NCBI GenBank assembly: GCA_022820805.1
Contig: JAJEEV010000007.1
Span: forward strand, 1 to 64,000
Direction: 5' to 3'
DNA from: Acidimicrobiia bacterium
GTDB taxonomy: Bacteria > Actinomycetota > Acidimicrobiia > Acidimicrobiales > Aldehydirespiratoraceae
DNA: 64,000 bases
Positions 1-64,000 of the stretch are shown here, in pieces. Position 1 is the stretch's first letter. Every line of letters starts with the position of its first letter. The notes beneath the pieces were generated by a model. That model ran no database searches, had not been told where the DNA came from, and was given only the letters and a program-made list of their open reading frames with translations. Position numbers and translations under genes: made by a program.

Positions 1-2
1 GG

Positions 3-2084
3 CTAGAAGCCGTGGCCGATGCTCTCGTCGATGAACTCGTTGGTGAACAACTGGTCGGCGGTCAGGCCCGGATCGATGTCCATGCCCGCAGCCCGCATGT
101 CGTCGAGCACCTTGGCGATGCGCTCAGGAACCATGTTGCCCACGATGCCATCGCCGCCGTCGCCGACCAGCCCGAACTCGCGCTTGGCCGAATGCGAGAA
201 CTCAGCCAGATCAGGCGGATACACCCAGAAGTCCTCATACTTGAGCACCGCGTCCACGATGATCGCGTTGGCGCGATCGGGGCTGTTGTTGAAGTCAACA
301 GCCGCCTGCTGGATGATCGGCACCAGCTTCTCGAGGCAGGGCCTCAGATCCTCCAGATCACCCGGGCGCACCCCGATGGTCTGGGAGTAGATCTGGAACC
401 CGGCATCGTGCAGCAGCTGGAACGCCACCGGCTTGCCCCACTGCTCATAGACGTGCTCATAGGTGTACACCTCAGAGGAGGCGAACCCCTGCTGGGCGAT
501 CGAGCCGCCCGCACCGACGAAGCGCGACGGGTTGCCCTCATAGGACGGGTCCACCTGGTCAGCGGACCAGATCCCCTGGGCCACGAACACCTCAGAGAAG
601 GTGCCGCCGCCGAACACGTTGATGGTGATGCCCTGAGCACCCAGATCAGCGATGCTGTTCACATCGGGGTAGGTCTCGGGATCCCACATGATCATCTGCG
701 GGTTGCGCTCCAAGGGAGCAACCACCGACATCAAAGGAGCCACGTCCCAGTGGTTGACCTGCTGGTCGGTGGACGCATAGCCCAGGTGGATGCCCTCGTC
801 GACGGCCATGTGCTGTGAGACCGGCGAGAACCCGATGGCCGGACCGCCGGTGCGGACCTCCCACTCGATGCCCAAGTCGGTGCCACCGAGCACCATCGAG
901 GCCCGGACAACCTTGTTGTCCACATCGACGACATAGTCATCGCCGAGCAGCTCGTACATGGCGCCGTGCTCGGACTCCGGGAACCAGTCCGTCTGAACCA
1001 CCAACGGCGACGGACACACGCCGGACAGGTCGACGGCCACGCCTTCTGCGGGTGCGGCGTCGATGTCGGGGTACGGGAGACCGATGTTGGGATCGATGAA
1101 CTCGTTGGTGAACAGCTGATCGGCGGTCAGGCTCGGATCGATGTCCATGCCCGCAGCCCGCATGTCGTCGAGCACCTTGGCGATGCGCTCAGGAACCATG
1201 TTGCCCACGGTGTCGTCGGGGCCGTTGCTCATGAGCCCGAAGTCGCGCTGGGCCTGAACCGAGAACTCGGCCAGATCAGGCGGGTACACCCAGAAGTCCT
1301 GGTACTTCTCGACCGCGTCCACGATGATGGCGTCGGCCCTCGACGGGTCCGACTCGAAGTTCACCACGGCCTGCTGGATGATCGGTACCAGCTTCTCGAG
1401 GCAGGGCCTCAACTCCTCGAGGTCACCGGGGCGCACGCCGATGGTCTGGGAGTAGATCTGGAACCCGGCGTCGTGCAGCAGCTGGAACGCCACCGGCTTG
1501 CCCCACTCCTCATAGACGTGCTCATAGGTGTACACCTCAGAAGAGGCGAACCCTTGCTGGGCGATCGAGCCGCCCGCACCGACGAACCGCGACGGGTTGC
1601 CCTCATAGGACGGATCAACCTGGTCTGCAGACCAGATCCCCTGAGCCACGAACACCTCAGAGAAGGTGCCGCCGCCGAACACGTTGATGGTGATGCCCTG
1701 AGCACCCAGATCAGCGATGCTGTTCACGTTGGGGTAGGTCTCGGGATCCCACATGATCATCTGCGGGTTGCGCTCCAGCGGAGCGACCACCGACATCAGC
1801 GGGGCCACGTCCCAGTGGTTGATCTGCTGGTCGGTGGACGCATAGCCCAGGTGGATTCCCTCGTCGACGGCCATGTGCTGAGACACTGGCGAGAACCCGA
1901 TGGCCGGACCGCCGGTGCGGACCTCCCACTCGATGCCTAGATCGGTGCCACCGAGCACCATCGAGGCCCGGACGACCTTGTTGTCCACATCGACGACGTA
2001 GTCGTCGCCGAGCAGCTCGTACATGGCGCCGTGCTCGGACTCCGGGAACCAGTCCGTCTGGACCACCAACGGCGACGGGCAGAC
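3..2084 (-). repeat. 1065-bp internal tandem duplication of the binding-protein gene
   Basis: Two head-to-tail copies of one coding unit lie at about 1020-2084 and 3-1019, offset by exactly 1065 bp (355 codons). Long stretches are identical at the nucleotide level, including at synonymous positions. This points to a recent duplication, or to ongoing gene conversion between the halves. The second unit is about 17 codons short because the gene stops there. Confidence 0.9.
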
Positions 2085-2330
2085 GCCCGCCAGCTCGCCC
2101 TCGACCACCGGCACTGCGGTAGTCGTGGCCGCGGGCGTGTCGTCCTCGTCCGCCGCGGGCGCCGCGTCAGCGTCGTCGTCCGGGGCGGCGTCGGCGTCTG
2201 ACGGCGCGGTCGTGGCCTCCGGCTCGGCGGCTGTGCCGGGAGCGTCGGCGTCGTCGTCGCCGCAAGCCGCAGCCACGAGGCCGAAAGCCAGCAGAACCGC
2301 GACAAGTCGCATCCACGTTCTGTTCTTCAC
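3..2330 (-). CDS. ABC importer substrate-binding lipoprotein with duplicated binding domain
   Basis: This is the extracytoplasmic binding protein of an ABC importer of the nitrate/sulfonate/taurine (NMT1/SsuA-like) class, encoded just before its permease and ATPase. The 775-residue product starts at a GTG with a strong AGGAGG 8 nt upstream. It has a lipoprotein signal ending in VAAAC (Cys23), an Asp/Ala/Thr-rich linker to about residue 80, and then the same domain twice (residues 83-437 and 438-775). The copies differ at few positions, for example PNV versus PDV and EEW versus EQW. Family members normally carry one domain of 300-350 residues. The ligand cannot be told from the sequence. The class is clear; the exact substrate group is an inference from the permease and ATPase. 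Confidence 0.85.
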   Translation of the reverse strand: MKNRTWMRLVAVLLAFGLVAAACGDDDADAPGTAAEPEATTAPSDADAAPDDDADAAPAADEDDTPAATTTAVPVVEGELAGVCPSPLVVQTDWFPESEHGAMYELLGDDYVVDVDNKVVRASMVLGGTDLGIEWEVRTGGPAIGFSPVSQHMAVDEGIHLGYASTDQQINHWDVAPLMSVVAPLERNPQMIMWDPETYPNVNSIADLGAQGITINVFGGGTFSEVFVAQGIWSADQVDPSYEGNPSRFVGAGGSIAQQGFASSEVYTYEHVYEEWGKPVAFQLLHDAGFQIYSQTIGVRPGDLEELRPCLEKLVPIIQQAVVNFESDPSRADAIIVDAVEKYQDFWVYPPDLAEFSVQAQRDFGLMSNGPDDTVGNMVPERIAKVLDDMRAAGMDIDPSLTADQLFTNEFIDPNIGLPYPDIDAAPAEGVAVDLSGVCPSPLVVQTDWFPESEHGAMYELLGDDYVVDVDNKVVRASMVLGGTDLGIEWEVRTGGPAIGFSPVSQHMAVDEGIHLGYASTDQQVNHWDVAPLMSVVAPLERNPQMIMWDPETYPDVNSIADLGAQGITINVFGGGTFSEVFVAQGIWSADQVDPSYEGNPSRFVGAGGSIAQQGFASSEVYTYEHVYEQWGKPVAFQLLHDAGFQIYSQTIGVRPGDLEDLRPCLEKLVPIIQQAAVDFNNSPDRANAIIVDAVLKYEDFWVYPPDLAEFSHSAKREFGLVGDGGDGIVGNMVPERIAKVLDDMRAAGMDIDPGLTADQLFTNEFIDESIGHGF

Positions 2331-2443
2331 TTGAGATTCCTCCTGCAGGGAATTGAACCGATCGGGCCATTCACGGCACCGATCCCGACGAAGCTACAGG
2401 AGTCGTATACCGCCCGGCAAAGCGGGCGTGACCGGCGGAGTCG

Positions 2444-3346
2444 TCAGCCGAGAACCTCGGTCTCGTGCCACTTGCCGATGACGAGCTTCTGGATCCAGCC
2501 GAACGTCCAGAACGTGACGACGCCCAGAGCCGACGACATGATGACCGAGGTCAGCAGCTCCTCACCGTCGAGCTGGCTCGCATACCTTCGCAGGAGCTGG
2601 CCGATGCCGGCCTCGCCCTGGCCGAAGAAGAAGTCGCCGACGATGGCGCCGATCACGGCCAGGCCTGCGGAGATGCGCAGCCCTGCGAACACGGCCGGCA
2701 GGGCGGCCGGGAACATGAGTTTGCGGAGCCGGGTGAGGCGGTTGGCCTGGTGCAGTGTGAACAGGTCGTGCATTCCCCGCTCGGCCGACTGCAGCCCGAA
2801 CAGCGTGTTCATGATGATCGGGAACAGCGAGATGATGATGCACACGATCACCCGCGCCGTCGTTCCGTAACCGAACCAGAAGCCGATCATCGGCACGATG
2901 GCCAGGATGGGTATGGCCTGAAGGGTCACCGCGAACGGGAAGACCGCCCGCTCGATCATCTTGGCCTGACTCATCATGGTGGCCAGGAAGAAACCGATGG
3001 TGATGGCGATGCCCAGGCCGATCAACGCCACCTGGGTGCTGTTCCACAGCGCCTTGAGGATCCGCGAGTAGTTGTCCCACTCCAGGAAGCCGATCTGCAC
3101 GACTCTGTGCGGTGGCTGCAGCAGGAAGCGGCGGCTGGGTTCGAGGATCACGTACGAGATCACGTACCAGAAGCCGAGCAGCGCACCCCCCAGCACCACC
3201 GGAGGCACGGCCACCCGAACCAGGCTCTTCGGCCGGGAGGCGCCCGGCAGAGGCCCGGGGGTGTGGACCAGCGCCTCCTCCGCGGGTGGAAGGTCCGCGG
3301 CCGAACCCTCCGGCGCCGGGCGGATCAGATCGGGGCTCACAGTCAT
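2444..3346 (-). CDS. ABC importer permease (SsuC/TauC-like)
   Basis: Integral membrane permease of the importer whose binding protein is encoded downstream at 3-2330. The 300-residue product has a hydrophilic N-terminus of about 45 residues, then several membrane segments (for example residues 50-68 and 105-130). It carries the cytoplasmic EAA-type region near residues 175-215 that contacts the ATPase, as in the binding-protein-dependent permease family used for nitrate, sulfonate and thiamine-precursor uptake. Its ATG overlaps the TGA of the ATPase gene (ATGA at 3343-3346), so the two are translationally coupled. A gap of about 110 bp separates it from the binding-protein gene. The substrate is not determined. 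Confidence 0.85.
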   Translation of the reverse strand: MTVSPDLIRPAPEGSAADLPPAEEALVHTPGPLPGASRPKSLVRVAVPPVVLGGALLGFWYVISYVILEPSRRFLLQPPHRVVQIGFLEWDNYSRILKALWNSTQVALIGLGIAITIGFFLATMMSQAKMIERAVFPFAVTLQAIPILAIVPMIGFWFGYGTTARVIVCIIISLFPIIMNTLFGLQSAERGMHDLFTLHQANRLTRLRKLMFPAALPAVFAGLRISAGLAVIGAIVGDFFFGQGEAGIGQLLRRYASQLDGEELLTSVIMSSALGVVTFWTFGWIQKLVIGKWHETEVLG

Positions 3347-4092
3347 GATGAGGAACCTCGCAGGGCTAGGGAGACCTCGCCGCTGAGTTGGGCGAAGTCC
3401 GGGTTGAAGCGCAGCTCGGGCTGGCGCGGGTAGCTGAACGGCACGTCGAAACCGGCGATTATCCGCCCCGGTCGAGCCGACATGACGTAGACCTTGGTGC
3501 TCATGAACACCGCTTCGCTGATGGAGTGGGTTATGAACAGTCCGGCGAACCCCTCCGACTGGAACAGCCGCTGTGTCTCCTCGTTGAGGTGCTCCCGGGT
3601 CATCTCGTCCACGGCGCCGAAGGGCTCGTCGAACAGGAAGACGGGTGGCTTCAGGGTGAGGGTGCGGGCCAGCGAGGTCCGCATCTTCATGCCGCCGGAG
3701 AGCGACTTCGGGTAGTGGTTCTCGAAGCCGGTCAGGCCGACCAGCTCGATCGCCGCGGTCGACAGCCTCGTCCGCTCAGCGGAGTCGAATCCGTGCAGCT
3801 CGGCCAGCAGCTCGATGTTCTGGCGCACCGTGCGCCAGGGCAGCAGCGTGGCGTCCTGGAACACGTAGCCGAGCCGCTCGCGGTCGACCTCCACGCTGCC
3901 GGCGGTCGGATCCAGCAGGCCCGACGCGATCCGCAGCAGGGTCGACTTGCCGCATCCCGAAGGACCGACGACGGTGATGAACTCACCCTTGTCGATCGAG
4001 AATGTGATGTTTCTCAGCGCCTCGGTCCCGTCGGGGAAGGTCATTCCTATCCCGTCGAAGGACAGCGCGCCGGTGGTGGTCACAGTCGTCAC
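3343..4092 (-). CDS. ABC importer ATPase (SsuB/TauB-like)
   Basis: ATP-binding subunit energising the importer encoded just downstream. It has Walker A GPSGCGKST, the signature LSGGMKMR, Walker B VFLFDEPFG and the switch histidine in FITHS, all typical of the nitrate/sulfonate/taurine transporter ATPases (about 250 residues). I prefer the GTG at 4092, which has GGGGAG 9 nt upstream; in-frame ATGs at 4113 and 4155 would add 7 or 21 residues but have weak ribosome sites. It is the first gene of the transporter operon and overlaps the permease start by 4 nt. The divergent gene at 4194 leaves a short shared promoter region. Confidence 0.85.
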   Translation of the reverse strand: MTTVTTTGALSFDGIGMTFPDGTEALRNITFSIDKGEFITVVGPSGCGKSTLLRIASGLLDPTAGSVEVDRERLGYVFQDATLLPWRTVRQNIELLAELHGFDSAERTRLSTAAIELVGLTGFENHYPKSLSGGMKMRTSLARTLTLKPPVFLFDEPFGAVDEMTREHLNEETQRLFQSEGFAGLFITHSISEAVFMSTKVYVMSARPGRIIAGFDVPFSYPRQPELRFNPDFAQLSGEVSLALRGSSS

Positions 4093-4193
4093 CAGATCCG
4101 TCTCCCCCTTCATGTCGAATAATGTGTGGAGGTTGCCTGTTGCAGCGGCGACCATACAGTACCCCGACCAGACCGTGACCAGACCGGTGGACT

Positions 4194-4754
4194 ATGCGCG
4201 TCCTACTACTCGACGGCTACGACCCAGCAGATGACGACCGCCGCGTGGTGGTCGAGGCCGTCGAGGAGTTGGAGGCCGGGCGCCACGACGTGGACCTGCT
4301 GGCCGTCCACGACTTCAACCCGGTGCTGTCGGCCGCTGAGCGGACCGCGTACCACAGCGACCAGCCGGTGATCTCCGAGGACGTGCGCGACTCGGCCGCC
4401 AGGCTCCAGGCCGCGGAGGCGCTGCTGTTCTGCTACCCCACCATGGCGTTCAACGTGCCCGCAACCCTCAAGGGCTGGCTGGAGCGGGTGATGGTGCCCG
4501 GGGTGGCGTTCGTGTTCGACGACCGGCACCGGGTGCGGCCCGGCATGCAGAACATCCGCCGGATCGGGGCGGTCACCACCAGCCCCCACAGCCGGATGGC
4601 CCGGTTCCGCGCCCGCGACGCCGGCAAACGCACCACGGCCCGCACCCTGCGACTCAGCGCCCACAAGCGCTGCCGAACCACCTTCGTCTCAGTGCCCACC
4701 CCCGCCAACGACGAGGGAGTCGCCAAGATCCGCCAAGCCCTGAGCCGCTGGTAA
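4194..4754 (+). CDS. Flavodoxin-fold NAD(P)H dehydrogenase (quinone) family protein
   Basis: The 186-residue protein has the flavodoxin-like fold of the NQO1/KefF/MdaB family, which reduces quinones or other electrophiles with NAD(P)H through FMN. The N-terminal strand is MRVLLLDGYDP. The central part, CYPTMAFNVPATLKGWLERV, matches the family's conserved flavin and active-site loop, and FVFDD follows it. The usual first loop that holds the FMN phosphate is less typical here. It is transcribed away from the ABC importer and converges on the LLM oxidoreductase at 5027. It may be a single-gene unit. The physiological substrate is unknown. Confidence 0.75.
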   Translation: MRVLLLDGYDPADDDRRVVVEAVEELEAGRHDVDLLAVHDFNPVLSAAERTAYHSDQPVISEDVRDSAARLQAAEALLFCYPTMAFNVPATLKGWLERVMVPGVAFVFDDRHRVRPGMQNIRRIGAVTTSPHSRMARFRARDAGKRTTARTLRLSAHKRCRTTFVSVPTPANDEGVAKIRQALSRW

Positions 4755-4795
4755 CCCCTTTACCCCACCCGCCAGCCGCTGGAACGCGATCCGCC

Positions 4796-4891
4796 AGGCC
4801 GGGGGGTGGCGGCGAGGAACGTTCGACGGACAATGGGGCGAAGCCCCGTCCGTCGAACGGCCTCGACGACAGGACCCGCCGGCCGGACGAG
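4796..4891 (+). repeat. Dispersed hairpin repeat family 1, copy 1
   Basis: A 96-bp element whose core is a long inverted repeat: CGTTCGACGGAC, three unpaired bases, GGGGC, a GAA loop, GCCCC, then GTCCGTCGAACG. It lies between two convergent genes. Near-identical copies are at 4926-5021 (direct, 130 bp away) and 8882-8973 (inverted). It could act as a two-way terminator or be a REP-like mobile unit. Confidence 0.85.
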
Positions 4892-4925
4892 ATCAGACCC
4901 AGCCAGGCCCCGGGGGCGATCCGTG

Positions 4926-5021
4926 AGGCCGGGGGGTGGCGGCGAGGAACGGTCGACGGACAATGGGGCGAAGCCCCGTCCGTCGAACGGCCTCGACGAC
5001 TGGACCCGCCGGCCGGACGAG
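4926..5021 (+). repeat. Dispersed hairpin repeat family 1, copy 2
   Basis: Second copy of the same 96-bp unit, in direct orientation 130 bp after copy 1. It has one change in the hairpin arm (GGTCGAC instead of GTTCGAC). The similarity begins a few bases earlier (GCGATCCG at 4916-4923). The unit ends just before the stop codon of the LLM oxidoreductase gene at 5027. Confidence 0.85.
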
Positions 5022-5026
5022 CCTGC

Positions 5027-6184
5027 TCAGGAACCAGGAAGCAGCGGCAGGACTTCCTCAGCAATGCGGTGCAACTGTTCCTCGACCTTCGAGTAAGGGT
5101 CGCCAGGCATGGCCGGGAACAGCAGCAGATTCTCCAGCCCAATGTCCTCGTCGTAGGAGTTGATGAACTCCGCCACCTGCTCGCCGGTGCCCACCACGCA
5201 GGTCTTCTGCTCGATGGACTCCTCCAGGGTGGGGATCAGCCCCGGCTTGGCCGGTCGGCCGTCGGGGCCCATGTAGCCCTTGCTCCATCCGTAGGGGCCG
5301 AGGAACTTCCAGAACTCGTCGTGGCCGTCGCGGAATGATGCCTCGGCGGCCTCGTAGGTGTCGTCCACCCGCACGTTCATCACCAGCAAGCGGTGCTCGC
5401 CCCGGGCCAGCTCCCGGCCGTGGTGGGCCGCGTACCTCTCGGCGAACTGCTCCCAGCGCATCTTCACGAACGAGTGGTGGTTGTTCCAGAACACCCCGCC
5501 CCAGCCCCAGCGGGGCACCTGCTCGAGGGTGGGCGGAGAGGTGATCGCCTGCCAGATCTCGTAGGGGTAGAGGGGCCTGGGCACCAGCGACAGCTCGGTC
5601 ACGAAGCCGCCCCGGTCCGGGATGCCCGCCGGCGGGAAGTCGTAGACGTCGCCGTGGAAGCTGAAGGACTCGTTGTCCAGCGCCAGCCGTATCACCTGCA
5701 TCGCCTCGTCGAACTGCTTGCGGTTGAGCTCGTCGGCCGCGGCCTTGTCGGGGTTGTCGAAGCTGCCGATCTTGGTGCCCAGCGTCTCGGCCTCGCGCGG
5801 CACCGTGCCCCGGCCCACGCCGAGGATCCCGCGGCCGCCGGAGATGTTGTGCATCGTGGCGAAGTCCTCGGCCAGCCGCAGGGGATGCCACTGGGGCACG
5901 ATGTTGAACGCCATGCCGATCCGGATGTTCTCGGTCCGCTCGGCCAGGATCGTGCCCACCAGGATCCCGTTGGGGATCACCTCGTAGCCCTCGTACTGGA
6001 AGTGGTGCTCGGTCAGCCAGTACGAGTCGAACCCCAGGCGGTCGCACACCACTCCCATGTCGATGATCCGCTCGGTGGCCCGCCACATCTCCTTGTGGCC
6101 GAAGCGGCGGTCGGTGGGAACTGGGGGTCCTGCGCCCGCGTCCGGGAACTCGACCCCGCCGAACAGGAAAACACCCGTGCGCAT
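5027..6184 (-). CDS. LLM-class flavin-dependent oxidoreductase
   Basis: Luciferase-like monooxygenase family enzyme (TIM barrel using reduced FMN or F420). The 385-residue product begins MRTGVFLFGG and shows family features: the LTEHHF segment near residue 60, the GRGILGVGRG strand-loop near 120, and a C-terminal helix-rich part. I chose the ATG at 6184. The reading frame stays open to 6301, but that extension runs through a dispersed repeat also found at 18031 and has no domain character. The natural substrate cannot be predicted. The gene converges with the flavodoxin-like gene, with two hairpin repeats between them. Confidence 0.85.
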   Translation of the reverse strand: MRTGVFLFGGVEFPDAGAGPPVPTDRRFGHKEMWRATERIIDMGVVCDRLGFDSYWLTEHHFQYEGYEVIPNGILVGTILAERTENIRIGMAFNIVPQWHPLRLAEDFATMHNISGGRGILGVGRGTVPREAETLGTKIGSFDNPDKAAADELNRKQFDEAMQVIRLALDNESFSFHGDVYDFPPAGIPDRGGFVTELSLVPRPLYPYEIWQAITSPPTLEQVPRWGWGGVFWNNHHSFVKMRWEQFAERYAAHHGRELARGEHRLLVMNVRVDDTYEAAEASFRDGHDEFWKFLGPYGWSKGYMGPDGRPAKPGLIPTLEESIEQKTCVVGTGEQVAEFINSYDEDIGLENLLLFPAMPGDPYSKVEEQLHRIAEEVLPLLPGS

Positions 6185-6196
6185 GGCCTCCACTGT

Positions 6197-6341
6197 AGAG
6201 GCCGAGCGAGAAGGCGGGATGACGCGGCCCATACGGCGCGAGGCCGTGGCCCGAGCGGCCCGTGAGCGCAGCGAACAAGAGCGGGAGAGACCCCGCTGCA
6301 ACGCGACCGGCTTGCGCCCACCCGCGCCCGTTTCTTAGGCG
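6197..6341 (-). repeat. Dispersed repeat family 2, copy A
   Basis: A 145-bp block with a close copy at 18031-18173. The shared core includes GGCGGGATGACGCGGCCCAT followed by a GC-rich part rich in CGAGCGGCCCGTGAGCG. Both copies have the same orientation relative to the minus-strand genes and end 3-13 bp before a start codon (6184 and 18028). The element is non-coding or at most an untranslated leader. Confidence 0.85.
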
Positions 6342-6377
6342 CCGCGGGTGGCAGTCCCCGCCGGCCGCGAGGCAGAT

Positions 6378-6668
6378 TCAGCAGTCGCGGATCACGCGGA
6401 AGGCCCGCATCGTGGCCTCCCGGCACCAGTCCCCCATGGCCTCGTCGACCGCTGCGACATCGGCGCCGGGCACGTCGTCCCAGGCCTGCTGCGATTCCCA
6501 GCGGATGACGGCGTGCACCCGGCCGGGGTCGTCGTCGTCCACCCACATCTCCTTGCCGGCGAATCCGGGGCGGGTCTCCAGGTAGCGGCTCCAGTGGCGC
6601 TCCTCGGCGGCCAGCCACCGGTCCCGCTCGGCCGGGTCGACATCGAAGGTCAGAAACTCGATCACCAC
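6378..6668 (-). CDS. TIGR03792-like small ABM-fold protein
   Basis: A 96-residue protein resembling the dimeric ferredoxin-like (antibiotic biosynthesis monooxygenase) family described as TIGR03792. It starts VVIEFLTFDV, has the conserved EERHWSRYLE and GFAGKEMW segments, and VIRWESQQAWDD near the middle. The start is set at the GTG at 6668 because a GAGG lies just upstream and members begin with MVIE; a TTG 9 nt earlier is possible. Function in this family is not established. The gene stands alone between repeats of family 2 (downstream) and family 3 (upstream). Confidence 0.7.
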   Translation of the reverse strand: MVIEFLTFDVDPAERDRWLAAEERHWSRYLETRPGFAGKEMWVDDDDPGRVHAVIRWESQQAWDDVPGADVAAVDEAMGDWCREATMRAFRVIRDC

Positions 6669-6686
6669 GGACCTCAAGCTAGAGGG

Positions 6687-6776
6687 CTGTCCGCCAATGT
6701 TCGTCGGGGACGTCGCCGAATCTCGGTGCGATTCTTGTGGGCATACGACATGTTCCGCTCCCGAGATTCCTTGGGG
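6687..6776 (-). repeat. Dispersed stem-loop repeat family 3, copy A
   Basis: A 90-bp sequence repeated at 41960-42048. Conserved parts are GACGTTCGTCGGGG-like, AATCTCGGTGCGA, TTGTGGGYATACGACA and CCCGAGATTCC. AATCTCGG and CCGAGATT can pair to form a stem enclosing a loop of about 36 nt. In both places it lies about 18-20 bp upstream of a minus-strand start codon (6668 and 41942), so it may be a leader or promoter element of those genes. Confidence 0.75.
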
Positions 6777-6896
6777 CCACGCGTGCGCAGGCTCGTGGAC
6801 GGCGCATACAGGCCGCCGGCGGGAGAAGGCGGCGGGATGCGGGGTCGGGGGGCGGGCGACTTCAGCGTCCGACAGCCGGGGGCGTAGGGTGGTTGC

Positions 6897-8243
6897 ATGA
6901 CTGAAGCCGTCTGCGACCTCCGCAGCTACATGGCCGTTGCCGAGGCGGCCGGGATGCTCAACCGGATCTCACGCCCCGTGAGCCTCGAGCACGAGCTGGC
7001 CGACGTGGCCGCAGCCTTGGAGCGCGCCGACGCGGGGCCCGCGCTGTTCGAGGCGCCCAAGGACTCGCCGTGGCCCATCTTCTCGGGCTCGGTGTCGAGC
7101 CGGCGCACCGCGGCCCTGGCCCTGGGCTGCGAGCCCGGCGAGGTGGTGGACCGCATGGGCCACGCCCTCGAGCCCGCCAACGGCGTGGCCACGGCTCGGG
7201 TGGACTCGGCGGCCTGGCACGACAACTGCGTCACCGGCGAGGACGTTGACCTGGGCGCGATCCCGATCCCGACGCACTCCCGGGGCGACGGCGGCGCCTT
7301 CATCACCGGCGCAGTGAGCGTCACCAAGGATCCGGTCGGCGGCCGGGGCAACCTGTCGTACAACCGGATGCTGATGCTGGATCGCAACGTCTTGGGCTTC
7401 AACGTGAACGAATGGCGCGACGTGGGCACCTTCATGCGCAGCCGGCCCGATCCCGACGCACCCTTCGACGTGGCCCTGGCCATCGGGCTCGACCCTGCGG
7501 TGATGATCGCCGCGGGGGTGCGCACCCCGGTCGACGAGCTCCTCATCGCGGGAGCGTTGCGGGGCCGGCCGGTGGAGGTGTGCGGGGGCCGCACCGTCGA
7601 CGTGGACGTGCCGGCGAGGGCCGAGGTGGTGATCGAGGGCCGGATCCGCCCCAACCAGCGGGCCGACGAGGGACCGCTGGCCGAGTTCCACGGCTACCAC
7701 GGCGAGATGTGGCCGAGCCCCACCATGGAGGTGACCGCCATCTCGTGGCGCCACAGCCCGATCTACCAGACGATCATCCCGGGCTGGTACGAGCACGTGT
7801 TCATCGGCAACGTGTTGCCCCGCGAGCCGCTGCTGCGCCGTTTCGTGCGCCACCTGGACCCCCACGCCGACGTGCACATCCCGCCTTACGGCAACGGGTT
7901 CCTGGCCGTCATCCAGATCGAGCGCGACAATCCGGGCACGCCCAAGAACCTGGCCATGGCGGCCATGGCGGCCCACATCAACATCCGCAACGTGATCGTG
8001 GTGGACCGCGACATCGACGTCAGCCAGCCCTCGGAGCTGCACTGGGCCCTCACCAACCGGGTTCATTGGCTCGACGACGTGTTCACCGCGGGCGACGCCC
8101 AGGGCCATGAGATGGATCCCACCGCCGACAACCGGGGCGTCGGCACCAAGGTGGGCATCGACGCCACCTACAAGCGGGAGCGCCGCGAGTACGGCGAGCG
8201 GGTGGCCTACGCCCCGGTGGATCTCCAGAAGTACCTGTCGTGA
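6897..8243 (+). CDS. UbiD-family decarboxylase
   Basis: Reversible (de)carboxylase of the UbiD family that uses prenylated FMN to act on aromatic or alpha,beta-unsaturated acids. The 448-residue length is normal. Conserved parts include NLSYNRMLMLDRN in the cofactor-binding region and EGPLAEFHGY (Glu258 and Glu263), which holds catalytic acidic residues of the family. The start is the ATG at 6897. The downstream UbiX gene would provide the prenyl-FMN cofactor. The substrate is unknown; with no ubiquinone genes nearby, a catabolic or aromatic-acid role is as likely as quinone synthesis. Confidence 0.88.
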   Translation: MTEAVCDLRSYMAVAEAAGMLNRISRPVSLEHELADVAAALERADAGPALFEAPKDSPWPIFSGSVSSRRTAALALGCEPGEVVDRMGHALEPANGVATARVDSAAWHDNCVTGEDVDLGAIPIPTHSRGDGGAFITGAVSVTKDPVGGRGNLSYNRMLMLDRNVLGFNVNEWRDVGTFMRSRPDPDAPFDVALAIGLDPAVMIAAGVRTPVDELLIAGALRGRPVEVCGGRTVDVDVPARAEVVIEGRIRPNQRADEGPLAEFHGYHGEMWPSPTMEVTAISWRHSPIYQTIIPGWYEHVFIGNVLPREPLLRRFVRHLDPHADVHIPPYGNGFLAVIQIERDNPGTPKNLAMAAMAAHINIRNVIVVDRDIDVSQPSELHWALTNRVHWLDDVFTAGDAQGHEMDPTADNRGVGTKVGIDATYKRERREYGERVAYAPVDLQKYLS

Positions 8244-8280
8244 GCGCAGCGTGCCTCACAGCCGGCGCCAGGACGCCGGG

Positions 8281-8859
8281 GTGGGTGTCGTGAGCGGGCC
8301 GCGGCGGGTGGTGGTGGCCATCAGCGGAGCCACCGGAGTGGTCTACGGCATCCGGGCGCTCGAGCTGATGCGGGGCGTCGACGATGTGGAGACCCACCTG
8401 GTGATGACCGGTCCGGGCCGCCAGACGCTGGCCTACGAGACCGATCTGGCGCCGGCCGACGTGGAGGCGCTGGCCGACGTGGTCCACGGCTCCCGCGACA
8501 TCGCCGCGCCGCTGTCGTCGGGCTCGTTCGCCACCGCGGGGATGATCATCGCTCCGTGCTCGATCAAGATGCTCTCGGCGGTGGCCAACTCGTTCTGCGC
8601 CGACCTGGTGTCGAGGGCCGCGGACGTGACGTTGAAGGAGCGGCGGCCGCTGGTGATGCTGGTGCGCGAGACCCCGCTGCATCTGGGGCATCTGCGGCTG
8701 ATGGCCCAGGCCGCCGAGATCGGCGCGGTCATCTACCCGCCGGTGCCGGCCTTCTACACCCGGCCGGAGTCGATCGAGGATCTGGTCGACCACACGGTGG
8801 TGCGCTCCCTGGAGCACCTGGGCGTCGACGTGGGCGGCATCGCCCGCTGGGGGGAGTAG
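8281..8859 (+). CDS. ubiX: UbiX-type flavin prenyltransferase
   Basis: Makes prenylated FMN from FMN and a dimethylallyl phosphate, the cofactor needed by the UbiD enzyme encoded just upstream. The 192-residue product has the family start (RRVVVAISGATGVVYG), the serine-rich SSGSFATAGMIIAPCS segment that binds flavin phosphate, and RETPLHLGHLRLM before the C-terminal PPVPAFY. The start is the GTG at 8281 with AGGAC about 6 nt upstream; GTG 8290 is also possible. The pair ubiD-ubiX lies 37 bp apart and is surely one operon. Confidence 0.9.
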   Translation: MGVVSGPRRVVVAISGATGVVYGIRALELMRGVDDVETHLVMTGPGRQTLAYETDLAPADVEALADVVHGSRDIAAPLSSGSFATAGMIIAPCSIKMLSAVANSFCADLVSRAADVTLKERRPLVMLVRETPLHLGHLRLMAQAAEIGAVIYPPVPAFYTRPESIEDLVDHTVVRSLEHLGVDVGGIARWGE

Positions 8860-8881
8860 GCACCGGCCCACCCTTTGGCCC

Positions 8882-8973
8882 CCGGCCGGCGGGTCCTGTC
8901 GTCGAGGCCGCTCGACGGACGGGGCTTCGCCCCATTGTCCGTCGACCGTGCCTCGCCGCCACCCCCCGGCCTC
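8882..8973 (-). repeat. Dispersed hairpin repeat family 1, copy 3 (inverted)
   Basis: Third copy of the hairpin element, in opposite orientation to the copies at 4796 and 4926. It again lies between convergent genes (ubiX and the oxidoreductase at 9010). The inner GGGGC/GCCCC stem and the GTCCGTCGA arms are kept, with a few changes. Occurrence between convergent genes three times supports a role in ending transcription. Confidence 0.85.
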
Positions 8974-9009
8974 ACGGGGTCACGGGTCCCAGCCGGGCGT
9001 CGGGGGCTT

Positions 9010-10626
9010 CTACTGGAGGGTGCGGAGGACGACTTGGGCGGCGTTTCGGCCTGAGGCGCCCCAGATTCCTGCGCCGGGGTAGGTGCCGGCGCCCGACAGG
9101 AACAGGCCCGGGACGGGGGCCCGGTAGCGGCTTAGTTCCCGGCGGCGGCCGAGCAGCGACGCCAGCGGCGAAGCCGCGTAGGAGGGGGTGTAGCCGCGGG
9201 GCAGGAACAGCTCGCGCTCGTATCGGTCCGGTGTCATGGTCCGGTAGCGGTCGATCGAGTCCAGGAACCCGGGCTCCAGCAGGGTGGACCACACCTGCAG
9301 CCAGCGGGCCGGCTCCTGTGACCCCTCCCAGCCTCCCTCGAGGTTGTATGGGGTGAAGAGCGCTTCGAGGCTCAGCACGTGGTGGCCGTCGCGGCTGCGC
9401 ATCGACGGGTCCAGCACCGAGGGAACGTTGGCCATCATGGTGGGGCGCGGCGCCACCTTCCCGAGCGGCCTGAGGCGGTGGGCCTCGGCCAACTCCTCGA
9501 TCGAGGGCGACATCACATAGTTGGACTCAGCGGGGTCGCGTCCCTCGAACAGGTCGAGCAGTCCGGAATCCTCCAGGACCGGGTAGCGGGGGACGTCGGT
9601 GATCACCGCGTCGATCTTGGACTGGTACCCGTCGCCGGGCTCCTGGGAGCGGGCCCGGGCGACGAAGCGGCGGGCCCTGGCGCTCTGCGGCTCCGCCAGC
9701 CAGTGAGTCGCTACCGGGGCGGGGTCGCAGGTCGCCACCACCGCGGCCGCGGCGATCTCGGTGCCGTCGCCGAGGCGCACGCCGTGCACCCGCCGGCCAT
9801 CGTCGAGCAGCCCGGCCACCGGGGTGCCGCAGCTCAGCCGGCCTCCGGCCGCGGTGAAGGAGGCGGCCAGGGCGTCGGTGAGGGTGCCGCTGCCTCCCAC
9901 GGGCCGGCCCGTCTTGACGAGGTGGCGCATGGCGTAGAGCGCTCCGGCCAGGCCGGTGCCGGGGGCGTCGGGCGGCGCGCCCCACACGGTGGGGCCGTTG
10001 GAGATGCCCGGCATGACCAGGGCCTCGTCGTCGAAGTAGGTCCGCAGCACGTCGAGCGCGGTGGCCCGGCTCCACTGCAGCAGCCGGGCCGCGCCCTTGC
10101 CGCGGCGGGCCAGCAGCCGGGCCAGCATGCGGGGGGTGGAGGCGGGGCCGATGCCCATCTCGAGGGTTAGTTCGGCTACGGGCCGGGCGTCGGCGAGGTA
10201 GCGGCGGTAGGCGTCGGCCTGGGAGGGCCGGTGGCGCCCGATCGACTCGATGGTTCGCTCGCTGTCGTTGAAGAACATCCACGGCGGGCTGCCGTCGTAG
10301 CTCATGTAGACGGTGGCGGGGTCGGCTTCGAGGTATCGCAGCCCGTGGCCGGCCAGGTCGAGGTCGTCCATGAAGGGCATGGCCCGCACCAGGGTGTGGT
10401 CGCAGCTGCAGATGTTGAAGCGGGCGTCGAGGTCGCTCACGGTCGAGGCGCATCCGCCGACTTCGTCTCGGGCTTCCACCAGCATGGTGGCCACACCGGC
10501 CCGGGCCAGGTAGGCCGCGCAGATGAGCCCGTTGTGACCGCCGCCCACGACCACTACGTCCAGGTCTCGAGCCGGCGTGGCCTGTTCCCGGCCGCGGCCG
10601 GTCTCTTCGCTTACGACGGTGCTCAC
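9010..10626 (-). CDS. Phytoene-dehydrogenase-like FAD oxidoreductase
   Basis: NAD(P)/FAD-dependent oxidoreductase of the phytoene desaturase/PYROXD2 type, 538 residues. A dinucleotide-binding motif, VVVVGGGHNGLICAAYLA, follows a short polar leader (residues 24-41), with EARDEVGGCAS after it. The C-terminal part LFLSGAGTYPGAGIWGASGR is the family's second FAD-contact motif. The start is GTG at 10626. It is not part of a visible carotenoid cluster, and PYROXD2-type proteins have mostly unknown substrates, so no pathway is assigned. An 85-bp gap separates it from yqeC upstream. Confidence 0.8.
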   Translation of the reverse strand: MSTVVSEETGRGREQATPARDLDVVVVGGGHNGLICAAYLARAGVATMLVEARDEVGGCASTVSDLDARFNICSCDHTLVRAMPFMDDLDLAGHGLRYLEADPATVYMSYDGSPPWMFFNDSERTIESIGRHRPSQADAYRRYLADARPVAELTLEMGIGPASTPRMLARLLARRGKGAARLLQWSRATALDVLRTYFDDEALVMPGISNGPTVWGAPPDAPGTGLAGALYAMRHLVKTGRPVGGSGTLTDALAASFTAAGGRLSCGTPVAGLLDDGRRVHGVRLGDGTEIAAAAVVATCDPAPVATHWLAEPQSARARRFVARARSQEPGDGYQSKIDAVITDVPRYPVLEDSGLLDLFEGRDPAESNYVMSPSIEELAEAHRLRPLGKVAPRPTMMANVPSVLDPSMRSRDGHHVLSLEALFTPYNLEGGWEGSQEPARWLQVWSTLLEPGFLDSIDRYRTMTPDRYERELFLPRGYTPSYAASPLASLLGRRRELSRYRAPVPGLFLSGAGTYPGAGIWGASGRNAAQVVLRTLQ

Positions 10627-10711
10627 GACCGCTCCCCGCCCGCATCGATGTCTCCGACCGGCGCCGCCTGTTCGGAACCGCGGTCGGCTTCGTCGATGAC
10701 GACGGTCTCGC

Positions 10712-11464
10712 TCACGGCCGCGGCCCGTCCACGTCGGTGCTCGCGTCAGCGTCGGTGTCTGAGCGGACCACGACCAGCGACTCGGTCCCCCGCCGGTCGA
10801 GTTCGGCGACTAGTTCGGCGACCTGGAGGTCGTCGGGGTCGGCTCCGGCCACTGCCACGGTGAACCGGGCCGATTCGGGGACGTTCTTGGTCATACCGAC
10901 GGGACTGGTGAGCGCGGCGGCCGCCCGTGCCGGCGTGAGCCGCTCGTACGGCGAGCAGCCCGCGGCGGCGGCCACTCGCAGCGGTCGGTGGACCCGGTCG
11001 GCGATCACGTAGCCGAGCGCGTCGGCGCCGATGCAGGCCACCACGTGGGTGGACGTGGCCGGGATGGGCGGCTCCCACGGTGCGGGGGCGGTGAAGGGGC
11101 GGCGGCGGGCTCCATCGGCCTCCACAATTATGTGATCGGCGGCCTGTGCGGCAAACCAGCGGTCGACCTCTTCGGGGCTGTAGCCCAGCGCTTTGCGCTC
11201 GTCGGTGCTTTTCCAGGCCAGCACGGCATCGTGCTGGGCGAAGGCGGCGGCCAGGTCGGTGGCGGTGGGGCCGATCAGGGTGGGGAACCCGCCGGTGCGG
11301 TCGCGTCCCATGCGGGTGGTGGTGGTGAGCAGCGTGGGGGCCGGCAGCTGGCGGCCCAGCGCGAACAGCAGGGTCGTCTTGCCGCCGCCGCCGACCAGGG
11401 ACACCAGCGATCGGCGCCCCAGTTCGAGGGCCTCAGCGGCGCCGGCCAGGTCGGTGGCGCGCAC
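10712..11464 (-). CDS. yqeC: YqeC-like selenium-dependent hydroxylase accessory protein
   Basis: Matches the YqeC family (TIGR03172), GTP/ATP-binding proteins linked with selenium-containing molybdenum hydroxylases. The 250-residue product has a P-loop near the N-terminus (SLVGGGGKTTLLF), the LLTTTTRM segment, KALGY, and the family motif IIVEADGARRRPF. It is encoded divergently from, and about 190 bp away from, the selenocysteine tRNA, and this pairing supports a selenium role. The biochemical step (handling of labile selenium for a molybdenum cofactor) is not proven for the family. No molybdenum hydroxylase lies in the window. The start is GTG at 11464. Confidence 0.82.
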   Translation of the reverse strand: MRATDLAGAAEALELGRRSLVSLVGGGGKTTLLFALGRQLPAPTLLTTTTRMGRDRTGGFPTLIGPTATDLAAAFAQHDAVLAWKSTDERKALGYSPEEVDRWFAAQAADHIIVEADGARRRPFTAPAPWEPPIPATSTHVVACIGADALGYVIADRVHRPLRVAAAAGCSPYERLTPARAAAALTSPVGMTKNVPESARFTVAVAGADPDDLQVAELVAELDRRGTESLVVVRSDTDADASTDVDGPRP

Positions 11465-11479
11465 GGACCCGACGGTCGG

Positions 11480-11563
11480 TCAGATCTCCCGGATCTTGCG
11501 GGCCAGCACGACGGCCAGAGCCACCAGCGCGCCCAGGATTACAAGCCGCTTGAAGGTCTTCAC
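11480..11563 (-). CDS. Possible 27-residue membrane peptide
   Basis: A short frame starting at GTG 11563 encodes a basic start (KTFKR) and a single hydrophobic segment of about 15 residues, ending RKIREI. It stops 15 bp before the yqeC start and could be cotranscribed with it. A longer frame would run into the tRNA and is unlikely. There is no known family and the call is tentative. Confidence 0.3.
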   Translation of the reverse strand: MKTFKRLVILGALVALAVVLARKIREI

Positions 11564-11656
11564 ACGCCGAAGGGTAATGGGATCGCGCGCCACCGCAACG
11601 AGGTTCCGGCAGCGCCCGACGGGGCCAAGCCGGGCGAGCCCGTTACCCTGCCGGGC

Positions 11657-11752
11657 GGAGGTGTCTGAGCGCCTGGTGGGCTCCCCCGCCTTCAAAGCGG
11701 GTGGGACGGGCGATCCCCGTCCGGCGGGTTCGATTCCCGTCCACCTCCGCCA
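11657..11752 (+). tRNA. selC: Selenocysteine tRNA (anticodon TCA)
   Basis: A 96-nt tRNA with an encoded CCA. The acceptor GGAGGTG pairs with CACCTCC, the D-arm has GAGC/GCTC, and the anticodon stem CCCGC/GCGGG holds the loop CTTCAAA with TCA at 11692-11694. A long variable arm (GGACGGG, loop CGAT, CCCGTCC) and a T-loop TTCGATT follow. The long variable arm and UCA anticodon identify tRNA-Sec, which inserts selenocysteine at UGA. This supports the two readthrough genes at 30011 and 31569. SelA, SelB and SelD are not in the window. Confidence 0.95.
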
Positions 11753-11911
11753 TTGTCGCCGACGTCACCTCGCTGTCTGGCCGGCCCTTCCAGCCGCGGG
11801 CGCTGCCCGAACTCGGCCCCCGAAGTCCCCAACGAAATCCCCAATAGTCTGCTCAACCTGTTTCCTGAATCTGCTGCCCATGAGGGTGAAGCCCCCAAGA
11901 AGGAGCTCGCG

Positions 11912-12392
11912 ATGCCCAACGGAGACCCCGAGCACGACGAGATGCCCGAAGTCATCCTCACGGTCGCCCGACGCCAGAACGACAAGCAGGATGCGCTACT
12001 TGACTCCCACAAGCGCCAGGGCGTCATCATCGCTGGCGGCTACCTCACCACCGGCACCCTCACCATCGCCGCGATGGACCCGGACCACGCCGCGCCCGCC
12101 GCGGCCATTGTGCTGGTCTGGAGCCTCGCGACCAGCCTCATAGCCGGACATATCCAATGGCTCGCCCACCGATGGGCCGCCAGCCCCACCATCGCGTACC
12201 TCATCGAGAACTACTACGAGGCCGGACACAGCCGCGAAGTCCTTGAAACTAGACCTCGCCGAAACCCACGAGGTCCAGTACCGCCGCAACGACGACACCC
12301 TTCAAAAGATCAAGAAATGGCTGCTCATCCAGGCCGTCGTCGCCTTCGTCGGCGTCTGCCTCCTCATAGGAGTGCTGCTTTCAGTATCGTGA
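11912..12392 (+). pseudogene. Three-segment membrane protein gene with a frame disruption
   Basis: The frame from ATG 11912 (AGGAG 7 nt upstream) encodes an acidic start, two membrane segments (GVIIAGGYLTTGTLTIAAM and a second beginning AAAIVLVWSLATSLIAG) and a cytoplasmic part. Near 12240 the sensible reading moves by +1 nucleotide. The new frame continues KLDLAETHEVQYRRNDD and ends in a third membrane segment, stopping at 12392. The old frame runs on only as Arg/Pro-rich nonsense. Either the gene is broken, the assembly has a one-base error, or there is frameshifting. No family is recognised; the layout is loosely like small membrane effector proteins. It lies 160 bp after tRNA-Sec. Confidence 0.5.
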
Positions 12393-12396
12393 CTAC

Positions 12397-12525
12397 ATGG
12401 CCAAGGAGCAGTCCACCAACTCTCGGTCCAGGCCGCGACCCGGAGCGATGCCCGTCAGAACCGTCAACAGAGGCTTCATCCCCGAACGTCGCAAACGACG
12501 CCCAGACAGCAACCCCTCCTCCTGA
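12397..12525 (+). CDS. Basic 42-residue microprotein
   Basis: An ATG 4 bp after the stop of the preceding membrane-protein frame opens a 42-codon frame rich in Arg, Lys, Ser and Pro (it ends RRKRRPDSNPSS). Position and tight spacing suggest cotranscription with the membrane protein. There is no hydrophobic segment and no recognised motif. It may be a small accessory protein of the patch next to tRNA-Sec. Confidence 0.4.
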   Translation: MAKEQSTNSRSRPRPGAMPVRTVNRGFIPERRKRRPDSNPSS

Positions 12526-12610
12526 ACCGGCGGCACTCGCCGCGAGCGCGGCCACGCCGACCTTCCCCTCGGCCCTGATACTGATCGGGCGGGCCGGAAT
12601 GGGGGCGGTG

Positions 12611-13684
12611 CTAGGCGCTGTCTTCGATTGCTGACTGGAACGCTTGCAACGTCTGCGGGTCGAAGCAGACGAAGCGGATCGTGCGCACCTTGGTGGAGGC
12701 CGAGCGGACGGCGTCCACGGCGGTCGTGGCGGCTGCCTCCAGCGGATAGCCGCGGGCGCCTGTTGCGATTGCCGGGAAGGCCACGCTTTCGGCACCGACC
12801 TCGTCTGCGCACGCCAGGGACTCGCGGTAGCACGACTCCAGCAGCACCGGCTCGCCGTGAGTGCCGCCGCGCCACTTCGGCGCCACCGTGTGAATGACCC
12901 ACGGAGCCGTGAGTCGGAAACCCCGGGTGACCACCGCCCGCCCAACGTCACAGCCGCCGAGCGCTCGACAGTGCCGCAGGAGTTCGGGGCCGGCGGCGTG
13001 GTGGATTGCGCCGTTGATGCCGTCTCCGGCCTCAAGATGCCTATTGGCGGTGTTGACGATGGCGTCGACGTCCTGGTCCGTGATGTCTCCGAGCACAGCT
13101 TCAAGGGTGGGGATCCGTGACCGGATCGTCGGCAGCACCAAAGGCATCGGCTCGCCGGACACGAGCACGATCAGGTCTCGCAACTCGTCACGCTCACTGA
13201 CCGGGTCGAAGTTCTCCGGGTCGAAGTCTCCCCGCTGGCGGTCGGGATGGCTCTCGATCCTTGCCGAGGTCGCCACAAAACCCGTCTCTTTGGCCGCGAA
13301 CGTCACTTCGTAGATGCCGTGACCGGTCCAACTGCGATGCAGGAACAAGCGATCGTCCTCCATGAACGACAGCCACCTGTCGTCCATGCCCATGGGCGAG
13401 TACCCCCTGGCGATCGCCTGCATGTCTTCTCGCGTGATGAGCATGTTCGGCGGCGGGATCGCCACCGGCTCCATGATGGGTGAGAGACGTCCCCAGCAGT
13501 CGTCGTCGTGGTCGTGGTCCACGGCGCACCAGGACACAAAATCGCTTCTGCCAGGGACGTCTTCAGGTGGCCCGTCGGGTCCCCACAGCGCCAGGCTGAA
13601 GAGGCTCAGCGTCTTGTCATTTGAGCCTTCGGCGCTGCCGGTGCTCTCGCCTGTCTCGTCCGATCGGTCGTCGCTCACGTGCAC
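12611..13684 (-). CDS. Macro-domain protein with a conserved N-terminal domain
   Basis: The C-terminal half (about residues 185-355) is a macro domain of the ADP-ribose or O-acetyl-ADP-ribose hydrolase type. It contains GDITDQDVDAIVNTAN (adenosine and active-site loop), GDGINGAIHHAAGPEL, and FPAIATGARGYPLEAAA at the phosphate loop. The N-terminal part has a segment reading DRWLSFMEDDRLFLHRSWTG, which I recall from other uncharacterised proteins fused to ADP-ribose-related domains. The likely role is removal of ADP-ribose from a protein, nucleic acid or metabolite. The start is GTG 13684. It converges on the small genes of the tRNA-Sec-adjacent patch, so a mobile or defence-related origin is possible but not shown. 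Confidence 0.75.
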   Translation of the reverse strand: MHVSDDRSDETGESTGSAEGSNDKTLSLFSLALWGPDGPPEDVPGRSDFVSWCAVDHDHDDDCWGRLSPIMEPVAIPPPNMLITREDMQAIARGYSPMGMDDRWLSFMEDDRLFLHRSWTGHGIYEVTFAAKETGFVATSARIESHPDRQRGDFDPENFDPVSERDELRDLIVLVSGEPMPLVLPTIRSRIPTLEAVLGDITDQDVDAIVNTANRHLEAGDGINGAIHHAAGPELLRHCRALGGCDVGRAVVTRGFRLTAPWVIHTVAPKWRGGTHGEPVLLESCYRESLACADEVGAESVAFPAIATGARGYPLEAAATTAVDAVRSASTKVRTIRFVCFDPQTLQAFQSAIEDSA

Positions 13685-14082
13685 TCAACTCTTCGCAGTC
13701 CTGATTCCCTGGCGGTCTCACCGCACTCCGACCTCAATCCAACCACGCCTGTGTGACATCCAGGGCCTGCACTCGGCGCCAACGGACTCCACGACGATGG
13801 AGCGGTACGCGTAGACCAGGCTGTAGGGTTTTACGTGCCTGAAGGTCACGGTTAGTAGGCCACGGCTGAATTGACCGTATACCCCAGGTGTCGGGATCCC
13901 GGAACGCACGGGGTCCCTTTCCTCTGTGCCCAGCGAGCCGTGACCCCGGGCGAATCCTGGCGCGGGTCTTGTGAGTTTGTCGGACACCTGATACCCACGG
14001 GTTGGGCGGCGGCGGTTTGCTTGGGGTCATAGGCTCGGCTTGTGGTTGGGTTGCTGGATATCGGGCGCAGTTAGCGGGTTGG
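13685..14082. other. Intergenic region without a convincing gene
   Basis: About 400 bp between the macro-domain gene and the desaturase gene, which are divergent. Minus-strand frames of 89-98 codons are open here but have no domain character or ribosome site. The composition is less GC-rich than its neighbours around 13750-13900. I see no tRNA, repeat copy or clear terminator. It must contain the promoters for both neighbours. Confidence 0.5.
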
Positions 14083-15564
14083 GTGGTGACTGGCGCGGCG
14101 GCGCGTGACTACGGCCTTACCGGGGCCGACTCGCTCCGGGCGGTCGAGGCGGGCCTGGCGGAGGCCGAGTGGTTCCGGCCGCCGATCGACGCCGACCGGC
14201 TGCGGGAACTGCAGGCCCGCACCAACGCCCGGGCGGCTCGTGACACCGTGCTTTGGCTGGCCCTGATCGCGTTATTCGGCTACCTGGCCTGGCGGTCGCT
14301 GGGATCGTGGTGGGCGGTGCCCGCGTTCGCGGCCTACGGGGCGCTGTACGGCGGGGCCGCGGACTCCCGCTGGCACGAGTGCGGCCACGGCACCGCCTTC
14401 CGTGCCCGATGGCTCAACGACGCCGTCTACTACCTGGCGTCGTTCATGCTGCTGCGCCCGCCGACGCTGTGGCGCTGGTCGCATGTGCGCCACCACACCG
14501 ACACCCTCGTGGTGGGCCGCGACCCCGAGATCGTGTTCCCCCGGCCGTCGTCGCCGCTTGCGGTGCTCGGCGTGTTCGTCCCGGTGCTGATCCTGGCCAA
14601 GTCACTGTGGCGGACCGCCCGCCACGCCGCCGGCCGCATCGACGACGACGCGGCCGCCCTCGTCCCCGCCGACCAGTTCCGCAGGCTCAGATGGGAGTCG
14701 CGTGCCTACATCGCGGCGCTCGCCGCGGTCGCGGTGTGGTGCGCCGCGGCCGGCTCGATAGTGCCCGCGCTGTTCATCGGGCTGCCCACGTTCTACGGAG
14801 CCTGGATGCTCATGTTCTTCAGCGTGATGGAACACGCCGGGCGGCGCGAGGACGTGCTCGACCACCGCCTCAACTCCCGCACGGTGTACATGAACCCGGT
14901 CCTGCGGTTCCTGTACTCCAACATGAACTACCACGTCGAGCACCACATCTTCCCGACCGTGCCCTATCACGCGCTGCCCGCCCTCCACCAAGAGATCAAG
15001 GGCTACCTGGCCCCCGCGGAACCGTCCACGCTGCACGCCTATCGGAGCATCTTCACCACGCTGCGCAAGCAGTGGCGCGACCCGTCATACGACGAGCCCC
15101 GGCCCGACGTTCCCGAGGTGGCCGACTCGGATCGGGCCTACGTCGACACCAGCGTCGCCGCATGGGCCGGGGACCGCCACGACAGCCTCGTGGACCTCGG
15201 CCCGGCGCACGAGCTCGCCGCCAACTCGGCCCGTCGCATCGACCACGGCGGCGCCACCTACGCGCTCTACCGGCTCGATCCCGAGGACACCGGCTCGGTC
15301 GCCGTCGACTCGCCGGGCTGCGAGTTCGTGCTCAGCGACGGGCTGTGCACCCACGGCCAGGCTCACCTCGCGGAGGGTGCCGTGCTCGACGGCATGGTCG
15401 AGTGCCCCAAGCACAACGGCTGCTTCGACCTGGGCACCGGCGAGCCGCTGCGCCCGCCCGCCGTCGAAGCGATAACCCTCTACGACGTGGCCGTGCGCAA
15501 CGGCCGGGTCGTTTCGCGCCTCCGGCCCCGCACCGACTGTCGAGCTGTCGGAGCCGCTGGGTGA
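14083..15564 (+). CDS. Fatty-acid-desaturase-like protein fused to a Rieske ferredoxin domain
   Basis: The N-terminal two thirds are a membrane di-iron desaturase/hydroxylase with the three histidine clusters HECGHG (from His98), HVRHH (from His134) and HVEHH (from His284) between membrane segments. The C-terminal 110 residues are a Rieske [2Fe-2S] domain with CTHG (Cys422, His424) and CPKHNGCFD (Cys441, His444). The fusion puts the electron donor in the same chain as the oxygenase. Rieske ferredoxins of the MocE type are often encoded next to such desaturases. The start is uncertain: GTG 14083 or 14086 fits the domain, while a TTG at 14002 would add 27 residues. The substrate could be a fatty acid, carotenoid or sterol-like lipid. 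Confidence 0.8.
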   Translation: MVTGAAARDYGLTGADSLRAVEAGLAEAEWFRPPIDADRLRELQARTNARAARDTVLWLALIALFGYLAWRSLGSWWAVPAFAAYGALYGGAADSRWHECGHGTAFRARWLNDAVYYLASFMLLRPPTLWRWSHVRHHTDTLVVGRDPEIVFPRPSSPLAVLGVFVPVLILAKSLWRTARHAAGRIDDDAAALVPADQFRRLRWESRAYIAALAAVAVWCAAAGSIVPALFIGLPTFYGAWMLMFFSVMEHAGRREDVLDHRLNSRTVYMNPVLRFLYSNMNYHVEHHIFPTVPYHALPALHQEIKGYLAPAEPSTLHAYRSIFTTLRKQWRDPSYDEPRPDVPEVADSDRAYVDTSVAAWAGDRHDSLVDLGPAHELAANSARRIDHGGATYALYRLDPEDTGSVAVDSPGCEFVLSDGLCTHGQAHLAEGAVLDGMVECPKHNGCFDLGTGEPLRPPAVEAITLYDVAVRNGRVVSRLRPRTDCRAVGAAG

Positions 15565-15704
15565 GCGCTGGATCTATGACGGGCTCTTCTTCCCGCCCAA
15601 GCCGCTAGTCGCAGTTACCGAAGGATCAGATTCGTCGTTGCCTTGAGTCGTGGCCGCGGGGCAGACTCGCCGTCACAGGTGCCCGTCCAGGTGGTCATCC
15701 GATC

Positions 15705-16268
15705 GTGAAGTACGTCTTTGAGCCCGAGGTCCTCCAGGAGGTGGCCCAAGCGCATCTCGATCTGGCGCTGGAGGAGATGATCCCGGCGGTCACTCACGAT
15801 CTCGCCGAGCGGTATCCCGGCCTGATCGACACGGAGCCCGAGTGGTTCTTCAACAACGCCGGCGGCGCCATGGGCCAGCTCACCATCTTGTACGCCTCGC
15901 TTCGCGAGTACCTGATCTTCTTCGGCAGTCCCATCGGCAGCGGCGGGCACACCGGCCGGTATCGCTTCGCCGAGGACTACGCGATCGTCCTCGACGGGGA
16001 GATGTGGCACTACGGCGAAGGCGACCTCCAGAGGCAGGAGTACCGCCCGGGCGACATGGTGCACCTGCCGAGAGGCAAGGCGATGGGGTACCGCATGGTC
16101 GACGGCGCGTGGATCCTCGAGTACGCACGCGGCTCCGTCCCCTCGATGCTGCCGTTCGGGGTGGCGGACACCCTGTTCAGCACCCTCGACCTCACCAGCC
16201 TGGTCCGCACGTTCCGGATCTACGCCCGCCACCTCCGGCGTTCCGCCCGGGCCCGGCCACCCGCCTAG
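15705..16268 (+). CDS. ERG2/sigma-1-receptor-like protein
   Basis: The 187-residue protein matches the ERG2 (sterol C8-C7 isomerase)/sigma-1 receptor family over its whole length. Family hallmarks are NNAGGAMG (about residues 50-57), the ASLREYLIFFG segment with Tyr69, GSGGHTGRY, AEDYAIVLDGE with Asp91, and WILEYARGSVPS with Glu139. Tyr, Asp and Glu at these places correspond to the ligand-pocket residues of sigma-1 (Glu172, Asp126) and ERG2. The N-terminal membrane anchor of the animal and yeast proteins is missing. The likely role is isomerisation or binding of a sterol- or terpenoid-like cation; no other sterol gene is visible. It follows the desaturase-Rieske gene by 140 bp on the same strand. 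The start is GTG 15705. Confidence 0.85.
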   Translation: MKYVFEPEVLQEVAQAHLDLALEEMIPAVTHDLAERYPGLIDTEPEWFFNNAGGAMGQLTILYASLREYLIFFGSPIGSGGHTGRYRFAEDYAIVLDGEMWHYGEGDLQRQEYRPGDMVHLPRGKAMGYRMVDGAWILEYARGSVPSMLPFGVADTLFSTLDLTSLVRTFRIYARHLRRSARARPPA

Positions 16269-16336
16269 CGGTCGTCCGCCTAGCGGTCGTCCACCTAGCG
16301 GTCGTCCGGCTCGCAGTCGTCCGGCTAGCGGTCGTC
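16262..16336 (+). repeat. Five tandem 15-bp repeats across a stop codon
   Basis: Five consecutive 15-bp units of the type CRCCTAGCGGTCGTC lie end to end. The TAG inside the first unit is the stop codon of the ERG2-like gene. The fourth unit has diverged most. The block lies between convergent genes. Unit number could vary between strains; no function is evident. Confidence 0.85.
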
Positions 16337-16371
16337 CACCCGAGTGGGCGACCCGGTTGCCCTCTCGACGG

Positions 16372-17319
16372 TCAGACGTTGAGGAGATCCCGGGCGCCGG
16401 TGTCGCTGGAGGGGTGACGCAGCTTCGACATCGCCCGGGCCTCGATCTGGCGGATCCGCTCCCGGGTGAGGTTGAAGTGCTCGCCCACCTCCTCAAGGGT
16501 GCGAGGCTCGCCCCGATCGAGGCCGAAACGCAGCTTGAGGATGTCGCGCTCGCGCTCGTCCAGGGGCGACAGCAGGCGCATGATCTCGTTGGGCAGCATC
16601 GTGGTGGCGGCCGTGTCGAAGGGCGAGTCGATGGAGCGGTCCTCCACCACATCGCCCAGCTCGGCGTCGCCGTCCTGGCGCAGCGGCTCCGAAAGCGACA
16701 GCGGCTCGGACTGGAAGCGCAGCGCCTCGGTGACCTTGTCCTCGGGCATCTCCACCTCGGCGGCCAGCTCCGACAGCGTGGGCGGGCGCCCGTACTTGAG
16801 CTCGAGGCGGGAGCGGGCCTTCTGGAGGCGGGCCAGCGTGTCGCCGGCATGCACCGGCAGGCGGATGGTGCGGCCGGTGTTGGCGATCCCCCGGGTGATG
16901 GCCTGGCGGATCCACCACGTGGCGTAGGTGGAGAACTTGAACCCCTTGCGCCAGTCGAACTTCTCGACGGCGTGCATCAGCCCGAGGTTGCCCTCCTGGA
17001 TCAGGTCGAGCAGCGGCAGCCCCGACGCCTGGTACTTCTTGGCGATCGACACCACCAGCCGCAGGTTCGACTGTACGAACGTGCGCTCGGACTCCAGACC
17101 CCGGCGGTCCTTGCGGCGCAGGTCCCGGCGGCGGTGGTCGGTGAGCGAACCGGGAGTGGCCTCCTTGAGCTCTCGACGGGCTGCGGCGCCGATCTCGATC
17201 TCCTGCGCCAGCCGGACTTCGTCGTCCTTGGTCAGCAGCGGGTACTGGCCGATGTCGGTGAGATAGAGGCGGACCAGATCCTCCTCGTCTCGCTCGACAC
17301 GCTCTTTGACCTTGACCAC
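16372..17319 (-). CDS. Group-2 sigma-70 RNA polymerase sigma factor
   Basis: Sigma factor of the primary-like (RpoD/SigA/SigB) type that directs RNA polymerase to promoters. The 315-residue product has region 1.2 (DLVRLYLTDIGQYPLLT), region 2 (NLRLVVSIAKKY, GNLGLMHAVEKFD, FSTYATWWIRQAI for -10 recognition), region 3 (GRPPTLSELA) and region 4 (RERDILKLRFGL, TLEEVGEHFNLTRERIRQIE for -35 recognition). It lacks the long N-terminal extension of the main vegetative sigma factor of actinobacteria, so it is more likely an alternative group-2 factor. The start is GTG 17319. Confidence 0.85.
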   Translation of the reverse strand: MVKVKERVERDEEDLVRLYLTDIGQYPLLTKDDEVRLAQEIEIGAAARRELKEATPGSLTDHRRRDLRRKDRRGLESERTFVQSNLRLVVSIAKKYQASGLPLLDLIQEGNLGLMHAVEKFDWRKGFKFSTYATWWIRQAITRGIANTGRTIRLPVHAGDTLARLQKARSRLELKYGRPPTLSELAAEVEMPEDKVTEALRFQSEPLSLSEPLRQDGDAELGDVVEDRSIDSPFDTAATTMLPNEIMRLLSPLDERERDILKLRFGLDRGEPRTLEEVGEHFNLTRERIRQIEARAMSKLRHPSSDTGARDLLNV

Positions 17320-17479
17320 TTACCCCCACTCCGGGTCCCGCGGAGCCAGCCACGCCGATCACTGCCCCGCTCGCCATCGACGGGTTGAACGATAACGACG
17401 TTTTGCCCGTCGCCAACCACGCCCGGCTCCGAAACTGCCGCGAGGGCGCTGTTTGAAGGTGCCCGCGGCCGGCGGCCCC

Positions 17480-18028
17480 TCAGGCCCAGGCGGCGGGACG
17501 CAGCAGCGAACGCCCGACGACGCCGCCCACCGTTGCCAGCCTGCGCTCGACCGCCGCAGCCGCCTCGCTCGACTCCGGGGTGTGCGCGGCATCGCCGGGT
17601 CGGTCGCGGTCCAGATCGTGGCTGAGCGAGTCGGCCGCCGTCGCCAGGGCGGCGTCGCAGTGGGGCGCGGCGTGATCGCCGATGTCCCGGTATGCGCCGA
17701 GGAGCTGCGGCACCAGCACGTCCCTGGCCACCGCGAGCCGCTCCGTGGTGCCTCGGATCGCCGCGATCTCGTCCAGAGCGCCCGTCACCGACGCATCGGC
17801 GGGCGTGGCCTGCCGCCACGCCGCGAGCCGCTCGGAATCGGGCTGGAGCCCGTCGAGCACGTCGCGGTGAGCGGCGAGACGGCGGCTCAAGACCGTCATC
17901 TCGACCGCGAACGCGGTCGCACCGGCATCGGTCGCCCATGCCTCGAAGATCTCCGATAGGCGGCCGCAGGCCCACCGCAGCGCCGACACCAACTGGGCGG
18001 TCTGGACCGCGCTGTAGCCCGGACTCAC
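17480..18028 (-). CDS. Helical protein of unknown function
   Basis: A 182-residue, Ala-rich, mostly helical protein (SALRWACGRLSEIFEAW, then several 25-30-residue amphipathic helices). The spacing of acidic residues and His, for example EIFEAW, AAHRDVLDGL and DIGDHAAPHC, recalls four-helix ferritin-like folds. No full metal motif can be asserted. It starts with ATG 18028, 3 bp after the family 2 repeat, in a position matching the LLM gene at 6184. I do not recognise the family. Confidence 0.5.
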   Translation of the reverse strand: MSPGYSAVQTAQLVSALRWACGRLSEIFEAWATDAGATAFAVEMTVLSRRLAAHRDVLDGLQPDSERLAAWRQATPADASVTGALDEIAAIRGTTERLAVARDVLVPQLLGAYRDIGDHAAPHCDAALATAADSLSHDLDRDRPGDAAHTPESSEAAAAVERRLATVGGVVGRSLLRPAAWA

Positions 18029-18030
18029 TC

Positions 18031-18173
18031 AGAGGCCGAGCGAGTAGGCGGGATGACGCGGCCCATACGGCGCGAGGCCGTGGCCCGAGCGGCCCGTGAG
18101 CGAAGCGAACAAGAGCGGGAAAGACCCCGGTACGACACGACGGGCTAGCACCTACCCGCGCACCTTCTTAGGC
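18031..18173 (-). repeat. Dispersed repeat family 2, copy B
   Basis: Close copy of the block at 6197-6341, with several substitutions. The stop codon of the NAD synthetase gene (TAA, 18168-18170) lies inside its distal end, in the shared string CTTCTTAGGCG. It fills the whole gap between two minus-strand genes. Confidence 0.85.
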
Positions 18174-19994
18174 GTCACCGGACCGGAAGCGGTTCACGAT
18201 CGGCATGCGCCGGTCGCGGCCGAACGCCCGGCCGGTGAGCCGGGGGCCGATCGGCGTCTGGCGACGCTTGTACTCGGCGATGTCGACCAGCCGGCACACC
18301 CGTTCCACCACCTCTCGGGGCGCGATCGCGGCCTCCTGGATCTCGCCCACCGTCCGCAGATCCTCCACGTAGAGCCGCAGGATCGGGTCGAGCACGTCAT
18401 AGGGGGGCAGCGACTGGTCGTCGCGCTGGCCGGGGGCCAGCTCCGCCGACGGCGCCTTGGCCAGCACCGTCTCGGGGATGAGCTCGCCGCCGGCCTGCTG
18501 GTTGCGCCACCGGCACAGCTCGTACACCTCCAGCTTCCAGAGGTCCGAGACGACCGCGAAGGCCCCGGCGGTGTCACCGTAGAGCGTCGAATAGCCAACC
18601 GCCAGCTCGCTCTTGTTGCCGGTCGTCAGCACCAGCCAGCCGTGCTCGTTCGCCAGCGCCATGAGGGTCACGCCCCGGATGCGGGACTGGAGGTTCTGGT
18701 CGGTGATGCCTCCGGTGTCGAGCCCGCCCCGCAGACCGGTCTCGATCATCTCGGCCAGCGCGGCGTGGCCGGGCTCGATGCCGACGATGACGGCGTCGAT
18801 GCCGAGGTTGGCGGACAGCTTCTCGGCGTCGGTCACCGAATGCTCGCTGGAGTGGCGCGACGGCATGAGCACGCCGTGGACGTGGTCGGGGCCGAGGGCG
18901 TCCACCGCGATGGTCGCGGTCAGCGACGAGTCCACGCCACCGGACAGGCCCACGCACACGTCGCTGAACCCGCTCTTGTGCACGTAGTCGCGGGTGGCCA
19001 GCGTCAACGCGGCCCACCGCTGGGCGTTCGGGTCCAGGGGCGCCGCCAGCGGGGCGGCCATCGAGCCGCGGCCCGGGTCGGGGGACGCCGCCGATGTCAC
19101 CGGCTCGATCCCGGACGGGCCGGCGGCGCCGGTCACCGGCGGCCTGGGCGGCAGGTCCAGGTCGAAGACGTCGACGGTCTCGGAGAACGACACGCACCGG
19201 GCCGTCACCGCCCCGTCGGCGCCGACGACGAAGGAACCGCCGTCGAACACCAGCTCGTCCTGGCCCCCCACCAGGTTCACGCACACCACGCCCACGCCAG
19301 CCTCGGCGGCCCGCCGGCCGATCACCCGCTCGCGGGCGGCCTGCTTGCCGACCCGGAACGGCGACCCGTTGACGTTCACCACCAGCTGCGCGCCGGCGCG
19401 GGCCAGGTCGCTCACCGGGCCGTCGGGCACCCAGGCGTCCTCGCAGACCGTGACCCCGACGATGGCGCCACCGATCTCGAACAGCGGCGGCGGCTCGACC
19501 CCTGGACGGAAGTGGCGCAACTCGTCGAACACGTCGTAGTTGGGCAGGTGGCGCTTGCGGTAGAGGCCGCGCACCTCGCCGCCCGCGCAGACCGCCACCG
19601 CGTTGTAGGCCTCGCTGAAGCTCTCCACACCGGCCATGTCGGGCACGGCGCGGCCCGACTCGCCCGATCCGTCGACGAAGCCGACCACCGCCGCGCACGC
19701 GCCGGTCGTCGCGGCGAGGCGATCGAGCGCGGCCCGGCTGGCGGCGACGAAGCCGGGCCGCAGCACCAGGTCCTCGGCCGGGTAGCCGGTGATGGCCAGC
19801 TCGGGCAGGACGGCGACATCGGCGCCGGCCGCTTCGGCCCGGGCCAGCGCGTCGGCGGCGAGTGCCACGTTGCCGTCGAGATCCCCGACGGTGGGGTTGA
19901 CCTGGCAGATCGCCACCCTCAGCCGGCCGGGACCGGCTACGCGGGACGCGGCGGCTGGGACCGGCCGGGCTGCCTCGGAGGCGCCGGCGGCCAT
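18168..19994 (-). CDS. nadE: Glutamine-dependent NAD+ synthetase
   Basis: Catalyses the last step of NAD+ synthesis, amidating nicotinic acid adenine dinucleotide with ammonia drawn from glutamine. The 608-residue product has an N-terminal nitrilase-type glutaminase domain (LPELAITGYPAEDL with its Glu, KRHLPNYDVFDE with its Lys, and VCEDAW with the nucleophile Cys). The C-terminal synthetase domain has the ATP-pyrophosphatase loop GLSGGVDSS and the TTGNKSELAVGYSTLYGD motif. The middle linker is Pro/Gly-rich. It lies 13 bp downstream of glnII on the same strand, linking amide nitrogen supply and use. Confidence 0.93.
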   Translation of the reverse strand: MAAGASEAARPVPAAASRVAGPGRLRVAICQVNPTVGDLDGNVALAADALARAEAAGADVAVLPELAITGYPAEDLVLRPGFVAASRAALDRLAATTGACAAVVGFVDGSGESGRAVPDMAGVESFSEAYNAVAVCAGGEVRGLYRKRHLPNYDVFDELRHFRPGVEPPPLFEIGGAIVGVTVCEDAWVPDGPVSDLARAGAQLVVNVNGSPFRVGKQAARERVIGRRAAEAGVGVVCVNLVGGQDELVFDGGSFVVGADGAVTARCVSFSETVDVFDLDLPPRPPVTGAAGPSGIEPVTSAASPDPGRGSMAAPLAAPLDPNAQRWAALTLATRDYVHKSGFSDVCVGLSGGVDSSLTATIAVDALGPDHVHGVLMPSRHSSEHSVTDAEKLSANLGIDAVIVGIEPGHAALAEMIETGLRGGLDTGGITDQNLQSRIRGVTLMALANEHGWLVLTTGNKSELAVGYSTLYGDTAGAFAVVSDLWKLEVYELCRWRNQQAGGELIPETVLAKAPSAELAPGQRDDQSLPPYDVLDPILRLYVEDLRTVGEIQEAAIAPREVVERVCRLVDIAEYKRRQTPIGPRLTGRAFGRDRRMPIVNRFRSGDA

Positions 19995-20007
19995 CGCAGG
20001 CCGTCGG

Positions 20008-21030
20008 TTAGTTGTAGCCGACGAGGGCTTCGCAGATGGTTCTCGTCAGCAGGGTGGTGACGTGGTAGGGGTCGGCGTTGGCGTTGGGCCGGCGGTCCTC
20101 AATGTAGCCCTTGCCCTCGCGTGCGACCTGCCACGGGATCCGCACCGACGCGCCGCGGTCCGACACCCCGTAGGAGTACTGGTCGTAGCGCTCGGTCTCA
20201 TGCTCACCGGTGAGGCGGAACTCGATGCCGGCGCCGTATCCGGCCAGGTGCTCCTCGGGCTTGCCGGCCATACCGAGGGCCTCGCAGGCCGCGATGATCG
20301 GCTCATAGCTCTCGCGCATCGCCTTGGTGGAGAAGTTGCTGTGCATGCCCGCACCGTTCCAGTCGCCCAGCATCGGCTTGGGCTCGATGGTCACCTCGAT
20401 GCCGTGCTTCTCGGCGAGTCGGAACAGCAGGTAGCGGGCCACCCACACATGGTCGGCCACTGTGACGGTGTCCAGGGGCCCGATCTGGAACTCCCACTGG
20501 CCGGGCATGACCTCGGCGTTGGTGCCGGCGATGCCCAGACCGGCCTGGATGCAGGCGGTGGTGTGCTCCTCGATCAGCTCGCGACCGGAGATGCGGCCCG
20601 CACCGACCCCGCAGTAGTACGGGCCCTGCGGCGGCGGGAAGCCCGACGGCGGGAACCCCGCCGGCCACCTGGTGATGGCGTCCAGCAGCGTGTACTCCTG
20701 CTCGAGGCCGAACATCGGAGCCTGGTCCTTGTACTTCTCGTACACGGCCAGGCACTCGGCGCGGCGGTTGGTGGGATGCGGCGACAGGTCATGGGTCAGC
20801 AGCGTCTCGCACAGGACCAGGATGTTGTCGCCGCCCCGGATGGGGTCGCCGCACGTGAACACCGGCTTGAGGACGACGTCGGAGTTGTCGCCGGTGGCCT
20901 GGTTCGTCGAAGAGCCGTCGAAGCCCCAGATCGGGGGCTCCTCATCGTTGTCGACGATCTTCGTCTTGCTGCGAATCTCGCCCGCCGGCTGGTTGCCGTC
21001 AATCCACAAGTACTCGGCCCGATAGGTCAC
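20008..21030 (-). CDS. glnII: Type II glutamine synthetase
   Basis: Makes glutamine from glutamate, ammonia and ATP. At 340 residues, and with the sequence AEYLWIDGN at the start, WGFDGSSTNQA and LCETL early on, FGLEQEYTLLD at the metal site and GDWNGAGMHSNFSTKAMRE in the ATP/glutamate site, it is the short GSII form found in eukaryotes and some actinobacteria and rhizobia. The 440-470-residue GSI form is different. GSII lacks the adenylylation loop control of GSI. The ATG at 21030 has GGAGG a few bases upstream. It heads an operon with nadE. Confidence 0.93.
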   Translation of the reverse strand: MTYRAEYLWIDGNQPAGEIRSKTKIVDNDEEPPIWGFDGSSTNQATGDNSDVVLKPVFTCGDPIRGGDNILVLCETLLTHDLSPHPTNRRAECLAVYEKYKDQAPMFGLEQEYTLLDAITRWPAGFPPSGFPPPQGPYYCGVGAGRISGRELIEEHTTACIQAGLGIAGTNAEVMPGQWEFQIGPLDTVTVADHVWVARYLLFRLAEKHGIEVTIEPKPMLGDWNGAGMHSNFSTKAMRESYEPIIAACEALGMAGKPEEHLAGYGAGIEFRLTGEHETERYDQYSYGVSDRGASVRIPWQVAREGKGYIEDRRPNANADPYHVTTLLTRTICEALVGYN

Positions 21031-21121
21031 GTCGCCTCCTTGGTGGGTTGGGTGCTTACGAAGTTTGGGACCTGATCGAGGCTACCGGCCCGAAGGGCGA
21101 GCCAGCACCCGGCAGCGGGAC

Positions 21122-21898
21122 CTACGCGCCGTTCTGGGCCCACCAGTCGTCGAGCCGGGCCAGCAGCTCGTCGGGGGGAAGCTCGCCCTCGGAGCGCTTC
21201 AGTTCCAGCAGCCAGGCCAGCGCCCGGCCGACGTCGGGTCCCGGCGCCAGGCCGAGATGGGCCATGACCGCGCCGCCGTCGATCTGGGGCCGCTCCGCCG
21301 CCCGGCGCTCGGCCTCGGCAAGCTCCGCGATGCGGCGCTCGAGATCGTCGATCTGGCGGTGGAGGTCGGCCTCCCTCTGCAGGTTCCGGGTGGTGCAGTC
21401 CGAACGAACCAGCTGGTTTAGCCGACCCAGCAGCGGTCCCGCGTCCCGGGCGTAGCGGCGCACCGCGGCGTCGCTCCAGCCCGCGGCGTAGCCCTTGAAA
21501 CGGCCCGACAGCCGCACCAGCTCGCTCACGTCGTCCACCGTCTGTTCATCGAAGCTGAGCGCGGTCAGACGCTTGCGGGTCATCCGGGCGCCGACAGCCT
21601 CGTGGTGGCGGAAGGTGACCTCGCCGTGCTCGAAGCTGCGGGTGCGGGGCTTGCCTATGTCGTGGAACAGCGCAGCGAGACGAACCACGACGTCATCAGG
21701 TGTTTTGGCCACCACCGCGATGGTGTGGGCGAGCACGTCCTTGTGCCTGTGGATCGGGTCTTGTTCCATCCTCAGGGCGGGCAGCTCGGGAACGATCTCA
21801 GCCATCCGCCCGGCATCGATGGCAGACCACAGTCGGGGCGCGGGATCGTCACCGCTGACCAGATGGCACAACTCCGTGCAAGGGTCCACTCCCGTCAC
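21122..21898 (-). CDS. HD-domain protein resembling the C-terminal half of CCA-adding enzyme
   Basis: The product of about 258 residues starts with the segment that in tRNA nucleotidyltransferases precedes the HD domain (IVPELPALRM, HRHKDVLAHTIAVV). The metal-binding HD site follows (LAALFHDIGKPRTRSF, TFRHHEAVGA), and a charged helical tail ends the chain. The nucleotidyltransferase head (GGxVRD) is missing. The protein is therefore an HD hydrolase of CCA-enzyme origin, not a CCA-adding enzyme. The frame stays open upstream to 22369, but that part is antisense to the lipoprotein gene. I place the start at GTG 21898, with GTG 21889 as alternative. Confidence 0.65.
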   Translation of the reverse strand: MTGVDPCTELCHLVSGDDPAPRLWSAIDAGRMAEIVPELPALRMEQDPIHRHKDVLAHTIAVVAKTPDDVVVRLAALFHDIGKPRTRSFEHGEVTFRHHEAVGARMTRKRLTALSFDEQTVDDVSELVRLSGRFKGYAAGWSDAAVRRYARDAGPLLGRLNQLVRSDCTTRNLQREADLHRQIDDLERRIAELAEAERRAAERPQIDGGAVMAHLGLAPGPDVGRALAWLLELKRSEGELPPDELLARLDDWWAQNGA

Positions 21899-21995
21899 CG
21901 CAGAACAGCCTATGATCGCGCCGCACTGTTCGACCTTGCGAATACGGCGGGGCTGAACGAAACTTGTATGGTGGACACCTGGAGAGGAGTTCCAC

Positions 21996-22664
21996 ATGCG
22001 TTCACTGAGGCTCGGGGTTGCCATACTCGCGCTGGTGCTCGTCGCGGCGGCGTGCAGCGACGACGGAGAAGACGGGGAGGCGGTCCTCGAGGAGGTACCC
22101 GAGACGACGACGACTCGGGCGGCCCCCACCACGACCGAGGACGTGCCCGTCACGACGCCGACGGCGGCTCCCGAGACCCCCACGACCACTGCCGCCCCGG
22201 TGGAGGAAGAGGTTCCCGAGACCCCCGCGACCACTGCCGCTCCGTCGGTCGGCGCAGCTCCCCCGCCGCCACCGAGCAACCTCAAGTGCATCGCCGGCAC
22301 CCGGGACAACGAGCTTCTGGTGGAGTTCGACGCCCTTCCCAATCCGTCCGACATCCTCAAGATCCGCACCTACCTGCAGGTCGACGGTGAGCCGGTCCTG
22401 ACCAACGGCGAGTTCGACGTCGGTCAGGTCGACCGCGGCGGCAGCAACCGCTGGGCTGCGCCGGTGCGCAGCGTCCCGGCCAACGTTCCGGTGAAGCTCT
22501 ACGCAACCTCGTTCAACCAGCTCGGCCAGGAGTCCGGCTGGTACAGCGTTGACGGCGTCTACACCGCGGCGGGAGCGCCCTGCGGCACCACCGCCGACAT
22601 CGTGTTGCCGCCCCCCACCTGCACCGCCGGCTGCGACGAGGAAGAGGGCGAGCCGGGCGCCTAG
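21996..22664 (+). CDS. Thr/Pro-linker lipoprotein
   Basis: Secreted lipoprotein of 222 residues. The signal ends VLVAAAC (Cys20), followed by an acidic/Thr-rich, Pro-rich linker (repeats of the type ETPxTTAAP) to about residue 90. A globular domain (SNLKCIAGTRDNELLVEF to YSVDGVY) with fibronectin-III-like alternating strands follows, and a C-terminal tail with two more Cys. GGAGAGGAG precedes the ATG. The function is unknown. It is a typical surface protein of this lineage, in the same direction as the DUF4349 lipoprotein that follows. Confidence 0.75.
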   Translation: MRSLRLGVAILALVLVAAACSDDGEDGEAVLEEVPETTTTRAAPTTTEDVPVTTPTAAPETPTTTAAPVEEEVPETPATTAAPSVGAAPPPPPSNLKCIAGTRDNELLVEFDALPNPSDILKIRTYLQVDGEPVLTNGEFDVGQVDRGGSNRWAAPVRSVPANVPVKLYATSFNQLGQESGWYSVDGVYTAAGAPCGTTADIVLPPPTCTAGCDEEEGEPGA

Positions 22665-22744
22665 CCAGTTCGCAGACCCGGCCGGGAACCTGACGGGCCC
22701 GGCCAGCGTCATAGGTGTCAACCGTTCAAGTCGGGAGGACACCT

Positions 22745-24277
22745 ATGCATGATGCGCACACCCCTCGAGCAACAGACCGAGCGCGCCGCGGCCGCAACCC
22801 GCTATTGCTCGTCGTCGCGCTGCTGAGCGCAGCGCTGGTGCTGTTCAGCGCCTGCGCGGGCGACGACGACGACAGCGACACCTCGGCAACCCTTGAGCGC
22901 GCCTCCGCCGACTCGCCGGCTGACTTCGCGACGGCCGAGGAGGCCCCCGAGAGCGAGTCAGCCCCAGCCGAGGCTGACTCTGCCGGTGAGTCGTCCCGAC
23001 TCCAGGCGGGAGCCGATGACGGCGCGCTGGCTGTTCCGACCGCGCTGACGCCCGCCGATCTGGGACGCGAGATCGTGTACCGGGCCACCATCAGCGTGCA
23101 GGCCGACGACGTGGCCGCGGCCAGCGACGCGGCGGTGGCCATCGTCCAAGGACTGGGCGGGCTCGTGTTCTCCCAGACGACCCAGACCGAGCCCCGGCCC
23201 TCGGCCCAGATCACCTTCAAGGTGCTGCCCGCCGACTTCTCGACCGCGCTGGACCGTCTGGCCGGGGTGGGGAAGCTGGTCGACCAGTCGATCAGCGCCG
23301 ACGACGTCACCGAGCGGGTCGTCGATCTCGAGAGCCGTATCAGCACCGCCGAGACGAGCGTGACCCGCCTGCGCAGGCTGCTGGAGGAGGCGGTCGAGCT
23401 CGAGGACGTGGCCCAGATCGAGCGGGAGCTGCTGGACCGCGAGACCACCCTGGAGGTGCTGCGGGGCCAGCTGCGCACCCTGCGCGACCAGGTCGACCTG
23501 GCCACCATCACGCTGACCATCCACCAGTCCCCCACGGTGTTGCCCGACACCGGGATCGAGGCCCGCATGTGGGTCTCCGACGACGCGGAGGACCCGTGCC
23601 TGGGGTCCGGGCACTTCTCCGCCGACCCGGACTCGACCGTGTACTTCTGTCTGGAGGTGGAGAACACCGGCGCCTCGGCGCTGACCGGCGTGTCGCTCCG
23701 TTCCCGCAGCGTGCGCCTCGACGTCGACGCCTTCGAGACGGTGCAGGGCAGCCTCGACCGGATCGAACCGGGCGGGCTGCTCGTGACTGTTCTGGAGGTG
23801 CCCATCATCGACGGCCGCCTCGCGGGTCGCGTGGCCACCCGGGGCCTGGAGATCGGGATGGAGGTCAAGGCCATCCCGGTGGACGCGAACGGCGAAGCGC
23901 TTCAGGAGATCGCCACCGAGACCTACGTATGGCTCGACTCGGACATCGACGAGTCACTGCCGGGGTTCACCGACTCGATCTCCGAGGGCGCCGGATTCCT
24001 GCGCACCATCGTGGGCGTGGTCCTGGTCGTGGTCGGCGTGCTGGTGCCGTTCCTGCCCTTCATTGCCGTGATCGTCGCCCTCGTCTGGTGGCGCCGGCGG
24101 CGCCGCCGGTCCCGCCCCGAGCCCGCCCCCAAGCCGGAGCGCGAGCCGAGGTCCAGGCGGAAGAGGGCCAGGGCCAAGGCGTCGGCACCCCCGCCGCCCG
24201 CAGCCGCAGCCGCCCCGGCGCCCGCACGCCCACCGGAGCCGGAGGCTGGGCCAGAGCGCTCCGACGAGACGCCGTAG
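22745..24277 (+). CDS. DUF4349-domain lipoprotein with C-terminal membrane anchor
   Basis: The 510-residue product has a basic start, a signal/lipobox (LFSACAGDDDD), an acidic linker, and a DUF4349 domain (REIVYRATISVQADDV to a coiled coil around residues 195-265 containing VVDLESRISTAETSVTRLR). A second beta-rich part has two Cys. A membrane segment lies near residue 425-455, and the tail is basic and Pro/Ala-rich. The layout suggests a surface protein held at both ends. The ATG 22745 has GGGAGG 6 nt upstream, so the earlier in-frame GTG at 22715 is rejected. Function of DUF4349 is not established. Confidence 0.8.
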   Translation: MHDAHTPRATDRARRGRNPLLLVVALLSAALVLFSACAGDDDDSDTSATLERASADSPADFATAEEAPESESAPAEADSAGESSRLQAGADDGALAVPTALTPADLGREIVYRATISVQADDVAAASDAAVAIVQGLGGLVFSQTTQTEPRPSAQITFKVLPADFSTALDRLAGVGKLVDQSISADDVTERVVDLESRISTAETSVTRLRRLLEEAVELEDVAQIERELLDRETTLEVLRGQLRTLRDQVDLATITLTIHQSPTVLPDTGIEARMWVSDDAEDPCLGSGHFSADPDSTVYFCLEVENTGASALTGVSLRSRSVRLDVDAFETVQGSLDRIEPGGLLVTVLEVPIIDGRLAGRVATRGLEIGMEVKAIPVDANGEALQEIATETYVWLDSDIDESLPGFTDSISEGAGFLRTIVGVVLVVVGVLVPFLPFIAVIVALVWWRRRRRRSRPEPAPKPEREPRSRRKRARAKASAPPPPAAAAAPAPARPPEPEAGPERSDETP

Positions 24278-24311
24278 CCTGTCGCGGTCTGCCGCCGCGA
24301 GAGGAGCCGGT

Positions 24312-24761
24312 GTGGGTGTGACAGAGGAACGCAACAAGCAGATCGTGGCCCGGTACTGGGATGCGCTGTACTCCCACGACTGGGAGGCGGTAGGCGGGTT
24401 CTTCACCGCCGACGCCAACTACGTCGACGTCGGGACGGGCGAGTCGGGTGGAGGCGCCCACGGTCCGGCCCAGATCGTGGCCCGGCTGCGCTTGGGGCTG
24501 GAGCCCGTGGAGCGCCACACCCACGAGCCCGGACTGGTGGCGGCCGAGGGCTCGGTCGTGGCCACCGAGCACCTCGAGGTCTGGAGCTTCCACACCGGCG
24601 AGGTGATCAGGCACCCGTTCACCTCGATCATGGAACTCGACGACGACGGTCTGATCACCCGGTGGTGGGACTACTCCAACCTGTCGAACCTGCTCGACAA
24701 CGCCCCCCAGTGGTGGCTCGAGCACATCGCAGCCGGCTGGCGGTCGACCCTCGAGGCCTAG
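24312..24761 (+). CDS. SnoaL/NTF2-like fold protein
   Basis: A 149-residue protein with the cone-shaped NTF2/SnoaL fold used by small hydrolases, cyclases and isomerases. It has KQIVARYWDALYSHDWEAVGGFF at the N-terminus, the acidic ANYVDVGTGE loop, the central HGPAQIVARL helix, and VIRHPFTSIMELDDDGLITRWWDY. The substrate and reaction are unknown. GAGGAG precedes the GTG start. It converges with the membrane protein gene at 24793. Confidence 0.7.
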   Translation: MGVTEERNKQIVARYWDALYSHDWEAVGGFFTADANYVDVGTGESGGGAHGPAQIVARLRLGLEPVERHTHEPGLVAAEGSVVATEHLEVWSFHTGEVIRHPFTSIMELDDDGLITRWWDYSNLSNLLDNAPQWWLEHIAAGWRSTLEA

Positions 24762-24792
24762 ACGGAGCTGCGCCGGCGATCCGGTGACCGGG

Positions 24793-25044
24793 CTAGCCGC
24801 GCCGGCGTCTGCCGCGGGGTACCAGCGCTGCGATCATGGCCACGCCCACGGCGATGATGGCGCCCCCGACGACCAGCACCGGGTCGATGTCGGCCCAGAT
24901 GCGATCGGCCAGCGCCAGCAGAGCGATCGCGATGAGCAGCACGCCGGCCACGGCTGAGACCGCGTCGATGCGCCGCACGGTCCCCGGAGGCGACGGTGTC
25001 TCCTCGGCCTCGTCGTCGAGCATGTCGGTCTCCTCGTAGCTCAT
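24793..25044 (-). CDS. Two-helix membrane protein
   Basis: An 83-residue protein with an acidic cytoplasmic start (MSYEETDMLDDEAEE), two membrane segments (AVAGVLLIAIALLALADRIW and VLVVGGAIIAVGVAMIAALV) and a basic end. It overlaps the stop of the PspC-domain gene (ATGA at 25041-25044), so it is coexpressed with it. The pattern resembles a small partner of LiaF/PspC-type envelope-stress proteins. The function is not known. Confidence 0.65.
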   Translation of the reverse strand: MSYEETDMLDDEAEETPSPPGTVRRIDAVSAVAGVLLIAIALLALADRIWADIDPVLVVGGAIIAVGVAMIAALVPRGRRRRG

Positions 25045-26387
25045 GGATTCGTCGATCGTTGGATGGTGCCCGGCAAGGTGACGATCTCGGCCTCACCGAT
25101 GCCCACGTCAATGTCCAGGAGCAGCTCGCCGGTGGGGTCAGGCGCGTCCACCACGATCTCGCGGCTGATGCCGAGCCCGTCGTCGCTATCACTCCATGGG
25201 TACCGGTCTCCGGTCACCTGGATGTTGCCTGCACCCACCTTCATGTCGGCGGTCGTGGAGACGGAGTCGGGCACATACACACGCGGCTCGCCGATGCCGA
25301 GGCTGAGGTCCAGCTCATGGCGCCCGCCGTCGAGCTCGAGGGCCCGCAGGTCAACAACGATCTGGCCGATGCCGTGGCGGTACGCGCCTTCCAACTCCTC
25401 CAACTCTTCGACCGCGGCGACCGTCACCCGGGCCTCGCCCACTCCGGAGCCCCAGGGCAGGTCGGCGCCGACGAACAGGAACAGGGGCACGCACAGCCCC
25501 ACCCCGAGCACGATCAGCCCCCGGGCGGGGCGGACGAAGGCGGACGCCAGCAGTCCCGCGCCGGTTATGGCGACCGCGACCGCGAAGAAGACTCCGATGT
25601 CCATCGCGAACGCGTCGACGCGTTCGAGCATCATGGCCGCGCCCCCGTAGACGAGAAGCACTGCGAAGGTCAGCCAGCCGACCACTGAGCGGTCGCGGCT
25701 CTTCGCCTGCGGAGGCGGCGACGCGACCACGGGTCGGGGCTCGTGCGGCGCGGCGGTCGGCCACTCCGGCCCGGCCGCGGTGGGGGGAGGTGGCGCAGGA
25801 GTCGCGTGCACCGAGGAGGGCGGCGACGCGCCAGGCGGGGGCGCCGGAGCGGGCGGCCGGGCCGGAGCGGGCTTGGGTCGGCCGACTGATCCCGGCCACA
25901 CGACCAGGGCCACGCCGGCCGCGATGAGCATCAGCGCCAGGTAGGGAGCGATGCTCCACACGTCGACGAACACATCGAAGAGGTCACCGCTCAGGTTGGC
26001 GGTCACGAGCAGGCCCAGGCCGATCAGGGCCACCGCCATCAGGCTGCGGAAGCGGTGGGGCGAGTCTCCGCCGAGAGCCGAGGCCACCACGCTGCGCGAG
26101 TCCTCCCTGGGCATGGCCAGCCAGCCGATCAGGTACAGGAACGGGCCGGCACCGCCCAGAAACGTCAGCACGATGAAGGCGATCCTCACGATCACCGGGT
26201 CGATGCCGAAGTAGTTGCCGATGCCCCCCGCCACACCGGCGATCACCTTGTCGGTGGAGCTTCGGCAGAGAGTGCGGCGTCCGGCCGTGGGGCCGCCGGC
26301 GGGAGCATCGCCCGATGTGGCGCCCGCGGCTTCGTCGGAGCCGGGCTCTTCGGCGTCAGCGGTGCTGTCGGGTTGCTCCTCGGCCAT
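25041..26387 (-). CDS. PspC-domain membrane protein
   Basis: A 448-residue membrane protein. An acidic, Ala-rich leader is followed by a PspC domain (KVIAGVAGGIGNYFGIDPVIVRIAF, then LYLIGWLAMP). Further membrane segments, a Pro-rich linker (about residues 170-235), more membrane helices and a C-terminal LiaF-like beta domain (from about residue 330: ARVTVAAVEELEELEGAY) follow. PspC/LiaF proteins sense or transmit envelope stress. It is divergent from a histidine kinase that has its own PspC domain, so the protein probably belongs to that signalling system. The ATG 26387 is preferred over an earlier frame start because it is followed by the conserved acidic leader. Confidence 0.8.
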   Translation of the reverse strand: MAEEQPDSTADAEEPGSDEAAGATSGDAPAGGPTAGRRTLCRSSTDKVIAGVAGGIGNYFGIDPVIVRIAFIVLTFLGGAGPFLYLIGWLAMPREDSRSVVASALGGDSPHRFRSLMAVALIGLGLLVTANLSGDLFDVFVDVWSIAPYLALMLIAAGVALVVWPGSVGRPKPAPARPPAPAPPPGASPPSSVHATPAPPPPTAAGPEWPTAAPHEPRPVVASPPPQAKSRDRSVVGWLTFAVLLVYGGAAMMLERVDAFAMDIGVFFAVAVAITGAGLLASAFVRPARGLIVLGVGLCVPLFLFVGADLPWGSGVGEARVTVAAVEELEELEGAYRHGIGQIVVDLRALELDGGRHELDLSLGIGEPRVYVPDSVSTTADMKVGAGNIQVTGDRYPWSDSDDGLGISREIVVDAPDPTGELLLDIDVGIGEAEIVTLPGTIQRSTNP

Positions 26388-26517
26388 GGCGTCCAGTGTG
26401 TGCCCCGGCCTCGGGGAGCCCAATGGGGAATGTCCCTGAACTTTCCCCTAGGCCTGGTGCCTGGGTCAGGGGTGGTCCCCGGTGCCGTCCCGGTGCGGCC
26501 ATGCCATCATCTCTGCC

Positions 26518-27681
26518 ATGGCACCGACCCGCGCCGGTTGGCCGATCAGGTCCCGCACCGACCGGATGATCGCGGGGGTTTGCGGCGGCATCGGGGCGCG
26601 CCTCGGGATCGACACCACCATCGTGCGGATCGCATTCGTGGCTCTCGCGCTGGCCTGGGTCGGGGTGCCCCTCTACCTGCTGGGATGGATCCTGCTCCCG
26701 CGGGTCCCCGTCCCCGCCGCGGAAGGCGAGCCCGGCGGGACCGTGTCCTCGGCCCGCACTGCCACCCGGCGAGCCTCGGGCATCGCCCTGATCGTGATGG
26801 GCACGGTGCTTCTGGTCCGGCACTTCGGTCTCGCGCTGCCCGACACCCTCGTCTGGCCGGCGCTGTGCGTGGCCTTCGGGTTGGGGATCGTCGTCTGGAG
26901 GGTCCAACCCGCGGCGGGCATCGGCCGGGCCGCCGCCATACGGATCGCGGGGGGCACGATCCTGCTCGCGCTCGGGATCGGGGCCGTGGCCGCGACGAAC
27001 CTGTCGCTGTCGGCGGTGCGCGACGGGCTGCTGTCGGGCGGGCTGGTGGTCGGTGGGCTGGCTCTGATCGGCGGGCCGTGGGTGGCCGTGCTGCTCCGGG
27101 ACCGGCGCGAGGAGCGGCAGCGGCGCATCCGGGCCGACGAGCGGGCCGAGATGGCCGCCCACCTGCACGATTCGGTGCTACAGACCCTGGCCCTGGTGCA
27201 GCGGTCCGACGACCCGGCCCGGATGGCCGCGCTGGCCCGGCGCCAGGAGCGGGAGCTGCGGGGCTGGCTCTACGGCGGCGGTTCCGAGTCCAACCCGGAC
27301 ACGGTGAGGGCCGCGGTCGAGCATCTGGCCGGCGTGGTCGAGGACCGCCACGGTGTGGTCGTGGAGGTGGTGGCCGTTGGCGACGCCTTGTTGGATCCGG
27401 CCACGGAGTCGCTGGTGGCCGCGGCCGGTGAGGCCATGACCAACGCGGCCCGGTGGTCGGGTTGCCCGACCGTGTCGGTGTTCGTGGAGTCCACCCCTCA
27501 GGCCGTGGACGTGTTCGTGCGCGACCGGGGCGTCGGCTTCGATCCCGAGGCGGTGGAGGGGGACTCCCGCGGGATCCGCGACTCGATCCAGGGCCGGCTC
27601 GACCGGGTGGGCGGACGGTGCGACATCAACAGCTCGCCGGACCACGGCACCGAGGTGCGCCTGCACCTGGACCGCGGTTGA
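26518..27681 (+). CDS. PspC-domain sensor histidine kinase
   Basis: Sensor of a NarL-type two-component system. An N-terminal PspC domain (RMIAGVCGGIGARLGIDTTIVRIAF) and four to five membrane segments make up the first 200 residues. The kinase part has the HisKA_3 phosphorylation site in EMAAHLHDSVLQTLALVQ, the N-box AGEAMTNAARWSG and the G-box VRDRGVGFDPEA. This architecture is common in actinobacteria. It is followed after 15 bp by its response regulator. The signal is probably envelope state, shared with the divergent PspC protein. The start is ATG 26518. Confidence 0.88.
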   Translation: MAPTRAGWPIRSRTDRMIAGVCGGIGARLGIDTTIVRIAFVALALAWVGVPLYLLGWILLPRVPVPAAEGEPGGTVSSARTATRRASGIALIVMGTVLLVRHFGLALPDTLVWPALCVAFGLGIVVWRVQPAAGIGRAAAIRIAGGTILLALGIGAVAATNLSLSAVRDGLLSGGLVVGGLALIGGPWVAVLLRDRREERQRRIRADERAEMAAHLHDSVLQTLALVQRSDDPARMAALARRQERELRGWLYGGGSESNPDTVRAAVEHLAGVVEDRHGVVVEVVAVGDALLDPATESLVAAAGEAMTNAARWSGCPTVSVFVESTPQAVDVFVRDRGVGFDPEAVEGDSRGIRDSIQGRLDRVGGRCDINSSPDHGTEVRLHLDRG

Positions 27682-27696
27682 GGCGGGCGCCCTAGG

Positions 27697-28362
27697 GTGG
27701 CGGTCGTGGTTGCTGCGCCTCCCCGAGTGGTGATCGTCGACGACCACCGGCTGTTCCGCAGCGGGGTCCGGGCTGAGATCGGCGACCGGGTGACCGTCGT
27801 GGCCGAAGCCGACGATGTGGGCCCGGCGGTGGAGGCCATCGAGCTCTGGAGTCCCGACGTGGTCCTGCTGGACGTGCACCTGCCGTCGGGCTCGGGGAGC
27901 GAGGTGATCGAGGCCGTGGCCGCCACAGGCGTGGAGACCCGGTTCCTGGCACTGTCGGTGTCGGACGCCGCCACCGACGTGATCGCGGTGGTCAGGGCGG
28001 GCGCCAGGGGCTACGTCACCAAGTCGATCTCCGGCGAGCACCTGGTGGACGCCATCGAGCGGGTGCGCGACGGCGACGCGGTGTTCTCGCCCCGTCTGGC
28101 CGGGTTCGTGCTGGACGCCTTCGCCGCCGATGCGGTGGCGGTCGCCGGGTCGGAGGTAGACGAGGACCTGGACCGGCTCACGGCCAGGGAGCGAGAGGTG
28201 CTGCGCCACCTCGCCCGGGGCTACACCTACAAGGAGATCGCCCGCCAGCTGTCGATCTCGATCAAGACGGTGGAGACCCACGCCTCGGCGGTGTTGCGAA
28301 AGCTCCAGCTTTCGAACCGCCACGAACTGAGCCGCTGGGCCGCCGCCCGCCGCATCTGGTGA
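27697..28362 (+). CDS. NarL/FixJ-family response regulator
   Basis: The 221-residue regulator has a receiver domain (VVIVDDHRLFRSGVR with the acidic pair, DVVLLDVHLP with the phospho-Asp, GYVTKSISGEHL with the conserved Lys). A C-terminal LuxR-type helix-turn-helix follows (LTAREREVLRHLARGYTYKE, ISIKTVETHASAVLRKLQL). It is the partner of the PspC histidine kinase just upstream. Targets are not known; the kinase operon and the divergent PspC operon are natural candidates. The start is GTG 27697, with GTG 27706 possible. Confidence 0.9.
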   Translation: MAVVVAAPPRVVIVDDHRLFRSGVRAEIGDRVTVVAEADDVGPAVEAIELWSPDVVLLDVHLPSGSGSEVIEAVAATGVETRFLALSVSDAATDVIAVVRAGARGYVTKSISGEHLVDAIERVRDGDAVFSPRLAGFVLDAFAADAVAVAGSEVDEDLDRLTAREREVLRHLARGYTYKEIARQLSISIKTVETHASAVLRKLQLSNRHELSRWAAARRIW

Positions 28363-28390
28363 GAAACAGGGTGAACTAGGTTCTGCGTCC

Positions 28391-29188
28391 ATGACAGCCC
28401 AGGAGACCGCAGCGCAGCGTTGGGCGCGCCAGATGGCCGACTGGGCCATCCCGACCGAGATCCTCGACTCCGCCTCGCAGCGGCCCTTTGTGTTCAGCCC
28501 GGACATCTTCACCGCGCCCGAGCCGGGGACCTTCGAGCTGTCGCTGTCGAACCGGCGGGCGGCCGAGGCTCTGGTTGGCGGGGGCTCGGTGCTCGATGTC
28601 GGCTGCGGAGGCGGGGCGGCCGCCTTCGCGGTGGCGCCCCCGGCGACCGAGGTGATCGGCACCGACCGTCAGGCCGACATGCTCGAGCTGTTCGAAGCCA
28701 CCGCCGCCCGGCGCGGTGTCGCGGCCCGGACCCATGCCGGCTCATGGCCCGAGATCGCAGACTCGATACCCGTCGCGGATGTCGTCGTGTGCCACAACGT
28801 GCTCTACAACGCCGTCGACGTCCCGGCATTCGTGACCGCGCTGGACGCCCACGCCCGCCGCCGGGTGGTGATCGAGATCACGCCCAAGCACCCCCAGGAC
28901 CGTCGCCGCATGCTGTGGCGGCACTTCTGGAACCTGGAACGGCCTCACGAGCCCACCGCGGCCACCGCGGTCGAGGCCATCGCCGAGGCCGGCCTGCACC
29001 CCATCGCCGAGGAGTCGCTGCTGCCCGAGGATCCCCGCGCCGCTGCCCGCCAGGAGTTCCAGGGGGCTCAGTGGTGCCGCAACCTGTGCCTGCCGCCCGA
29101 GCGTGAGCCCGAGGTGGCCGCGCTCATCGCCGATGTGCCCTTCCCCCGCGAGCGGGTCACCATCTGGTGGGACATCGACCGCGACTGA
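28391..29188 (+). CDS. Class I SAM-dependent methyltransferase
   Basis: A 265-residue methyltransferase with motif I as VLDVGCGGGAAAFAVAPP (about residues 68-85), the acidic end of the second strand in VIGTDRQADML, and VADVVVCHNVLYN as the motif IV region. The substrate is unknown. The ATG at 28391 lies 28 bp after the response regulator gene and may be cotranscribed. It converges with the DUF1059 gene at 29194 with only 5 bp between stops, marking the left edge of the hydrogenase region. Confidence 0.8.
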   Translation: MTAQETAAQRWARQMADWAIPTEILDSASQRPFVFSPDIFTAPEPGTFELSLSNRRAAEALVGGGSVLDVGCGGGAAAFAVAPPATEVIGTDRQADMLELFEATAARRGVAARTHAGSWPEIADSIPVADVVVCHNVLYNAVDVPAFVTALDAHARRRVVIEITPKHPQDRRRMLWRHFWNLERPHEPTAATAVEAIAEAGLHPIAEESLLPEDPRAAARQEFQGAQWCRNLCLPPEREPEVAALIADVPFPRERVTIWWDIDRD

Positions 29189-29193
29189 GGCGG

Positions 29194-29370
29194 TCAGACC
29201 TCCCGGACCGTGGTCAGCGCGTAGTCGATCAGCGTGACGTTGAGTTCCACGTCGTGGGCGTCGCGGGCGTGCTGGGCCACCGCGGCCAGCAGCTCCTCAG
29301 CGGTGTCGGCCACCGCCACCGTCTTGCAGTCGGTGACCCCGACCCGGCTGCATGCGAATTCAAGCGCCAT
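29194..29370 (-). CDS. DUF1059 small protein
   Basis: A 58-residue protein of the DUF1059 type: MALEFACSRVGVTDC at the start with two Cys, then ADTAEELLAAVAQHARDAHD, the family's helix with its two His. Such proteins are short, soluble and of unknown role. It is the last gene of a three-gene unit (with the small membrane proteins at 29382 and 29659) downstream of a predicted operator at 29950. That places it in the hydrogenase regulon. The four Cys/His residues could bind a metal, which is a guess. Confidence 0.7.
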   Translation of the reverse strand: MALEFACSRVGVTDCKTVAVADTAEELLAAVAQHARDAHDVELNVTLIDYALTTVREV

Positions 29371-29381
29371 CGCGGTGCTCC

Positions 29382-29642
29382 TCAGCTCGCCTGAGACTCT
29401 GGCGCCAAGCTGGCGGCCACGGACTCCAAGGTGTCGGCGACCGCTTCCAGGTCGGTCTTCACCGGGGTCAGCAACTCGCCCAGCGGTTCGGTCCGGTGGG
29501 CGATGGAGCGCACGCCGAAGGTGATCTTGCCGAGGGAGTCGTTGACGGCCCGCAGCACGATCACCACCCGGGTCAGGTAGTAGGCGAGCGCGGCCGCGAT
29601 TACGAGGGCGATCACGATGGTGACCACGGCTGCAGCGGGCAT
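29382..29642 (-). CDS. Small membrane-anchored helical protein, set 1
   Basis: An 86-residue protein with one N-terminal membrane helix (VVTIVIALVIAAALAYYLT) and a soluble helical tail. The segment SLGKITFGVRSIAHRTEPLG closely matches SLGKVTFGVRAIETQCASVG of the protein encoded at 47162, near the hydrogenase subunits, so the two are paralogues. The tail probably forms a coiled-coil or helical bundle on the cytoplasmic side. The role may be to anchor or arrange a membrane-linked redox complex. It has no known family name. Confidence 0.65.
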   Translation of the reverse strand: MPAAAVVTIVIALVIAAALAYYLTRVVIVLRAVNDSLGKITFGVRSIAHRTEPLGELLTPVKTDLEAVADTLESVAASLAPESQAS

Positions 29643-29658
29643 CAGATCACTCCTGCCG

Positions 29659-29907
29659 TCATAGCAGCGGTCCTGCGGCGGTCACGTAGCGCACCGCCAG
29701 ACCCTTGGCCGCTGACACGAGGTCGCGGGTGTCGGCCACCGCCGGCACCGGCTCGAGGTTCTTGGTCAGGCCGACGCCGTGCTCGAGGATGTCGTCGGCG
29801 TAGCGCTTGATCTCCAGCGCGGGGCGCATCACCCGGTTGGCCAGCAACAGCACGATCGGCACGACGGCCAGAAGCAGCACCGCGTTGCCGATCCACCAGA
29901 GCCACAT
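29659..29907 (-). CDS. Small membrane-anchored helical protein, set 1
   Basis: An 82-residue protein with an N-terminal membrane helix (GNAVLLLAVVPIVLLLANRV) and a helical tail (EIKRYADDILEHGVGLTKNLE). It is the first gene of the three-gene unit and starts 43 bp from the predicted operator at 29950-29970. Its position matches the small membrane proteins at 47425 and 47703 beside the hydrogenase. The function is unknown. Confidence 0.65.
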   Translation of the reverse strand: MWLWWIGNAVLLLAVVPIVLLLANRVMRPALEIKRYADDILEHGVGLTKNLEPVPAVADTRDLVSAAKGLAVRYVTAAGPLL

Positions 29908-29949
29908 AGTCGTCTCCTCCGTGTGCGCTGCGGCGGATCATAGTCGCGT

Positions 29950-29970
29950 CTAGGTGCAATCCGCATCTAG
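29950..29970. promoter_or_regulatory. Predicted operator A of the hydrogenase regulon
   Basis: A 21-bp imperfect palindrome with half-sites CTAGGTGC and GCATCTAG around five central bases. It shares length, spacing and outer bases with sites at 37783-37803 and 47985-48005. It lies between the end of the selenoprotein ATPase gene and the start of the small membrane protein gene at 29907. The regulator is unknown; the PadR protein at 46424 is a candidate. Confidence 0.65.
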
Positions 29971-30010
29971 TCGGGCCGCTTGGGAGCGGTCGCAGGACGC
30001 CTGCTCGGCT

Positions 30011-30745
30011 TCAGCCGGCGAGGCCGAGCACGTCGACGAGGCTCTCCAGCGCGGCCACGGCGGGCGCGCCGGGCTCGTGGTCGACCGGCGACACCCCGAG
30101 GCGGTCGGCCGCATCGACCGCTGGATCATCGGGGACCACCACCAGCGTCCGGTCGCCGAAGGCCTCCCGGATACGGGCCCGGTCGCCGTCGTCGCTGACC
30201 TTGTTGGCGACCACCACCACACGGCCCTGCCGCTGCTCCTCAGCGACGGCCACGGCCCGATGGGCCACGTCGATCGAACGCAGCGTCGGCTCCACCACGA
30301 CTACGGTCGCGTCCGCCGATTGGCTGGCCAGCCGGGTCAGGGTGCCGATCCCAGCCTCAAGGTCGGCCACGACGGTGGTGGACTCGTCATTCACGGAGCC
30401 GAGCAACTGCTCGGCGGACAGCCCGCATCAAGGTCAACCGGGCTCAGGATTCTCGATGCGGGTGATCACCGAGAGGCGCACCCCGTCGGGGGCGTCGGCG
30501 CCATAGAGGTCGAGGATGTCTTCCCAGGTCGGGGCATGGTCGGCCGCGCCCTCGTCGACCTCCTCGCGCAAGGTCACGAGCCGCTCGGTCTCGGTGTCGC
30601 CGACTCCCAGCGACAGGCCGAGGTTGGGGTTGGTGTCGCAGTCGAGGGCCACCACCCGGGCGCCCCGCCGGCCCAGCGTGCGGGCCAGCACCGCGCTGGT
30701 GGTGGTCTTGCCCGCTCCGCCCTTGCCGACGACGGCGATCTTCAC
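30011..30745 (-). CDS. CooC-type nickel-handling ATPase with a Sec-x-Sec motif (two in-frame UGA codons)
   Basis: A MinD/CooC-family P-loop ATPase of 244 residues if two UGA codons (30436-30434 and 30430-30428) are read as selenocysteine. It has the deviant Walker A GKGGAGKTTT, ALDCDTNPNLGLSLG, and the downstream VVADLEAGIGTLTR and VVVVANKVSDD motifs. The UGAs give Gly-Sec104-Pro-Sec106-Cys. The paralogue at 40127 has Cys103-Thr-Cys105 and that at 45582 has Cys105-Met-Cys107; in CooC1 this CxC pair binds nickel at the dimer interface. The frame is unbroken on both sides, and a perfect hairpin lies 12 nt after the second UGA. The start GTG has AGGAGG upstream and overlaps the preceding stop (GTGA). 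Ordinary calling would split it into two pieces. A role in nickel insertion for the hydrogenase is inferred. Confidence 0.85.
30398..30415 (-). promoter_or_regulatory. Putative bacterial SECIS hairpin of the CooC-type gene
   Basis: In the mRNA sense, GCCGAGC, the loop AGTT and GCTCGGC form a perfect 7-bp stem. It begins 12 nt after the second UGA and 18 nt after the first. Bacterial SECIS elements are short hairpins just 3' of the UGA with a G-U in the loop, as here. One hairpin may serve both UGA codons. Confidence 0.65.
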
Positions 30746-31542
30746 TGCGCCACCTCCTCGCTGAGACCATAGAGCGACACGACATGGTCGACCAAGCCAT
30801 CCACGGACCGGGCCAGCGCGCCTTGCGGAGCGGAGTCCAGCGGGGCGGCGCCGCGGCGGTCGGCCCTCCCGGCAGCGCTGTCGTGGGGGACGGCTGCGGC
30901 GGCCTCCAGGCCCAGACGCTCCGAGACCCGTGCCGCGTCGGAGCCGTTGCGGGCCTTGTTGACGACCAGCACGAGGCGAGCCGGCCCCCACTTCGCCCCG
31001 GAGAGGGTCAGCAGGCGCTTGGCGGTGTGCATCGACTTGACGGTCGGCTCGACCACCACGCACACGGTGTCGGCGTACTTGGCCCAGCCGAACATGGCCT
31101 GACGGGTGCCGCCGGGCAGGTCGCCGACCAGGTGCCACGCGTCCCGGTCGAGTTCGGCGACCACCTGGCTCCAGGCGTGCTGGGCCTGCTGGAGCCGCAC
31201 CACCGGGCCCCAGAGGTTCCCGAACTGGAGGTAGCGGACACCGTCGGGACACGGCGCCGTGTACCGGTCCACGATGTCATCGGCATCCAGATCCGGCCGC
31301 AGCACCCAGCGGGGCCCTCCCTCGGGCCCGGGGACCACCACGTCGTCGGGGATGGGATGGTCGTCCACCCCCACCCCCAGCGAGTAGGGCAGCCCCGGCA
31401 TCGGGTCGGAGTCGAGCGCCAGCACCGGCTGACCGCGGCGGGCCAGCAGCCGGGCGAAGGTGCCCGCGATGGTCGACTTGCCCGCGCCCCCCTTGCCGAC
31501 GAAAGCCACCCGGATCATCGACGTCGGCGTTGTTGCGGCCAT
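30742..31542 (-). CDS. MinD/CooC-like P-loop ATPase without the CxC pair
   Basis: A 266-residue ATPase of the ParA/MinD/CooC superfamily with deviant Walker A FVGKGGAGKSTIAG, the LALDSDPMPGLPYSLG segment, LVGDLPGGTRQAMFGW and VLVVNKARNG. Unlike its three paralogues in this window it has no Cys/Sec pair in the central loop. It may pair with the Sec-containing ATPase whose start overlaps its stop. It lies 26 bp downstream of the DsrE-like selenoprotein gene. The start is ATG 31542, or ATG 31518 just before the first strand. It could deliver metal, or control assembly of the metal site; its partner is not shown by sequence. Confidence 0.8.
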   Translation of the reverse strand: MAATTPTSMIRVAFVGKGGAGKSTIAGTFARLLARRGQPVLALDSDPMPGLPYSLGVGVDDHPIPDDVVVPGPEGGPRWVLRPDLDADDIVDRYTAPCPDGVRYLQFGNLWGPVVRLQQAQHAWSQVVAELDRDAWHLVGDLPGGTRQAMFGWAKYADTVCVVVEPTVKSMHTAKRLLTLSGAKWGPARLVLVVNKARNGSDAARVSERLGLEAAAAVPHDSAAGRADRRGAAPLDSAPQGALARSVDGLVDHVVSLYGLSEEVAQ

Positions 31543-31568
31543 CGTCCGGCGCAGGTTCCCGGAGGCGG

Positions 31569-31943
31569 TCAGCCTCCGACGAAGACCAGCTCCGACGTGC
31601 CGTCAGCAACCTCGGTCAGGATCTCGCCCAGGAAGCGGAAGGACGCGCCGACACCGGCCGCTTCGGTCGCAGACACCCCACGGGCGTCACTGGAGTGCGG
31701 TCAAAACGACACCGCGAAGGGCGCATCCGAACCGGCGGCCACCCTCTGGCGCACGTCCCGCCCCATCTCGGTGTCGGGGATTACGTCCAGATCGGCGACC
31801 GAGACCGCCGCGCCGGCCAGGCGGACCTCCGCCTCCAGCCCGGCCGAGCTGGCGACGGTAGCGAAGTGATACGCCCGGAACACCGCATCGATGTCGGTGC
31901 GAGGATCGGCCGTCGTGAAGAAGATCAGTTTGCGCCGCGTCAT
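31569..31943 (-). CDS. DsrE-family selenoprotein (one in-frame UGA)
   Basis: A DsrE/DsrF-like protein of 124 residues if the UGA at 31703-31701 is read as selenocysteine (residue 81). The first 80 residues give KLIFFTTADP, the AYHFATVASSAGLEAEVRLAG segment and SDAPFAVSF. After the UGA the same frame continues PHSSDARGVSATEAAGVG and ends ELVFVGG, the usual last strand of the fold, then stops with TGA at 31569. Stopping at the UGA would lose that strand and leave a 158-bp gap; readthrough leaves 26 bp to the next gene. The ATG overlaps the preceding ABC-transporter stop. DsrE proteins handle sulfur on a Cys; here the reactive residue may be Sec. The precise substrate is unknown. Confidence 0.82.
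31674..31697 (-). promoter_or_regulatory. Putative SECIS hairpin of the DsrE-like gene
   Basis: In the mRNA sense, CACTCCA pairs with TGGGGTG (7 bp, one U-G pair) around a 10-nt loop that begins with GU. The stem begins 3 nt after the UGA. This is closer than in the E. coli fdhF element, so it is a weaker case than the hairpin at 30398. Confidence 0.45.
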
Positions 31944-34702
31944 CGTCCGCTCCTCTCGATGGCTGCAATGTCTATCGCCGCGTCCCGGTGGTCCGACACC
32001 TGGCCCCGAACCGCGGCCTCGATCAGAGCCTGGGTCTCAGCGTGCTCGGGTGCCGTCAGCAGCCGCTCGGCGGGACCGTCCTCGACGACGCGGCCGTCGC
32101 AGAGCACCACGATCCGGTCGGCCACCAGCCGTGCGAGGGAGATGTCGTGGGTGATGAACACCAGCGTGGCTCCCAGCGTCTCACGGACGGCGAGCAGGTG
32201 CGCGGCCACTGTCGCCCGCAGGGACGCGTCGAGCATGGACGCGGGCTCATCGGCCACGATGAGTTCAGGGCTTGCGACCAGCGTCCGGGCCAGGGCGACC
32301 CGCTGGCGCTGGCCGCCGCTGAGCGTGCCGGGATGGCGGTTCACGAACCCGTCCACGGGCACCAGGCCCAGCAGCTGCAGCGCATCGGCGATCCGGGATG
32401 AGCGCTCCTGTCTGCCCATGCCCTGAATGGCGAGGGGCTCGCCCACCAGCCCGGCAACCGTCATGTTCGGATGCAGTGACTCGTACGGGTCCTGGAACAC
32501 CATCTGGACTCGCCGCCTCAGCGCGCTCAGCCGGTTTCTCGAAAGCTCAGCGGTGCCCTCGCCCAGCAGTTCGACCGAACCCGAGGTCGGCCTGGCCAGT
32601 CCCAGCGCCAGTCTTGCGATGGTGGACTTGCCGGCCGCGCTCCTGCCGATGATGGCGACGGACTGGCCGACACCGATCTCCAGGGACACGCCGTCGAGCG
32701 CGGTCACGTCGGGCTGCCCGCGGCGCCGGCCGGGGTAGACCACCCGCACACCGTCCAGCCGCAAGGCGATCTGGTCCGCTCCGGTTGCGGAACTCGACGA
32801 AGCGTCCGGCGAGGGCGCCGCGGCGTTACCGGCATCCGGGCGATCATCGCGGCTCGAGCCGACCGGAGCGTGGTGGCAGGCCACCATCACACCCTCCACG
32901 GGACGCTCCGCCGGCACCACGCTGTCGCAGTCGCCGCGCCGGTGAGGGCACCGGGGGGCGAAGGCGCAGCCAGGCGGGAGTTCGCTGGGGTCGGGGACGT
33001 CGCCCGGCACCGGCCTCAGGCTCACGGTGGTCGCCCGCAGCGACGGGAACGCGTCCAGCAGCATCGACGTGTAGGGATGCTGGGGACGGCTGATCACGAC
33101 TCGGGCCGGGCCGGACTCCACCACCCTCCCGCCGTACATGACGACGAGGTCGTCGGCACGGGACGCCACCAACCGCAGGTCGTGGGAGATCAGCCACAGG
33201 TCGAAGTCGAGTCTCCGGCGCAGGTCGTCGAGGAGGTCCAGGATCGCCTGCTGGGTGACCACGTCGAGGCCCGTCGTCGGCTCGTCGGCGATGAGCAGTT
33301 GGGGCCGGTTGGCCACCGCCATGGCGATCACCGCCCGCTGGCGCTGGCCGCCGCTCAGTTCGTGGGGGAAGGCTCGGTGGCGATCGGGGGGCAGCCCGAC
33401 TTCGGACAGGAGGTCGCCGGCCCGCTCCGCGGCCACCCCGGCTGCCGTTGCCAGCGACGCTGACTCCGCCACCTGGTCCAGCACCGTCATGGTGGGATCG
33501 AGCACGCTCATGGCCGCCTGGGGGACGATCGCCACGTCCCGGCCCCGGATCTTCTCCAGGCCGAGCCTCCCGAGCCTGCGCAGGTCGACGTCGCCCAGCA
33601 TCACGGCCTCAGCGCGGATGACCCCGGGATGGGGCACGAGGCCCGGCACCGACAGGCCGAGCGTCGACTTGCCCGACCCCGATTCGCCGACGAGGCCCAG
33701 CACCCTTCCACGCCCGACTCGCACGTCGGCCTCCCGCACCACTGAGACGCCGTCGAAGTCCACGGACAGGGCCCGCACGTCAAGGCGAACCTCCGGTGGA
33801 CACGCAGCGGGGACCGCCTCGGCCAGCCGCCGCCGGCTCGGCGGCCTCCAGCCGTGCCCGCTCAACTGGGGATCGGCCATCTCCTCGAAGGCGAATCCCA
33901 CGAAGGCCAGGCCGACGATGAGGATCGTCAGGGCAATCCCGGGCGGGACGATCCACCACAGCCATGCGTCGGTGAGGATGGCGCTCCCGTTGTTGGCGAA
34001 GTACAGCGTCGAGCCCCAACTGATGCGGCCCGGGTCGCCCAGCCCCAGGAACGCCACCCCCGACTGCACGATGACCGCGACCGCAGCGGCCCGAACGAAC
34101 TGCGACACCAGCAGCGGAACGAGGCGCCACAGAATGTGGACGACCATTATCCGCACCGGGTTCGCTCCCATCGCCAGGGCCGCCTCGGTGTGGCCGAACT
34201 CTCTAATCTTGAGGACCTGGCCGCGCAGCAGGCGGGCGGGCCGCGCCCACAGCACCCCGGCGATCAGCACGATCAGCACGTCGAGCCCGCGGCCGAAGTA
34301 GGCGGCCAGAACCAGGACCAGCACCAGGAACGGGAGCGACAGGGTCAGGTCGACGATCCTCATGATCACGGCGTCCACCCAGCGGAGGTACCAGCCCGCC
34401 ACCAGCGCGGCCGCGGTTCCCAGCACGGTGGCGACCACAGCCGCCACCAGGCCCACCCAGAGCGAGACCCGGGCGCCGAACACCAGCTGGGACCAGAGGT
34501 CCCGTCCGAGGTCGTCGGTGCCCAGCAGGTGATCGGACGACGGGGCCTCATACGGTGAGCCGGTGGAACGATCGGGCGGATGCACGGTCAGCAGGTCGGC
34601 GAACACGGCCGCGCCCAGCACCAGCACCAGCATCAGGAATCCGGCGGCGGCCAGCACCCTCGTGCTGGGCCGGATCTGGGCCCGGTACCTGTTCACGCTC
34701 AT
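31940..34702 (-). CDS. Peptide/nickel-type ABC transporter: permease fused to two ATPase domains
   Basis: One 920-residue chain holds three subunits that are normally separate. Residues 1-300 are a DppC/NikC-type permease (GTDDLGRDLWSQLVFGAR, ALAMGANPVRI, and five to six membrane helices). A first ATPase follows (GLVGESGSGKSTLG, ELSGGQRQRAVIA, LLIADEPTTGLD) with the Cys-rich end typical of Opp/Dpp/Nik ATPases (GCAFAPRCPHRRGDC). A second ATPase completes it (IIGRSAAGKSTIAR, TLSGGQRQRVALA, LIVADEPASMLD). It overlaps the permease gene before it and the DsrE-like gene after it by 4 nt each. Nickel as substrate is inferred from the hydrogenase and CooC context; peptide transport is the alternative. 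Confidence 0.85.
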   Translation of the reverse strand: MSVNRYRAQIRPSTRVLAAAGFLMLVLVLGAAVFADLLTVHPPDRSTGSPYEAPSSDHLLGTDDLGRDLWSQLVFGARVSLWVGLVAAVVATVLGTAAALVAGWYLRWVDAVIMRIVDLTLSLPFLVLVLVLAAYFGRGLDVLIVLIAGVLWARPARLLRGQVLKIREFGHTEAALAMGANPVRIMVVHILWRLVPLLVSQFVRAAAVAVIVQSGVAFLGLGDPGRISWGSTLYFANNGSAILTDAWLWWIVPPGIALTILIVGLAFVGFAFEEMADPQLSGHGWRPPSRRRLAEAVPAACPPEVRLDVRALSVDFDGVSVVREADVRVGRGRVLGLVGESGSGKSTLGLSVPGLVPHPGVIRAEAVMLGDVDLRRLGRLGLEKIRGRDVAIVPQAAMSVLDPTMTVLDQVAESASLATAAGVAAERAGDLLSEVGLPPDRHRAFPHELSGGQRQRAVIAMAVANRPQLLIADEPTTGLDVVTQQAILDLLDDLRRRLDFDLWLISHDLRLVASRADDLVVMYGGRVVESGPARVVISRPQHPYTSMLLDAFPSLRATTVSLRPVPGDVPDPSELPPGCAFAPRCPHRRGDCDSVVPAERPVEGVMVACHHAPVGSSRDDRPDAGNAAAPSPDASSSSATGADQIALRLDGVRVVYPGRRRGQPDVTALDGVSLEIGVGQSVAIIGRSAAGKSTIARLALGLARPTSGSVELLGEGTAELSRNRLSALRRRVQMVFQDPYESLHPNMTVAGLVGEPLAIQGMGRQERSSRIADALQLLGLVPVDGFVNRHPGTLSGGQRQRVALARTLVASPELIVADEPASMLDASLRATVAAHLLAVRETLGATLVFITHDISLARLVADRIVVLCDGRVVEDGPAERLLTAPEHAETQALIEAAVRGQVSDHRDAAIDIAAIERSGR

Positions 34703-35709
34703 CGCGAACCAGCCCGCCGAACCCGGGGATCGAGCAGCGGGTACAGCAGGTCGGCCAGCAGGTTCGCCCCGATGGCGATGAGCGACAGCAGCAGGAACAC
34801 CGCCTGCAGCACGGGGTAGTCGCGGGCTCGCACCGCGCTGAAGGCGAGGGAGCCGAGGCCCGGATACGAGAACACGCTCTCGACCACAGTCGCCGCGCCC
34901 ACCAGGGTCGAGAACCCGAGGAGGGCCACCGTCGACACCGGGACCATGGCGTTGCGGGCTGCGTGACGGCGCACACCCCTATCGGCCAGGCCCTTGGCCC
35001 GGGCCATGAAGACGTAGTCCTCGCCGAGTTCGGAGACCATGGCCGACCGGGCGACGACGAACACCGACCCCAGGCCGACGAAGGTGAGCGTGACGGCCGG
35101 CATCACCAGGCGCTTGCCGGCATCGGCGATCCAGGCCCAGCCGGTCAGCGCCTCGGGCGACACCGCCCCGTACACGGGCAGCCACTCGAGCTGGACCGAG
35201 AACACCAGCAGCAGCATCAGGCCCACGAAGAACGCCGGCAGCGCATCCACAGCCAGCACGCCGGCCAGCAGCGAGACGTCACGGCGCGAGCCTCGACGCC
35301 AGCCGGCCGCGAATCCCAGCGCGACGCCGAGGATCGTCGACACCGCGACAGCCGTGCCCACCAGCAGCAGCGACCACCAGAGCCGCTCGGCGACCACCTC
35401 CGACACCGGCCTGCCGTCGCGTACCGAGATGCCGAGGTCGCCCTGGGCCACATTGGCCAGGTAGCTGGTGAACTGCTGCCAACCGGAGCCGTCGAGGTCG
35501 AAGCGCTCCAGCATCGACTCGCGAGCCGACTCCTCGATCGTGCCCGCCTCGGGAGGCACCAGGTAGTCGACGGGATCGCCCGGGGCGAGCCGGGGCAGCG
35601 CGAAGTTGACGACCAGAGCGGCCAGGATCACGGCCGCGTACTGCGACGCCAGCCGAACCCAGCGCGACGATGTGCGATCTGCCAGCCGCCCTCGAAACGA
35701 ACCGGTCAT
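34699..35709 (-). CDS. Peptide/nickel-type ABC transporter permease (DppB/NikB-like)
   Basis: A 336-residue permease with an N-terminal membrane helix, a periplasmic domain (residues 55-110, LAPGDPVDYLVPPEAGT), five more membrane helices and the cytoplasmic loop DYVFMARAKGLADRGVRRHAARNA that docks to the ATPase. It is the partner of the permease half of the fused protein that follows. The stop and the next start share ATGA. The binding-protein gene lies 20 bp upstream. The operon order is binding protein, B permease, fused C permease-ATPases, DsrE-like, and two ATPases. Confidence 0.85.
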   Translation of the reverse strand: MTGSFRGRLADRTSSRWVRLASQYAAVILAALVVNFALPRLAPGDPVDYLVPPEAGTIEESARESMLERFDLDGSGWQQFTSYLANVAQGDLGISVRDGRPVSEVVAERLWWSLLLVGTAVAVSTILGVALGFAAGWRRGSRRDVSLLAGVLAVDALPAFFVGLMLLLVFSVQLEWLPVYGAVSPEALTGWAWIADAGKRLVMPAVTLTFVGLGSVFVVARSAMVSELGEDYVFMARAKGLADRGVRRHAARNAMVPVSTVALLGFSTLVGAATVVESVFSYPGLGSLAFSAVRARDYPVLQAVFLLLSLIAIGANLLADLLYPLLDPRVRRAGSR

Positions 35710-35729
35710 CGGGAGAGCGTCAGCCGGAG

Positions 35730-37739
35730 TTAATCCTCAACCGTGCCCTCACGGCCGCGGCGGCGGACGACGACGAACGCTGCCACCGCGGCGGCAACGA
35801 TCACCAGGACCACCACGAACGTGACCGCACCGCCGGACCCGCCGTCGTCGGCGTCGGCGTCGCCGTCGACCTCGGCAGCCTCCTCGGGAGCAGGCGCGGC
35901 CGTCCCCGCGTCGTCGCTCGCGGTCCCGCCGTCCGTCGAGGCGGTGCTCGGGGCGTCTGCATCTCCGGCGTCGGTGCTCGAGGCGTCAGCGCCCTCAGGG
36001 GCGGAGTCCTCGGTTACAGCCTCCTCCGGCGCGGGCTCCGAGTCGGCAGCCTCGGAGTCCTCCCCGGATTCAGGCTCGGATGCGACCGGCTCCTCGGCGG
36101 ACTCCTCAGCCACAGCCGAGCCCGCGGCATAGGGCGCGAGGAATGACCGCTTGGTGAACACGCCGTGTCCGGGGTCGCTGATCCAGCCGTCGTAGACGCC
36201 AGGCCGGTATCCCCAGCGGCCGTCGGGGTAGTAGAGGACGACTGCGGGCGCTTCGGCGGCGAATATCTCCTGGGCCTGCCCGATCAGCGTGAGCTTCTCG
36301 TCGATCGGCGCGTCCAGAGCGTCCTCAAGCACCGCGTCGAAGTCGGGGTTGGCGTAGCCGCTGAAGATGCCGCCCACACCCCGGCCGGGGCTGTGGAAGA
36401 AGAAGAACAGATGGTCCGGGTCGGCGTGGGCGTGGGACTCGAACACCGCGATGAACATCTCGACCGTCGGCGGACCGTCGGGGCCCGGACGGCGGGCGGC
36501 CGTGATCGCGGGAGCATCGAGGGGCTCGACCGTGATGTCCACACCGATGGCCGACAACTGCTCGGCCACCAGCTCCCCGGATCGGATCTGGGGCGGCGCG
36601 GCCGCGTTGACCAGCAGCGTGAACGCCAGCGGCGCGCCGTCGGCGCTGCGGCGCACGCCCCCGTCGCCCAGCGGGTAGCCGGCCTCGTCGAGCATCGCGC
36701 CGGCGGCGCCGGCGTCGAACTGGTGCCCGCCGACCGGGTGGGCCCAGGGCGAGTCGGGGTGGGTCCACGTGTCGTTGCCGGGCCTCCCCAGCCCGCCCTC
36801 GACGATGTCGACTATCGCCTGCACGTCGAGAGCCATGCTCATGGCCTTGCGCACGGCGGGGTCTCGCAGGATCGGCTTGCGGGTGTTGAACATCAGGTAC
36901 AGGGACTGCATGCGGCTGCCGGTGATCACCGAGAGCTCCTCGTTCTCCTGCACCCGCGGCACCAGCGGCGCCGGCAGGTTGCGGGTCACGAAGTCGAGCT
37001 CGCCGGTCTGGAGCCCCGCGAAGGCGGCCTGCGCGTCCCTGACGACCGGCATGATCAGCCTGTCGACCAGGGGCGGGCCCAGGAAGTAGTCGGGGTTGGC
37101 TTCAAGGCGGTAGGACACGCCCGGGTCGTAGTCGACCATCATGTAAGGACCGGTGCCGACGGGGAGCGAGGTGGCGTCGGCGCGGGGATCGGTGACACCC
37201 TCCCAGACGTGCTTGGGAAGGATCGGGATGTCCCCGCCGGGGAGCAGCTTGAAGGTCGTGACCGGGTCCTGGAAGGTGAGCTGGACGGTGGCATCGTCGA
37301 TCACCGACGCCGACTCGAACACCGGGTGGTCGTAGACGTGGTGCCCGTAGCGTCCGGGCCCACCGTCGGCCGCGAAGTACTCGAAGGTGAAGGCCACATC
37401 GGCGGCGGTGAACGGCGTGCCGTCGTGCCAGCGGACGTCCTCGCGCACGGTGACCGTCCAGGTGCGGAAGTCCTCGGACGGCTCCGCGCCGGTGGCCAGC
37501 CACGGCTCGGGGTCGAGGCGGCTCTGCGACCAGAACAAGGTGTCGTACACCAGCATCGTGAAGTCGTGGGTCAGCGGCAGCGCCTGGGGAACGATGAACG
37601 GGTTGAGGTTCTTCTCAGCCGCGTGCAGACCCACCCGGACCACGACCTCCTCGTCGTCTTGGGCAGCCGCGAGCGGCGCCAGGGCGACACCGAGAAATGC
37701 CAGGATGAGAGCGAGAATGGTGATTCGATGGCGAAGCAT
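35730..37739 (-). CDS. Family 5 solute-binding protein with C-terminal membrane anchor
   Basis: Extracytoplasmic binding protein of the Opp/Dpp/Nik class. It has a signal peptide (residues 1-25, ending PLAAAQDDEE) and an SBP_bac_5 domain to about residue 530 (FRTWTVTVREDVRWHDG is the family hallmark). An acidic Ser/Ala-rich spacer of about 100 residues follows, then a membrane helix (VTFVVVLVIVAAAVAAFVVV) and a basic end. Most Gram-positive homologues are lipoproteins; this one is held by its C-terminus. It heads the transporter operon 44 bp from operator C. Nickel or a nickel chelate is the likely ligand from context only. The start is ATG 37739; ATG 37799 would add 20 residues. Confidence 0.8.
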   Translation of the reverse strand: MLRHRITILALILAFLGVALAPLAAAQDDEEVVVRVGLHAAEKNLNPFIVPQALPLTHDFTMLVYDTLFWSQSRLDPEPWLATGAEPSEDFRTWTVTVREDVRWHDGTPFTAADVAFTFEYFAADGGPGRYGHHVYDHPVFESASVIDDATVQLTFQDPVTTFKLLPGGDIPILPKHVWEGVTDPRADATSLPVGTGPYMMVDYDPGVSYRLEANPDYFLGPPLVDRLIMPVVRDAQAAFAGLQTGELDFVTRNLPAPLVPRVQENEELSVITGSRMQSLYLMFNTRKPILRDPAVRKAMSMALDVQAIVDIVEGGLGRPGNDTWTHPDSPWAHPVGGHQFDAGAAGAMLDEAGYPLGDGGVRRSADGAPLAFTLLVNAAAPPQIRSGELVAEQLSAIGVDITVEPLDAPAITAARRPGPDGPPTVEMFIAVFESHAHADPDHLFFFFHSPGRGVGGIFSGYANPDFDAVLEDALDAPIDEKLTLIGQAQEIFAAEAPAVVLYYPDGRWGYRPGVYDGWISDPGHGVFTKRSFLAPYAAGSAVAEESAEEPVASEPESGEDSEAADSEPAPEEAVTEDSAPEGADASSTDAGDADAPSTASTDGGTASDDAGTAAPAPEEAAEVDGDADADDGGSGGAVTFVVVLVIVAAAVAAFVVVRRRGREGTVED

Positions 37740-37782
37740 GGCGGCGGAAGCTAGGGACGCCGTCACCACAGAGTCAAATCCA

Positions 37783-37803
37783 TTATATGTAAGATGCATT
37801 TAG
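37783..37803. promoter_or_regulatory. Predicted operator C of the hydrogenase regulon
   Basis: A 21-bp imperfect palindrome, with half-sites CTAAATGC and ACATATAA when read on the minus strand. It resembles the sites at 29950 and 47985 but is the least conserved. It lies midway between the divergent starts of the transporter operon (37739) and hypF (37823), so it can control both. Confidence 0.5.
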
Positions 37804-37822
37804 CAAACTCAACGTCACCACG

Positions 37823-40084
37823 ATGCGACGCCGTCGCCTGCGGATAGCCGGCACCGTCCAGGGCGTGGGGTTCCGGCCCCACTTGCACCGGCTGGCCCGC
37901 AGCCTGTCGTTGACGGGTGCCGCTGGCAATGACGACGACGGCGTCTGGTGCGAGATCCAGGGTCTCCAACTCGACCTGGACTCGTTCGAGGCGCGAGTGG
38001 TCTCTGAGGCTCCGCCGCTGGCCCGGGTGGACTCGGTTCGCTCCACCGCCATGCCCGCCGTCGAGGGCGAGCAGGGGTTCGCGCTCGCGGCCAGCGAAAC
38101 CGGTTCGGGCACGGTCGCCGGAACCGTTCCCCCCGACGTCGCCGCCTGTGAGGCCTGCCGCGCCGATGTCGCCGATCCAGCGGGTCGCCGCTACCGGTAC
38201 GCCTTCACCTGCTGCACCGACTGCGGCCCCCGCTTCACAGTGGTGCGGAGCCTGCCCTACGACCGCGAGCGCACCTCGATGTCGGCCTTCGAGCTCTGCA
38301 AGGCCTGCGAGGCCGAGTACCTGGACCCTGCCGACCGCCGCCATCACGCGCAAGCGGTGTGCTGTGACGCCTGCGGGCCGGCGCTGTCGCTGGAGACGAC
38401 GCTCGGGGAAGCCGTCGACGGTGACCCGGTCGAAGCAGCCGCCGACCTGCTGGGGGCGGGCGGCATCGTCGCCGTCAAGGGCGTCGGGGGCTACCAGCTG
38501 GCGTGCCGGGCCGATGACGGCGCCGCGGTGGCCCGGCTGCGGCATCGGAAGCACCGCGAGGAGAAGCCGTTCGCCCTGCTGGTCGACTCGGTCGAGGCGG
38601 CCCGGGCTCTTGTCGAGCTGGACGACCTGGCCTGCCGTGTCCTGAGCGGACCGGAGGCGCCCATCGTGCTGGCGCCCCGACGGGCCTCGGCCCCGATCGC
38701 CGCCGGAGTGGCGCCCGACACTCGCCTTCTGGGCGTGATGCTCCCGGCCACACCCCTGCACGCGCTGCTGGTCGAGGCGGTGGGCGCGACGCTGGTGTGC
38801 ACCAGCGGCAACCGCTCCGACGAGCCCATCGTCACCGACGACGCCCGCGTTCAACCTGACTTGGGCGACATCGCCGACGCGGTCCTGGTCCACAACCGGA
38901 GGATCGAGCGCCGAGCCGACGACTCGGTGGGCCATGTCGTGCACGGCGGCTTCCAGCTGCTGCGGCGGGCGCGGGGCTACGCGCCGGGCGCGGTGCGGCT
39001 CGACCGCGGCGGCCCGCCCGTGCTGGCGGTGGGCGCCGAGCTCAAGAGCACGGTCTGCCTGGCCCTGGGGGCCGACGCCCACATGTCGGTGCACCTCGGC
39101 GACCTCGAGCATCCGGCCGCTCTGGCCGCCTTCGAGGCCGCGGTCGCCGACCTGCTGGAGCTGACCCGGACCGCTCCGGAGCTGGTGGTGCACGACCGGC
39201 ATCCCGAGTACCTGTCGACCAAGTTCGCGGCCAGCGTCGACCTCGCGCCCCGGCTGGGCGTGCAGCACCACCACGCCCACCTGGCCTCCTGCCTGGCCGA
39301 CGCGGGCTTCCGGGGCCCAGCCATCGGTGTGATGTTCGACGGGATGGGCTGGGGCGCCGACGGCACCCTGTGGGGCGGCGAGATCCTCGTGGGCGACGCC
39401 GGCGGCTACGAGCGCGTCGCCCACCTGCGTCCGGCACCCATGCCGGGGGGCAGCGCCGCGGTGCGCCAGCCGTGGCGCATGGCGCTGGCCCATCTGCACG
39501 AGACGTTCGGCAGGGACCTGCCCGCCCTCGCCTGCGTGACCGACCACATCGAGGACGCTCCGCGGGTGCTGGACCAGTGCCGTCCGGGCCAGTCGATGCT
39601 CACCACCTCGATGGGCCGGTTGTTCGACTCGGTGTCAGCCCTCTGCGGCCTCGTCGAGACGGCGACCTACGAGGGGCAGGCCGCCATCCGGCTGGAGCAG
39701 GCCGCGGGGCCCGACGTCAGGCGTTACCCAGTCGAGATCAGCGCGGGCACGCCGGCCGTGATCGAGTTCTCCGCCGTTGTGGAAGCCGTGGTGTCGGACC
39801 TGCTGGCCGGGCGTCAGCCATCACAGGTCTCAGCGGCACTCCACCGGTGGGTCGCCGACGTGACCGTCGCTGCGTGCCATCAGATCCGGGAGGTGACCGG
39901 CCTGTCGACGGTGGCCCTGTCGGGCGGCGTCTTCCAGAATCGCCTTCTGGTTGAGCTGCTCCTCCCCGAGCTGGAGCAGTCCGGTTTCGAGGTCCTCCGC
40001 CACCGCCAGGTCCCACCCAACGACGGCGGCATCGCGCTCGGCCAGGCGGCGGTGGGACGGGCCATGCTGGCCGGCCGCGGCTAG
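37823..40084 (+). CDS. hypF: Carbamoyltransferase HypF
   Basis: Activates carbamoyl phosphate and transfers the carbamoyl group to the C-terminal Cys of HypE, the first step in making the CN ligands of the NiFe site. The 753-residue product has an N-terminal acylphosphatase domain (RRLRIAGTVQGVGFRPHLHRLA), paired zinc-finger motifs (CEACRADV..., CTDCGPRFT, CKACEAEY, CCDACGPAL), a YrdC-like domain (GGIVAVKGVGGYQLACRA) and a Kae1-like C-terminal domain with HHHAH and LSGGVFQNRLL. The length is normal. The ATG 37823 follows operator C. It is 42 bp upstream of a CooC-type gene on the same strand. Confidence 0.95.
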   Translation: MRRRRLRIAGTVQGVGFRPHLHRLARSLSLTGAAGNDDDGVWCEIQGLQLDLDSFEARVVSEAPPLARVDSVRSTAMPAVEGEQGFALAASETGSGTVAGTVPPDVAACEACRADVADPAGRRYRYAFTCCTDCGPRFTVVRSLPYDRERTSMSAFELCKACEAEYLDPADRRHHAQAVCCDACGPALSLETTLGEAVDGDPVEAAADLLGAGGIVAVKGVGGYQLACRADDGAAVARLRHRKHREEKPFALLVDSVEAARALVELDDLACRVLSGPEAPIVLAPRRASAPIAAGVAPDTRLLGVMLPATPLHALLVEAVGATLVCTSGNRSDEPIVTDDARVQPDLGDIADAVLVHNRRIERRADDSVGHVVHGGFQLLRRARGYAPGAVRLDRGGPPVLAVGAELKSTVCLALGADAHMSVHLGDLEHPAALAAFEAAVADLLELTRTAPELVVHDRHPEYLSTKFAASVDLAPRLGVQHHHAHLASCLADAGFRGPAIGVMFDGMGWGADGTLWGGEILVGDAGGYERVAHLRPAPMPGGSAAVRQPWRMALAHLHETFGRDLPALACVTDHIEDAPRVLDQCRPGQSMLTTSMGRLFDSVSALCGLVETATYEGQAAIRLEQAAGPDVRRYPVEISAGTPAVIEFSAVVEAVVSDLLAGRQPSQVSAALHRWVADVTVAACHQIREVTGLSTVALSGGVFQNRLLVELLLPELEQSGFEVLRHRQVPPNDGGIALGQAAVGRAMLAGRG

Positions 40085-40126
40085 CGTTTCACGAGTGGAG
40101 CATCCGAGCGACGGAGCGTTGGCACC

Positions 40127-40891
40127 ATGAAGATCGGGGTAGTGGGCAAGGGCGGCGTGGGCAAGACCACGCTCAGCGCGCTGCTGGCCCGGTCGCTTGC
40201 CGAGCGCGGCCGCCGGGTACTGGCCGTGGACACCGACTCCAACCCCAACCTGGGGCTGTCGCTGGGACTCGACCCCGCCGCGACCGAGGCCCTTCCGACG
40301 GTGCCGAGGTCGATCATCGTCGGCACCCGGGGCGACCTGACCGTCGGCGAGCTGATGGCCGACTACGCAGCCGCGACCCCTTCGGGCGTGACCGTGATGT
40401 CGGCGTTGCGGGTGACCGAGGCTGCCGCCGGATGCACCTGCGGCGGTCACGCCACCGTGCGGAGCCTGCTGGGCGAGGCCCTCGATACCGAGACCGACGA
40501 CACCATCGTCGACATGGAGGCGGGCATCGAGCATCTCAGCCGCTCCGGTGGGACACTGGCCCACGCCGATGTGCTGGTCCTGGTCATGGAGCCCAGCCTC
40601 AAGGCGGTCATCACCGCCCGGCGCACGATCGCCCTGGCCCGAGAGCTGGGCATCGGCGCATGGGTCGGCGCAGGCAACAAGGTGAGCGATGACCAGAGGG
40701 ACCTCCTGGCCCGCCTGTGCGCCGACCACGACGTGCCCCTCGATGTGGTGGTTCCGGCTAGCCAACAGGTCGTCGACTCCGACCGGACGGGCATCCCGCT
40801 CGAGCGCGCCCAGGCCACCAGCGTCTGGAGCGCGGTCGAGTCCCTGACGGATCGGGTCCTCGAAACCGCCAGCGTTCCGGCACCCCGGTAG
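40127..40891 (+). CDS. CooC-type ATPase with CxC pair
   Basis: A 254-residue ATPase of the CooC/MinD family with Walker A GKGGVGKTTLSALLA, the AVDTDSNPNLGLSLGLDP segment, the metal-binding pair Cys103-Thr-Cys105 in AAGCTCGGHATV, TIVDMEAGIEHLSR and GNKVSDDQRD. CooC proteins insert nickel into carbon monoxide dehydrogenase. No CODH gene is in this window, so a role with the NiFe hydrogenase, perhaps replacing HypA/HypB, is inferred. It shares many sequence blocks with the Sec-containing paralogue at 30011 and is the best reference for reading that gene. It lies downstream of hypF in one operon. Confidence 0.85.
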   Translation: MKIGVVGKGGVGKTTLSALLARSLAERGRRVLAVDTDSNPNLGLSLGLDPAATEALPTVPRSIIVGTRGDLTVGELMADYAAATPSGVTVMSALRVTEAAAGCTCGGHATVRSLLGEALDTETDDTIVDMEAGIEHLSRSGGTLAHADVLVLVMEPSLKAVITARRTIALARELGIGAWVGAGNKVSDDQRDLLARLCADHDVPLDVVVPASQQVVDSDRTGIPLERAQATSVWSAVESLTDRVLETASVPAPR

Positions 40892-40907
40892 TCCGACCCG
40901 TCGAACC

Positions 40908-41942
40908 TCAGTCGCCGTGGCGGTGGCGGTGGTGGAGGTCGGGTACGTGGGGGTGGCCGTGCACCGTTGGCCGGTGCTGGTGGACGTGGGTGTGGCGCCC
41001 CTCGACCTCCTCGTCGTGAGTGTGGTCGTGATGGTCGTCTTCGTGGCTGTGCTCGTGCTCGTGCTCCATGGCCTCGTGGGAGTGCTTGTGGTCGTGGGCG
41101 GACTCCAACGACACCCCTACGCCCGTGGCCGCGATAACCACCGCTATCAGCTGCGCGACAGTGACCGACTCGCTCAGCACCGACCAGGCGATGATCGCTC
41201 CGATGAACGGAGCGGCCGCGAATATCACCTGTCCCCGGGCCGCGCCCAGATCCCGGGCGCCCTTGACCCACAGCGTTATGGATGCTCCGTAGCCGGCTGC
41301 GCCGATGGCCAGCGCTGCGACGATCTCGCCGAGACTGACATCGGTGGCCCCCTCTGCGAAGGCGAGACCCAACCCGAAGTTGGCGAGGCCCGCCACGAAC
41401 CCCTTCAACAGCACCACCTGCTCGGGGCTGAGCTGGTCGATCTTGGCGGTCACGCCGTTGTCGACGCCCCAGGACAGGCACGCGGCCGCGATCAGGAGCG
41501 CACCCAGGCTCAACTGGAATCCAGGCTCCCAGGCAAGGACGACGCCCGCGACGGTGACCAGCCCGGCGCCGGCAAGGACCCGGCGGCCCAGGTGCTCACG
41601 GAAGATGGTGGCGGCCAGCAGGACGGTGGCCGCCAGCTCAAGGTTGAGGAGGATCGAGGCCGTGGCCGCGGGGGCGCGAGCCAGGCCCGCCACCAGGAAC
41701 GCAGGCCCGACAGCGCCGCCGGCCACGACCGCGACGAGTGCGGGCCGCCAGTCTCGTCGCAGCGCCACCGCCGTTGGAGGGTTCCGAATCACCGACGGCA
41801 GCACCGCTAGGCCCGCACCGACATAGAGCAGGCCGGCCAGCACCAGCGACGGCACGTTGCCGGCCAGCTCCGAGGCGGCCGGCGCCGACGCGCCGAACAG
41901 CACCGCCGCCAGCAGGCAGCGGACGATCCCGGCGCGGCTCAC
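40908..41942 (-). CDS. EamA/DMT-family transporter with a histidine-rich tail
   Basis: A 344-residue membrane protein with ten predicted helices in two EamA repeats (LFGASAPAASELAGNVPSLV at the start; the second repeat opens ALLIAAACLSWGVDNGVTAK). A tail of about 65 residues holds more than 20 His together with Asp and Glu (for example HEHEHSHEDDHHDHTHD). His-rich tails bind nickel or zinc in transporters and in HypB. In this cluster it could move or store nickel. It converges with the CooC gene at 40127. The start is GTG 41942, 18 bp from the family 3 repeat. Confidence 0.8.
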   Translation of the reverse strand: MSRAGIVRCLLAAVLFGASAPAASELAGNVPSLVLAGLLYVGAGLAVLPSVIRNPPTAVALRRDWRPALVAVVAGGAVGPAFLVAGLARAPAATASILLNLELAATVLLAATIFREHLGRRVLAGAGLVTVAGVVLAWEPGFQLSLGALLIAAACLSWGVDNGVTAKIDQLSPEQVVLLKGFVAGLANFGLGLAFAEGATDVSLGEIVAALAIGAAGYGASITLWVKGARDLGAARGQVIFAAAPFIGAIIAWSVLSESVTVAQLIAVVIAATGVGVSLESAHDHKHSHEAMEHEHEHSHEDDHHDHTHDEEVEGRHTHVHQHRPTVHGHPHVPDLHHRHRHGD

Positions 41943-41959
41943 AGGCCCTCCCTGGTGGA

Positions 41960-42048
41960 CTGTCCACTGACGTTCGTCGGGGTCGTGTCGGGAATCTCGG
42001 TGCGAATCTTGTGGGTATACGACACACGGCCCTCCCGAGTTCCGAGGG
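41960..42048 (-). repeat. Dispersed stem-loop repeat family 3, copy B
   Basis: Second copy of the element at 6687-6776. The stem is kept with a one-base bulge (GGAACTCGG against CCGAGATTCC), and the loop keeps GTATACCCACAAGATTCGCA. It fills the gap between hypE (stop 42052) and the His-tailed transporter gene (start 41942). It may be the transporter's promoter/leader. Confidence 0.75.
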
Positions 42049-42051
42049 ACA

Positions 42052-43143
42052 TCAGCAGATCCGGGGCAGCGGATCGCCGACCAGCATGTCGACGATCCTC
42101 GTTCCTCCGAAGCCGGTGCGCACCAGCACCAGGCCCGGGTGCTCGGTGGTCACGGCGCCCACCACGCAGGCCTCGGCGCCGGCCTCGCAGCTCCGCATGG
42201 CCTGCACCGCGGCCTCGGCGTCCTCGGCGGGAACCACCGCCAGCATCTTGCCCTCGTTGGCGATGTACAGGGGGTCGAGCCCCAGCAGCTCGCAGGCTCC
42301 CGCCACCGCGCCCCGCACCGGCAGCGCGCTCTCGTCGAGTTCCACGCCTAGCCCGCAGGCCGAAGCCAGTTCGTTGCAGGCCGACGCCACCCCTCCCCGG
42401 GTCGGGTCCCGCAGCCAGCGGGTGGCCGGCACCGCATCCAGCAGGGCCGTCACCAGCTCGTGCAGCGGCGCGGTGTCCGACGCCACGTCGGCGGCCAGGG
42501 CCAGGTCGCCGCGGGCCACCATCACCGCCACCCCGTGATCACCGATCATGCCCGACAGGACCAGCGCGTCGGTGGGCCGCACAGCCGCCGCATCGAGGGC
42601 CGAGCCCTCCCTCACGAAGCCGATCCCGGTGGTGGTGATGTAGCAGCCGTCGGCCGCGCCCCGCTCGACCACCTTGGTGTCGCCGGTGACGATGTCGACG
42701 CCGGCTGCCGCGGCGGCCCGGGCCACGTCGTCCACGATGGTTCGCAGCTCCTCCACCTCCAGCCCCTCCTCGAGCACCAGCGACACGGTCAGCGCTTCGG
42801 GCTCGGCTCCCACGGCGGCCAGGTCGTTGATGGTGCCGTTGACGGCCAGATCACCGATGGAGCCGCCGTTGAAGCGCCGCGGCGTCACCACGAAGGCATC
42901 GGTTGTGACGGCCAGACGCCGGCCGTCACCGGCCTCGAGCACGGCACCGTCGTCGAGAGCGTCGAGCACCGGGTTGGAGAACGCCGGGCGGATGACGGCC
43001 TCGATCAGCGACTGGCTGGCCCTGCCGCCGGCCCCGTGGGCCATGGTGATGGTCTCGTCGGTGAGCCGGGGAGCCCGCCGCCGCCAAGACTCGACCCGGG
43101 CCAGCACCGCCTGGCGGGCCTCAAAGTCGTCCTCAGGCGCCAT
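42052..43143 (-). CDS. hypE: Hydrogenase maturation protein HypE
   Basis: Dehydrates the carbamoyl group received from HypF to a thiocyanate on its C-terminal Cys, then passes cyanide to iron on HypCD. The 363-residue product has the PurM-like start MAHGAGGRASQSLI, the ATP-site segment VTTDAFVVTPRRFNGGSIGD, and ends PLPRIC with the essential terminal Cys. The ATG overlaps the hypD stop (ATGA at 43143). It is the last gene of the minus-strand operon that begins at 47957. Confidence 0.95.
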   Translation of the reverse strand: MAPEDDFEARQAVLARVESWRRRAPRLTDETITMAHGAGGRASQSLIEAVIRPAFSNPVLDALDDGAVLEAGDGRRLAVTTDAFVVTPRRFNGGSIGDLAVNGTINDLAAVGAEPEALTVSLVLEEGLEVEELRTIVDDVARAAAAAGVDIVTGDTKVVERGAADGCYITTTGIGFVREGSALDAAAVRPTDALVLSGMIGDHGVAVMVARGDLALAADVASDTAPLHELVTALLDAVPATRWLRDPTRGGVASACNELASACGLGVELDESALPVRGAVAGACELLGLDPLYIANEGKMLAVVPAEDAEAAVQAMRSCEAGAEACVVGAVTTEHPGLVLVRTGFGGTRIVDMLVGDPLPRIC

Positions 43144-44270
43144 CAAGTCGCGTGGACCGGGATGCGCGACCGGCTCGAGTACCGCCCGTAGTTGTAGTAG
43201 GCCGCGCAGGCGCCCTCCGAGGAGACCATGCAGGTGCCGATCGGCGTCTCCGGCGTGCAGGCCGTGCCGAAGACCTTGCACTCCCACGGCCGCAGCGCTC
43301 CCTTGAGGACCTCCCCGCACTGGCAGGCCTTGGGGTCGGCTACCCGCACACCGGGAACCTCGTAGCGCAGCTCGGCGTCCCACGCAGCGAACTCCGGCGC
43401 GATGGCCAGGGCGCTCTGGGCGATGAACCCCAGGCCCCGCCACTCGAAGTGGGGCCTCACCACGAAGGTCTCCCGAAGCAGCGCCAGCGCCCGGGCGTTG
43501 CCGTCGCCGGATACGACCCGCTTGTACTGGTTCTCCACCTCGCAGCGCCCCTCGGACAGCTGGCGCAGCAGCATCAGGACCGACTGCAGGATGTCGACCG
43601 GCTCGAAGCCGGCCGTGACCAGGGGCCGGCCGTACTGCTCGGGCACGAACCGGTACGGGCTGGTGCCGATGACCGTCGAGACGTGCCCGGGTCCCAGGAA
43701 GCCGTCGAGGTCGAGCCCGGGCGAGTCGAGGATGGCCTTGAGCGGCGGGACGATGGTGACGTGATTGCAGAACACGCTGAAGTTGTCGACCCTGCGCTCG
43801 CGAGCCTGAAGGAGAGTGACCGCGGTAGACGGCGCGGTGGTCTCGAACCCGACCGCGAGGAACACGACCTGGCGATCCGGCTCCCGCTCCGCGAGGGCCA
43901 GCGCGTCCAGGGGCGAGTACACGATGCGGATGTCCGCGCCGCGGGCCTTGGCCTCCAGCAGTGTGGACTCACCCCCCGGCACCCGCAGCATGTCCCCGAA
44001 GCAGCACATAGTCACCCCGTCGGCGCAGGCGACCGCGATGGCGTCGTCGACCCGGCCCATCGGGATGACGCACACCGGGCACCCCGGACCGTGGATGAGC
44101 TCGATGCTGTCTGGCAGCAGGGCCTCGATGCCGTGCCGGTAGATCGCGTGGGTGTGGCCCCCGCAGACCTCCATGAACTTGCGCCGCGGCTGGTCGCCGG
44201 CCGCACCGGAGATGTCGGCCAGCAGACGCCGGGCCGCTTCGGGGTCGCGGAACTCGTCGACGTATCTCAC
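43143..44270 (-). CDS. hypD: Hydrogenase maturation protein HypD
   Basis: The iron-sulfur protein on which, with HypC, the Fe(CN)2CO group is built. It has 375 residues. Conserved motifs are EVCGGHTH, HGPGCPVCVIPMG, GFETTAPSTA, FCNHVTIVPP and CQCGEVLKGALRPWEC with Cys ligands of the [4Fe-4S] cluster. The GTG at 44270 overlaps the stop of the SIS-domain gene (GTGA). The operon order here is hypC, SIS, hypD, hypE. Confidence 0.95.
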   Translation of the reverse strand: MRYVDEFRDPEAARRLLADISGAAGDQPRRKFMEVCGGHTHAIYRHGIEALLPDSIELIHGPGCPVCVIPMGRVDDAIAVACADGVTMCCFGDMLRVPGGESTLLEAKARGADIRIVYSPLDALALAEREPDRQVVFLAVGFETTAPSTAVTLLQARERRVDNFSVFCNHVTIVPPLKAILDSPGLDLDGFLGPGHVSTVIGTSPYRFVPEQYGRPLVTAGFEPVDILQSVLMLLRQLSEGRCEVENQYKRVVSGDGNARALALLRETFVVRPHFEWRGLGFIAQSALAIAPEFAAWDAELRYEVPGVRVADPKACQCGEVLKGALRPWECKVFGTACTPETPIGTCMVSSEGACAAYYNYGRYSSRSRIPVHAT

Positions 44271-45316
44271 CGGGTGCCCTCCGTCGCCCGATCGGTGGCC
44301 GCGAGCGGACCGGCGACCCGCTCGCAGAGCGCGCTCATCAGCGCCGCCTGGGCCTCCTGGATCCGGTGCACCGACATCGACTGTACGACGAGGCTGTGAT
44401 GCACGCTCGCGTGGCCCGCGAACGACCCGCCCCCGTAACCGCTGAGCCCGACGGTCGTCATGCCCGTTCCCGCCGCCCGGTCGAACGCGGTGAGCAGGTT
44501 CCGGGAGGCGCCGCTGGTGCTGCAACCCACCAGCACGTCGCCGGGCTGACCGAAGGCGTCGAGCTGACGGGAGAAGATCCGCTCGGCGCCGAGATCGTTG
44601 GCCAGCGCAGTGGCCACCGCATAGTCGGTCGAGAGCGACTCGGCCGCAATGCCGCTGCGGCGCAGAAGCCGGGCCAGGCGGGCGGCGTCGGTGGCGCTGC
44701 CGCCGTTTCCCATGGTCAGCACACGGCCGCCGGAATGAGCCGCCCGGCCTATGGCCGTGGCGACGTGCTCGAGCGCGCCGCGGTTGGACTCCAGCGACTG
44801 CTGGGCCAGCCCGTCGGACTCGTCCCGCTTGGCCTCCGCCGACGCCCCGAGCGCCTCGCGCAGCGAGACCTCGTCGTCCTCGGACGCGTCCAGGAACGGG
44901 TACAGGAACCCTGTCGAGTCCCCTCCGGCGGCGCCGGCGTTGCCGACCAGGCCGGGATGCTCGAGCGCGACCTGGACCAGCTCCCACAGCAGGTGGTAGC
45001 TCAACACGACGGCCGCGTCGGGCTGGTCGGCTGCAATGAACAGGTCCGCGTCCAGCACGGCACCCTCGGCGGCACCGGCCTCGCCGATGACCAGCCTGGC
45101 ATCGGTCGAGGCGGCCGCTTCACCGGGATCAGCGACGACCGCAGCCAACGGCCGGGTGCCGGCCACGACCGGGTGGACGAACTCCACCGCGACATGGTGT
45201 GCGTGGTCCGGTGCATCGGGCGCCCACACGCGCAGTCGCCTCCCGGCGGTGAAGGCGCGGGCCAGCCACATCGCGGCCTCCACCGGGTCGCGGCCACAGT
45301 CGATGGACGCGATCAT
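44267..45316 (-). CDS. SIS-domain protein in the hyp operon
   Basis: A 349-residue protein of two parts. The C-terminal 200 residues are a GmhA-like SIS domain (VLTMGNGGSATDAARLARLL, LVGCSTSGASRNLL, TVGLSGYGGG), the fold of sugar-phosphate isomerases. The N-terminal 145 residues (MIASIDCGRDPVEAAMWLAR, then LDADLFIAADQPDAAVVLSYHLLWELVQ) look like a second, degenerate SIS-like domain or a partner of it. It lies between hypC and hypD with overlaps at both ends, so a link to hydrogenase assembly is likely. SIS genes also occur in other actinobacterial uptake-hydrogenase clusters. The reaction is unknown. Confidence 0.75.
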   Translation of the reverse strand: MIASIDCGRDPVEAAMWLARAFTAGRRLRVWAPDAPDHAHHVAVEFVHPVVAGTRPLAAVVADPGEAAASTDARLVIGEAGAAEGAVLDADLFIAADQPDAAVVLSYHLLWELVQVALEHPGLVGNAGAAGGDSTGFLYPFLDASEDDEVSLREALGASAEAKRDESDGLAQQSLESNRGALEHVATAIGRAAHSGGRVLTMGNGGSATDAARLARLLRRSGIAAESLSTDYAVATALANDLGAERIFSRQLDAFGQPGDVLVGCSTSGASRNLLTAFDRAAGTGMTTVGLSGYGGGSFAGHASVHHSLVVQSMSVHRIQEAQAALMSALCERVAGPLAATDRATEGTR

Positions 45317-45582
45317 GGCAGGTCGCTGCTGAAGGCCTCGAACTCCTCGTCGTACACCGAGCCCAGCTCGCGCATGAACGCCAGCGTCTCGGCCGCCTCG
45401 GCCGCGTCGATCCTCGACATCGCGAACCCGACGTGCAGCAGCACCCAGTCGCCGACGGCCAGCGGCTCGTCGTCGACCATGATCGTGTTGACCTCCCGTT
45501 GCGCGCCCTCCACGTCCACGATGGCCGTGTGCTCGCCCGACGGCCGCAACTCCACCACCTGAGCAGGAATGCCCACGCACAT
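45313..45582 (-). CDS. hypC: Hydrogenase maturation chaperone HypC
   Basis: An 89-residue chaperone that carries the iron-ligand unit with HypD and delivers it to the large subunit. It begins MCVGIPAQVVEL; the Cys after the initiator Met is the functional residue and must be exposed by Met removal. VDVEGAQREVNTIMV and VGDWVLLHVGFAMSRID complete the OB-fold. The start overlaps the preceding ATPase stop and the stop overlaps the SIS start, so the operon is tightly coupled. Confidence 0.95.
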   Translation of the reverse strand: MCVGIPAQVVELRPSGEHTAIVDVEGAQREVNTIMVDDEPLAVGDWVLLHVGFAMSRIDAAEAAETLAFMRELGSVYDEEFEAFSSDLP

Positions 45583-46427
45583 CAGACGCCGGCCTCCGCT
45601 CGGGTGACGCCTGATCCGGACGGGGCCCCGGCAGCCTGGCGCCCGCCGTTGAATGGGCGCGCCGGGGCATCGGCCGGCACCACGGGGACAAGACTCCCGA
45701 ACAGGGCGCCCACGGCGGCGACGAGACCGTCGTCGGGACGGTGGTCGAGCAGGGGCGCCGAAGCGGCGTCGGCGTCCATGACGGCCTCGGACCACGGGAG
45801 CACGCCGACCAGGTCGAGCCCGTGCCGGGCGCAGAACTCCTCGATGGCATCGGCGTCCGAGGACTGCCGGCACTTGTTGGCCACCACCGCCACCCGCCCG
45901 ATGGAGGTCTCCGCCGCCAGCGAAGCCTGAAGGCGGGCCGCCTCCAGCGACCGGTAGTAGGGCTCGACGACCAGCAGCAGCAGGTCTGCGTGCCTGGCCG
46001 TCCCCCGGCTCAGGTGCTCCGGGGACGCTTCGAGGTCGAGCACCGTGACCGTGCTCTCGGCCTCGGCCAGGTCAGCCAGCAGCGCGCTCACCGTGGCGTG
46101 GGCGGAGCACATGCAGCCCTCGTCGGCGTGCTGGGGCATCCCCATCCGCACCAGACTCACCCCGTCGGGCGCTCTCGCGGCATGGTCCCGGAGGACCTCG
46201 TCGACCGGAACGGCCAGGCGCGGGCCCTCGAAGCGGCGCGACACCAGCGACGGCGGCAGCGACCGCGGCACCGCGGCGGCATCGACCCCGATGGCTGCGT
46301 GCAGGTTGGGGTTGGTGTCGCCGTCCACGGCCACCACCCTCACCCCCGACCGGGCCATCAACCGGGCCCCGGTCGCACAGATCGTGGTCTTGCCCGCGCC
46401 GCCCTTGCCCGCGACCGCGATCCTCAT
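45582..46427 (-). CDS. CooC-type ATPase with CxC pair
   Basis: A 281-residue member of the CooC/MinD family: Walker A GKGGAGKTTICATGA, AVDGDTNPNLHAAIG, the pair Cys105-Met-Cys107 in DEGCMCSAHATV, VLDLEASPEHLSRG, and VAVVANKCRQ. It has an extra Pro/Gly-rich tail of about 35 residues. The overlap with hypC downstream and with the PadR gene upstream ties it to hydrogenase maturation. Its Cys pair aligns with Sec104/Sec106 of the ATPase at 30011. Nickel insertion into the large subunit is the favoured role, by analogy with CooC. Confidence 0.85.
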   Translation of the reverse strand: MRIAVAGKGGAGKTTICATGARLMARSGVRVVAVDGDTNPNLHAAIGVDAAAVPRSLPPSLVSRRFEGPRLAVPVDEVLRDHAARAPDGVSLVRMGMPQHADEGCMCSAHATVSALLADLAEAESTVTVLDLEASPEHLSRGTARHADLLLLVVEPYYRSLEAARLQASLAAETSIGRVAVVANKCRQSSDADAIEEFCARHGLDLVGVLPWSEAVMDADAASAPLLDHRPDDGLVAAVGALFGSLVPVVPADAPARPFNGGRQAAGAPSGSGVTRAEAGV

Positions 46428-46777
46428 GGGCGGGAGCCGTCTAGCGCCTCGAAGTACTCCAGAGCAGAGATGAGACCGTCGCGCACCTGGGCCAGTTCCT
46501 CAGCCGCAGCCGCGGCGGAGGCCCGCCCGGCGTCGGTGAGCGCGTAGAGGCGCCGATCCGGCCCCGAGACGGAGGGCACCCACTGCGACGTGACCAGTTC
46601 TTGCTGCTGCATGGTCTTCAGGGCCCGGTAGACGGCGGCGAGATCGACCGAGAGTCCCAGGGATCGAGCCGTCTCGTACAGCTCGTAGCCGTAGGACGTG
46701 CCGTGCCGCTCCACGCTGAGCAGCAGGAACCCGGGCAGGAACCGCCGCGGGAGCCCCTCGCCGTGCTCAGCCGGCAT
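46424..46777 (-). CDS. PadR-family transcriptional regulator
   Basis: A 117-residue winged-helix regulator of the PadR type. The recognition region is FLLLSVERHGTSYGYELYETA, then AVYRALKTMQQQELV and a wing SVSGPDRRLYALTDAGR, followed by a dimerisation helix. PadR proteins are usually repressors released by a ligand. It lies inside the hyp operon and overlaps genes on both sides, so it is probably the local regulator and a candidate for binding the three 21-bp palindromes. The effector (metal, redox state or H2) is unknown. Confidence 0.82.
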   Translation of the reverse strand: MPAEHGEGLPRRFLPGFLLLSVERHGTSYGYELYETARSLGLSVDLAAVYRALKTMQQQELVTSQWVPSVSGPDRRLYALTDAGRASAAAAAEELAQVRDGLISALEYFEALDGSRP

Positions 46778-47165
46778 GGTCGTGGTCGTGGCCCAGGCGC
46801 TGCGCGATGCAGGCCTCGGCCTCGTCGACGGAGGCGTGGCACCAGCAGTCGTCGCTGCACTCGCCGTGGGTGGGCTTGGTCAGGTCGGCGAAGGCCTCCT
46901 GGAACTCCCTGGCGCCCCGTTCGAGGCCGAACTCCGACAGCGCGAACCAGTCGCCGTCGCGTACCAGGTAGCCCTCCTCCACCAGGCGGTCGAGGTAGGT
47001 CATCCCGATGGCGGCGTCCACGCCCAGGAAGCGTTCGATGAGGCCGGGGTCGACCACGTCGCCGAACCCCTCGCCCCTCAGCCAGTACATGACCTGGAGG
47101 ATCTCGCTGCGCCAGTAGAGGGCAGCCAGCGAGTCGGACTTGGGTGACGCCGCCGACGCGGTCAC
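46767..47165 (-). CDS. Winged-helix-like protein with a Cys/His-rich tail
   Basis: A 132-residue protein. The first 85 residues look like a winged helix (ALYWRSEILQVMYWLRGEG, MTYLDRLVEEGYLVRDGDW, FALSEFGLERG). The tail has ECSDDCWCH, a further Cys, and ends GHDHDHAG, giving four Cys and several His that could bind Ni, Zn, Fe or an iron-sulfur cluster. It could be a metal-sensing regulator or a maturation factor. It starts at GTG 47165 overlapping the preceding stop and ends inside the PadR start. I do not recognise a named family. Confidence 0.6.
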   Translation of the reverse strand: MTASAASPKSDSLAALYWRSEILQVMYWLRGEGFGDVVDPGLIERFLGVDAAIGMTYLDRLVEEGYLVRDGDWFALSEFGLERGAREFQEAFADLTKPTHGECSDDCWCHASVDEAEACIAQRLGHDHDHAG

Positions 47166-47425
47166 GACCCGGCGCCGAGGCGCTCAGCCTTGGCAGCTAC
47201 ACCGTCGAGCGCGCCGGCGATGACGGTGAGCTGCTCGTTGACCCGGGTGACCGACGGGCCGACGGAGGCGCACTGCGTCTCGATGGCCCGCACCCCGAAG
47301 GTGACCTTGCCCAGGGACTGGGAGATCCGTCTCAGCGACCGGGAGATGGCGATCAGGTAGACCGCCAGCGCCCCGACGAAGACCACGATCTCGACCACGG
47401 TCAGCACGATGAGGAGGTTCCGCAT
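47162..47425 (-). CDS. Small membrane-anchored helical protein, set 2
   Basis: An 87-residue protein with an N-terminal membrane helix (LIVLTVVEIVVFVGALAVYL) and a helical tail. SLGKVTFGVRAIETQCASVG matches the protein at 29382 (SLGKITFGVRSIAHRTEPLG), showing a duplicated gene set. It overlaps its neighbours by 4 nt on each side. It is likely membrane-linked, perhaps holding or spacing the hydrogenase complex at the membrane. The function is not known. Confidence 0.65.
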   Translation of the reverse strand: MRNLLIVLTVVEIVVFVGALAVYLIAISRSLRRISQSLGKVTFGVRAIETQCASVGPSVTRVNEQLTVIAGALDGVAAKAERLGAGS

Positions 47426-47700
47426 CAGTCGTCACCGCCTGCCTGGGCCAGGGCCTCGTCGAGGAAGGCGTCGTGCTTGAGGGCCTCCTCGGTGAAGACG
47501 TCCAGCCGGACGGTGGTCTGGTGCAGCATCCATGTGGTGGCGGTGTTGCGGGCCACCTGCTTGCCGGTCTCCCATATGGCGGCCGAGCCCGCCTCGATGC
47601 GGCGCACCTTGCGGTAGAAGATCTGCAGTAGCAGCACCGCCACCAGACAGACCACCAGACCCAGCGCCAGGGTCAGCCACCAGAGCGCGTTGGTGCTCAT
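47425..47700 (-). CDS. Small membrane-anchored helical protein, set 2
   Basis: A 91-residue protein: a membrane helix (LWWLTLALGLVVCLVAVLLL) followed by a charged helical tail (YRKVRRIEAGSAAIWETGKQ and TVRLDVFTEEALKHDAFLDE). It is encoded second in the operon, 2 bp after the first gene. The predicted arrangement is one membrane pass and a cytoplasmic coiled coil. There is no recognised family. Confidence 0.62.
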   Translation of the reverse strand: MSTNALWWLTLALGLVVCLVAVLLLQIFYRKVRRIEAGSAAIWETGKQVARNTATTWMLHQTTVRLDVFTEEALKHDAFLDEALAQAGGDD

Positions 47701-47702
47701 CG

Positions 47703-47957
47703 TCAGCCCCCGTCCTTCGAAGCGAGATGCTCCCGCACCGCGCCCGCCCCCGCGGTGATCCGCTCGATCGCCGAGTTGACGTCGTTGACCGCCCATAGCG
47801 GTGCCGTGTTCTCGCGGGACTCCTGGAGCGCGGCCAGGATCGCCTCAGCCTTCACCGCGGCCCGATGAGCGCCGCGGATCATGAGCAGCAGCAGCACCAC
47901 GACGGCCAGGATCAGAACGCCCCCGATCAAGTAGCCGATGATCCATCCTGTCGACAT
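47703..47957 (-). CDS. Small membrane-anchored helical protein, set 2
   Basis: An 84-residue protein with a membrane helix (IIGYLIGGVLILAVVVLLLL) and a helical tail (AHRAAVKAEAILAALQESRE). It is the first gene of the minus-strand hyp operon and starts 28 bp from operator B, divergently from the hydrogenase small subunit. Being first, with two similar genes after it, suggests these anchors are needed in amounts matching the enzyme. Confidence 0.62.
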   Translation of the reverse strand: MSTGWIIGYLIGGVLILAVVVLLLLMIRGAHRAAVKAEAILAALQESRENTAPLWAVNDVNSAIERITAGAGAVREHLASKDGG

Positions 47958-47984
47958 GGGCGCCAGCTTAACCCACGGTCCCCG

Positions 47985-48005
47985 CTAGGTGCGATTCGCA
48001 CTTAG
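47985..48005. promoter_or_regulatory. Predicted operator B of the hydrogenase regulon
   Basis: A 21-bp near-perfect palindrome, with half-sites CTAGGTGCGA and TCGCACTTAG around one central T. It is the best of the three related sites (29950, 37783). It lies between the divergent hyp operon (start 47957) and the hydrogenase subunit operon (start 48057), so it can control both. Confidence 0.7.
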
Positions 48006-48056
48006 TGTTAACATCGATCCCGTCGGCAGCGCCCTCGACCGCAGGAGGCTTCGCTC

Positions 48057-49292
48057 GTGGTTCAGTACACCAAGGTCGTGCCCGGCTCGACGCACGGCGA
48101 GATCGAGGCAAAGCCGCTCATCACCGATCCCGCCGACCCGCTCGCGCCGGTGGCCCTGCGCAGCCCGCTGCGGCCCAAGCGATCCGAGCTGGTCTCCCAG
48201 GGGCCGCTGGAGAAGGCCTATCTGTTCTGGATCGTGGGCGCCAGCTGCGACGGCTGCACCATCGCCATATCCGGGGCCACCCACCCCCGGGTCGAGGACC
48301 TGCTGACCGGCCGGGTTCCGGGACTGCCCCGCATCGAGCTCGTCCACACCGTGCTGTCGGTGGAGTCCGGCCCCGAATGGACCGAGAACCTGCGCCTCGC
48401 GGCCGAGGGCAAGCTCGACGCCCCCTACCTGATCTTCTGGGAGGGGTCGATCATGGACGAGACCGTCTCGGGCGAGTACGGCTACTGGATGGGGCTGGGC
48501 GAGGACCGGGAGGACGGCCGGCAGATAACCAGCCTGGAGTGGCTCGACCGGCTGGCTCCCGGCGCGGCGGCGGTGCTGTCGATCGGGACCTGCGCCTGCT
48601 GGGGCGGCATCCCCGCCGCCCACGGCAACCCCACCAACGCCATGGGGGTGATGGACCACCTCGGCAAGGACTACCGGTCCGCCCTGGGGCTGCCGGTGAT
48701 CAACATTCCGGGCTGCTCGCCGGTGGGCGACAACATCACCGAGACCGCCGCGGCGGCCCTGCTGTTCCTCAACGGCCTGGCGCCGCTGCCCGAGTTCGAC
48801 GAACTGGGTCGGCCGGCCTGGCTGTTCACCGAGACCGTCCATCGCCACTGCCCCCGGGCCGGCTACTACGAGGAGGGCGTGTTCGCCCACTCCTACGGCG
48901 ACAAGGAGTGCCTGGTCGAGCTGGGTTGCTGGGGGCCGATCGTGCAGTGCAACATCGCCGAGCGGGGCATCGTCGACGGCCACGGCGGATGCATGAACAT
49001 GGGCGGCATCTGCATCGGCTGCACCATGCCGGGCTTCCCCGACAAGTTCTCCCCCATCTACGAGCGGCCACCGGGCGCCCTGCTGTCCACCAACACCAAC
49101 CGGGTGATGGGCGGGTTCATTCGCCGCATGCGCCAGCTGTCCCAGACCGACAAGATGCGCTCGGCCCGCTGGCACGACAGCCGCGACCTGCCCAGCGGCT
49201 GGGGCCGCTACAAGACCCAGCCCGTCGGAGCGGAGCGCCTGATCCATCGTCTCTACTCGCGCAAACAGCACTCTCACGAGGGAGGCCGCTAA
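48057..49292 (+). CDS. [NiFe]-hydrogenase small subunit
   Basis: The electron-transfer subunit with the chain of iron-sulfur clusters, 411 residues. Motifs are WIVGASCDGCTIAISGA (Cys64, Cys67), SIGTCACWGGIPAAHGNPTN, INIPGCSPVGDN, FTETVHRHCPRAGYYEEG and the C-terminal cluster region LGCWGPIVQCN followed by GICIGCTMPGFPDKF. There is no Tat signal, so the enzyme faces the cytoplasm. The sequence style resembles the actinobacterial high-affinity group 1h uptake hydrogenases, which can oxidise trace H2; the subgroup needs a tree. The GTG start has AGGAGG 8 nt upstream. Confidence 0.93.
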   Translation: MVQYTKVVPGSTHGEIEAKPLITDPADPLAPVALRSPLRPKRSELVSQGPLEKAYLFWIVGASCDGCTIAISGATHPRVEDLLTGRVPGLPRIELVHTVLSVESGPEWTENLRLAAEGKLDAPYLIFWEGSIMDETVSGEYGYWMGLGEDREDGRQITSLEWLDRLAPGAAAVLSIGTCACWGGIPAAHGNPTNAMGVMDHLGKDYRSALGLPVINIPGCSPVGDNITETAAAALLFLNGLAPLPEFDELGRPAWLFTETVHRHCPRAGYYEEGVFAHSYGDKECLVELGCWGPIVQCNIAERGIVDGHGGCMNMGGICIGCTMPGFPDKFSPIYERPPGALLSTNTNRVMGGFIRRMRQLSQTDKMRSARWHDSRDLPSGWGRYKTQPVGAERLIHRLYSRKQHSHEGGR

Positions 49293-49297
49293 GGACT

Positions 49298-51190
49298 ATG
49301 TGCTTCAAGAACCTCCCCATCACCTTCGACGACAACGGCAAGGCCCGCCTGGCCGAGGGCGTCAACGACCCGTACGCGGTGGCCGTCGCCGAGCCGCGCG
49401 ACTTCGTCCGCGGCGCGCTGGAACGCCGTAGCGCCGGAGCGCTGGCCGCCCCGCCCCGCCTGCGGGAGTGGAGCATCGACCCGGTCACCCGGGTGGCGGG
49501 CGCGCTGGCGGTGCACACCGTGCTCGACCTTGAGACCCGCACCGCGGTGGAGGCCCACTCCATGGCGATGCTGTTCCGGGGCTACGAGATCATCCTCAAG
49601 GGCCGCGACCCCCGCGACGCCATCGACATCTCGTCACGGGCGTGCGGGGTGTGCGGCGGCGTCCACGCCTCGGTCTCGTCGCTGGCCATCGAGATGGCCT
49701 TCGGCATCAAGCCCCCTCCCCTCGGCGTGTGCGTGCGCAACCTGGGCGAGGTGGCCGAGATGTTCTACGACCATCCGCTGCACCTCGGCCTGCTGGCCGG
49801 CCCCGACTACTCCACCGCCATCGTGTCGGTCACCAACCCCGAGCTGGTCGAGCTGGCCTCCAAGACACTGGCCCCGCATGCCGATGTCCACGGGTTCGTC
49901 ACCATCAAGGACATCATGGACGCCCTCAACCCCCTGGAGGGCTCCATCTACCTCGAGTCGCTGGAGTACACCCGCATCGCCCGCAAGATGTGCACGCTGA
50001 TGTACGGCAAGTACCCGCACCCGTCCACGCTCGTGCCCGGCGGCGTATCCACCACCGTCAGCACCACCACCTTCAACGAGTACTACGCCAACCTCGGGCT
50101 GATCTTCGACTACGCCAAGCGGCTGGCCGGCATCTGGGACGACATCTGCGACTTCTTCCTGGAGGCCAACCCCGCCTACTCCGACGTGGGCCTGCGGCCG
50201 TCGAACCTGATCCAGACCGGCATCTGGGATGACCTCGAGGTCTACGACGCCACTTACGCCAACATCGACGCCTGGGGCCAGGCCCGCTACTCGGCGCCTG
50301 GAATCGTCAAGGAGGGCGAGCTCCTCACCACCAAGCTCACCGAGATCAACATGGGCATCGAGGAGTTCGTGGAGCACTCCTACTACGAGGACTGGACCAC
50401 CAACGGCAACGGCCATATGCCGTTCCCGACCGACGCGCTGGGCAACCCGCTGTCGCCCTACCACGCCTGGAACAAGGAGACCATCCCCCGCCCGGAGGGC
50501 AAGAACTTCAAGGAGAAGTACTCCTGGGACACCGCCCCCCGCTGGGACCGGACCTCCATGGAGACGGGGGTGTACGGGCGCATGTGGACCACCGCCATGG
50601 CCCAGCAGCTGCCCGACAACCCGTACATAGAGGCCACCGGCGACGGCCTCCGCATGCTGCTGCCGGCCCACGACCTGCCCGAGACCGAGCTGTTCTGGAA
50701 GGTCCCCGCCAAGCTCAACGCCTTCGAGCGGAACCGGGGCCGGGCCTACGGGGTGGCCTTCACCGCGGCCATCGGGATGATCTGCCTGATGCAGACCTTC
50801 GAGTACTGGCGCAAGGGCGAGACCAGGGTGTCGACGCCGTTCAAGGTGCCCCGCGACGAGCGGGTCTCCGCCGGCTTCTGGGAGGCCGGGCGGGGCTACC
50901 TGACCCACCACATGCACATGGACAAGGGGCGCCTGCTCAACTACCAGATCAACACCCCGTCCACATGGAACGCCTCGCCCCGGGACCCCTTCGGCAATCC
51001 CGGCCCCTACGAGCAGGCCATAATGGGGACGCCGATCCTCGAGAGCGTCGCCGACGACGACATCAAGGGCATCGACATCCTGCGGACGATCCGCAGCTTC
51101 GATCCCTGCATGCCGTGCACCACCCACATGGACACAGGCCGGGGGGTCATAACCCGCGAGGTCAACTCGTGCGGGTGCACACTGGAGTGA
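49298..51190 (+). CDS. [NiFe]-hydrogenase large subunit
   Basis: The catalytic subunit that binds the NiFe(CN)2CO site, 630 residues. The N-terminal nickel ligands are in RACGVCGGVHASVSSLA (about residues 113-130) and the C-terminal ones in DPCMPCTTH (from residue 602). About 20 residues follow that His, ending NSCGCTLE, so a C-terminal extension must be cut off by an endopeptidase, as in other enzymes of this type. All nickel ligands are Cys, so it is not a NiFeSe enzyme. The start is ATG 49298, 5 bp after the small-subunit stop. The likely role is H2 oxidation for energy, possibly at atmospheric levels. Confidence 0.95.
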   Translation: MCFKNLPITFDDNGKARLAEGVNDPYAVAVAEPRDFVRGALERRSAGALAAPPRLREWSIDPVTRVAGALAVHTVLDLETRTAVEAHSMAMLFRGYEIILKGRDPRDAIDISSRACGVCGGVHASVSSLAIEMAFGIKPPPLGVCVRNLGEVAEMFYDHPLHLGLLAGPDYSTAIVSVTNPELVELASKTLAPHADVHGFVTIKDIMDALNPLEGSIYLESLEYTRIARKMCTLMYGKYPHPSTLVPGGVSTTVSTTTFNEYYANLGLIFDYAKRLAGIWDDICDFFLEANPAYSDVGLRPSNLIQTGIWDDLEVYDATYANIDAWGQARYSAPGIVKEGELLTTKLTEINMGIEEFVEHSYYEDWTTNGNGHMPFPTDALGNPLSPYHAWNKETIPRPEGKNFKEKYSWDTAPRWDRTSMETGVYGRMWTTAMAQQLPDNPYIEATGDGLRMLLPAHDLPETELFWKVPAKLNAFERNRGRAYGVAFTAAIGMICLMQTFEYWRKGETRVSTPFKVPRDERVSAGFWEAGRGYLTHHMHMDKGRLLNYQINTPSTWNASPRDPFGNPGPYEQAIMGTPILESVADDDIKGIDILRTIRSFDPCMPCTTHMDTGRGVITREVNSCGCTLE

Positions 51191-51855
51191 TGCCGGCCGC
51201 ACCTCACGGCGCTCCCCACAATCCTCCAGACACGGCGGCACCGGCCGTCGACTCCGTCACAGGCGCGGGCGCTGAGACGACGCCCGCGAGCTGGCCGGAG
51301 CGCGACGAGGTGCTCGACACGCTGCTGGGACCCGGCGCCCAGGTGAAGCCGGGGCGGGCCGACGCGGGTCCGGGCTGCACCCTGGTGGGCGGCATCGGGC
51401 TGCCGTGGCTGCGCGACCTGGACTTCGGCACGAACTGGCTGGCCCGGGCCGCCTCGCTTCCGTGGCCCGACGACGTGGTGCTCGAAGACCTGTCCTACGC
51501 CGCGCACCGGGTCATGCACCGTCTCCAGGAGCTGCAGCCGGAGCGGGTCGTGCTGCTCGGGTGCATGCCCCGCGGCGAGGACCCGCCCGGCACGATCCGC
51601 CGCTACGCCCTGTCCAAGGTACCCGATCCCGACCCCGACGAGGTTCACGAGCGCCTCGGCGAGGCTGTCGGCGGCATCGTCGACCTGGACCACACGCTGG
51701 CCGTGTGCCGCCATTGGGACGCGCTGCCGGCCGACACGGTGGTGATCGAGGTTGAGCCGGCCGAGAGCGAGTTCGGCTGGGGGTTCTCCCAACCCGTCGA
51801 GAACGCCGTCGACGACGTCCTCGACCTCGTCCGCCGCGAGGTCTCGCGCCGATGA
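51190..51855 (+). CDS. Hydrogenase-maturation-protease-like accessory protein
   Basis: A 221-residue protein that keeps the general fold of HyaD/HycI endopeptidases: VGGIGLPWLRDLDFG in place of the usual GxGNxLxxDDG, VVLEDLSYAAHRVMHRLQE, RVVLLGCMPRGEDPPGTI, and EVEPAESEFGWGFSQPVENA. The classical metal-binding acidic residues of the first loop are altered, so it may be an inactive or specialised relative. A standard endopeptidase is encoded at 52950. It has a variable N-terminal leader of about 50 residues. The ATG overlaps the large-subunit stop (TGATG). Confidence 0.72.
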   Translation: MPAAPHGAPHNPPDTAAPAVDSVTGAGAETTPASWPERDEVLDTLLGPGAQVKPGRADAGPGCTLVGGIGLPWLRDLDFGTNWLARAASLPWPDDVVLEDLSYAAHRVMHRLQELQPERVVLLGCMPRGEDPPGTIRRYALSKVPDPDPDEVHERLGEAVGGIVDLDHTLAVCRHWDALPADTVVIEVEPAESEFGWGFSQPVENAVDDVLDLVRREVSRR

Positions 51856-51880
51856 GTCGTCTTGGCGCTAGGACGTAAGC

Positions 51881-52453
51881 GTGGGCGGATCCGACGAGCT
51901 GGCCTACGGCGAGATCCTCGACCGGGTCGCCGAGTTGGCGACCGGCCTGCTCGAATGCGGGGACGACCGGCTGGCCGCCGACGCCGAGGAGTTGCTCGAC
52001 TGGCTCGACGTGTACCACCGCGAGGGCCTGGGCCGCTTCGTCGAGATGGTGCGCCAGTGGCGGGGTGAGCTGTTCCTCGAGCAGGCCGCCCTAGATCCTG
52101 TGGTGGGCGAGTTGCTGGCGACCTACAGCCTCGGCACCGACACCGACCCGGCCGCAGCCGAACGGGTCATCCAGCTTGCCCTCGACGAGGTCCGCCCCTA
52201 CATCCACTCCCACGGCGGCGAGGTGGAGGTCAGGTCGGTTGTCGACGGCGTCGTGCGGCTGCGGATGCACGGAACCTGCAACGGCTGCACCGCGGCGGAC
52301 GACACCGTCACCCGCCGGATCGAGGTGGCCCTGCGCGAGCACTGGATCGACTTCCGACGCGTCGACATGGAGGAGCACACCGAGGCGCCCCATCCGCCGC
52401 CGGCTCCCGGTGGCGTCTCCACCGGGCTCGAGATCGGTCCCCGGCCGTCATGA
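51881..52453 (+). CDS. NifU C-terminal-domain protein with N-terminal extension
   Basis: A 190-residue protein. Residues 1-85 are helical and acidic with no clear family. Residues 90-160 are a NifU/Nfu domain (VRPYIHSHGGEVEVRSVVDG, then MHGTCNGCTAADDTVTRRIE), whose CxxC motif holds or passes an iron-sulfur cluster. It is likely to help load the clusters of the hydrogenase small subunit, or to act as electron carrier. The GTG start has AGGA 7 nt upstream, and the stop overlaps the next start. Confidence 0.82.
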   Translation: MGGSDELAYGEILDRVAELATGLLECGDDRLAADAEELLDWLDVYHREGLGRFVEMVRQWRGELFLEQAALDPVVGELLATYSLGTDTDPAAAERVIQLALDEVRPYIHSHGGEVEVRSVVDGVVRLRMHGTCNGCTAADDTVTRRIEVALREHWIDFRRVDMEEHTEAPHPPPAPGGVSTGLEIGPRPS

Positions 52454-52953
52454 CCGCCGCCACGCAGACCGATGTGGCCGACCTCTGCTTCACGGCCCGG
52501 GCTCTGGCCCAGAGCCACCCGATGACCGAGGTGTCGCTCCGCTACCGGCAGCAGTGCTTCGAGGCGGAGCGGGGACGCCAACCGGTGACCGAACTGGCCG
52601 ACTGGGCCAGCACGGCACTGCTGGTGGGCTACTGCCTGCGCCGCTCCGAGGAGCAGCGGGTTCCCGAGGATCGGCTGCCGGCGGGTGCCGCCACCACCGA
52701 CGAGGTCGACCTGGACCGGGTCGCCGCTCTCAGCGAAGCGCTCCGCACCGGCGACGCCGCCACCGTCTCGCTGCTCCCCTCGAAGGTCACCGTCGCCGCT
52801 CTGGACCGGATCATCGCCACCGAGCTCGACAAGCGCCACGAGCATCTGCGCGAGCAGCTCGACGACGCAGAGTGGTCCGAGCTGGAGGACTACATCACAT
52901 GGTGGGTGATCCACGGCTACGCCCTGCGGGCCAGCGAGCGCGCGGGACCATGA
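52450..52953 (+). CDS. Hydrogenase-cluster protein of unknown function
   Basis: A 167-residue soluble, helical protein (TARALAQSHPMTEVSLRYRQ near the start; LDKRHEHLREQLDDAEWSEL near the end). It overlaps the NifU-like gene before and the endopeptidase gene after by 4 nt each, which ties it firmly to the hydrogenase operon. No motif or family is recognised. Cys14, Cys36 and Cys62 are widely spaced and do not form a cluster motif. Confidence 0.6.
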   Translation: MTAATQTDVADLCFTARALAQSHPMTEVSLRYRQQCFEAERGRQPVTELADWASTALLVGYCLRRSEEQRVPEDRLPAGAATTDEVDLDRVAALSEALRTGDAATVSLLPSKVTVAALDRIIATELDKRHEHLREQLDDAEWSELEDYITWWVIHGYALRASERAGP

Positions 52954-53462
52954 CCCCGGCGCGGGTGCTGGTGGTGGGCGTGGGCAACGTGCTCCACGGC
53001 GACGACGGGTTCGGCGTCGAGGTGGCCCGGCGTCTCAGCGAGCGGGCCCTCCCGCCGGGGGTGACCGTGGCCGAGACCGGGATCGGCGGGATCCACCTCG
53101 TCCACGAGTTGATGGCCGGCTATGACGCGCTGGTGGTGGTCGACGCCGTGGACCGGGGCCGACCGCCCGGAACGGTGATGGTGATAGAGGCCGACGTGAC
53201 CGACGTCGCGGAGCTGCCCGTCGACGAGCGCCACGACCTGCTGGCCGACATGCACCTGGCCACCCCCGAGCGGGCCCTGATGGTGGCCCGGGCCGCCGGG
53301 GTGCTCCCTGCGCGCACCATCATCGTCGGCTGCCAGCCCGCAGAGATAGAGACGCTGGGAATCGGCCTCACCGAGCAGGTCAGCCAGGCGGTGGGAAGCG
53401 CTGTCAACGAGGTCGAGGGCTGCGTCCGGGAGCTGGCCCGCATCGACGGCTCCGAGCGGTGA
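52950..53462 (+). CDS. Hydrogenase maturation endopeptidase (HyaD/HycI family)
   Basis: A 170-residue protease that removes the C-terminal extension of the large subunit after nickel insertion. It keeps the hallmark VVGVGNVLHGDDGFGVEVAR with the two metal-binding acidic positions, VVVDAVDRGRPPGTVMVIEAD, the His in the DMHLATPERAL segment, and VGCQPAEIETLGIGL. It fits with the roughly 20-residue extension after the last nickel-ligand region of the large subunit at 49298. The start is ATG 52950. Confidence 0.92.
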   Translation: MTPARVLVVGVGNVLHGDDGFGVEVARRLSERALPPGVTVAETGIGGIHLVHELMAGYDALVVVDAVDRGRPPGTVMVIEADVTDVAELPVDERHDLLADMHLATPERALMVARAAGVLPARTIIVGCQPAEIETLGIGLTEQVSQAVGSAVNEVEGCVRELARIDGSER

Positions 53463-54787
53463 CCATCGAGGATCTCGAAGCGGAGCTGGCGTCGGTGCCT
53501 CTGGCCGAGGCTCCCGACGACTGGGCACTGGCCGCCTACCGGCTGGCGGTGGCGAGGTCCGAGGCCGCCGGACGACCCGAGGACATCGAGCAGGCTCTCG
53601 GGCTCCTCGACAGGGCCGCCCGGATCCTCAGCGCAGACCGGGCTCCCGTCGAGCACGGCCGCATCATCACCGCGGCTGCCAACTGCCACCGCGCCGCGGG
53701 CCGTGCCGACCGGGCGCTCGACCTCTTCGTGCGGGCCGCCGAGCTGCTCGCGCCCCGCGCCCCGGCGGTCGAGTGTGCCGGGGCGCTGATCAACGTCGGT
53801 CTGGCTCACTGCGAGGCGGGCCGGCCCGAGCCCGCCATCGAGGCCCTCGATCAGGCCGTCGACCTGATGTCGGACCGGTCCGGCGACCCGGGCGGCGGGG
53901 TCGAAGAGGCCCATCCGGGGTCCGATGACGAGATCGGCCGGCTCCTCGGCGCCGCGCTGATCAACCGGGCCCAGGCCCGGCAGGCGCTCGGCACCGACGA
54001 GGACCTGAGAGCAGCACTCGACGACTACCGCAGCGCGATTGCCACGCTGCCGGCCTCGTCGCTGCAGACGGCCATGGCCTCCCACGGGTTGGGCGCGGCG
54101 ATCCTGGAACTCAGCCGCCGGGGGGCGGCCGGCTGGACTGCCGGCGACGCCGTGGACGCGTTCGAACAGTCCCTCGGCGTGCTCGGGCCCACCAGCTTCC
54201 CCTTCCATCACGCGGTGGCCCGCCACAGCCTGGCACTGGCGTTCGAGACGAGGGGCCGACCCGGCGACCTGGCCCGAGCCCTCAACAGCGTGCACGCCTC
54301 GCTGTCGGTGTTCGATCCCCGGCTGCACGCCGCTCACTGGCGCACCGCCCACGCCACCCTGGCCCGGCTCGAGGCCGCGCTGGCCGCCAGCGACCCGTCC
54401 GCCAGCCGGCTGAGCCACGTGGCCGACCTGCTGGCGGGCACGACCGAGGCCGAACGGGAGCTGCTGCTGCGCGATCGGCTGCTCAGAGCAGCATCGCTGC
54501 CTGCGACCGGGATGAAGGCCGACCTCGAGGCGCTGTTCGGCTCGCTGGCCTCGCTGCCGCTGGACGGCTACCGCCGGGTCCTGCGGGCCACCATCGGAGT
54601 GCTGATGGAGCTGCCGGACCAGCTGCTGGAGGTCGCCTGCGACGTGCTCTGCCGGGTCCACGCCGAGCACGGCTCGACCGAGGCCCTCGATGAGACGCTC
54701 GACAGCGTGATCAACGACCGCCTCTTCGGGCCGCAGCGGGTGAGGGTTCGCGACCTCCTGGAGGCCAACGGGTGGGTGCGGCCGTGA
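53459..54787 (+). CDS. TPR-like helical repeat protein of the hydrogenase operon
   Basis: A 442-residue protein with several TPR-like helix pairs. Examples are DIEQALGLLDRAARIL, GRADRALDLFVRAAELLA, GRPEPAIEALDQAVDLM, NRAQARQALGTDEDLRAALD and a further set near residues 220-330. Such scaffolds bind partner proteins during assembly. It overlaps the endopeptidase gene (GTGA) and the next gene. TPR or other repeat proteins are found in several actinobacterial uptake-hydrogenase clusters. A scaffold role for hydrogenase is inferred from position only. Confidence 0.7.
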   Translation: MTIEDLEAELASVPLAEAPDDWALAAYRLAVARSEAAGRPEDIEQALGLLDRAARILSADRAPVEHGRIITAAANCHRAAGRADRALDLFVRAAELLAPRAPAVECAGALINVGLAHCEAGRPEPAIEALDQAVDLMSDRSGDPGGGVEEAHPGSDDEIGRLLGAALINRAQARQALGTDEDLRAALDDYRSAIATLPASSLQTAMASHGLGAAILELSRRGAAGWTAGDAVDAFEQSLGVLGPTSFPFHHAVARHSLALAFETRGRPGDLARALNSVHASLSVFDPRLHAAHWRTAHATLARLEAALAASDPSASRLSHVADLLAGTTEAERELLLRDRLLRAASLPATGMKADLEALFGSLASLPLDGYRRVLRATIGVLMELPDQLLEVACDVLCRVHAEHGSTEALDETLDSVINDRLFGPQRVRVRDLLEANGWVRP

Positions 54788-55221
54788 CCGGCGCCGCGCC
54801 CGATGCCGCCGAGCGGGCCCGGGCGTTCGTCCACGCCATCGTCTGGGCCGAGCACACCACGCTGTGGGACCTGCTCAGCGCCGAGGGTCGGGCCGCGGCC
54901 CTGTCGGTGGCGGTGCGCAACGGCCTCGACCGTGTCGTCGCCGGACGGATTCACGACGACGTCGCCGACCCCGTCGAACTCCAGCGGTTCCTACAGCAAC
55001 TGGTGGAAGGGCTGCGCCGCGACCTCCGCAGCGTCGAACTCACCGAGCTCACGGTCGGCGACTGCGGGCCAGGCGACGGCGGCGCCGTGGCGGTCGAACT
55101 GCTGACACCGTCACAGCTTCCCGGCATCGATGCTTGGCCCGCGGGCCGGCTCGTCCTCAGCCACGACCCGGAGCGCGGCTGGCTGGTGGACCGTCTGGAG
55201 CCGCGGCTGGCCGGACCATGA
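54784..55221 (+). CDS. Hydrogenase-operon protein of unknown function
   Basis: A 145-residue protein with a helical N-terminal half (ERARAFVHAIVWAEHTTLWDLL, VELQRFLQQLVEGLRRDLRS) and a beta-rich C-terminal half (RSVELTELTVGDCGPGDGGA, GRLVLSHDPERGWLVDRLEP). The shape recalls small NTF2-like or DUF4878-type folds, but I would not assign one. It has overlaps with both neighbours. I take GTG 54784, which overlaps the previous stop, as the start. Confidence 0.6.
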   Translation: MTGAAPDAAERARAFVHAIVWAEHTTLWDLLSAEGRAAALSVAVRNGLDRVVAGRIHDDVADPVELQRFLQQLVEGLRRDLRSVELTELTVGDCGPGDGGAVAVELLTPSQLPGIDAWPAGRLVLSHDPERGWLVDRLEPRLAGP

Positions 55222-55916
55222 CCCCTCCCACGAGGACCGCTGAGGTCGCGCTGTCGGTCGAAGCGCTGCTGCACCAGTGGGCCCGCCAATCCGATGCTCC
55301 CGCGGGAGCGGCTGTGGTGGCCGGCACCGAGATCTCGGCCCGCCGACGGGGCGGGATCGAGTGGCGCACACCCGACGCCGTCGCGGTGAGCGTGCTGGCC
55401 CGGCCCAGCAAGCTCGACCCTGCCTCTGCCGACGTGGGCTGGATGGCCGCGAGCCTGGCCGCGGTTCGAGCCTTGGACAGCTGCTTGGGCGGCGAGCGGT
55501 CCTGCCTGTGGCCCGACTCGATCAGCGGACCTGGCGACGATCCCGACGTCGCGGTCAACGCGGCCTGTACTCTCGGCCCGGGGCGGGTGGAGCTGGCGGT
55601 GCTGGCCGTGCGGGCCGGGCCGGTGACGTCGCCGGACCAGCGGGCCGAGCTCGTCGAATCGCTGCTCGACCGTCTGCGGGAGACGGCGTTGATGCTCGAC
55701 GACCCGTACCCGTTGCTCGACGCCTACCGCGCCCGCTGCTCCACCCTGGGCCGGGCCGTCGAGCTGAGGAGGCTGCCGCATGGCACCATCCGGGGCCTGG
55801 CCGCCGACATCGACGACGCCGGCCAGCTCGTGCTCGAATCGCCCACCGGCTTGAAGGAGCGGATTGCGGTGTCCGCACTCAACAGCGTGAGGGTCCTGCC
55901 GGATCAGGCCCGCTGA
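55218..55916 (+). CDS. Degenerate biotin-protein-ligase-like protein
   Basis: A 232-residue protein that aligns in outline with the catalytic and C-terminal domains of BirA: TEISARRRGGIEWRTPDAVAVS stands where the biotinyl-AMP loop (GRGRRGRxW) should be, then MAASLAAVRALDSC. The C-terminal YRARCSTLGRAV followed by GTIRGLAADIDDAGQLVLES is typical of the ligase C-domain. The catalytic GRGR motif and the usual Lys are missing, so ligase activity is unlikely. It is the last gene of the hydrogenase operon. A carrier or lipoate/biotin-type role is possible but unproved. Confidence 0.55.
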   Translation: MTPPTRTAEVALSVEALLHQWARQSDAPAGAAVVAGTEISARRRGGIEWRTPDAVAVSVLARPSKLDPASADVGWMAASLAAVRALDSCLGGERSCLWPDSISGPGDDPDVAVNAACTLGPGRVELAVLAVRAGPVTSPDQRAELVESLLDRLRETALMLDDPYPLLDAYRARCSTLGRAVELRRLPHGTIRGLAADIDDAGQLVLESPTGLKERIAVSALNSVRVLPDQAR

Positions 55917-55946
55917 GCAGCGGCCTGCCCGCTCGGCCCGTGGCTT

Positions 55947-56804
55947 TCAGGCTGAGGCGGAGAAGAGTATGAAGGCGGTCGCGCCCATGGCCACGCCGAC
56001 CCACTGCCAGCGGCGCACGGACTCGTTGAGGATCCGCCAGGCCAGCAGCATCGCCGTGACCGGTGCGAAGCCCAGCATCGCGGCGATCACGGCCACGTTG
56101 CCCCGCTGGAAGGCGATGACCATCGAGATGACCGCGCCGATGTCGATGAGGCCGACCAGCAGGCCGAAGCGGTTGACCTCCTTCGAGAGTTTGGCCATCA
56201 GCCGGAAGGGCTTGGTCATGAGGGGGATGAACCCGACCGCGCCCAGCTGGGTCAAGAACGCGGGCATCGCTCCGGCGTCGGGGGTGATCTGCGCGAAAGT
56301 GAGGCTCAGGCAGCCCAGCAGCGTCCCCACCAGGCAGCCCATGGCCACCCCGGAGCCCGACCGCAGCATCTTGGCGGTGGGCAGCTGCCCCTCGCTGGAG
56401 ATGAGCGCCACGGCCGGAACGGCCAGCAGCACGCCGACGAGCTCGGCGCCGCCCAGCGAGTCGCCGAGGAGCGGGCCCACCACCGCGGGAATGACCAGCG
56501 AGACCAGGCTGAACACCGGGGCGACCACCGCCATCGGTCCCCGTTCCATGGAGAGGTACAGCAGCGGCCGGGCGGAGGCGGCGAACACCAGCGCCACCAT
56601 CGTCCAGTAGAAGTCGGTGCGGCCGAAGTGGGCGGGCGGGACGACCAGCACGAACAGGCCGGCCACGGTCGCGCCGACGCACGACGCCACCCACGCGATC
56701 GACACCACCGCACCGGGATGGTCGATGCGGCGGCCGCCGATACCGCCGAAGAAGTCGCCGGCCCCGAGCAGGGCCGCGGCCATTCCCCCGAGAAATACAG
56801 GCAA
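55947..56804 (-). CDS. EamA/DMT-family transporter
   Basis: A 285-residue membrane protein with ten helices in two EamA repeats (the first begins LGGMAAALLGAGDFFGG; the second includes GVAMGCLVGTLLGCLSLTF). It lacks the His-rich tail of the paralogue at 40908. DMT transporters export amino acids, nucleosides or other small molecules; the substrate is unknown. It converges with the end of the hydrogenase operon, 30 bp apart, and marks its right boundary. Confidence 0.8.
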   Translation of the reverse strand: MPVFLGGMAAALLGAGDFFGGIGGRRIDHPGAVVSIAWVASCVGATVAGLFVLVVPPAHFGRTDFYWTMVALVFAASARPLLYLSMERGPMAVVAPVFSLVSLVIPAVVGPLLGDSLGGAELVGVLLAVPAVALISSEGQLPTAKMLRSGSGVAMGCLVGTLLGCLSLTFAQITPDAGAMPAFLTQLGAVGFIPLMTKPFRLMAKLSKEVNRFGLLVGLIDIGAVISMVIAFQRGNVAVIAAMLGFAPVTAMLLAWRILNESVRRWQWVGVAMGATAFILFSASA

Positions 56805-56864
56805 GACCTCAGGCTACGCCCCACCCCGCCATCGCGACCCTCTGCGCTGGCCAGTGCTGCCTAG

Positions 56865-57245
56865 CTAGAGGAGGGTGCGAAGCCAGGTCGCGATCTCTTC
56901 GACCTCAGGGGATTCTGACGCCACTCGCATGACCAGGCGGTAGACGGCGTCGTTGGGAGCCGCGGAGATACCCACGCCGTTCAGTTCAAGGAACACTGCG
57001 GTCGCGAGCCAGCCCAGGCGCTTGTTGCCATCGACCAAGGGGTGGTTGCCGACTATCGACTGGAGCAGGGCGGCTGCCTTGGTCCAGAGGTCCGGATAGG
57101 CATCAGCGCCGAAGGCGCTCGCTTGGGGACGAGCAGCCGCCGCGGCCAGCAGACCGGCATCGCGGATCGGCGGCGGGTCCCCGAGCAGGACGCCCGCCAG
57201 CTCGATCAGGTCTTCGGGCTCGAGGAACTCAGTCGCTTCGCTCAT
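56865..57245 (-). CDS. Fic/Doc-family toxin
   Basis: A 126-residue protein of the Doc type, toxins that modify (phosphorylate or AMPylate) translation factors. The active-site motif reads NHPLVDGNKRLGW, matching HxFxDGNKR with Leu instead of Phe. The early helices include LEPEDLIELAGVLLG and the central part WTKAAALLQSIVG. The gene overlaps the antitoxin gene upstream (ATGA at 57242). It forms a type II toxin-antitoxin pair. Confidence 0.85.
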   Translation of the reverse strand: MSEATEFLEPEDLIELAGVLLGDPPPIRDAGLLAAAAARPQASAFGADAYPDLWTKAAALLQSIVGNHPLVDGNKRLGWLATAVFLELNGVGISAAPNDAVYRLVMRVASESPEVEEIATWLRTLL

Positions 57246-57445
57246 TCACCGAGACGCCGTAACGCCTCGCCGTGGCGGCGCATGACCAGTGCAGCCGCAG
57301 CGTGAATGCGATCCCGGCGCTCGCTCGAGGCCACATACTCCCGAACCGCACGCCGAGCCGCCTCCTGCATCGAGATGCCCTCAAGAGAAGCCCGCTCGCG
57401 CAGGGCCTCTCGCTCTTCGTCGGTCAGCCTGAGGGTCATTGCCAT
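57242..57445 (-). CDS. Ribbon-helix-helix antitoxin
   Basis: A 67-residue protein with a ribbon-helix-helix fold (MAMTLRLTDEEREALRERA, then the ISMQEAARRAVREYV helix) and a C-terminal tail that would cover the toxin. It is encoded directly before the Doc-type toxin and should neutralise it and repress the shared promoter. RHH antitoxins replace the more usual Phd antitoxin in many actinobacterial doc modules. Confidence 0.8.
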   Translation of the reverse strand: MAMTLRLTDEEREALRERASLEGISMQEAARRAVREYVASSERRDRIHAAAALVMRRHGEALRRLGE

Positions 57446-57562
57446 GCGCTAATGGTATCACTCCGATACCACAGCGCCTCCCCGCTCGTGTCCCCGCCTG
57501 TGGAGGGGCCGCCACCTCCATCACGGTGGCCCGCCCGTTGGAGCGAGGGACCGGGGAAAGCC

Positions 57563-58687
57563 TCAGTCGTCGGGCGGCTCGGAGGATCTGGTGCGGCGGG
57601 CACCGGTGACGGAACCCGCGACGGAGCGCATCGGCATGGTGGAGATCTCGAACACCGCTCCGACGAGCTGGGCCGGGGCGCGGGCAGCCTCGACGAGACC
57701 GCGCCCCAGGACCGCGCCCGCGGTCCGGCCCGAGGGCCGCCGCGTCCATCCCAGCGCCACGAACACCCCCACCGACACGACGGCGATGAAGGCCATGAAC
57801 CCGGTGACGATGATCCAGCCGGTCGAGTTGGCCAGCAGCGGGAGGTCGACGAAGTTCATGCCGAAGAAGCCGGCGACGAGCGACAGCGGCAGCATGATGG
57901 CCGCGTACACGGTGAGGACCTTGGTGACCTCGGTCGCCTGGCGGGCCTCGGCGCCCCGGTAGGCGTCGAGGGTCTCGGCCAGGGCGGTGCGGGCGCCGTC
58001 GACGCCCTGGGCGACGCGCGACGCCGTGTCGAACACGTCCGAGAACCGGCGTCGGCCCGAGTCGGACACCAGCGGCGTGGTCGAGTGACGCAGGATGTCG
58101 AGAACCTCGCGCTGGGGATGCACCGCCCGGCGCAGCTCGGCCAGGTCGGCGCGCACCGCGGTGATCTCGATCAGGAAGTCGGCATCGGCGTTCAGGGCCA
58201 GGTCGATGAGCTCGTCGTTGCGGTCGTCGAACACGTCCAGCACCGACACCAGCCGCCGTGTGGCGACATCGGCCAGCCGGGCGAGCGCCTCGTCGGGGCC
58301 GCCCCGGGCCAGTTCGGGGCGGCACAGCACACCCTCCCAGAGCACGTCGACCGACAGGGAGCGCTGATCGTGGACGGTGACGAGCCGCCGCTCGGACAGG
58401 AAGCAGTCCAGCTCGTAGGTCTCGATCCGGTCCTCGGCCAGTGCGTGCAGCACCACCAGCACGAATGTTCCGAAGTCGTCCACCTTGGGAAGGTCTACGT
58501 CCTCCACTGCGTCCCGCACCGCCAACGCGTCGAGCCCCATCTGCTCGACGAGTTCGGCGAGCTCGTCGTGATCGTCACGCCCCGCGGTGACATCGATCCA
58601 CACCCAGCCCGACTCGGGCAGACCCGCGGAGGGGTCCACGGCCGCCGCGCACTCGCCCGGCTCGAAGTGCACCGCTCTCAGGAGCAT
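57563..58687 (-). CDS. corA: CorA-type divalent metal transporter
   Basis: A 374-residue channel for Mg2+ and related ions (Co2+, Ni2+) in the CorA family. It has a long cytoplasmic domain with the DVDLPKVDDFGTFVLVVLHAL and RDAVEDV parts, and a long helix leading into two C-terminal membrane segments joined by the signature YAAIMLPLSLVAGFFGMNF (GMN motif). The loop after GMN is slightly unusual. It may also carry nickel. It is followed by the toxin-antitoxin pair after a 117-bp gap. Confidence 0.88.
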   Translation of the reverse strand: MLLRAVHFEPGECAAAVDPSAGLPESGWVWIDVTAGRDDHDELAELVEQMGLDALAVRDAVEDVDLPKVDDFGTFVLVVLHALAEDRIETYELDCFLSERRLVTVHDQRSLSVDVLWEGVLCRPELARGGPDEALARLADVATRRLVSVLDVFDDRNDELIDLALNADADFLIEITAVRADLAELRRAVHPQREVLDILRHSTTPLVSDSGRRRFSDVFDTASRVAQGVDGARTALAETLDAYRGAEARQATEVTKVLTVYAAIMLPLSLVAGFFGMNFVDLPLLANSTGWIIVTGFMAFIAVVSVGVFVALGWTRRPSGRTAGAVLGRGLVEAARAPAQLVGAVFEISTMPMRSVAGSVTGARRTRSSEPPDD

Positions 58688-58768
58688 CGCATTGATATTC
58701 CCATACGGGTCACGTCCACTGGCTGACCCGCAGACTGCGCATCAGGGCATCGCCGTAGATTGGGGTCT

Positions 58769-59923
58769 GTGACTCACCGGCTACTGGCCGCGGCCCGCGA
58801 TCTGGGGCCCGCCATCAGCGCCCGTTCAGCGGAGATCGAGGCACTGGGCACGCTGCCGGTGGACCTGGTGGACGAGATCCGCCCGACGGGAGCGTTCCGG
58901 ATGTGCGTGCCCGACGACCTGGGCGGGCCGGGCGTTACCGCCACCGAGAGCCTGGAGGTGTGTGAGGAGTTCGCCTACCACGACGGCTCGGTGGGCTGGT
59001 GCGTGGCCATCGCCGCCACCACGTCGCTGCTGGCGTCGTACCTGCCCGATCCCCACGCCGCGGACCTCTTCGGCGATCCGGGATCGATCGGCGGAGGCTT
59101 CGTCATGCCCCGGGGGCGGGCCGTGGCGACCGACGGCGGCCTGCGGGTGACGGGGCGTTGGGAGTTCGGCTCGGGCACCAAGCACTGCACCACGATCGGG
59201 GGCGGCTGCCTCGTGGTCGGCCCCGACGGGCAGCCCGAGCAGCGCGCCGACCGGCTGAGCGCTCCGTTCGTGTTCATGGATCCCGACGACATCACGTTCA
59301 TCGAGACGTGGGACGTGGCCGGCCTGGCCGGCACGGGCTCGGTCGACTTCGAGGCCCGAGACGTGTTCGTTCCCGAGGGGCGCTGGGCGCAGATCGGCGC
59401 GGGCGGCCCGGTCCGGGACAATGCGTGGTCCCGGTTCTCGTTCTACGGGCTACTGGCCTGCGGGGTGGCGTCCGCGGCGGTGGGTATCGCCCGCCGCTCG
59501 ATCGATGAGCTGGTGGATCTGGCCGGAGCCAAGAAACCGCAGGGCAGCGCCCGGACGCTGGCCGAACGGGCCTCGACCCAGGCCGCGATCGCGCTGGCGG
59601 AGGCACGCCTCGGCGGGGCGTGGTCCCTGATGCTCGGCGCGGTGGACGGCACCTGGCAGGGCGCTCTGGCGGGGCAGCCGTCGACCGTCGAGCAGAAGCG
59701 GCGGATCCGTCTCGCGGCGGCCCACGCCACCCAGACCGCCGCCGACGTGGCTGCGTCGATGTTCACGACCGCGGGCGGGGCCGCGGTGTACCGCGCCAGC
59801 CCGATCCAGCGCTGCTTCCGGGACGCCGCGGTGGCCGCCCAGCACGCCATAGTGGCGCCGCGCAACCTGGAGACCGCCGGTCGCCTGCGGCTGGGGCTCC
59901 CCACCGACACCGCCACGCTGTGA
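58769..59923 (+). CDS. Acyl-CoA-dehydrogenase-fold flavin monooxygenase-like protein
   Basis: A 384-residue member of the acyl-CoA dehydrogenase superfamily, closest in style to the HsaA/HpaB-type group D flavin monooxygenases and DszC. The features are FAYHDGSVGWCVAIAATTSL, GGFVMPRGRAVATDGGLRVT with GRWEFGSGTKH, and IQRCFRDAAVAAQHAIVAPR near the C-terminus. It probably oxidises an aromatic or polycyclic compound using reduced flavin. The F420/FMN-type oxidoreductase gene 12 bp downstream could be its partner. I chose GTG 58769; a TTG at 58760 is also possible. Confidence 0.75.
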   Translation: MTHRLLAAARDLGPAISARSAEIEALGTLPVDLVDEIRPTGAFRMCVPDDLGGPGVTATESLEVCEEFAYHDGSVGWCVAIAATTSLLASYLPDPHAADLFGDPGSIGGGFVMPRGRAVATDGGLRVTGRWEFGSGTKHCTTIGGGCLVVGPDGQPEQRADRLSAPFVFMDPDDITFIETWDVAGLAGTGSVDFEARDVFVPEGRWAQIGAGGPVRDNAWSRFSFYGLLACGVASAAVGIARRSIDELVDLAGAKKPQGSARTLAERASTQAAIALAEARLGGAWSLMLGAVDGTWQGALAGQPSTVEQKRRIRLAAAHATQTAADVAASMFTTAGGAAVYRASPIQRCFRDAAVAAQHAIVAPRNLETAGRLRLGLPTDTATL

Positions 59924-59935
59924 CCGGGCTCTGAC

Positions 59936-60841
59936 ATGGTCGCGGTCGGTGTGAGCGTTCCGTGGGGCCTGTGGGGGCTCACGCCCCGGGAGCAGCGGGA
60001 CTTGCTCGGCGCGATCGCCGACGCCGGCATCGACCATGTCTTCACCGCCGACCATGTGAGCTTCCGCGACGGCAGCGGCATGGACGGCCTGATCACCCTG
60101 GCGGGCTTGAGCGGCCTCGAGCCGAGGCTGGGCCTGCATGCGGGCGTATACCTGCTGGGGCTGCGCCACCCGATGGTGGCCGCCCGCCAGATCGCAACCC
60201 TGGCCGAGGTCGCTCCGGGGAGGCTGAAGGTCGGGATCGGGGTGGGCGGCGACGACCGTCACGAAGTCGAGGTCTGCGATGTGGACCCGTCGTCGAGGGG
60301 CCGCCGTACTGATGTGGCGCTGAGGTTGGTGCGGGCCCTGCTGGCGGGCGAGACGGTCGACGGCGACGGCGACTTCTTCGAGTTCCGCGCCGGGACGATC
60401 CGCCCGGTGCCCGATCCGCCGGTGCCGCTGGTGGTCGGGGGGCGCAGCGACGCAGCCCTGGAGCGGGCCGGCCGGCTGGGCGACGGATGGCTTGCCGCGT
60501 GGTGCTCGGCCCGCCGCTTCGCCGAGGGTGTCGCCAGGGTCGAGGCCGCCGGTGCCGGACGGGATGTCGAGTGGCAGCATGGCCTGCAGCTCTGGCTGGG
60601 GGTCGGCGCCTCGCCGGCCGAGGGCCGCACCCATGTTGCCGCGACCATGGAGCGCTTCTACCGGATGAGCTTCGAGCCCTTCGAGCGCTACACCCCGTGC
60701 GGTACCGCCGCCGGCATGGCCGAGTTCCTCCAGCCCTATGTCGACGCCGGGGCGACGACCCTCAACCTCACCCCCTGCGGCCCGGACCGCGCCGCCGAGA
60801 TCCAGACCGTCGCCGAGGTGAAGCAACTGCTCAACCAGTAG
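59936..60841 (+). CDS. LLM-class F420-dependent oxidoreductase
   Basis: A 301-residue TIM-barrel oxidoreductase of the luciferase-like superfamily. The features are ADAGIDHVFTADHVSF near residue 30, a GRLKVGIGVGGDD strand-loop, VPLVVGGRSDAALERAGRLGDGW, the usual cofactor-phosphate site, and AGATTLNLTP at the end. Many actinobacterial members use coenzyme F420. It is cotranscribed with the acyl-CoA-dehydrogenase-like gene (12 bp gap). The start is ATG 59936. The substrate is unknown. Confidence 0.82.
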   Translation: MVAVGVSVPWGLWGLTPREQRDLLGAIADAGIDHVFTADHVSFRDGSGMDGLITLAGLSGLEPRLGLHAGVYLLGLRHPMVAARQIATLAEVAPGRLKVGIGVGGDDRHEVEVCDVDPSSRGRRTDVALRLVRALLAGETVDGDGDFFEFRAGTIRPVPDPPVPLVVGGRSDAALERAGRLGDGWLAAWCSARRFAEGVARVEAAGAGRDVEWQHGLQLWLGVGASPAEGRTHVAATMERFYRMSFEPFERYTPCGTAAGMAEFLQPYVDAGATTLNLTPCGPDRAAEIQTVAEVKQLLNQ

Positions 60842-60922
60842 CCGATCAACATTGCCGGCAGCTTTAAGATATTTTCATGCTATTAAGTTGCAGGCTGATT
60901 GATGGCGGCTAAGGTGGGGGCC

Positions 60923-61180
60923 ATGGAGACGCTCGTTCAGGTCGTGACCGTTGCACTGGCCGCCGTCGCCATCATCTGGCACCAGCAACGAACCATCGAC
61001 AAGCTACGGGACGGGACGATCGCGAAGCTCAGTGAGGGCGTTGCGTCCAACGGAGAACGGCTCGCCCGGATCGAGGGCTTCCTGGGCATCGGCATGCCGG
61101 AAGCAACCGCCTCCAAGGCCGCCGGTGCCGCGTCTCCGAAGCAGCACCCAAGCGAAGATGAGGAGCCCGACCCCGCCTAG
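60923..61180 (+). CDS. Small membrane-anchored protein
   Basis: An 85-residue protein: METLVQVVTVALAAVAIIW forms an N-terminal membrane helix, followed by a short coiled coil (HQQRTIDKLRDGTIAKLSEG, NGERLARIEGFLG) and an acidic Pro-rich tail. AAGGTGGGG lies before the ATG. The layout resembles phage or plasmid accessory proteins and other small single-pass proteins. There is no recognised family. The AT-rich stretch just upstream (60862-60895) may hold its promoter. Confidence 0.5.
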   Translation: METLVQVVTVALAAVAIIWHQQRTIDKLRDGTIAKLSEGVASNGERLARIEGFLGIGMPEATASKAAGAASPKQHPSEDEEPDPA

Positions 61181-61231
61181 CGGCCCAGGATCTCGGCGAT
61201 AAACCAGTGATGCCGCGGGGTGGGCGGAGAG

Positions 61232-62164
61232 TCAGGTCAGGGCTAGGCGGGCTGCGGCCAGGTCGGCGGCGGCGAAGCCGGCCGACTTGAACAGGGTGAT
61301 CTCGTCGGGGACGGTGCGGCCGGGATGCTCGCCGGCGGCGAGGGCTCGGAGGTCGGCGCAGATCGAGGCCTCGGTGATCACGCCACTGGCGATCGGCTGG
61401 GCCAGGTCGCCCGACAGGAGCGCGCCGGCGACGGTGTCGACGAAGATCGTGGCCCGGGCTGCGGCCTCGTCGTCGGACTCGCGCATGTCGGGCTGGAAGC
61501 TGCCGACGAGGTCGAGGTGGGCGCCACCAGAGAGCAGTTCGCCGCGCACCAGCGGCTCGGTAGCGCCGGTCACGCACGAGACGATGCCGGCTCGACCGAT
61601 GCTGGCGTCGAGATCAGCGGACGCCTCGGCCGGCAGGCCCTCGGCTCGCAGGGTCTCGGCCACGGCCGCGGCGGCCTCGGGGCGCCGGCCCCAGATCTCG
61701 ATGCGGACCAGCGGGCGGACTGCGGCGTGGGCCCGGGCCATGTTGGGCGACAGGACGCCGGTCCCGACCACCAGCAGGTGCTGAGCGTCGGTGCGGGCCA
61801 GATACGAGGCGGCCAGAGCGGAGATCGCGGCCGTGCGCCGGGCGGTCAGCTCGTCGCCGTCGAGGACCGCGAGGGCCTGGCCGGTGCGGCCGTCGAAGGC
61901 GAGGTAGGCGGCGTTCACGGTGGGCACGTCGGTCCCGGCATTGGACGGGAAGTAGGTGACCGCCTTCACGCCGACCATCTCGGTGTCCACCCACGCCGGC
62001 ATCAGCAGCAGGGACCCGGTCCCGCCGTCGGGCAGGCCGACCGGGTGAACGTGGCGCTGCGGCGCAGCCACGGCGCCGTCCACCAGCGCCGCGCCGACGG
62101 CCGCGATCAGTTCCGGCCAGGGCGTCGCCGCCCGAACCGCGGCAGCATCAAGCGTGCGCATCAC
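61232..62164 (-). CDS. Ornithine cyclodeaminase/mu-crystallin family protein
   Basis: A 310-residue NAD(P)-binding enzyme of the OCD/mu-crystallin family. Members act as ornithine cyclodeaminase, alanine dehydrogenase, or delta1-pyrroline-2-carboxylate or ketimine reductase. Conserved parts are GVKAVTYFPSNAG, LDGDELTARRTAAISALAASYLA, the nucleotide fold LLVVGTGVLSPNMARAHA, and LVGSFQPDMRE. Substrate choice cannot be read from the sequence. The nearby putA may hint at proline or imino-acid use. The start is ATG 62164 or the next codon. Confidence 0.8.
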   Translation of the reverse strand: MMRTLDAAAVRAATPWPELIAAVGAALVDGAVAAPQRHVHPVGLPDGGTGSLLLMPAWVDTEMVGVKAVTYFPSNAGTDVPTVNAAYLAFDGRTGQALAVLDGDELTARRTAAISALAASYLARTDAQHLLVVGTGVLSPNMARAHAAVRPLVRIEIWGRRPEAAAAVAETLRAEGLPAEASADLDASIGRAGIVSCVTGATEPLVRGELLSGGAHLDLVGSFQPDMRESDDEAAARATIFVDTVAGALLSGDLAQPIASGVITEASICADLRALAAGEHPGRTVPDEITLFKSAGFAAADLAAARLALT

Positions 62165-62193
62165 GCCCAGGCGACTGTTGCTCGAACAATGGG

Positions 62194-62526
62194 TCAGCCG
62201 CCCGCGAGTCCGAAGAAGACGACGACGGCCCGGCCCAGCCGGACCATGTCGTGGTCAGCGAGGCGGCCAACCCGCTGTCCGACCTTCGATCGCGGCACGG
62301 TGGTGATCTTGTCGACCATCAGACTGCACGTCTGGCGTAGTCCGTTCTGCTCATCGGGTTCGACCGGCAGTCGGATCAGAGGCGCTGTGGTTGGATCGGT
62401 AGTGAACGCGCACACCGTCACAGAGGGCGTTGCATCGAAACGATCATCCTGAACAATGACGACCGGACGGGGCTTACCGGCGTATCCGCTACCAGCGGCC
62501 GCCGTCCAGATCTCGCCTCGTCTCAT
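62194..62526 (-). CDS. MazF/PemK-family endoribonuclease toxin
   Basis: A 110-residue toxin with the MazF fold: MRRGEIWTAAAGSGYAGKPR is the usual start, PVVIVQDDRFDATPSVTVCAF follows, and LMVDKITTVPRSKVGQRVGRL contains the conserved active-site Thr region. MazF toxins cut RNA at short sequences. The ATG overlaps the stop of the antitoxin gene (ATGA), so it is the second gene of a type II module. Confidence 0.88.
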   Translation of the reverse strand: MRRGEIWTAAAGSGYAGKPRPVVIVQDDRFDATPSVTVCAFTTDPTTAPLIRLPVEPDEQNGLRQTCSLMVDKITTVPRSKVGQRVGRLADHDMVRLGRAVVVFFGLAGG

Positions 62527-62744
62527 TCGCCGTCGAGGCTGAGCGCATCGATGAAAGCCTGATCATCGGCCGCGTGCTCGGTGGCCGCCACTGCGGCCGA
62601 TTGCCGATGAGCTTCGGTCGCGAACTCGGTAGTGCGAACGTCGGCCACCCACATCTGGATCGGGCGCATGCCACGATCCCGCATTCGCTTGCGGTAGTTG
62701 CGCACCCGTCCTGTGACAGCCGGTTCGTCCTTGGGAGCAGTCAC
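62523..62744 (-). CDS. MazE-like antitoxin (DUF3018 type)
   Basis: A 73-residue antitoxin of the type RNYRKRMRDRGMRPIQMWVADV, which marks antitoxin-MazE/DUF3018 proteins paired with PemK/MazF toxins. The N-terminal part should bind DNA and the acidic C-terminus the toxin. It is encoded directly upstream of, and overlapping, the MazF gene. Confidence 0.82.
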   Translation of the reverse strand: MTAPKDEPAVTGRVRNYRKRMRDRGMRPIQMWVADVRTTEFATEAHRQSAAVAATEHAADDQAFIDALSLDGE

Positions 62745-62753
62745 GGCTTGAGG

Positions 62754-62846
62754 TTACATGCAACGCAGCGGTTCGAAGAACTCGGGTCCGACCAGGTGGG
62801 TCTTGGCTTCGCGAACATTCACCACTTCAGATGTATCCATACTCAT
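62754..62846 (-). pseudogene. Remnant of a Phd/YefM-type antitoxin gene
   Basis: A 30-codon frame, MSMDTSEVVNVREAKTHL and 12 further residues, matches the usual start of Phd/YefM antitoxins (NVREAKTHLS). It then runs into unrelated sequence ending LRCM. No toxin follows it. It is probably a 5' remnant left when the MazEF module or another change replaced the rest. The AT-rich stretch before it (62840-62870) is likely its old promoter. Confidence 0.5.
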
Positions 62847-62893
62847 TTTCGCACTATAACATCCTGCAAGCCAACGTCCGCCGTGTCGGCCCC

Positions 62894-64000
62894 TCACAAG
62901 ATGTTGCCGTGGCGGTGGGTGGTTTGGGTTACGGACTGCTCGCGCAGGTAGTTGAGCAGCTCGATCCGGCCTTCGGCGGTGACCGGGTCGTCGGCCAGGT
63001 GGACTCCGGCCGCGTTGGCCGCGGCCCGCAGTTCGCGGCTGCAGGTTCCCACGACCCGCACGCGCTCGACGTTGAGCGAGCCGAGCCGGTCGGCGAAGTC
63101 GGCGGCTGTCTCGTGGGCGCTGTGCGACTCCATGAGCTGCACGCCGCAGCGCCGGGCCGCGGACTGGACTCTCCGGACGTCGCGGGCCCGGGCGTCGGCC
63201 TCGACCCGCAGGGCCATCCTCGGCATCGGCCGGTATCGCAGCACGTTGGACTCGCAGAACAGTCCTGTGGGGTCGTGCTCGACGCCGAACTCCGTCCGCC
63301 AGGCCTCGTCGTCGCTGGCTCGGGCCGCCCGGAGCCATCCGGCGTCGCTGAGACCGGCGTCGACCGGGTGCCAGACCCCGAGCCGGGCCACGTAGTTGGG
63401 GCCGCCCGCCTTGGCGCCGGAGCCGACCGAGGACCGCTTCCAGCCGCCGAAGGGCTGGCGTCGCACGACGGCTCCGGTGGTGGGCCGGTTGATGTAGGCG
63501 TTTCCTACCTCGACGGTGTCGCTCCACTGGAGGATCTCGGTCGGGTCCAGGGTGTGGATGCCGCCGGTGAGCCCGTAGGCGGTGGAGTTCTGGATAGCGA
63601 TGGCCTCGTCGAGGGTCTCGGCTCGCATCAGGCCGAGCACCGGGCCGAAGCACTCGGTCTGGTGGAACCACGAGCCGGGACGCACCCCCAGGCGCACGCC
63701 GGGGGTCCAGGTGGCGGTGCCGATGCGGCGGGGCTCGACCAGCCACTGTTCGCCTTCGTCGAGGCGGGTGAGGGCCCGCAGGAGCTTGCCCTCGGGCTCC
63801 GCGATCGTGGGGCCCACCGTGGTTGCGAGCTCTGTGCTGGGGCCGACGTTGACGCTGGTCACTGCGTCCGTGAGCTGGCGGCGCAGGCGGGGTGAGTCAT
63901 AGACGTCGCCCACGCAGACCCCCAGGCTGGCCGCCGAGCACTTCTGGCCCGAGTGCCCGAACGCCGATGCCACCAGATCGGCCACGGCCAGGTCGATGTC
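62894..64000 (-). CDS. putA: Proline/pyrroline-5-carboxylate dehydrogenase (PutA), C-terminal part
   Basis: The gene enters from the right edge of the window; the 3' 1.1 kb is present (368 codons). The visible protein is the C-terminal half of an aldehyde dehydrogenase, with the active-site motif FGHSGQKCSAASLGVCVGDV, the FHQTECFGPVLGLMRAETLDEA cofactor/active-site region, GNAYINRPTTGAVVRRQPFGG, and a C-terminal domain of about 150 residues. This fits bifunctional PutA-type proteins, which turn proline into glutamate. Whether the proline dehydrogenase domain is present lies outside the window. Confidence 0.88.
   Translation of the reverse strand, partial: DIDLAVADLVASAFGHSGQKCSAASLGVCVGDVYDSPRLRRQLTDAVTSVNVGPSTELATTVGPTIAEPEGKLLRALTRLDEGEQWLVEPRRIGTATWTPGVRLGVRPGSWFHQTECFGPVLGLMRAETLDEAIAIQNSTAYGLTGGIHTLDPTEILQWSDTVEVGNAYINRPTTGAVVRRQPFGGWKRSSVGSGAKAGGPNYVARLGVWHPVDAGLSDAGWLRAARASDDEAWRTEFGVEHDPTGLFCESNVLRYRPMPRMALRVEADARARDVRRVQSAARRCGVQLMESHSAHETAADFADRLGSLNVERVRVVGTCSRELRAAANAAGVHLADDPVTAEGRIELLNYLREQSVTQTTHRHGNIL

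Follow-up and report, generated by a model that had tools for sequence, protein, structure and literature searches.

The closest described relative of the protein presented here is CooC1 of Carboxydothermus hydrogenoformans (PDB 3KJE-3KJI), an ATPase with a deviant Walker A motif that serves Ni-CODH. According to the available text of PMC6006190, CooC1 is a dimer of like chains, with zinc bound between them by two cysteines from each monomer; nickel is bound too, and the crystals held zinc at the Cys pair. For [NiFe]-hydrogenases the usual nickel donors are HypA and HypB, and ATP-using forms of HypB exist, such as the ATPase-type HypB of Thermococcus kodakarensis (PMC12134894, PMC9164220). These nickel-supplying NTPases resemble the gene described below, termed gene A, by functional analogy only, gene A lying outside the HypB family TIGR00073.

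Metallochaperone-type NTPases with a Cys-rich motif, as in gene A, include the COG0523 proteins with CxCC (PMC9164220) and the CobW-related selenoprotein NF041053, which has selenocysteine (Sec, U) in UxxC (Table 1 of PMC13188914). They differ from gene A in belonging to the G3E GTPase family and not to CooC/MinD, and in having one Sec and no UxU motif. The metal-binding double selenoprotein NF041115 has two Sec in one short motif, as gene A does, but with UxxU spacing and in another family (Table 1 of PMC13188914). Finally, in the NiFeSe hydrogenases Sec is a nickel ligand in hydrogen metabolism (PMC13188914), whereas here it is predicted in a maturation ATPase and the hydrogenase large subunit has Cys only.

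Table 1 of PMC13188914 (2026), a paper that states 119 families, lists no CooC, MinD or ParA selenoprotein and no UxU motif; its nearest entries are the CobW-related UxxC protein and the UxC motifs of a Cu/Zn efflux family and a thioredoxin-like protein. The available texts of PMC13188914, PMC9312934 and PMC12013277 contain no CooC. The view of a preliminary description of this locus that no CooC selenoprotein has been described agrees with the literature matches listed, a scope that lies outside most subscription papers.

The reading frame and its relation to CooC1

The window, the whole stretch of 64,000 nucleotides that was analysed, contains a minus-strand frame that runs from GTG 30745 to TGA 30011 and has in-frame stops at codons 104, 106 and 245 only, the last being the real stop. 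Translation of 30745-30011(-) bore out the two in-frame UGA codons that had been described, in the order Gly-UGA-Pro-UGA-Cys (G-U-P-U-C at residues 103-107). A Shine-Dalgarno-like AGGAGG precedes the GTG start; in the sequence GTGA this start and the stop codon of paralogue B, which lies upstream, overlap. Standard annotation would probably call the gene as two fragments or a pseudogene, and a TTG-started ORF spans its downstream half (30011-30406). A scan of the window for TGA codons by codon usage and coding-like flanks picked one place only, at +59921, and not gene A, whose flanks, scored apart, reached 18.8 and 12.5.

Features of the window. Positions are those of the window; the last column gives the basis of the assignment or a remark.
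Feature	Position	Strand	Basis or remark
YqeC, selenium cofactor biosynthesis family TIGR03172	10712..11464	-	
tRNA-Sec	11657..11752	+	
Gene A (family A), CooC-type ATPase of 244 residues, UGA putatively read through as Sec104 and Sec106	30011..30745	-	translation and comparison
SECIS-like hairpin GCCGAGC-AGTT-GCTCGGC	30398..30415	-	core GAGCAGTTGCTC kept in UGA rows
UGA codon 106	30428..30430	-	aligns with CooC1 Cys114
UGA codon 104	30434..30436	-	aligns with CooC1 Cys112
CooC-like paralogue B, no CxC pair	30742..31518	-	stop overlaps GTG of gene A
Nickel/peptide-type ABC importer genes	31940..37739	-	
Importer, fused permease-ATPase-ATPase	31940..34702	-	
Importer, permease	34699..35631	-	
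Importer, SBP	35730..37739	-	
hypF	37823..40084	+	
CooC-like paralogue C	40127..40891	+	Cys103-x-Cys105
hypE, hypD, SIS-domain gene, hypC	42052..45558	-	
CooC-like paralogue D	45582..46427	-	Cys105-x-Cys107
[NiFe]-hydrogenase small and large subunit	48057..51190	+	
Hydrogenase maturation proteases and NifU-domain protein	51310..53462	+	proteases 51310-51855, 52950-53462; NifU-domain protein 51881-52453

The protein of gene A carries the deviant Walker A motif GKGGAGKTT at residues 7-15 (family pattern GKGGxGKT), and the general MinD/CbiA families were found for it in Pfam and NCBIfam. No NCBIfam model was over its cut-off and none was a selenoprotein model; HypB (TIGR00073) is absent from the 18 NCBIfam families matched at E values up to 0.001. 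Its best PDB match is CooC1, with an E value of 5e-15 for the single sequence and 9e-26 for a profile of 36 rows. The Walker A motif and this similarity place gene A among the CooC/MinD-type P-loop ATPases. The CooC1 match puts sites 104 and 106 on Cys112 and Cys114, as had been claimed when the UGAs were said to fall on metal-binding cysteines, and the position of the pair is occupied by Cys in part of the orthologues and by UGA in the window gene. The CxC pairs at 103/105 of paralogue C and 105/107 of paralogue D are likewise as first reported. What sets gene A apart from CooC1 is Sec-x-Sec in place of Cys-x-Cys, and an extra Cys107 that is kept in all 36 aligned family A rows. An AlphaFold model built from the 36 rows has a mean pLDDT of 86.8 and a pTM of 0.89, with the metal loop at low confidence.

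Predicted selenocysteine decoding at codons 104 and 106

Since gene A with exactly two TGA codons is found in 18/61 genomes, the one of the window included, at 60-99% identity, the UGA pair is not due to chance. A nineteenth genome (G013) has matches to paralogues only. In public genomes 38 loci were found, 24 of them with UGA at both sites (UU), five with Cys-x-Sec (CU), eight with Cys-x-Cys (CC) and one an end fragment; because L069 and L041 are two pieces of one MAG, L069 stands outside the three classes. The window together with 37 loci thus comprises 25 UU, 5 CU and 8 CC rows. Judging by the record titles, the loci presumably come from actinobacterial Acidimicrobiia, Egibacteraceae, Euzebyales, Nitriliruptorales, Pseudonocardiaceae, Nocardioidaceae and others. 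When 396 genomes were drawn from the whole phylum, a further four UU, six CU and two CC rows were obtained, part of them from genomes already sampled. Cys is therefore found at either or both UGA positions of orthologues (Sec-x-Sec, Cys-x-Sec and Cys-x-Cys), the outcome that the preliminary description had said would support it. The motif of family A is PG[UC]x[UC]CG; exceptions are few, among them a row in which D replaces the first G. Among named strains, Pseudonocardia nigra is CU, and Amycolatopsis marina and Haloechinothrix halophila are CC.

In a tree of 47 rows (29 UU, 8 CU and 10 CC, L095 left out) in which the two sites were masked, site 104 needs at least seven changes and site 106 at least two, with many weak forks; the starred branches alone force two changes for each label. 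Over codons 107-183, 14 pairwise comparisons gave dN/dS values of 0.08-0.34, which means that purifying selection acts on the gene downstream of the UGAs.

An odd A-like gene (L095/L109, G236:C115) has PGUGG in place of PG[UC]P[UC]CG and adjoins a copy of B; no further island gene was matched in the 20 kb around it.

The perfect 7-bp hairpin that had been noticed 12 nt past the second UGA was confirmed (stem and loop are given in the table). Its core, GAGCAGTTGCTC, lies downstream of the UGAs in 30/30 UGA rows and in 0/8 CC rows among the window and 37 loci, and in the family A rows of the 396-genome draw the counts are 10/10 and 0/2. We applied the bSECIS limits of PMC13188914 (section 5), namely a loop of 3-9 nt, a stem of 4-16 bp, an MFE of at most -7.5, a G in the first two loop bases and a distance of 16-37 nt from the UGA. 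All 30 UGA rows fall within these limits, with MFE values of -9.5 to -14.8, an outcome in line with the bSECIS prediction that had been proposed as a check; so do two of the eight CC rows, with other pairings, and in one of the CC rows (L053) the passing hairpin sits where the conserved one does but pairs otherwise. The distance to the start of the AGUU loop is 25 nt from UGA104 and 19 nt from UGA106, or one nt less in L067, and a single hairpin may serve both UGAs.

Covariation and codon exchange were analysed in 28 of the 30 UGA rows (L041 and L067 being out) and, for the codons, in 7 of the 8 CC rows. The hairpin cells are paired in 99.5% of cases in the 28 UGA rows, versus 23.5-53.1% in slid controls; 11 cells show a two-sided change and the covariation score is 0.208. 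Each of these three values was reached by 0/500 shuffles. Five covariation measures were used in all; the remaining two, which count the pairs that show a two-sided change and the further pair types, were not above the shuffles, 352/500 of which reached them. The exchanges in the outer stem are G-C/C-G and C-G/U-A: codons 111 and 116 are exchanged together with the pairs kept, and codons 112-115 are invariant in 28/28 UGA rows and variable in the seven CC rows. The outer pairs of the predicted hairpin thus covary. An Rfam search of the gene A site at a loose threshold returned two weak, unrelated matches only, and a tblastn search of plasmids gave no match.

One could still take the UGAs for true stops or pseudogene lesions that leave a 103-residue product, or two pieces made by reinitiation. 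The TTG-started ORF would fit the second piece, and the Cys-x-Sec copy L067, which loses its frame through a single base at the hairpin's 5' edge, indicates that the gene can decay. We rejected this reading, which we regard as next to negligible, on the conservation of both UGAs in 18/61 genomes, the selection that continues beyond them and the Cys that replaces them in orthologues, and the hairpin is moreover tied to the UGA. L067 itself, which keeps the hairpin core and whose home genome has no SelB over the cut-off, may be a decaying gene or may owe its break to an error of sequencing.

The tRNA-Sec gene that had been reported was confirmed and lies inside the window. Lack of SelA, SelB and SelD had been named as a point on which the selenoprotein reading would fall; all three are present in the genome, with 377, 279 and 358 bits, respectively. 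Its SelD has one TGA, in the frame SHGAGUGCK, and UxxK is the motif given for Sec-type SelD in PMC13188914. This UGA-bearing SelD is a positive control for Sec decoding, as predicted from its frame, in the same genome.

Among the 29 home genomes of UGA genes, SelB passes its cut-off in 25 and a strong tRNA-Sec match (59 bits or more) is present in 24, so that four are without the former and five without the latter, and 28 have at least one of the two. The exception is L058, which is without SelB, tRNA-Sec and SelA, yet has a SelD that bears TGA. Incomplete MAGs are the likely cause of such absences. In G363 and G484, further home genomes of family A, SelB was below the cut-off. Five of the eight CC home genomes (L053, L055, L059, L060 and L062) have both SelB and tRNA-Sec, and the Nocardioidaceae CC home genomes (L064, L065 and L068) have no SelB, tRNA-Sec, SelA or SelD over the cut-offs. 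SelA was sought in 25/38 home genomes and SelD in 19/38.

Suppressor tRNAs that read UGA as Cys or another residue exist. Such a tRNA, in place of Sec insertion, might be suspected here, as Cys is the usual alternative at both sites. It is very improbable, however, in view of the tRNA-Sec, SelA, SelB and SelD found, SelD itself bearing a UGA, of the SECIS-like hairpin that is retained with the UGA, and of the three Nocardioidaceae home genomes, in which plain Cys codons go with the lack of Sec machinery over the cut-offs. As judged from these comparisons, Sec is almost certainly the residue at both 104 and 106.

The hydrogenase island and its CooC-like paralogues

The hydrogenase large subunit encoded in the window is nearest to HofG (5AA5), with an E value of 9e-152 (the next being 2e-49), and we take HofG to be of the group-1h type of [NiFe]-hydrogenase. 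By the similarity of its large subunit to this actinobacterial type, the hydrogenase of the island is group-1h-like. The large subunit has the motifs CGVC and CMPC, which are ordinary CxxC motifs lacking Sec; the island hydrogenase itself is therefore no NiFeSe enzyme, and a NiFeSe client of gene A was ruled out. A close hydrogenase (71% identity or more) is present in 19/61 genomes, in 18 of which the UGA gene is found as well, and the UGA gene is present in 0/42 genomes without a close hydrogenase, three of which have a distant one (42-45%). The remaining genome with a close hydrogenase is G013, which has no match for gene A. Its contig starts ~2.2 kb before paralogue C, and in the window gene A lies ~9 kb before C, so gene A may simply be unassembled in G013. 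The occurrence of homologues in hydrogenase clusters, likewise proposed as a check, was seen in 23/38 loci, where the fetched DNA contains hyp genes or genes for hydrogenase or protease.

CooS is found in 0/38 home genomes. A role in Ni-CODH maturation was therefore ruled out, and we do not file gene A as a CODH CooC. HypB is over its cut-off in only 3/38 home genomes (L046, L054 and L063), with weak GTPase-like matches in most others, and HypA in 1/38, five more having sub-cut-off matches, four of them at 70-80 bits versus the cut-off of 88. The genome of the window has no HypA match and a HypB match of 26 bits only. Because L046, L054 and L063 keep a true HypB, a replacement of HypA/HypB would not be general. 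Of the named strains, Pseudonocardia nigra DSM 104088 (L063) has both HypA and HypB above the cut-offs, and Amycolatopsis marina and Haloechinothrix halophila have neither above them. The words hypB and nickel are both absent from the available text of the Streptomyces hhySL paper.

Several other genes of the island were noted. The fused importer protein (31940-34702, minus strand) has 920 residues and comprises a permease and two Nik/Opp-type ABC ATPase domains; its matches in several relatives are separate pieces. The SIS-domain (GmhA-like) gene at 44267-45316 (minus strand) lies between hypD and hypC, and in other loci, too, it has hyp genes close by. Four small proteins, single-spanning by their appearance, are encoded at 29659-29907, 47162-47425, 47425-47700 and 47703-47957; the first three have matches near gene A in several relatives and the last has none, and the three within 47162-47957 have no Pfam match. 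A protein of 132 residues with a Cys/His-rich C-terminus (46767-47165, minus strand) is found near paralogue D in some loci (L043, L063), and proteins of this type adjoin the UxC copies in L103-L105.

The genome has four CooC-like genes (E up to 0.001), A, B, C and D, all of them within the window. Paralogue B, directly upstream of A, had been missed in the preliminary description. A match to it lies directly upstream of gene A in 36/38 loci, with none near L052, and the aligned B rows are without the Cys pair.

Other CooC-like genes have a predicted Sec at the first of the two positions. Paralogue D is joined in the tree by 13 U-x-C rows (L083-L093, L096, L097) and by L119, which is nearly identical to L092; these rows form two groups that are not resolved as one clade. 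L117 (U-T-C) lies inside the C group (support 100/99), and L116 and L118 (U-T-G) lie beside C (98/96). Sec at the first site of these other paralogues was probably gained separately. Six of the seven UxC home genomes whose surroundings were examined (L101-L104, L107 and L108) have hhyS and hhyL in the region, and the seventh has hyp genes near (L105) and hydrogenase matches on the next contig stretch (L106). L104 holds a UU gene and a UxC gene together. SelB is over the cut-off in 10/14 home genomes of UxC-type copies, the others being G478, G410 and G437, which are 75-82% complete, and G295.

In a strict scan that allowed no bulge, a model-conforming hairpin was found in 4/14 UxC rows; the odd copy L095 counts among the 14 and is without one. 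Once the distance limit was loosened to 12 nt, stems of at least 6 bp were present in 15/16 Sec rows versus 7/44 Cys rows, counts for which the rows were chosen by motif pattern, identical DNA was dropped and the stems stand at differing places. The UMC and UTG rows have the common stem GNCACG-GUY-CGUGNC with a C-G, U-G, U-A series. The hairpin is less well supported for the nine close rows that make up part of the set from family f44. L116, L117 and L118 (G045, G236), which have Sec at the first site, each have a hairpin downstream of the UGA.

A putative Sec-x-Sec site for nickel

Gene A is very probably a CooC-type ATPase of hydrogenase maturation. In the mechanism that we propose, SelB and tRNA-Sec, guided by the hairpin 12 nt past UGA106, would insert Sec at 104 and 106. 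By homology to CooC1, the protein would dimerise with nucleotide, and the Sec-x-Sec pairs of the two chains would hold a metal at their interface, a site that the conserved Cys107 might back. It would serve the group-1h-like [NiFe]-hydrogenase of the island, probably as a nickel-inserting NTPase that replaces HypA/HypB, and would act either alone or with the Cys-less partner B. A selenolate would be a softer, more acidic and more easily re-reduced nickel ligand, which may suit an aerobic hydrogen oxidiser.

The context of the island, together with the lack of HypA/HypB and Ni-CODH, is why we place a CooC-type nickel NTPase in the position of HypA/HypB, and a CooC-type ATPase that substitutes for these two is the simplest reading. 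Paralogues C or D may share the work of nickel insertion, and since three other CooC-like paralogues share the island with gene A, the one that inserts nickel may be a gene other than A. The nickel-inserting Sec-x-Sec ATPase of the preliminary description is supported by the homologues, the island, the hairpin and the Sec machinery; that nickel is the metal and that both selenols are its ligands is what we infer. Taken as a whole, a Sec-x-Sec CooC-type ATPase that inserts nickel for a group-1h-like hydrogenase appears probable, and on the more specific point we lean towards the Sec pair as the carrier of nickel.

In a genuine Sec-x-Sec ATPase the pair might instead be a redox or other-metal site, for example a reductant of an oxidised intermediate, a site for the handling of Fe(CN)2CO, or a ligand of zinc or iron. 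A redox function is ascribed to most of the prokaryotic selenoproteins known (PMC13188914), the same site held zinc in the CooC1 crystals (PMC6006190), and paralogues C and D, which keep CxC, could carry the nickel. Nevertheless, the pair falls on the nickel/zinc site of CooC1 in the alignment, the island has a Nik-type importer, and HypB and HypA are under the cut-off in 35/38 and 37/38 home genomes, respectively, and we consider a use other than nickel transfer unlikely.

A variant of the nickel-inserting reading, which is not exclusive with it, is that the Sec protein can act only when paired with B in a heterodimer, with an asymmetric two-selenol site as opposed to the four-ligand site of CooC1. 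The position of B directly upstream of A in 36/38 loci, with overlapping start codon in the window, and the lack of a Cys pair in B would be consistent with such a pairing, whereas CooC1 is a dimer of like chains (PMC6006190) and L052 has no B match near it, and we judge an obligate heterodimer rather doubtful.

On a wider scale, we tentatively entertain a joint reading, which falls somewhat short of being probable, in which a CooC-type set has replaced HypA/HypB in aerobic hydrogen-oxidising actinobacteria and nickel would pass through a diselenolate site, possibly of four selenols. Sec would then have been recruited repeatedly among the paralogues: UxU/CxU in A, UxC beside D, UxC inside C and U-x-Gly beside C. 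If this is true, a metal-transfer site would be built from selenium, and the metal site of CooC proteins would be a repeated target of selenium use. The question can be tested directly, because Sec and Cys forms alternate among the orthologues, named strains included. The finding adds a metallochaperone ATPase with a putative Sec-x-Sec motif to the selenoproteins, and suggests a nickel route without HypA/HypB for the hydrogenases of aerobic actinobacteria and a reason why selenium may be worth its cost.
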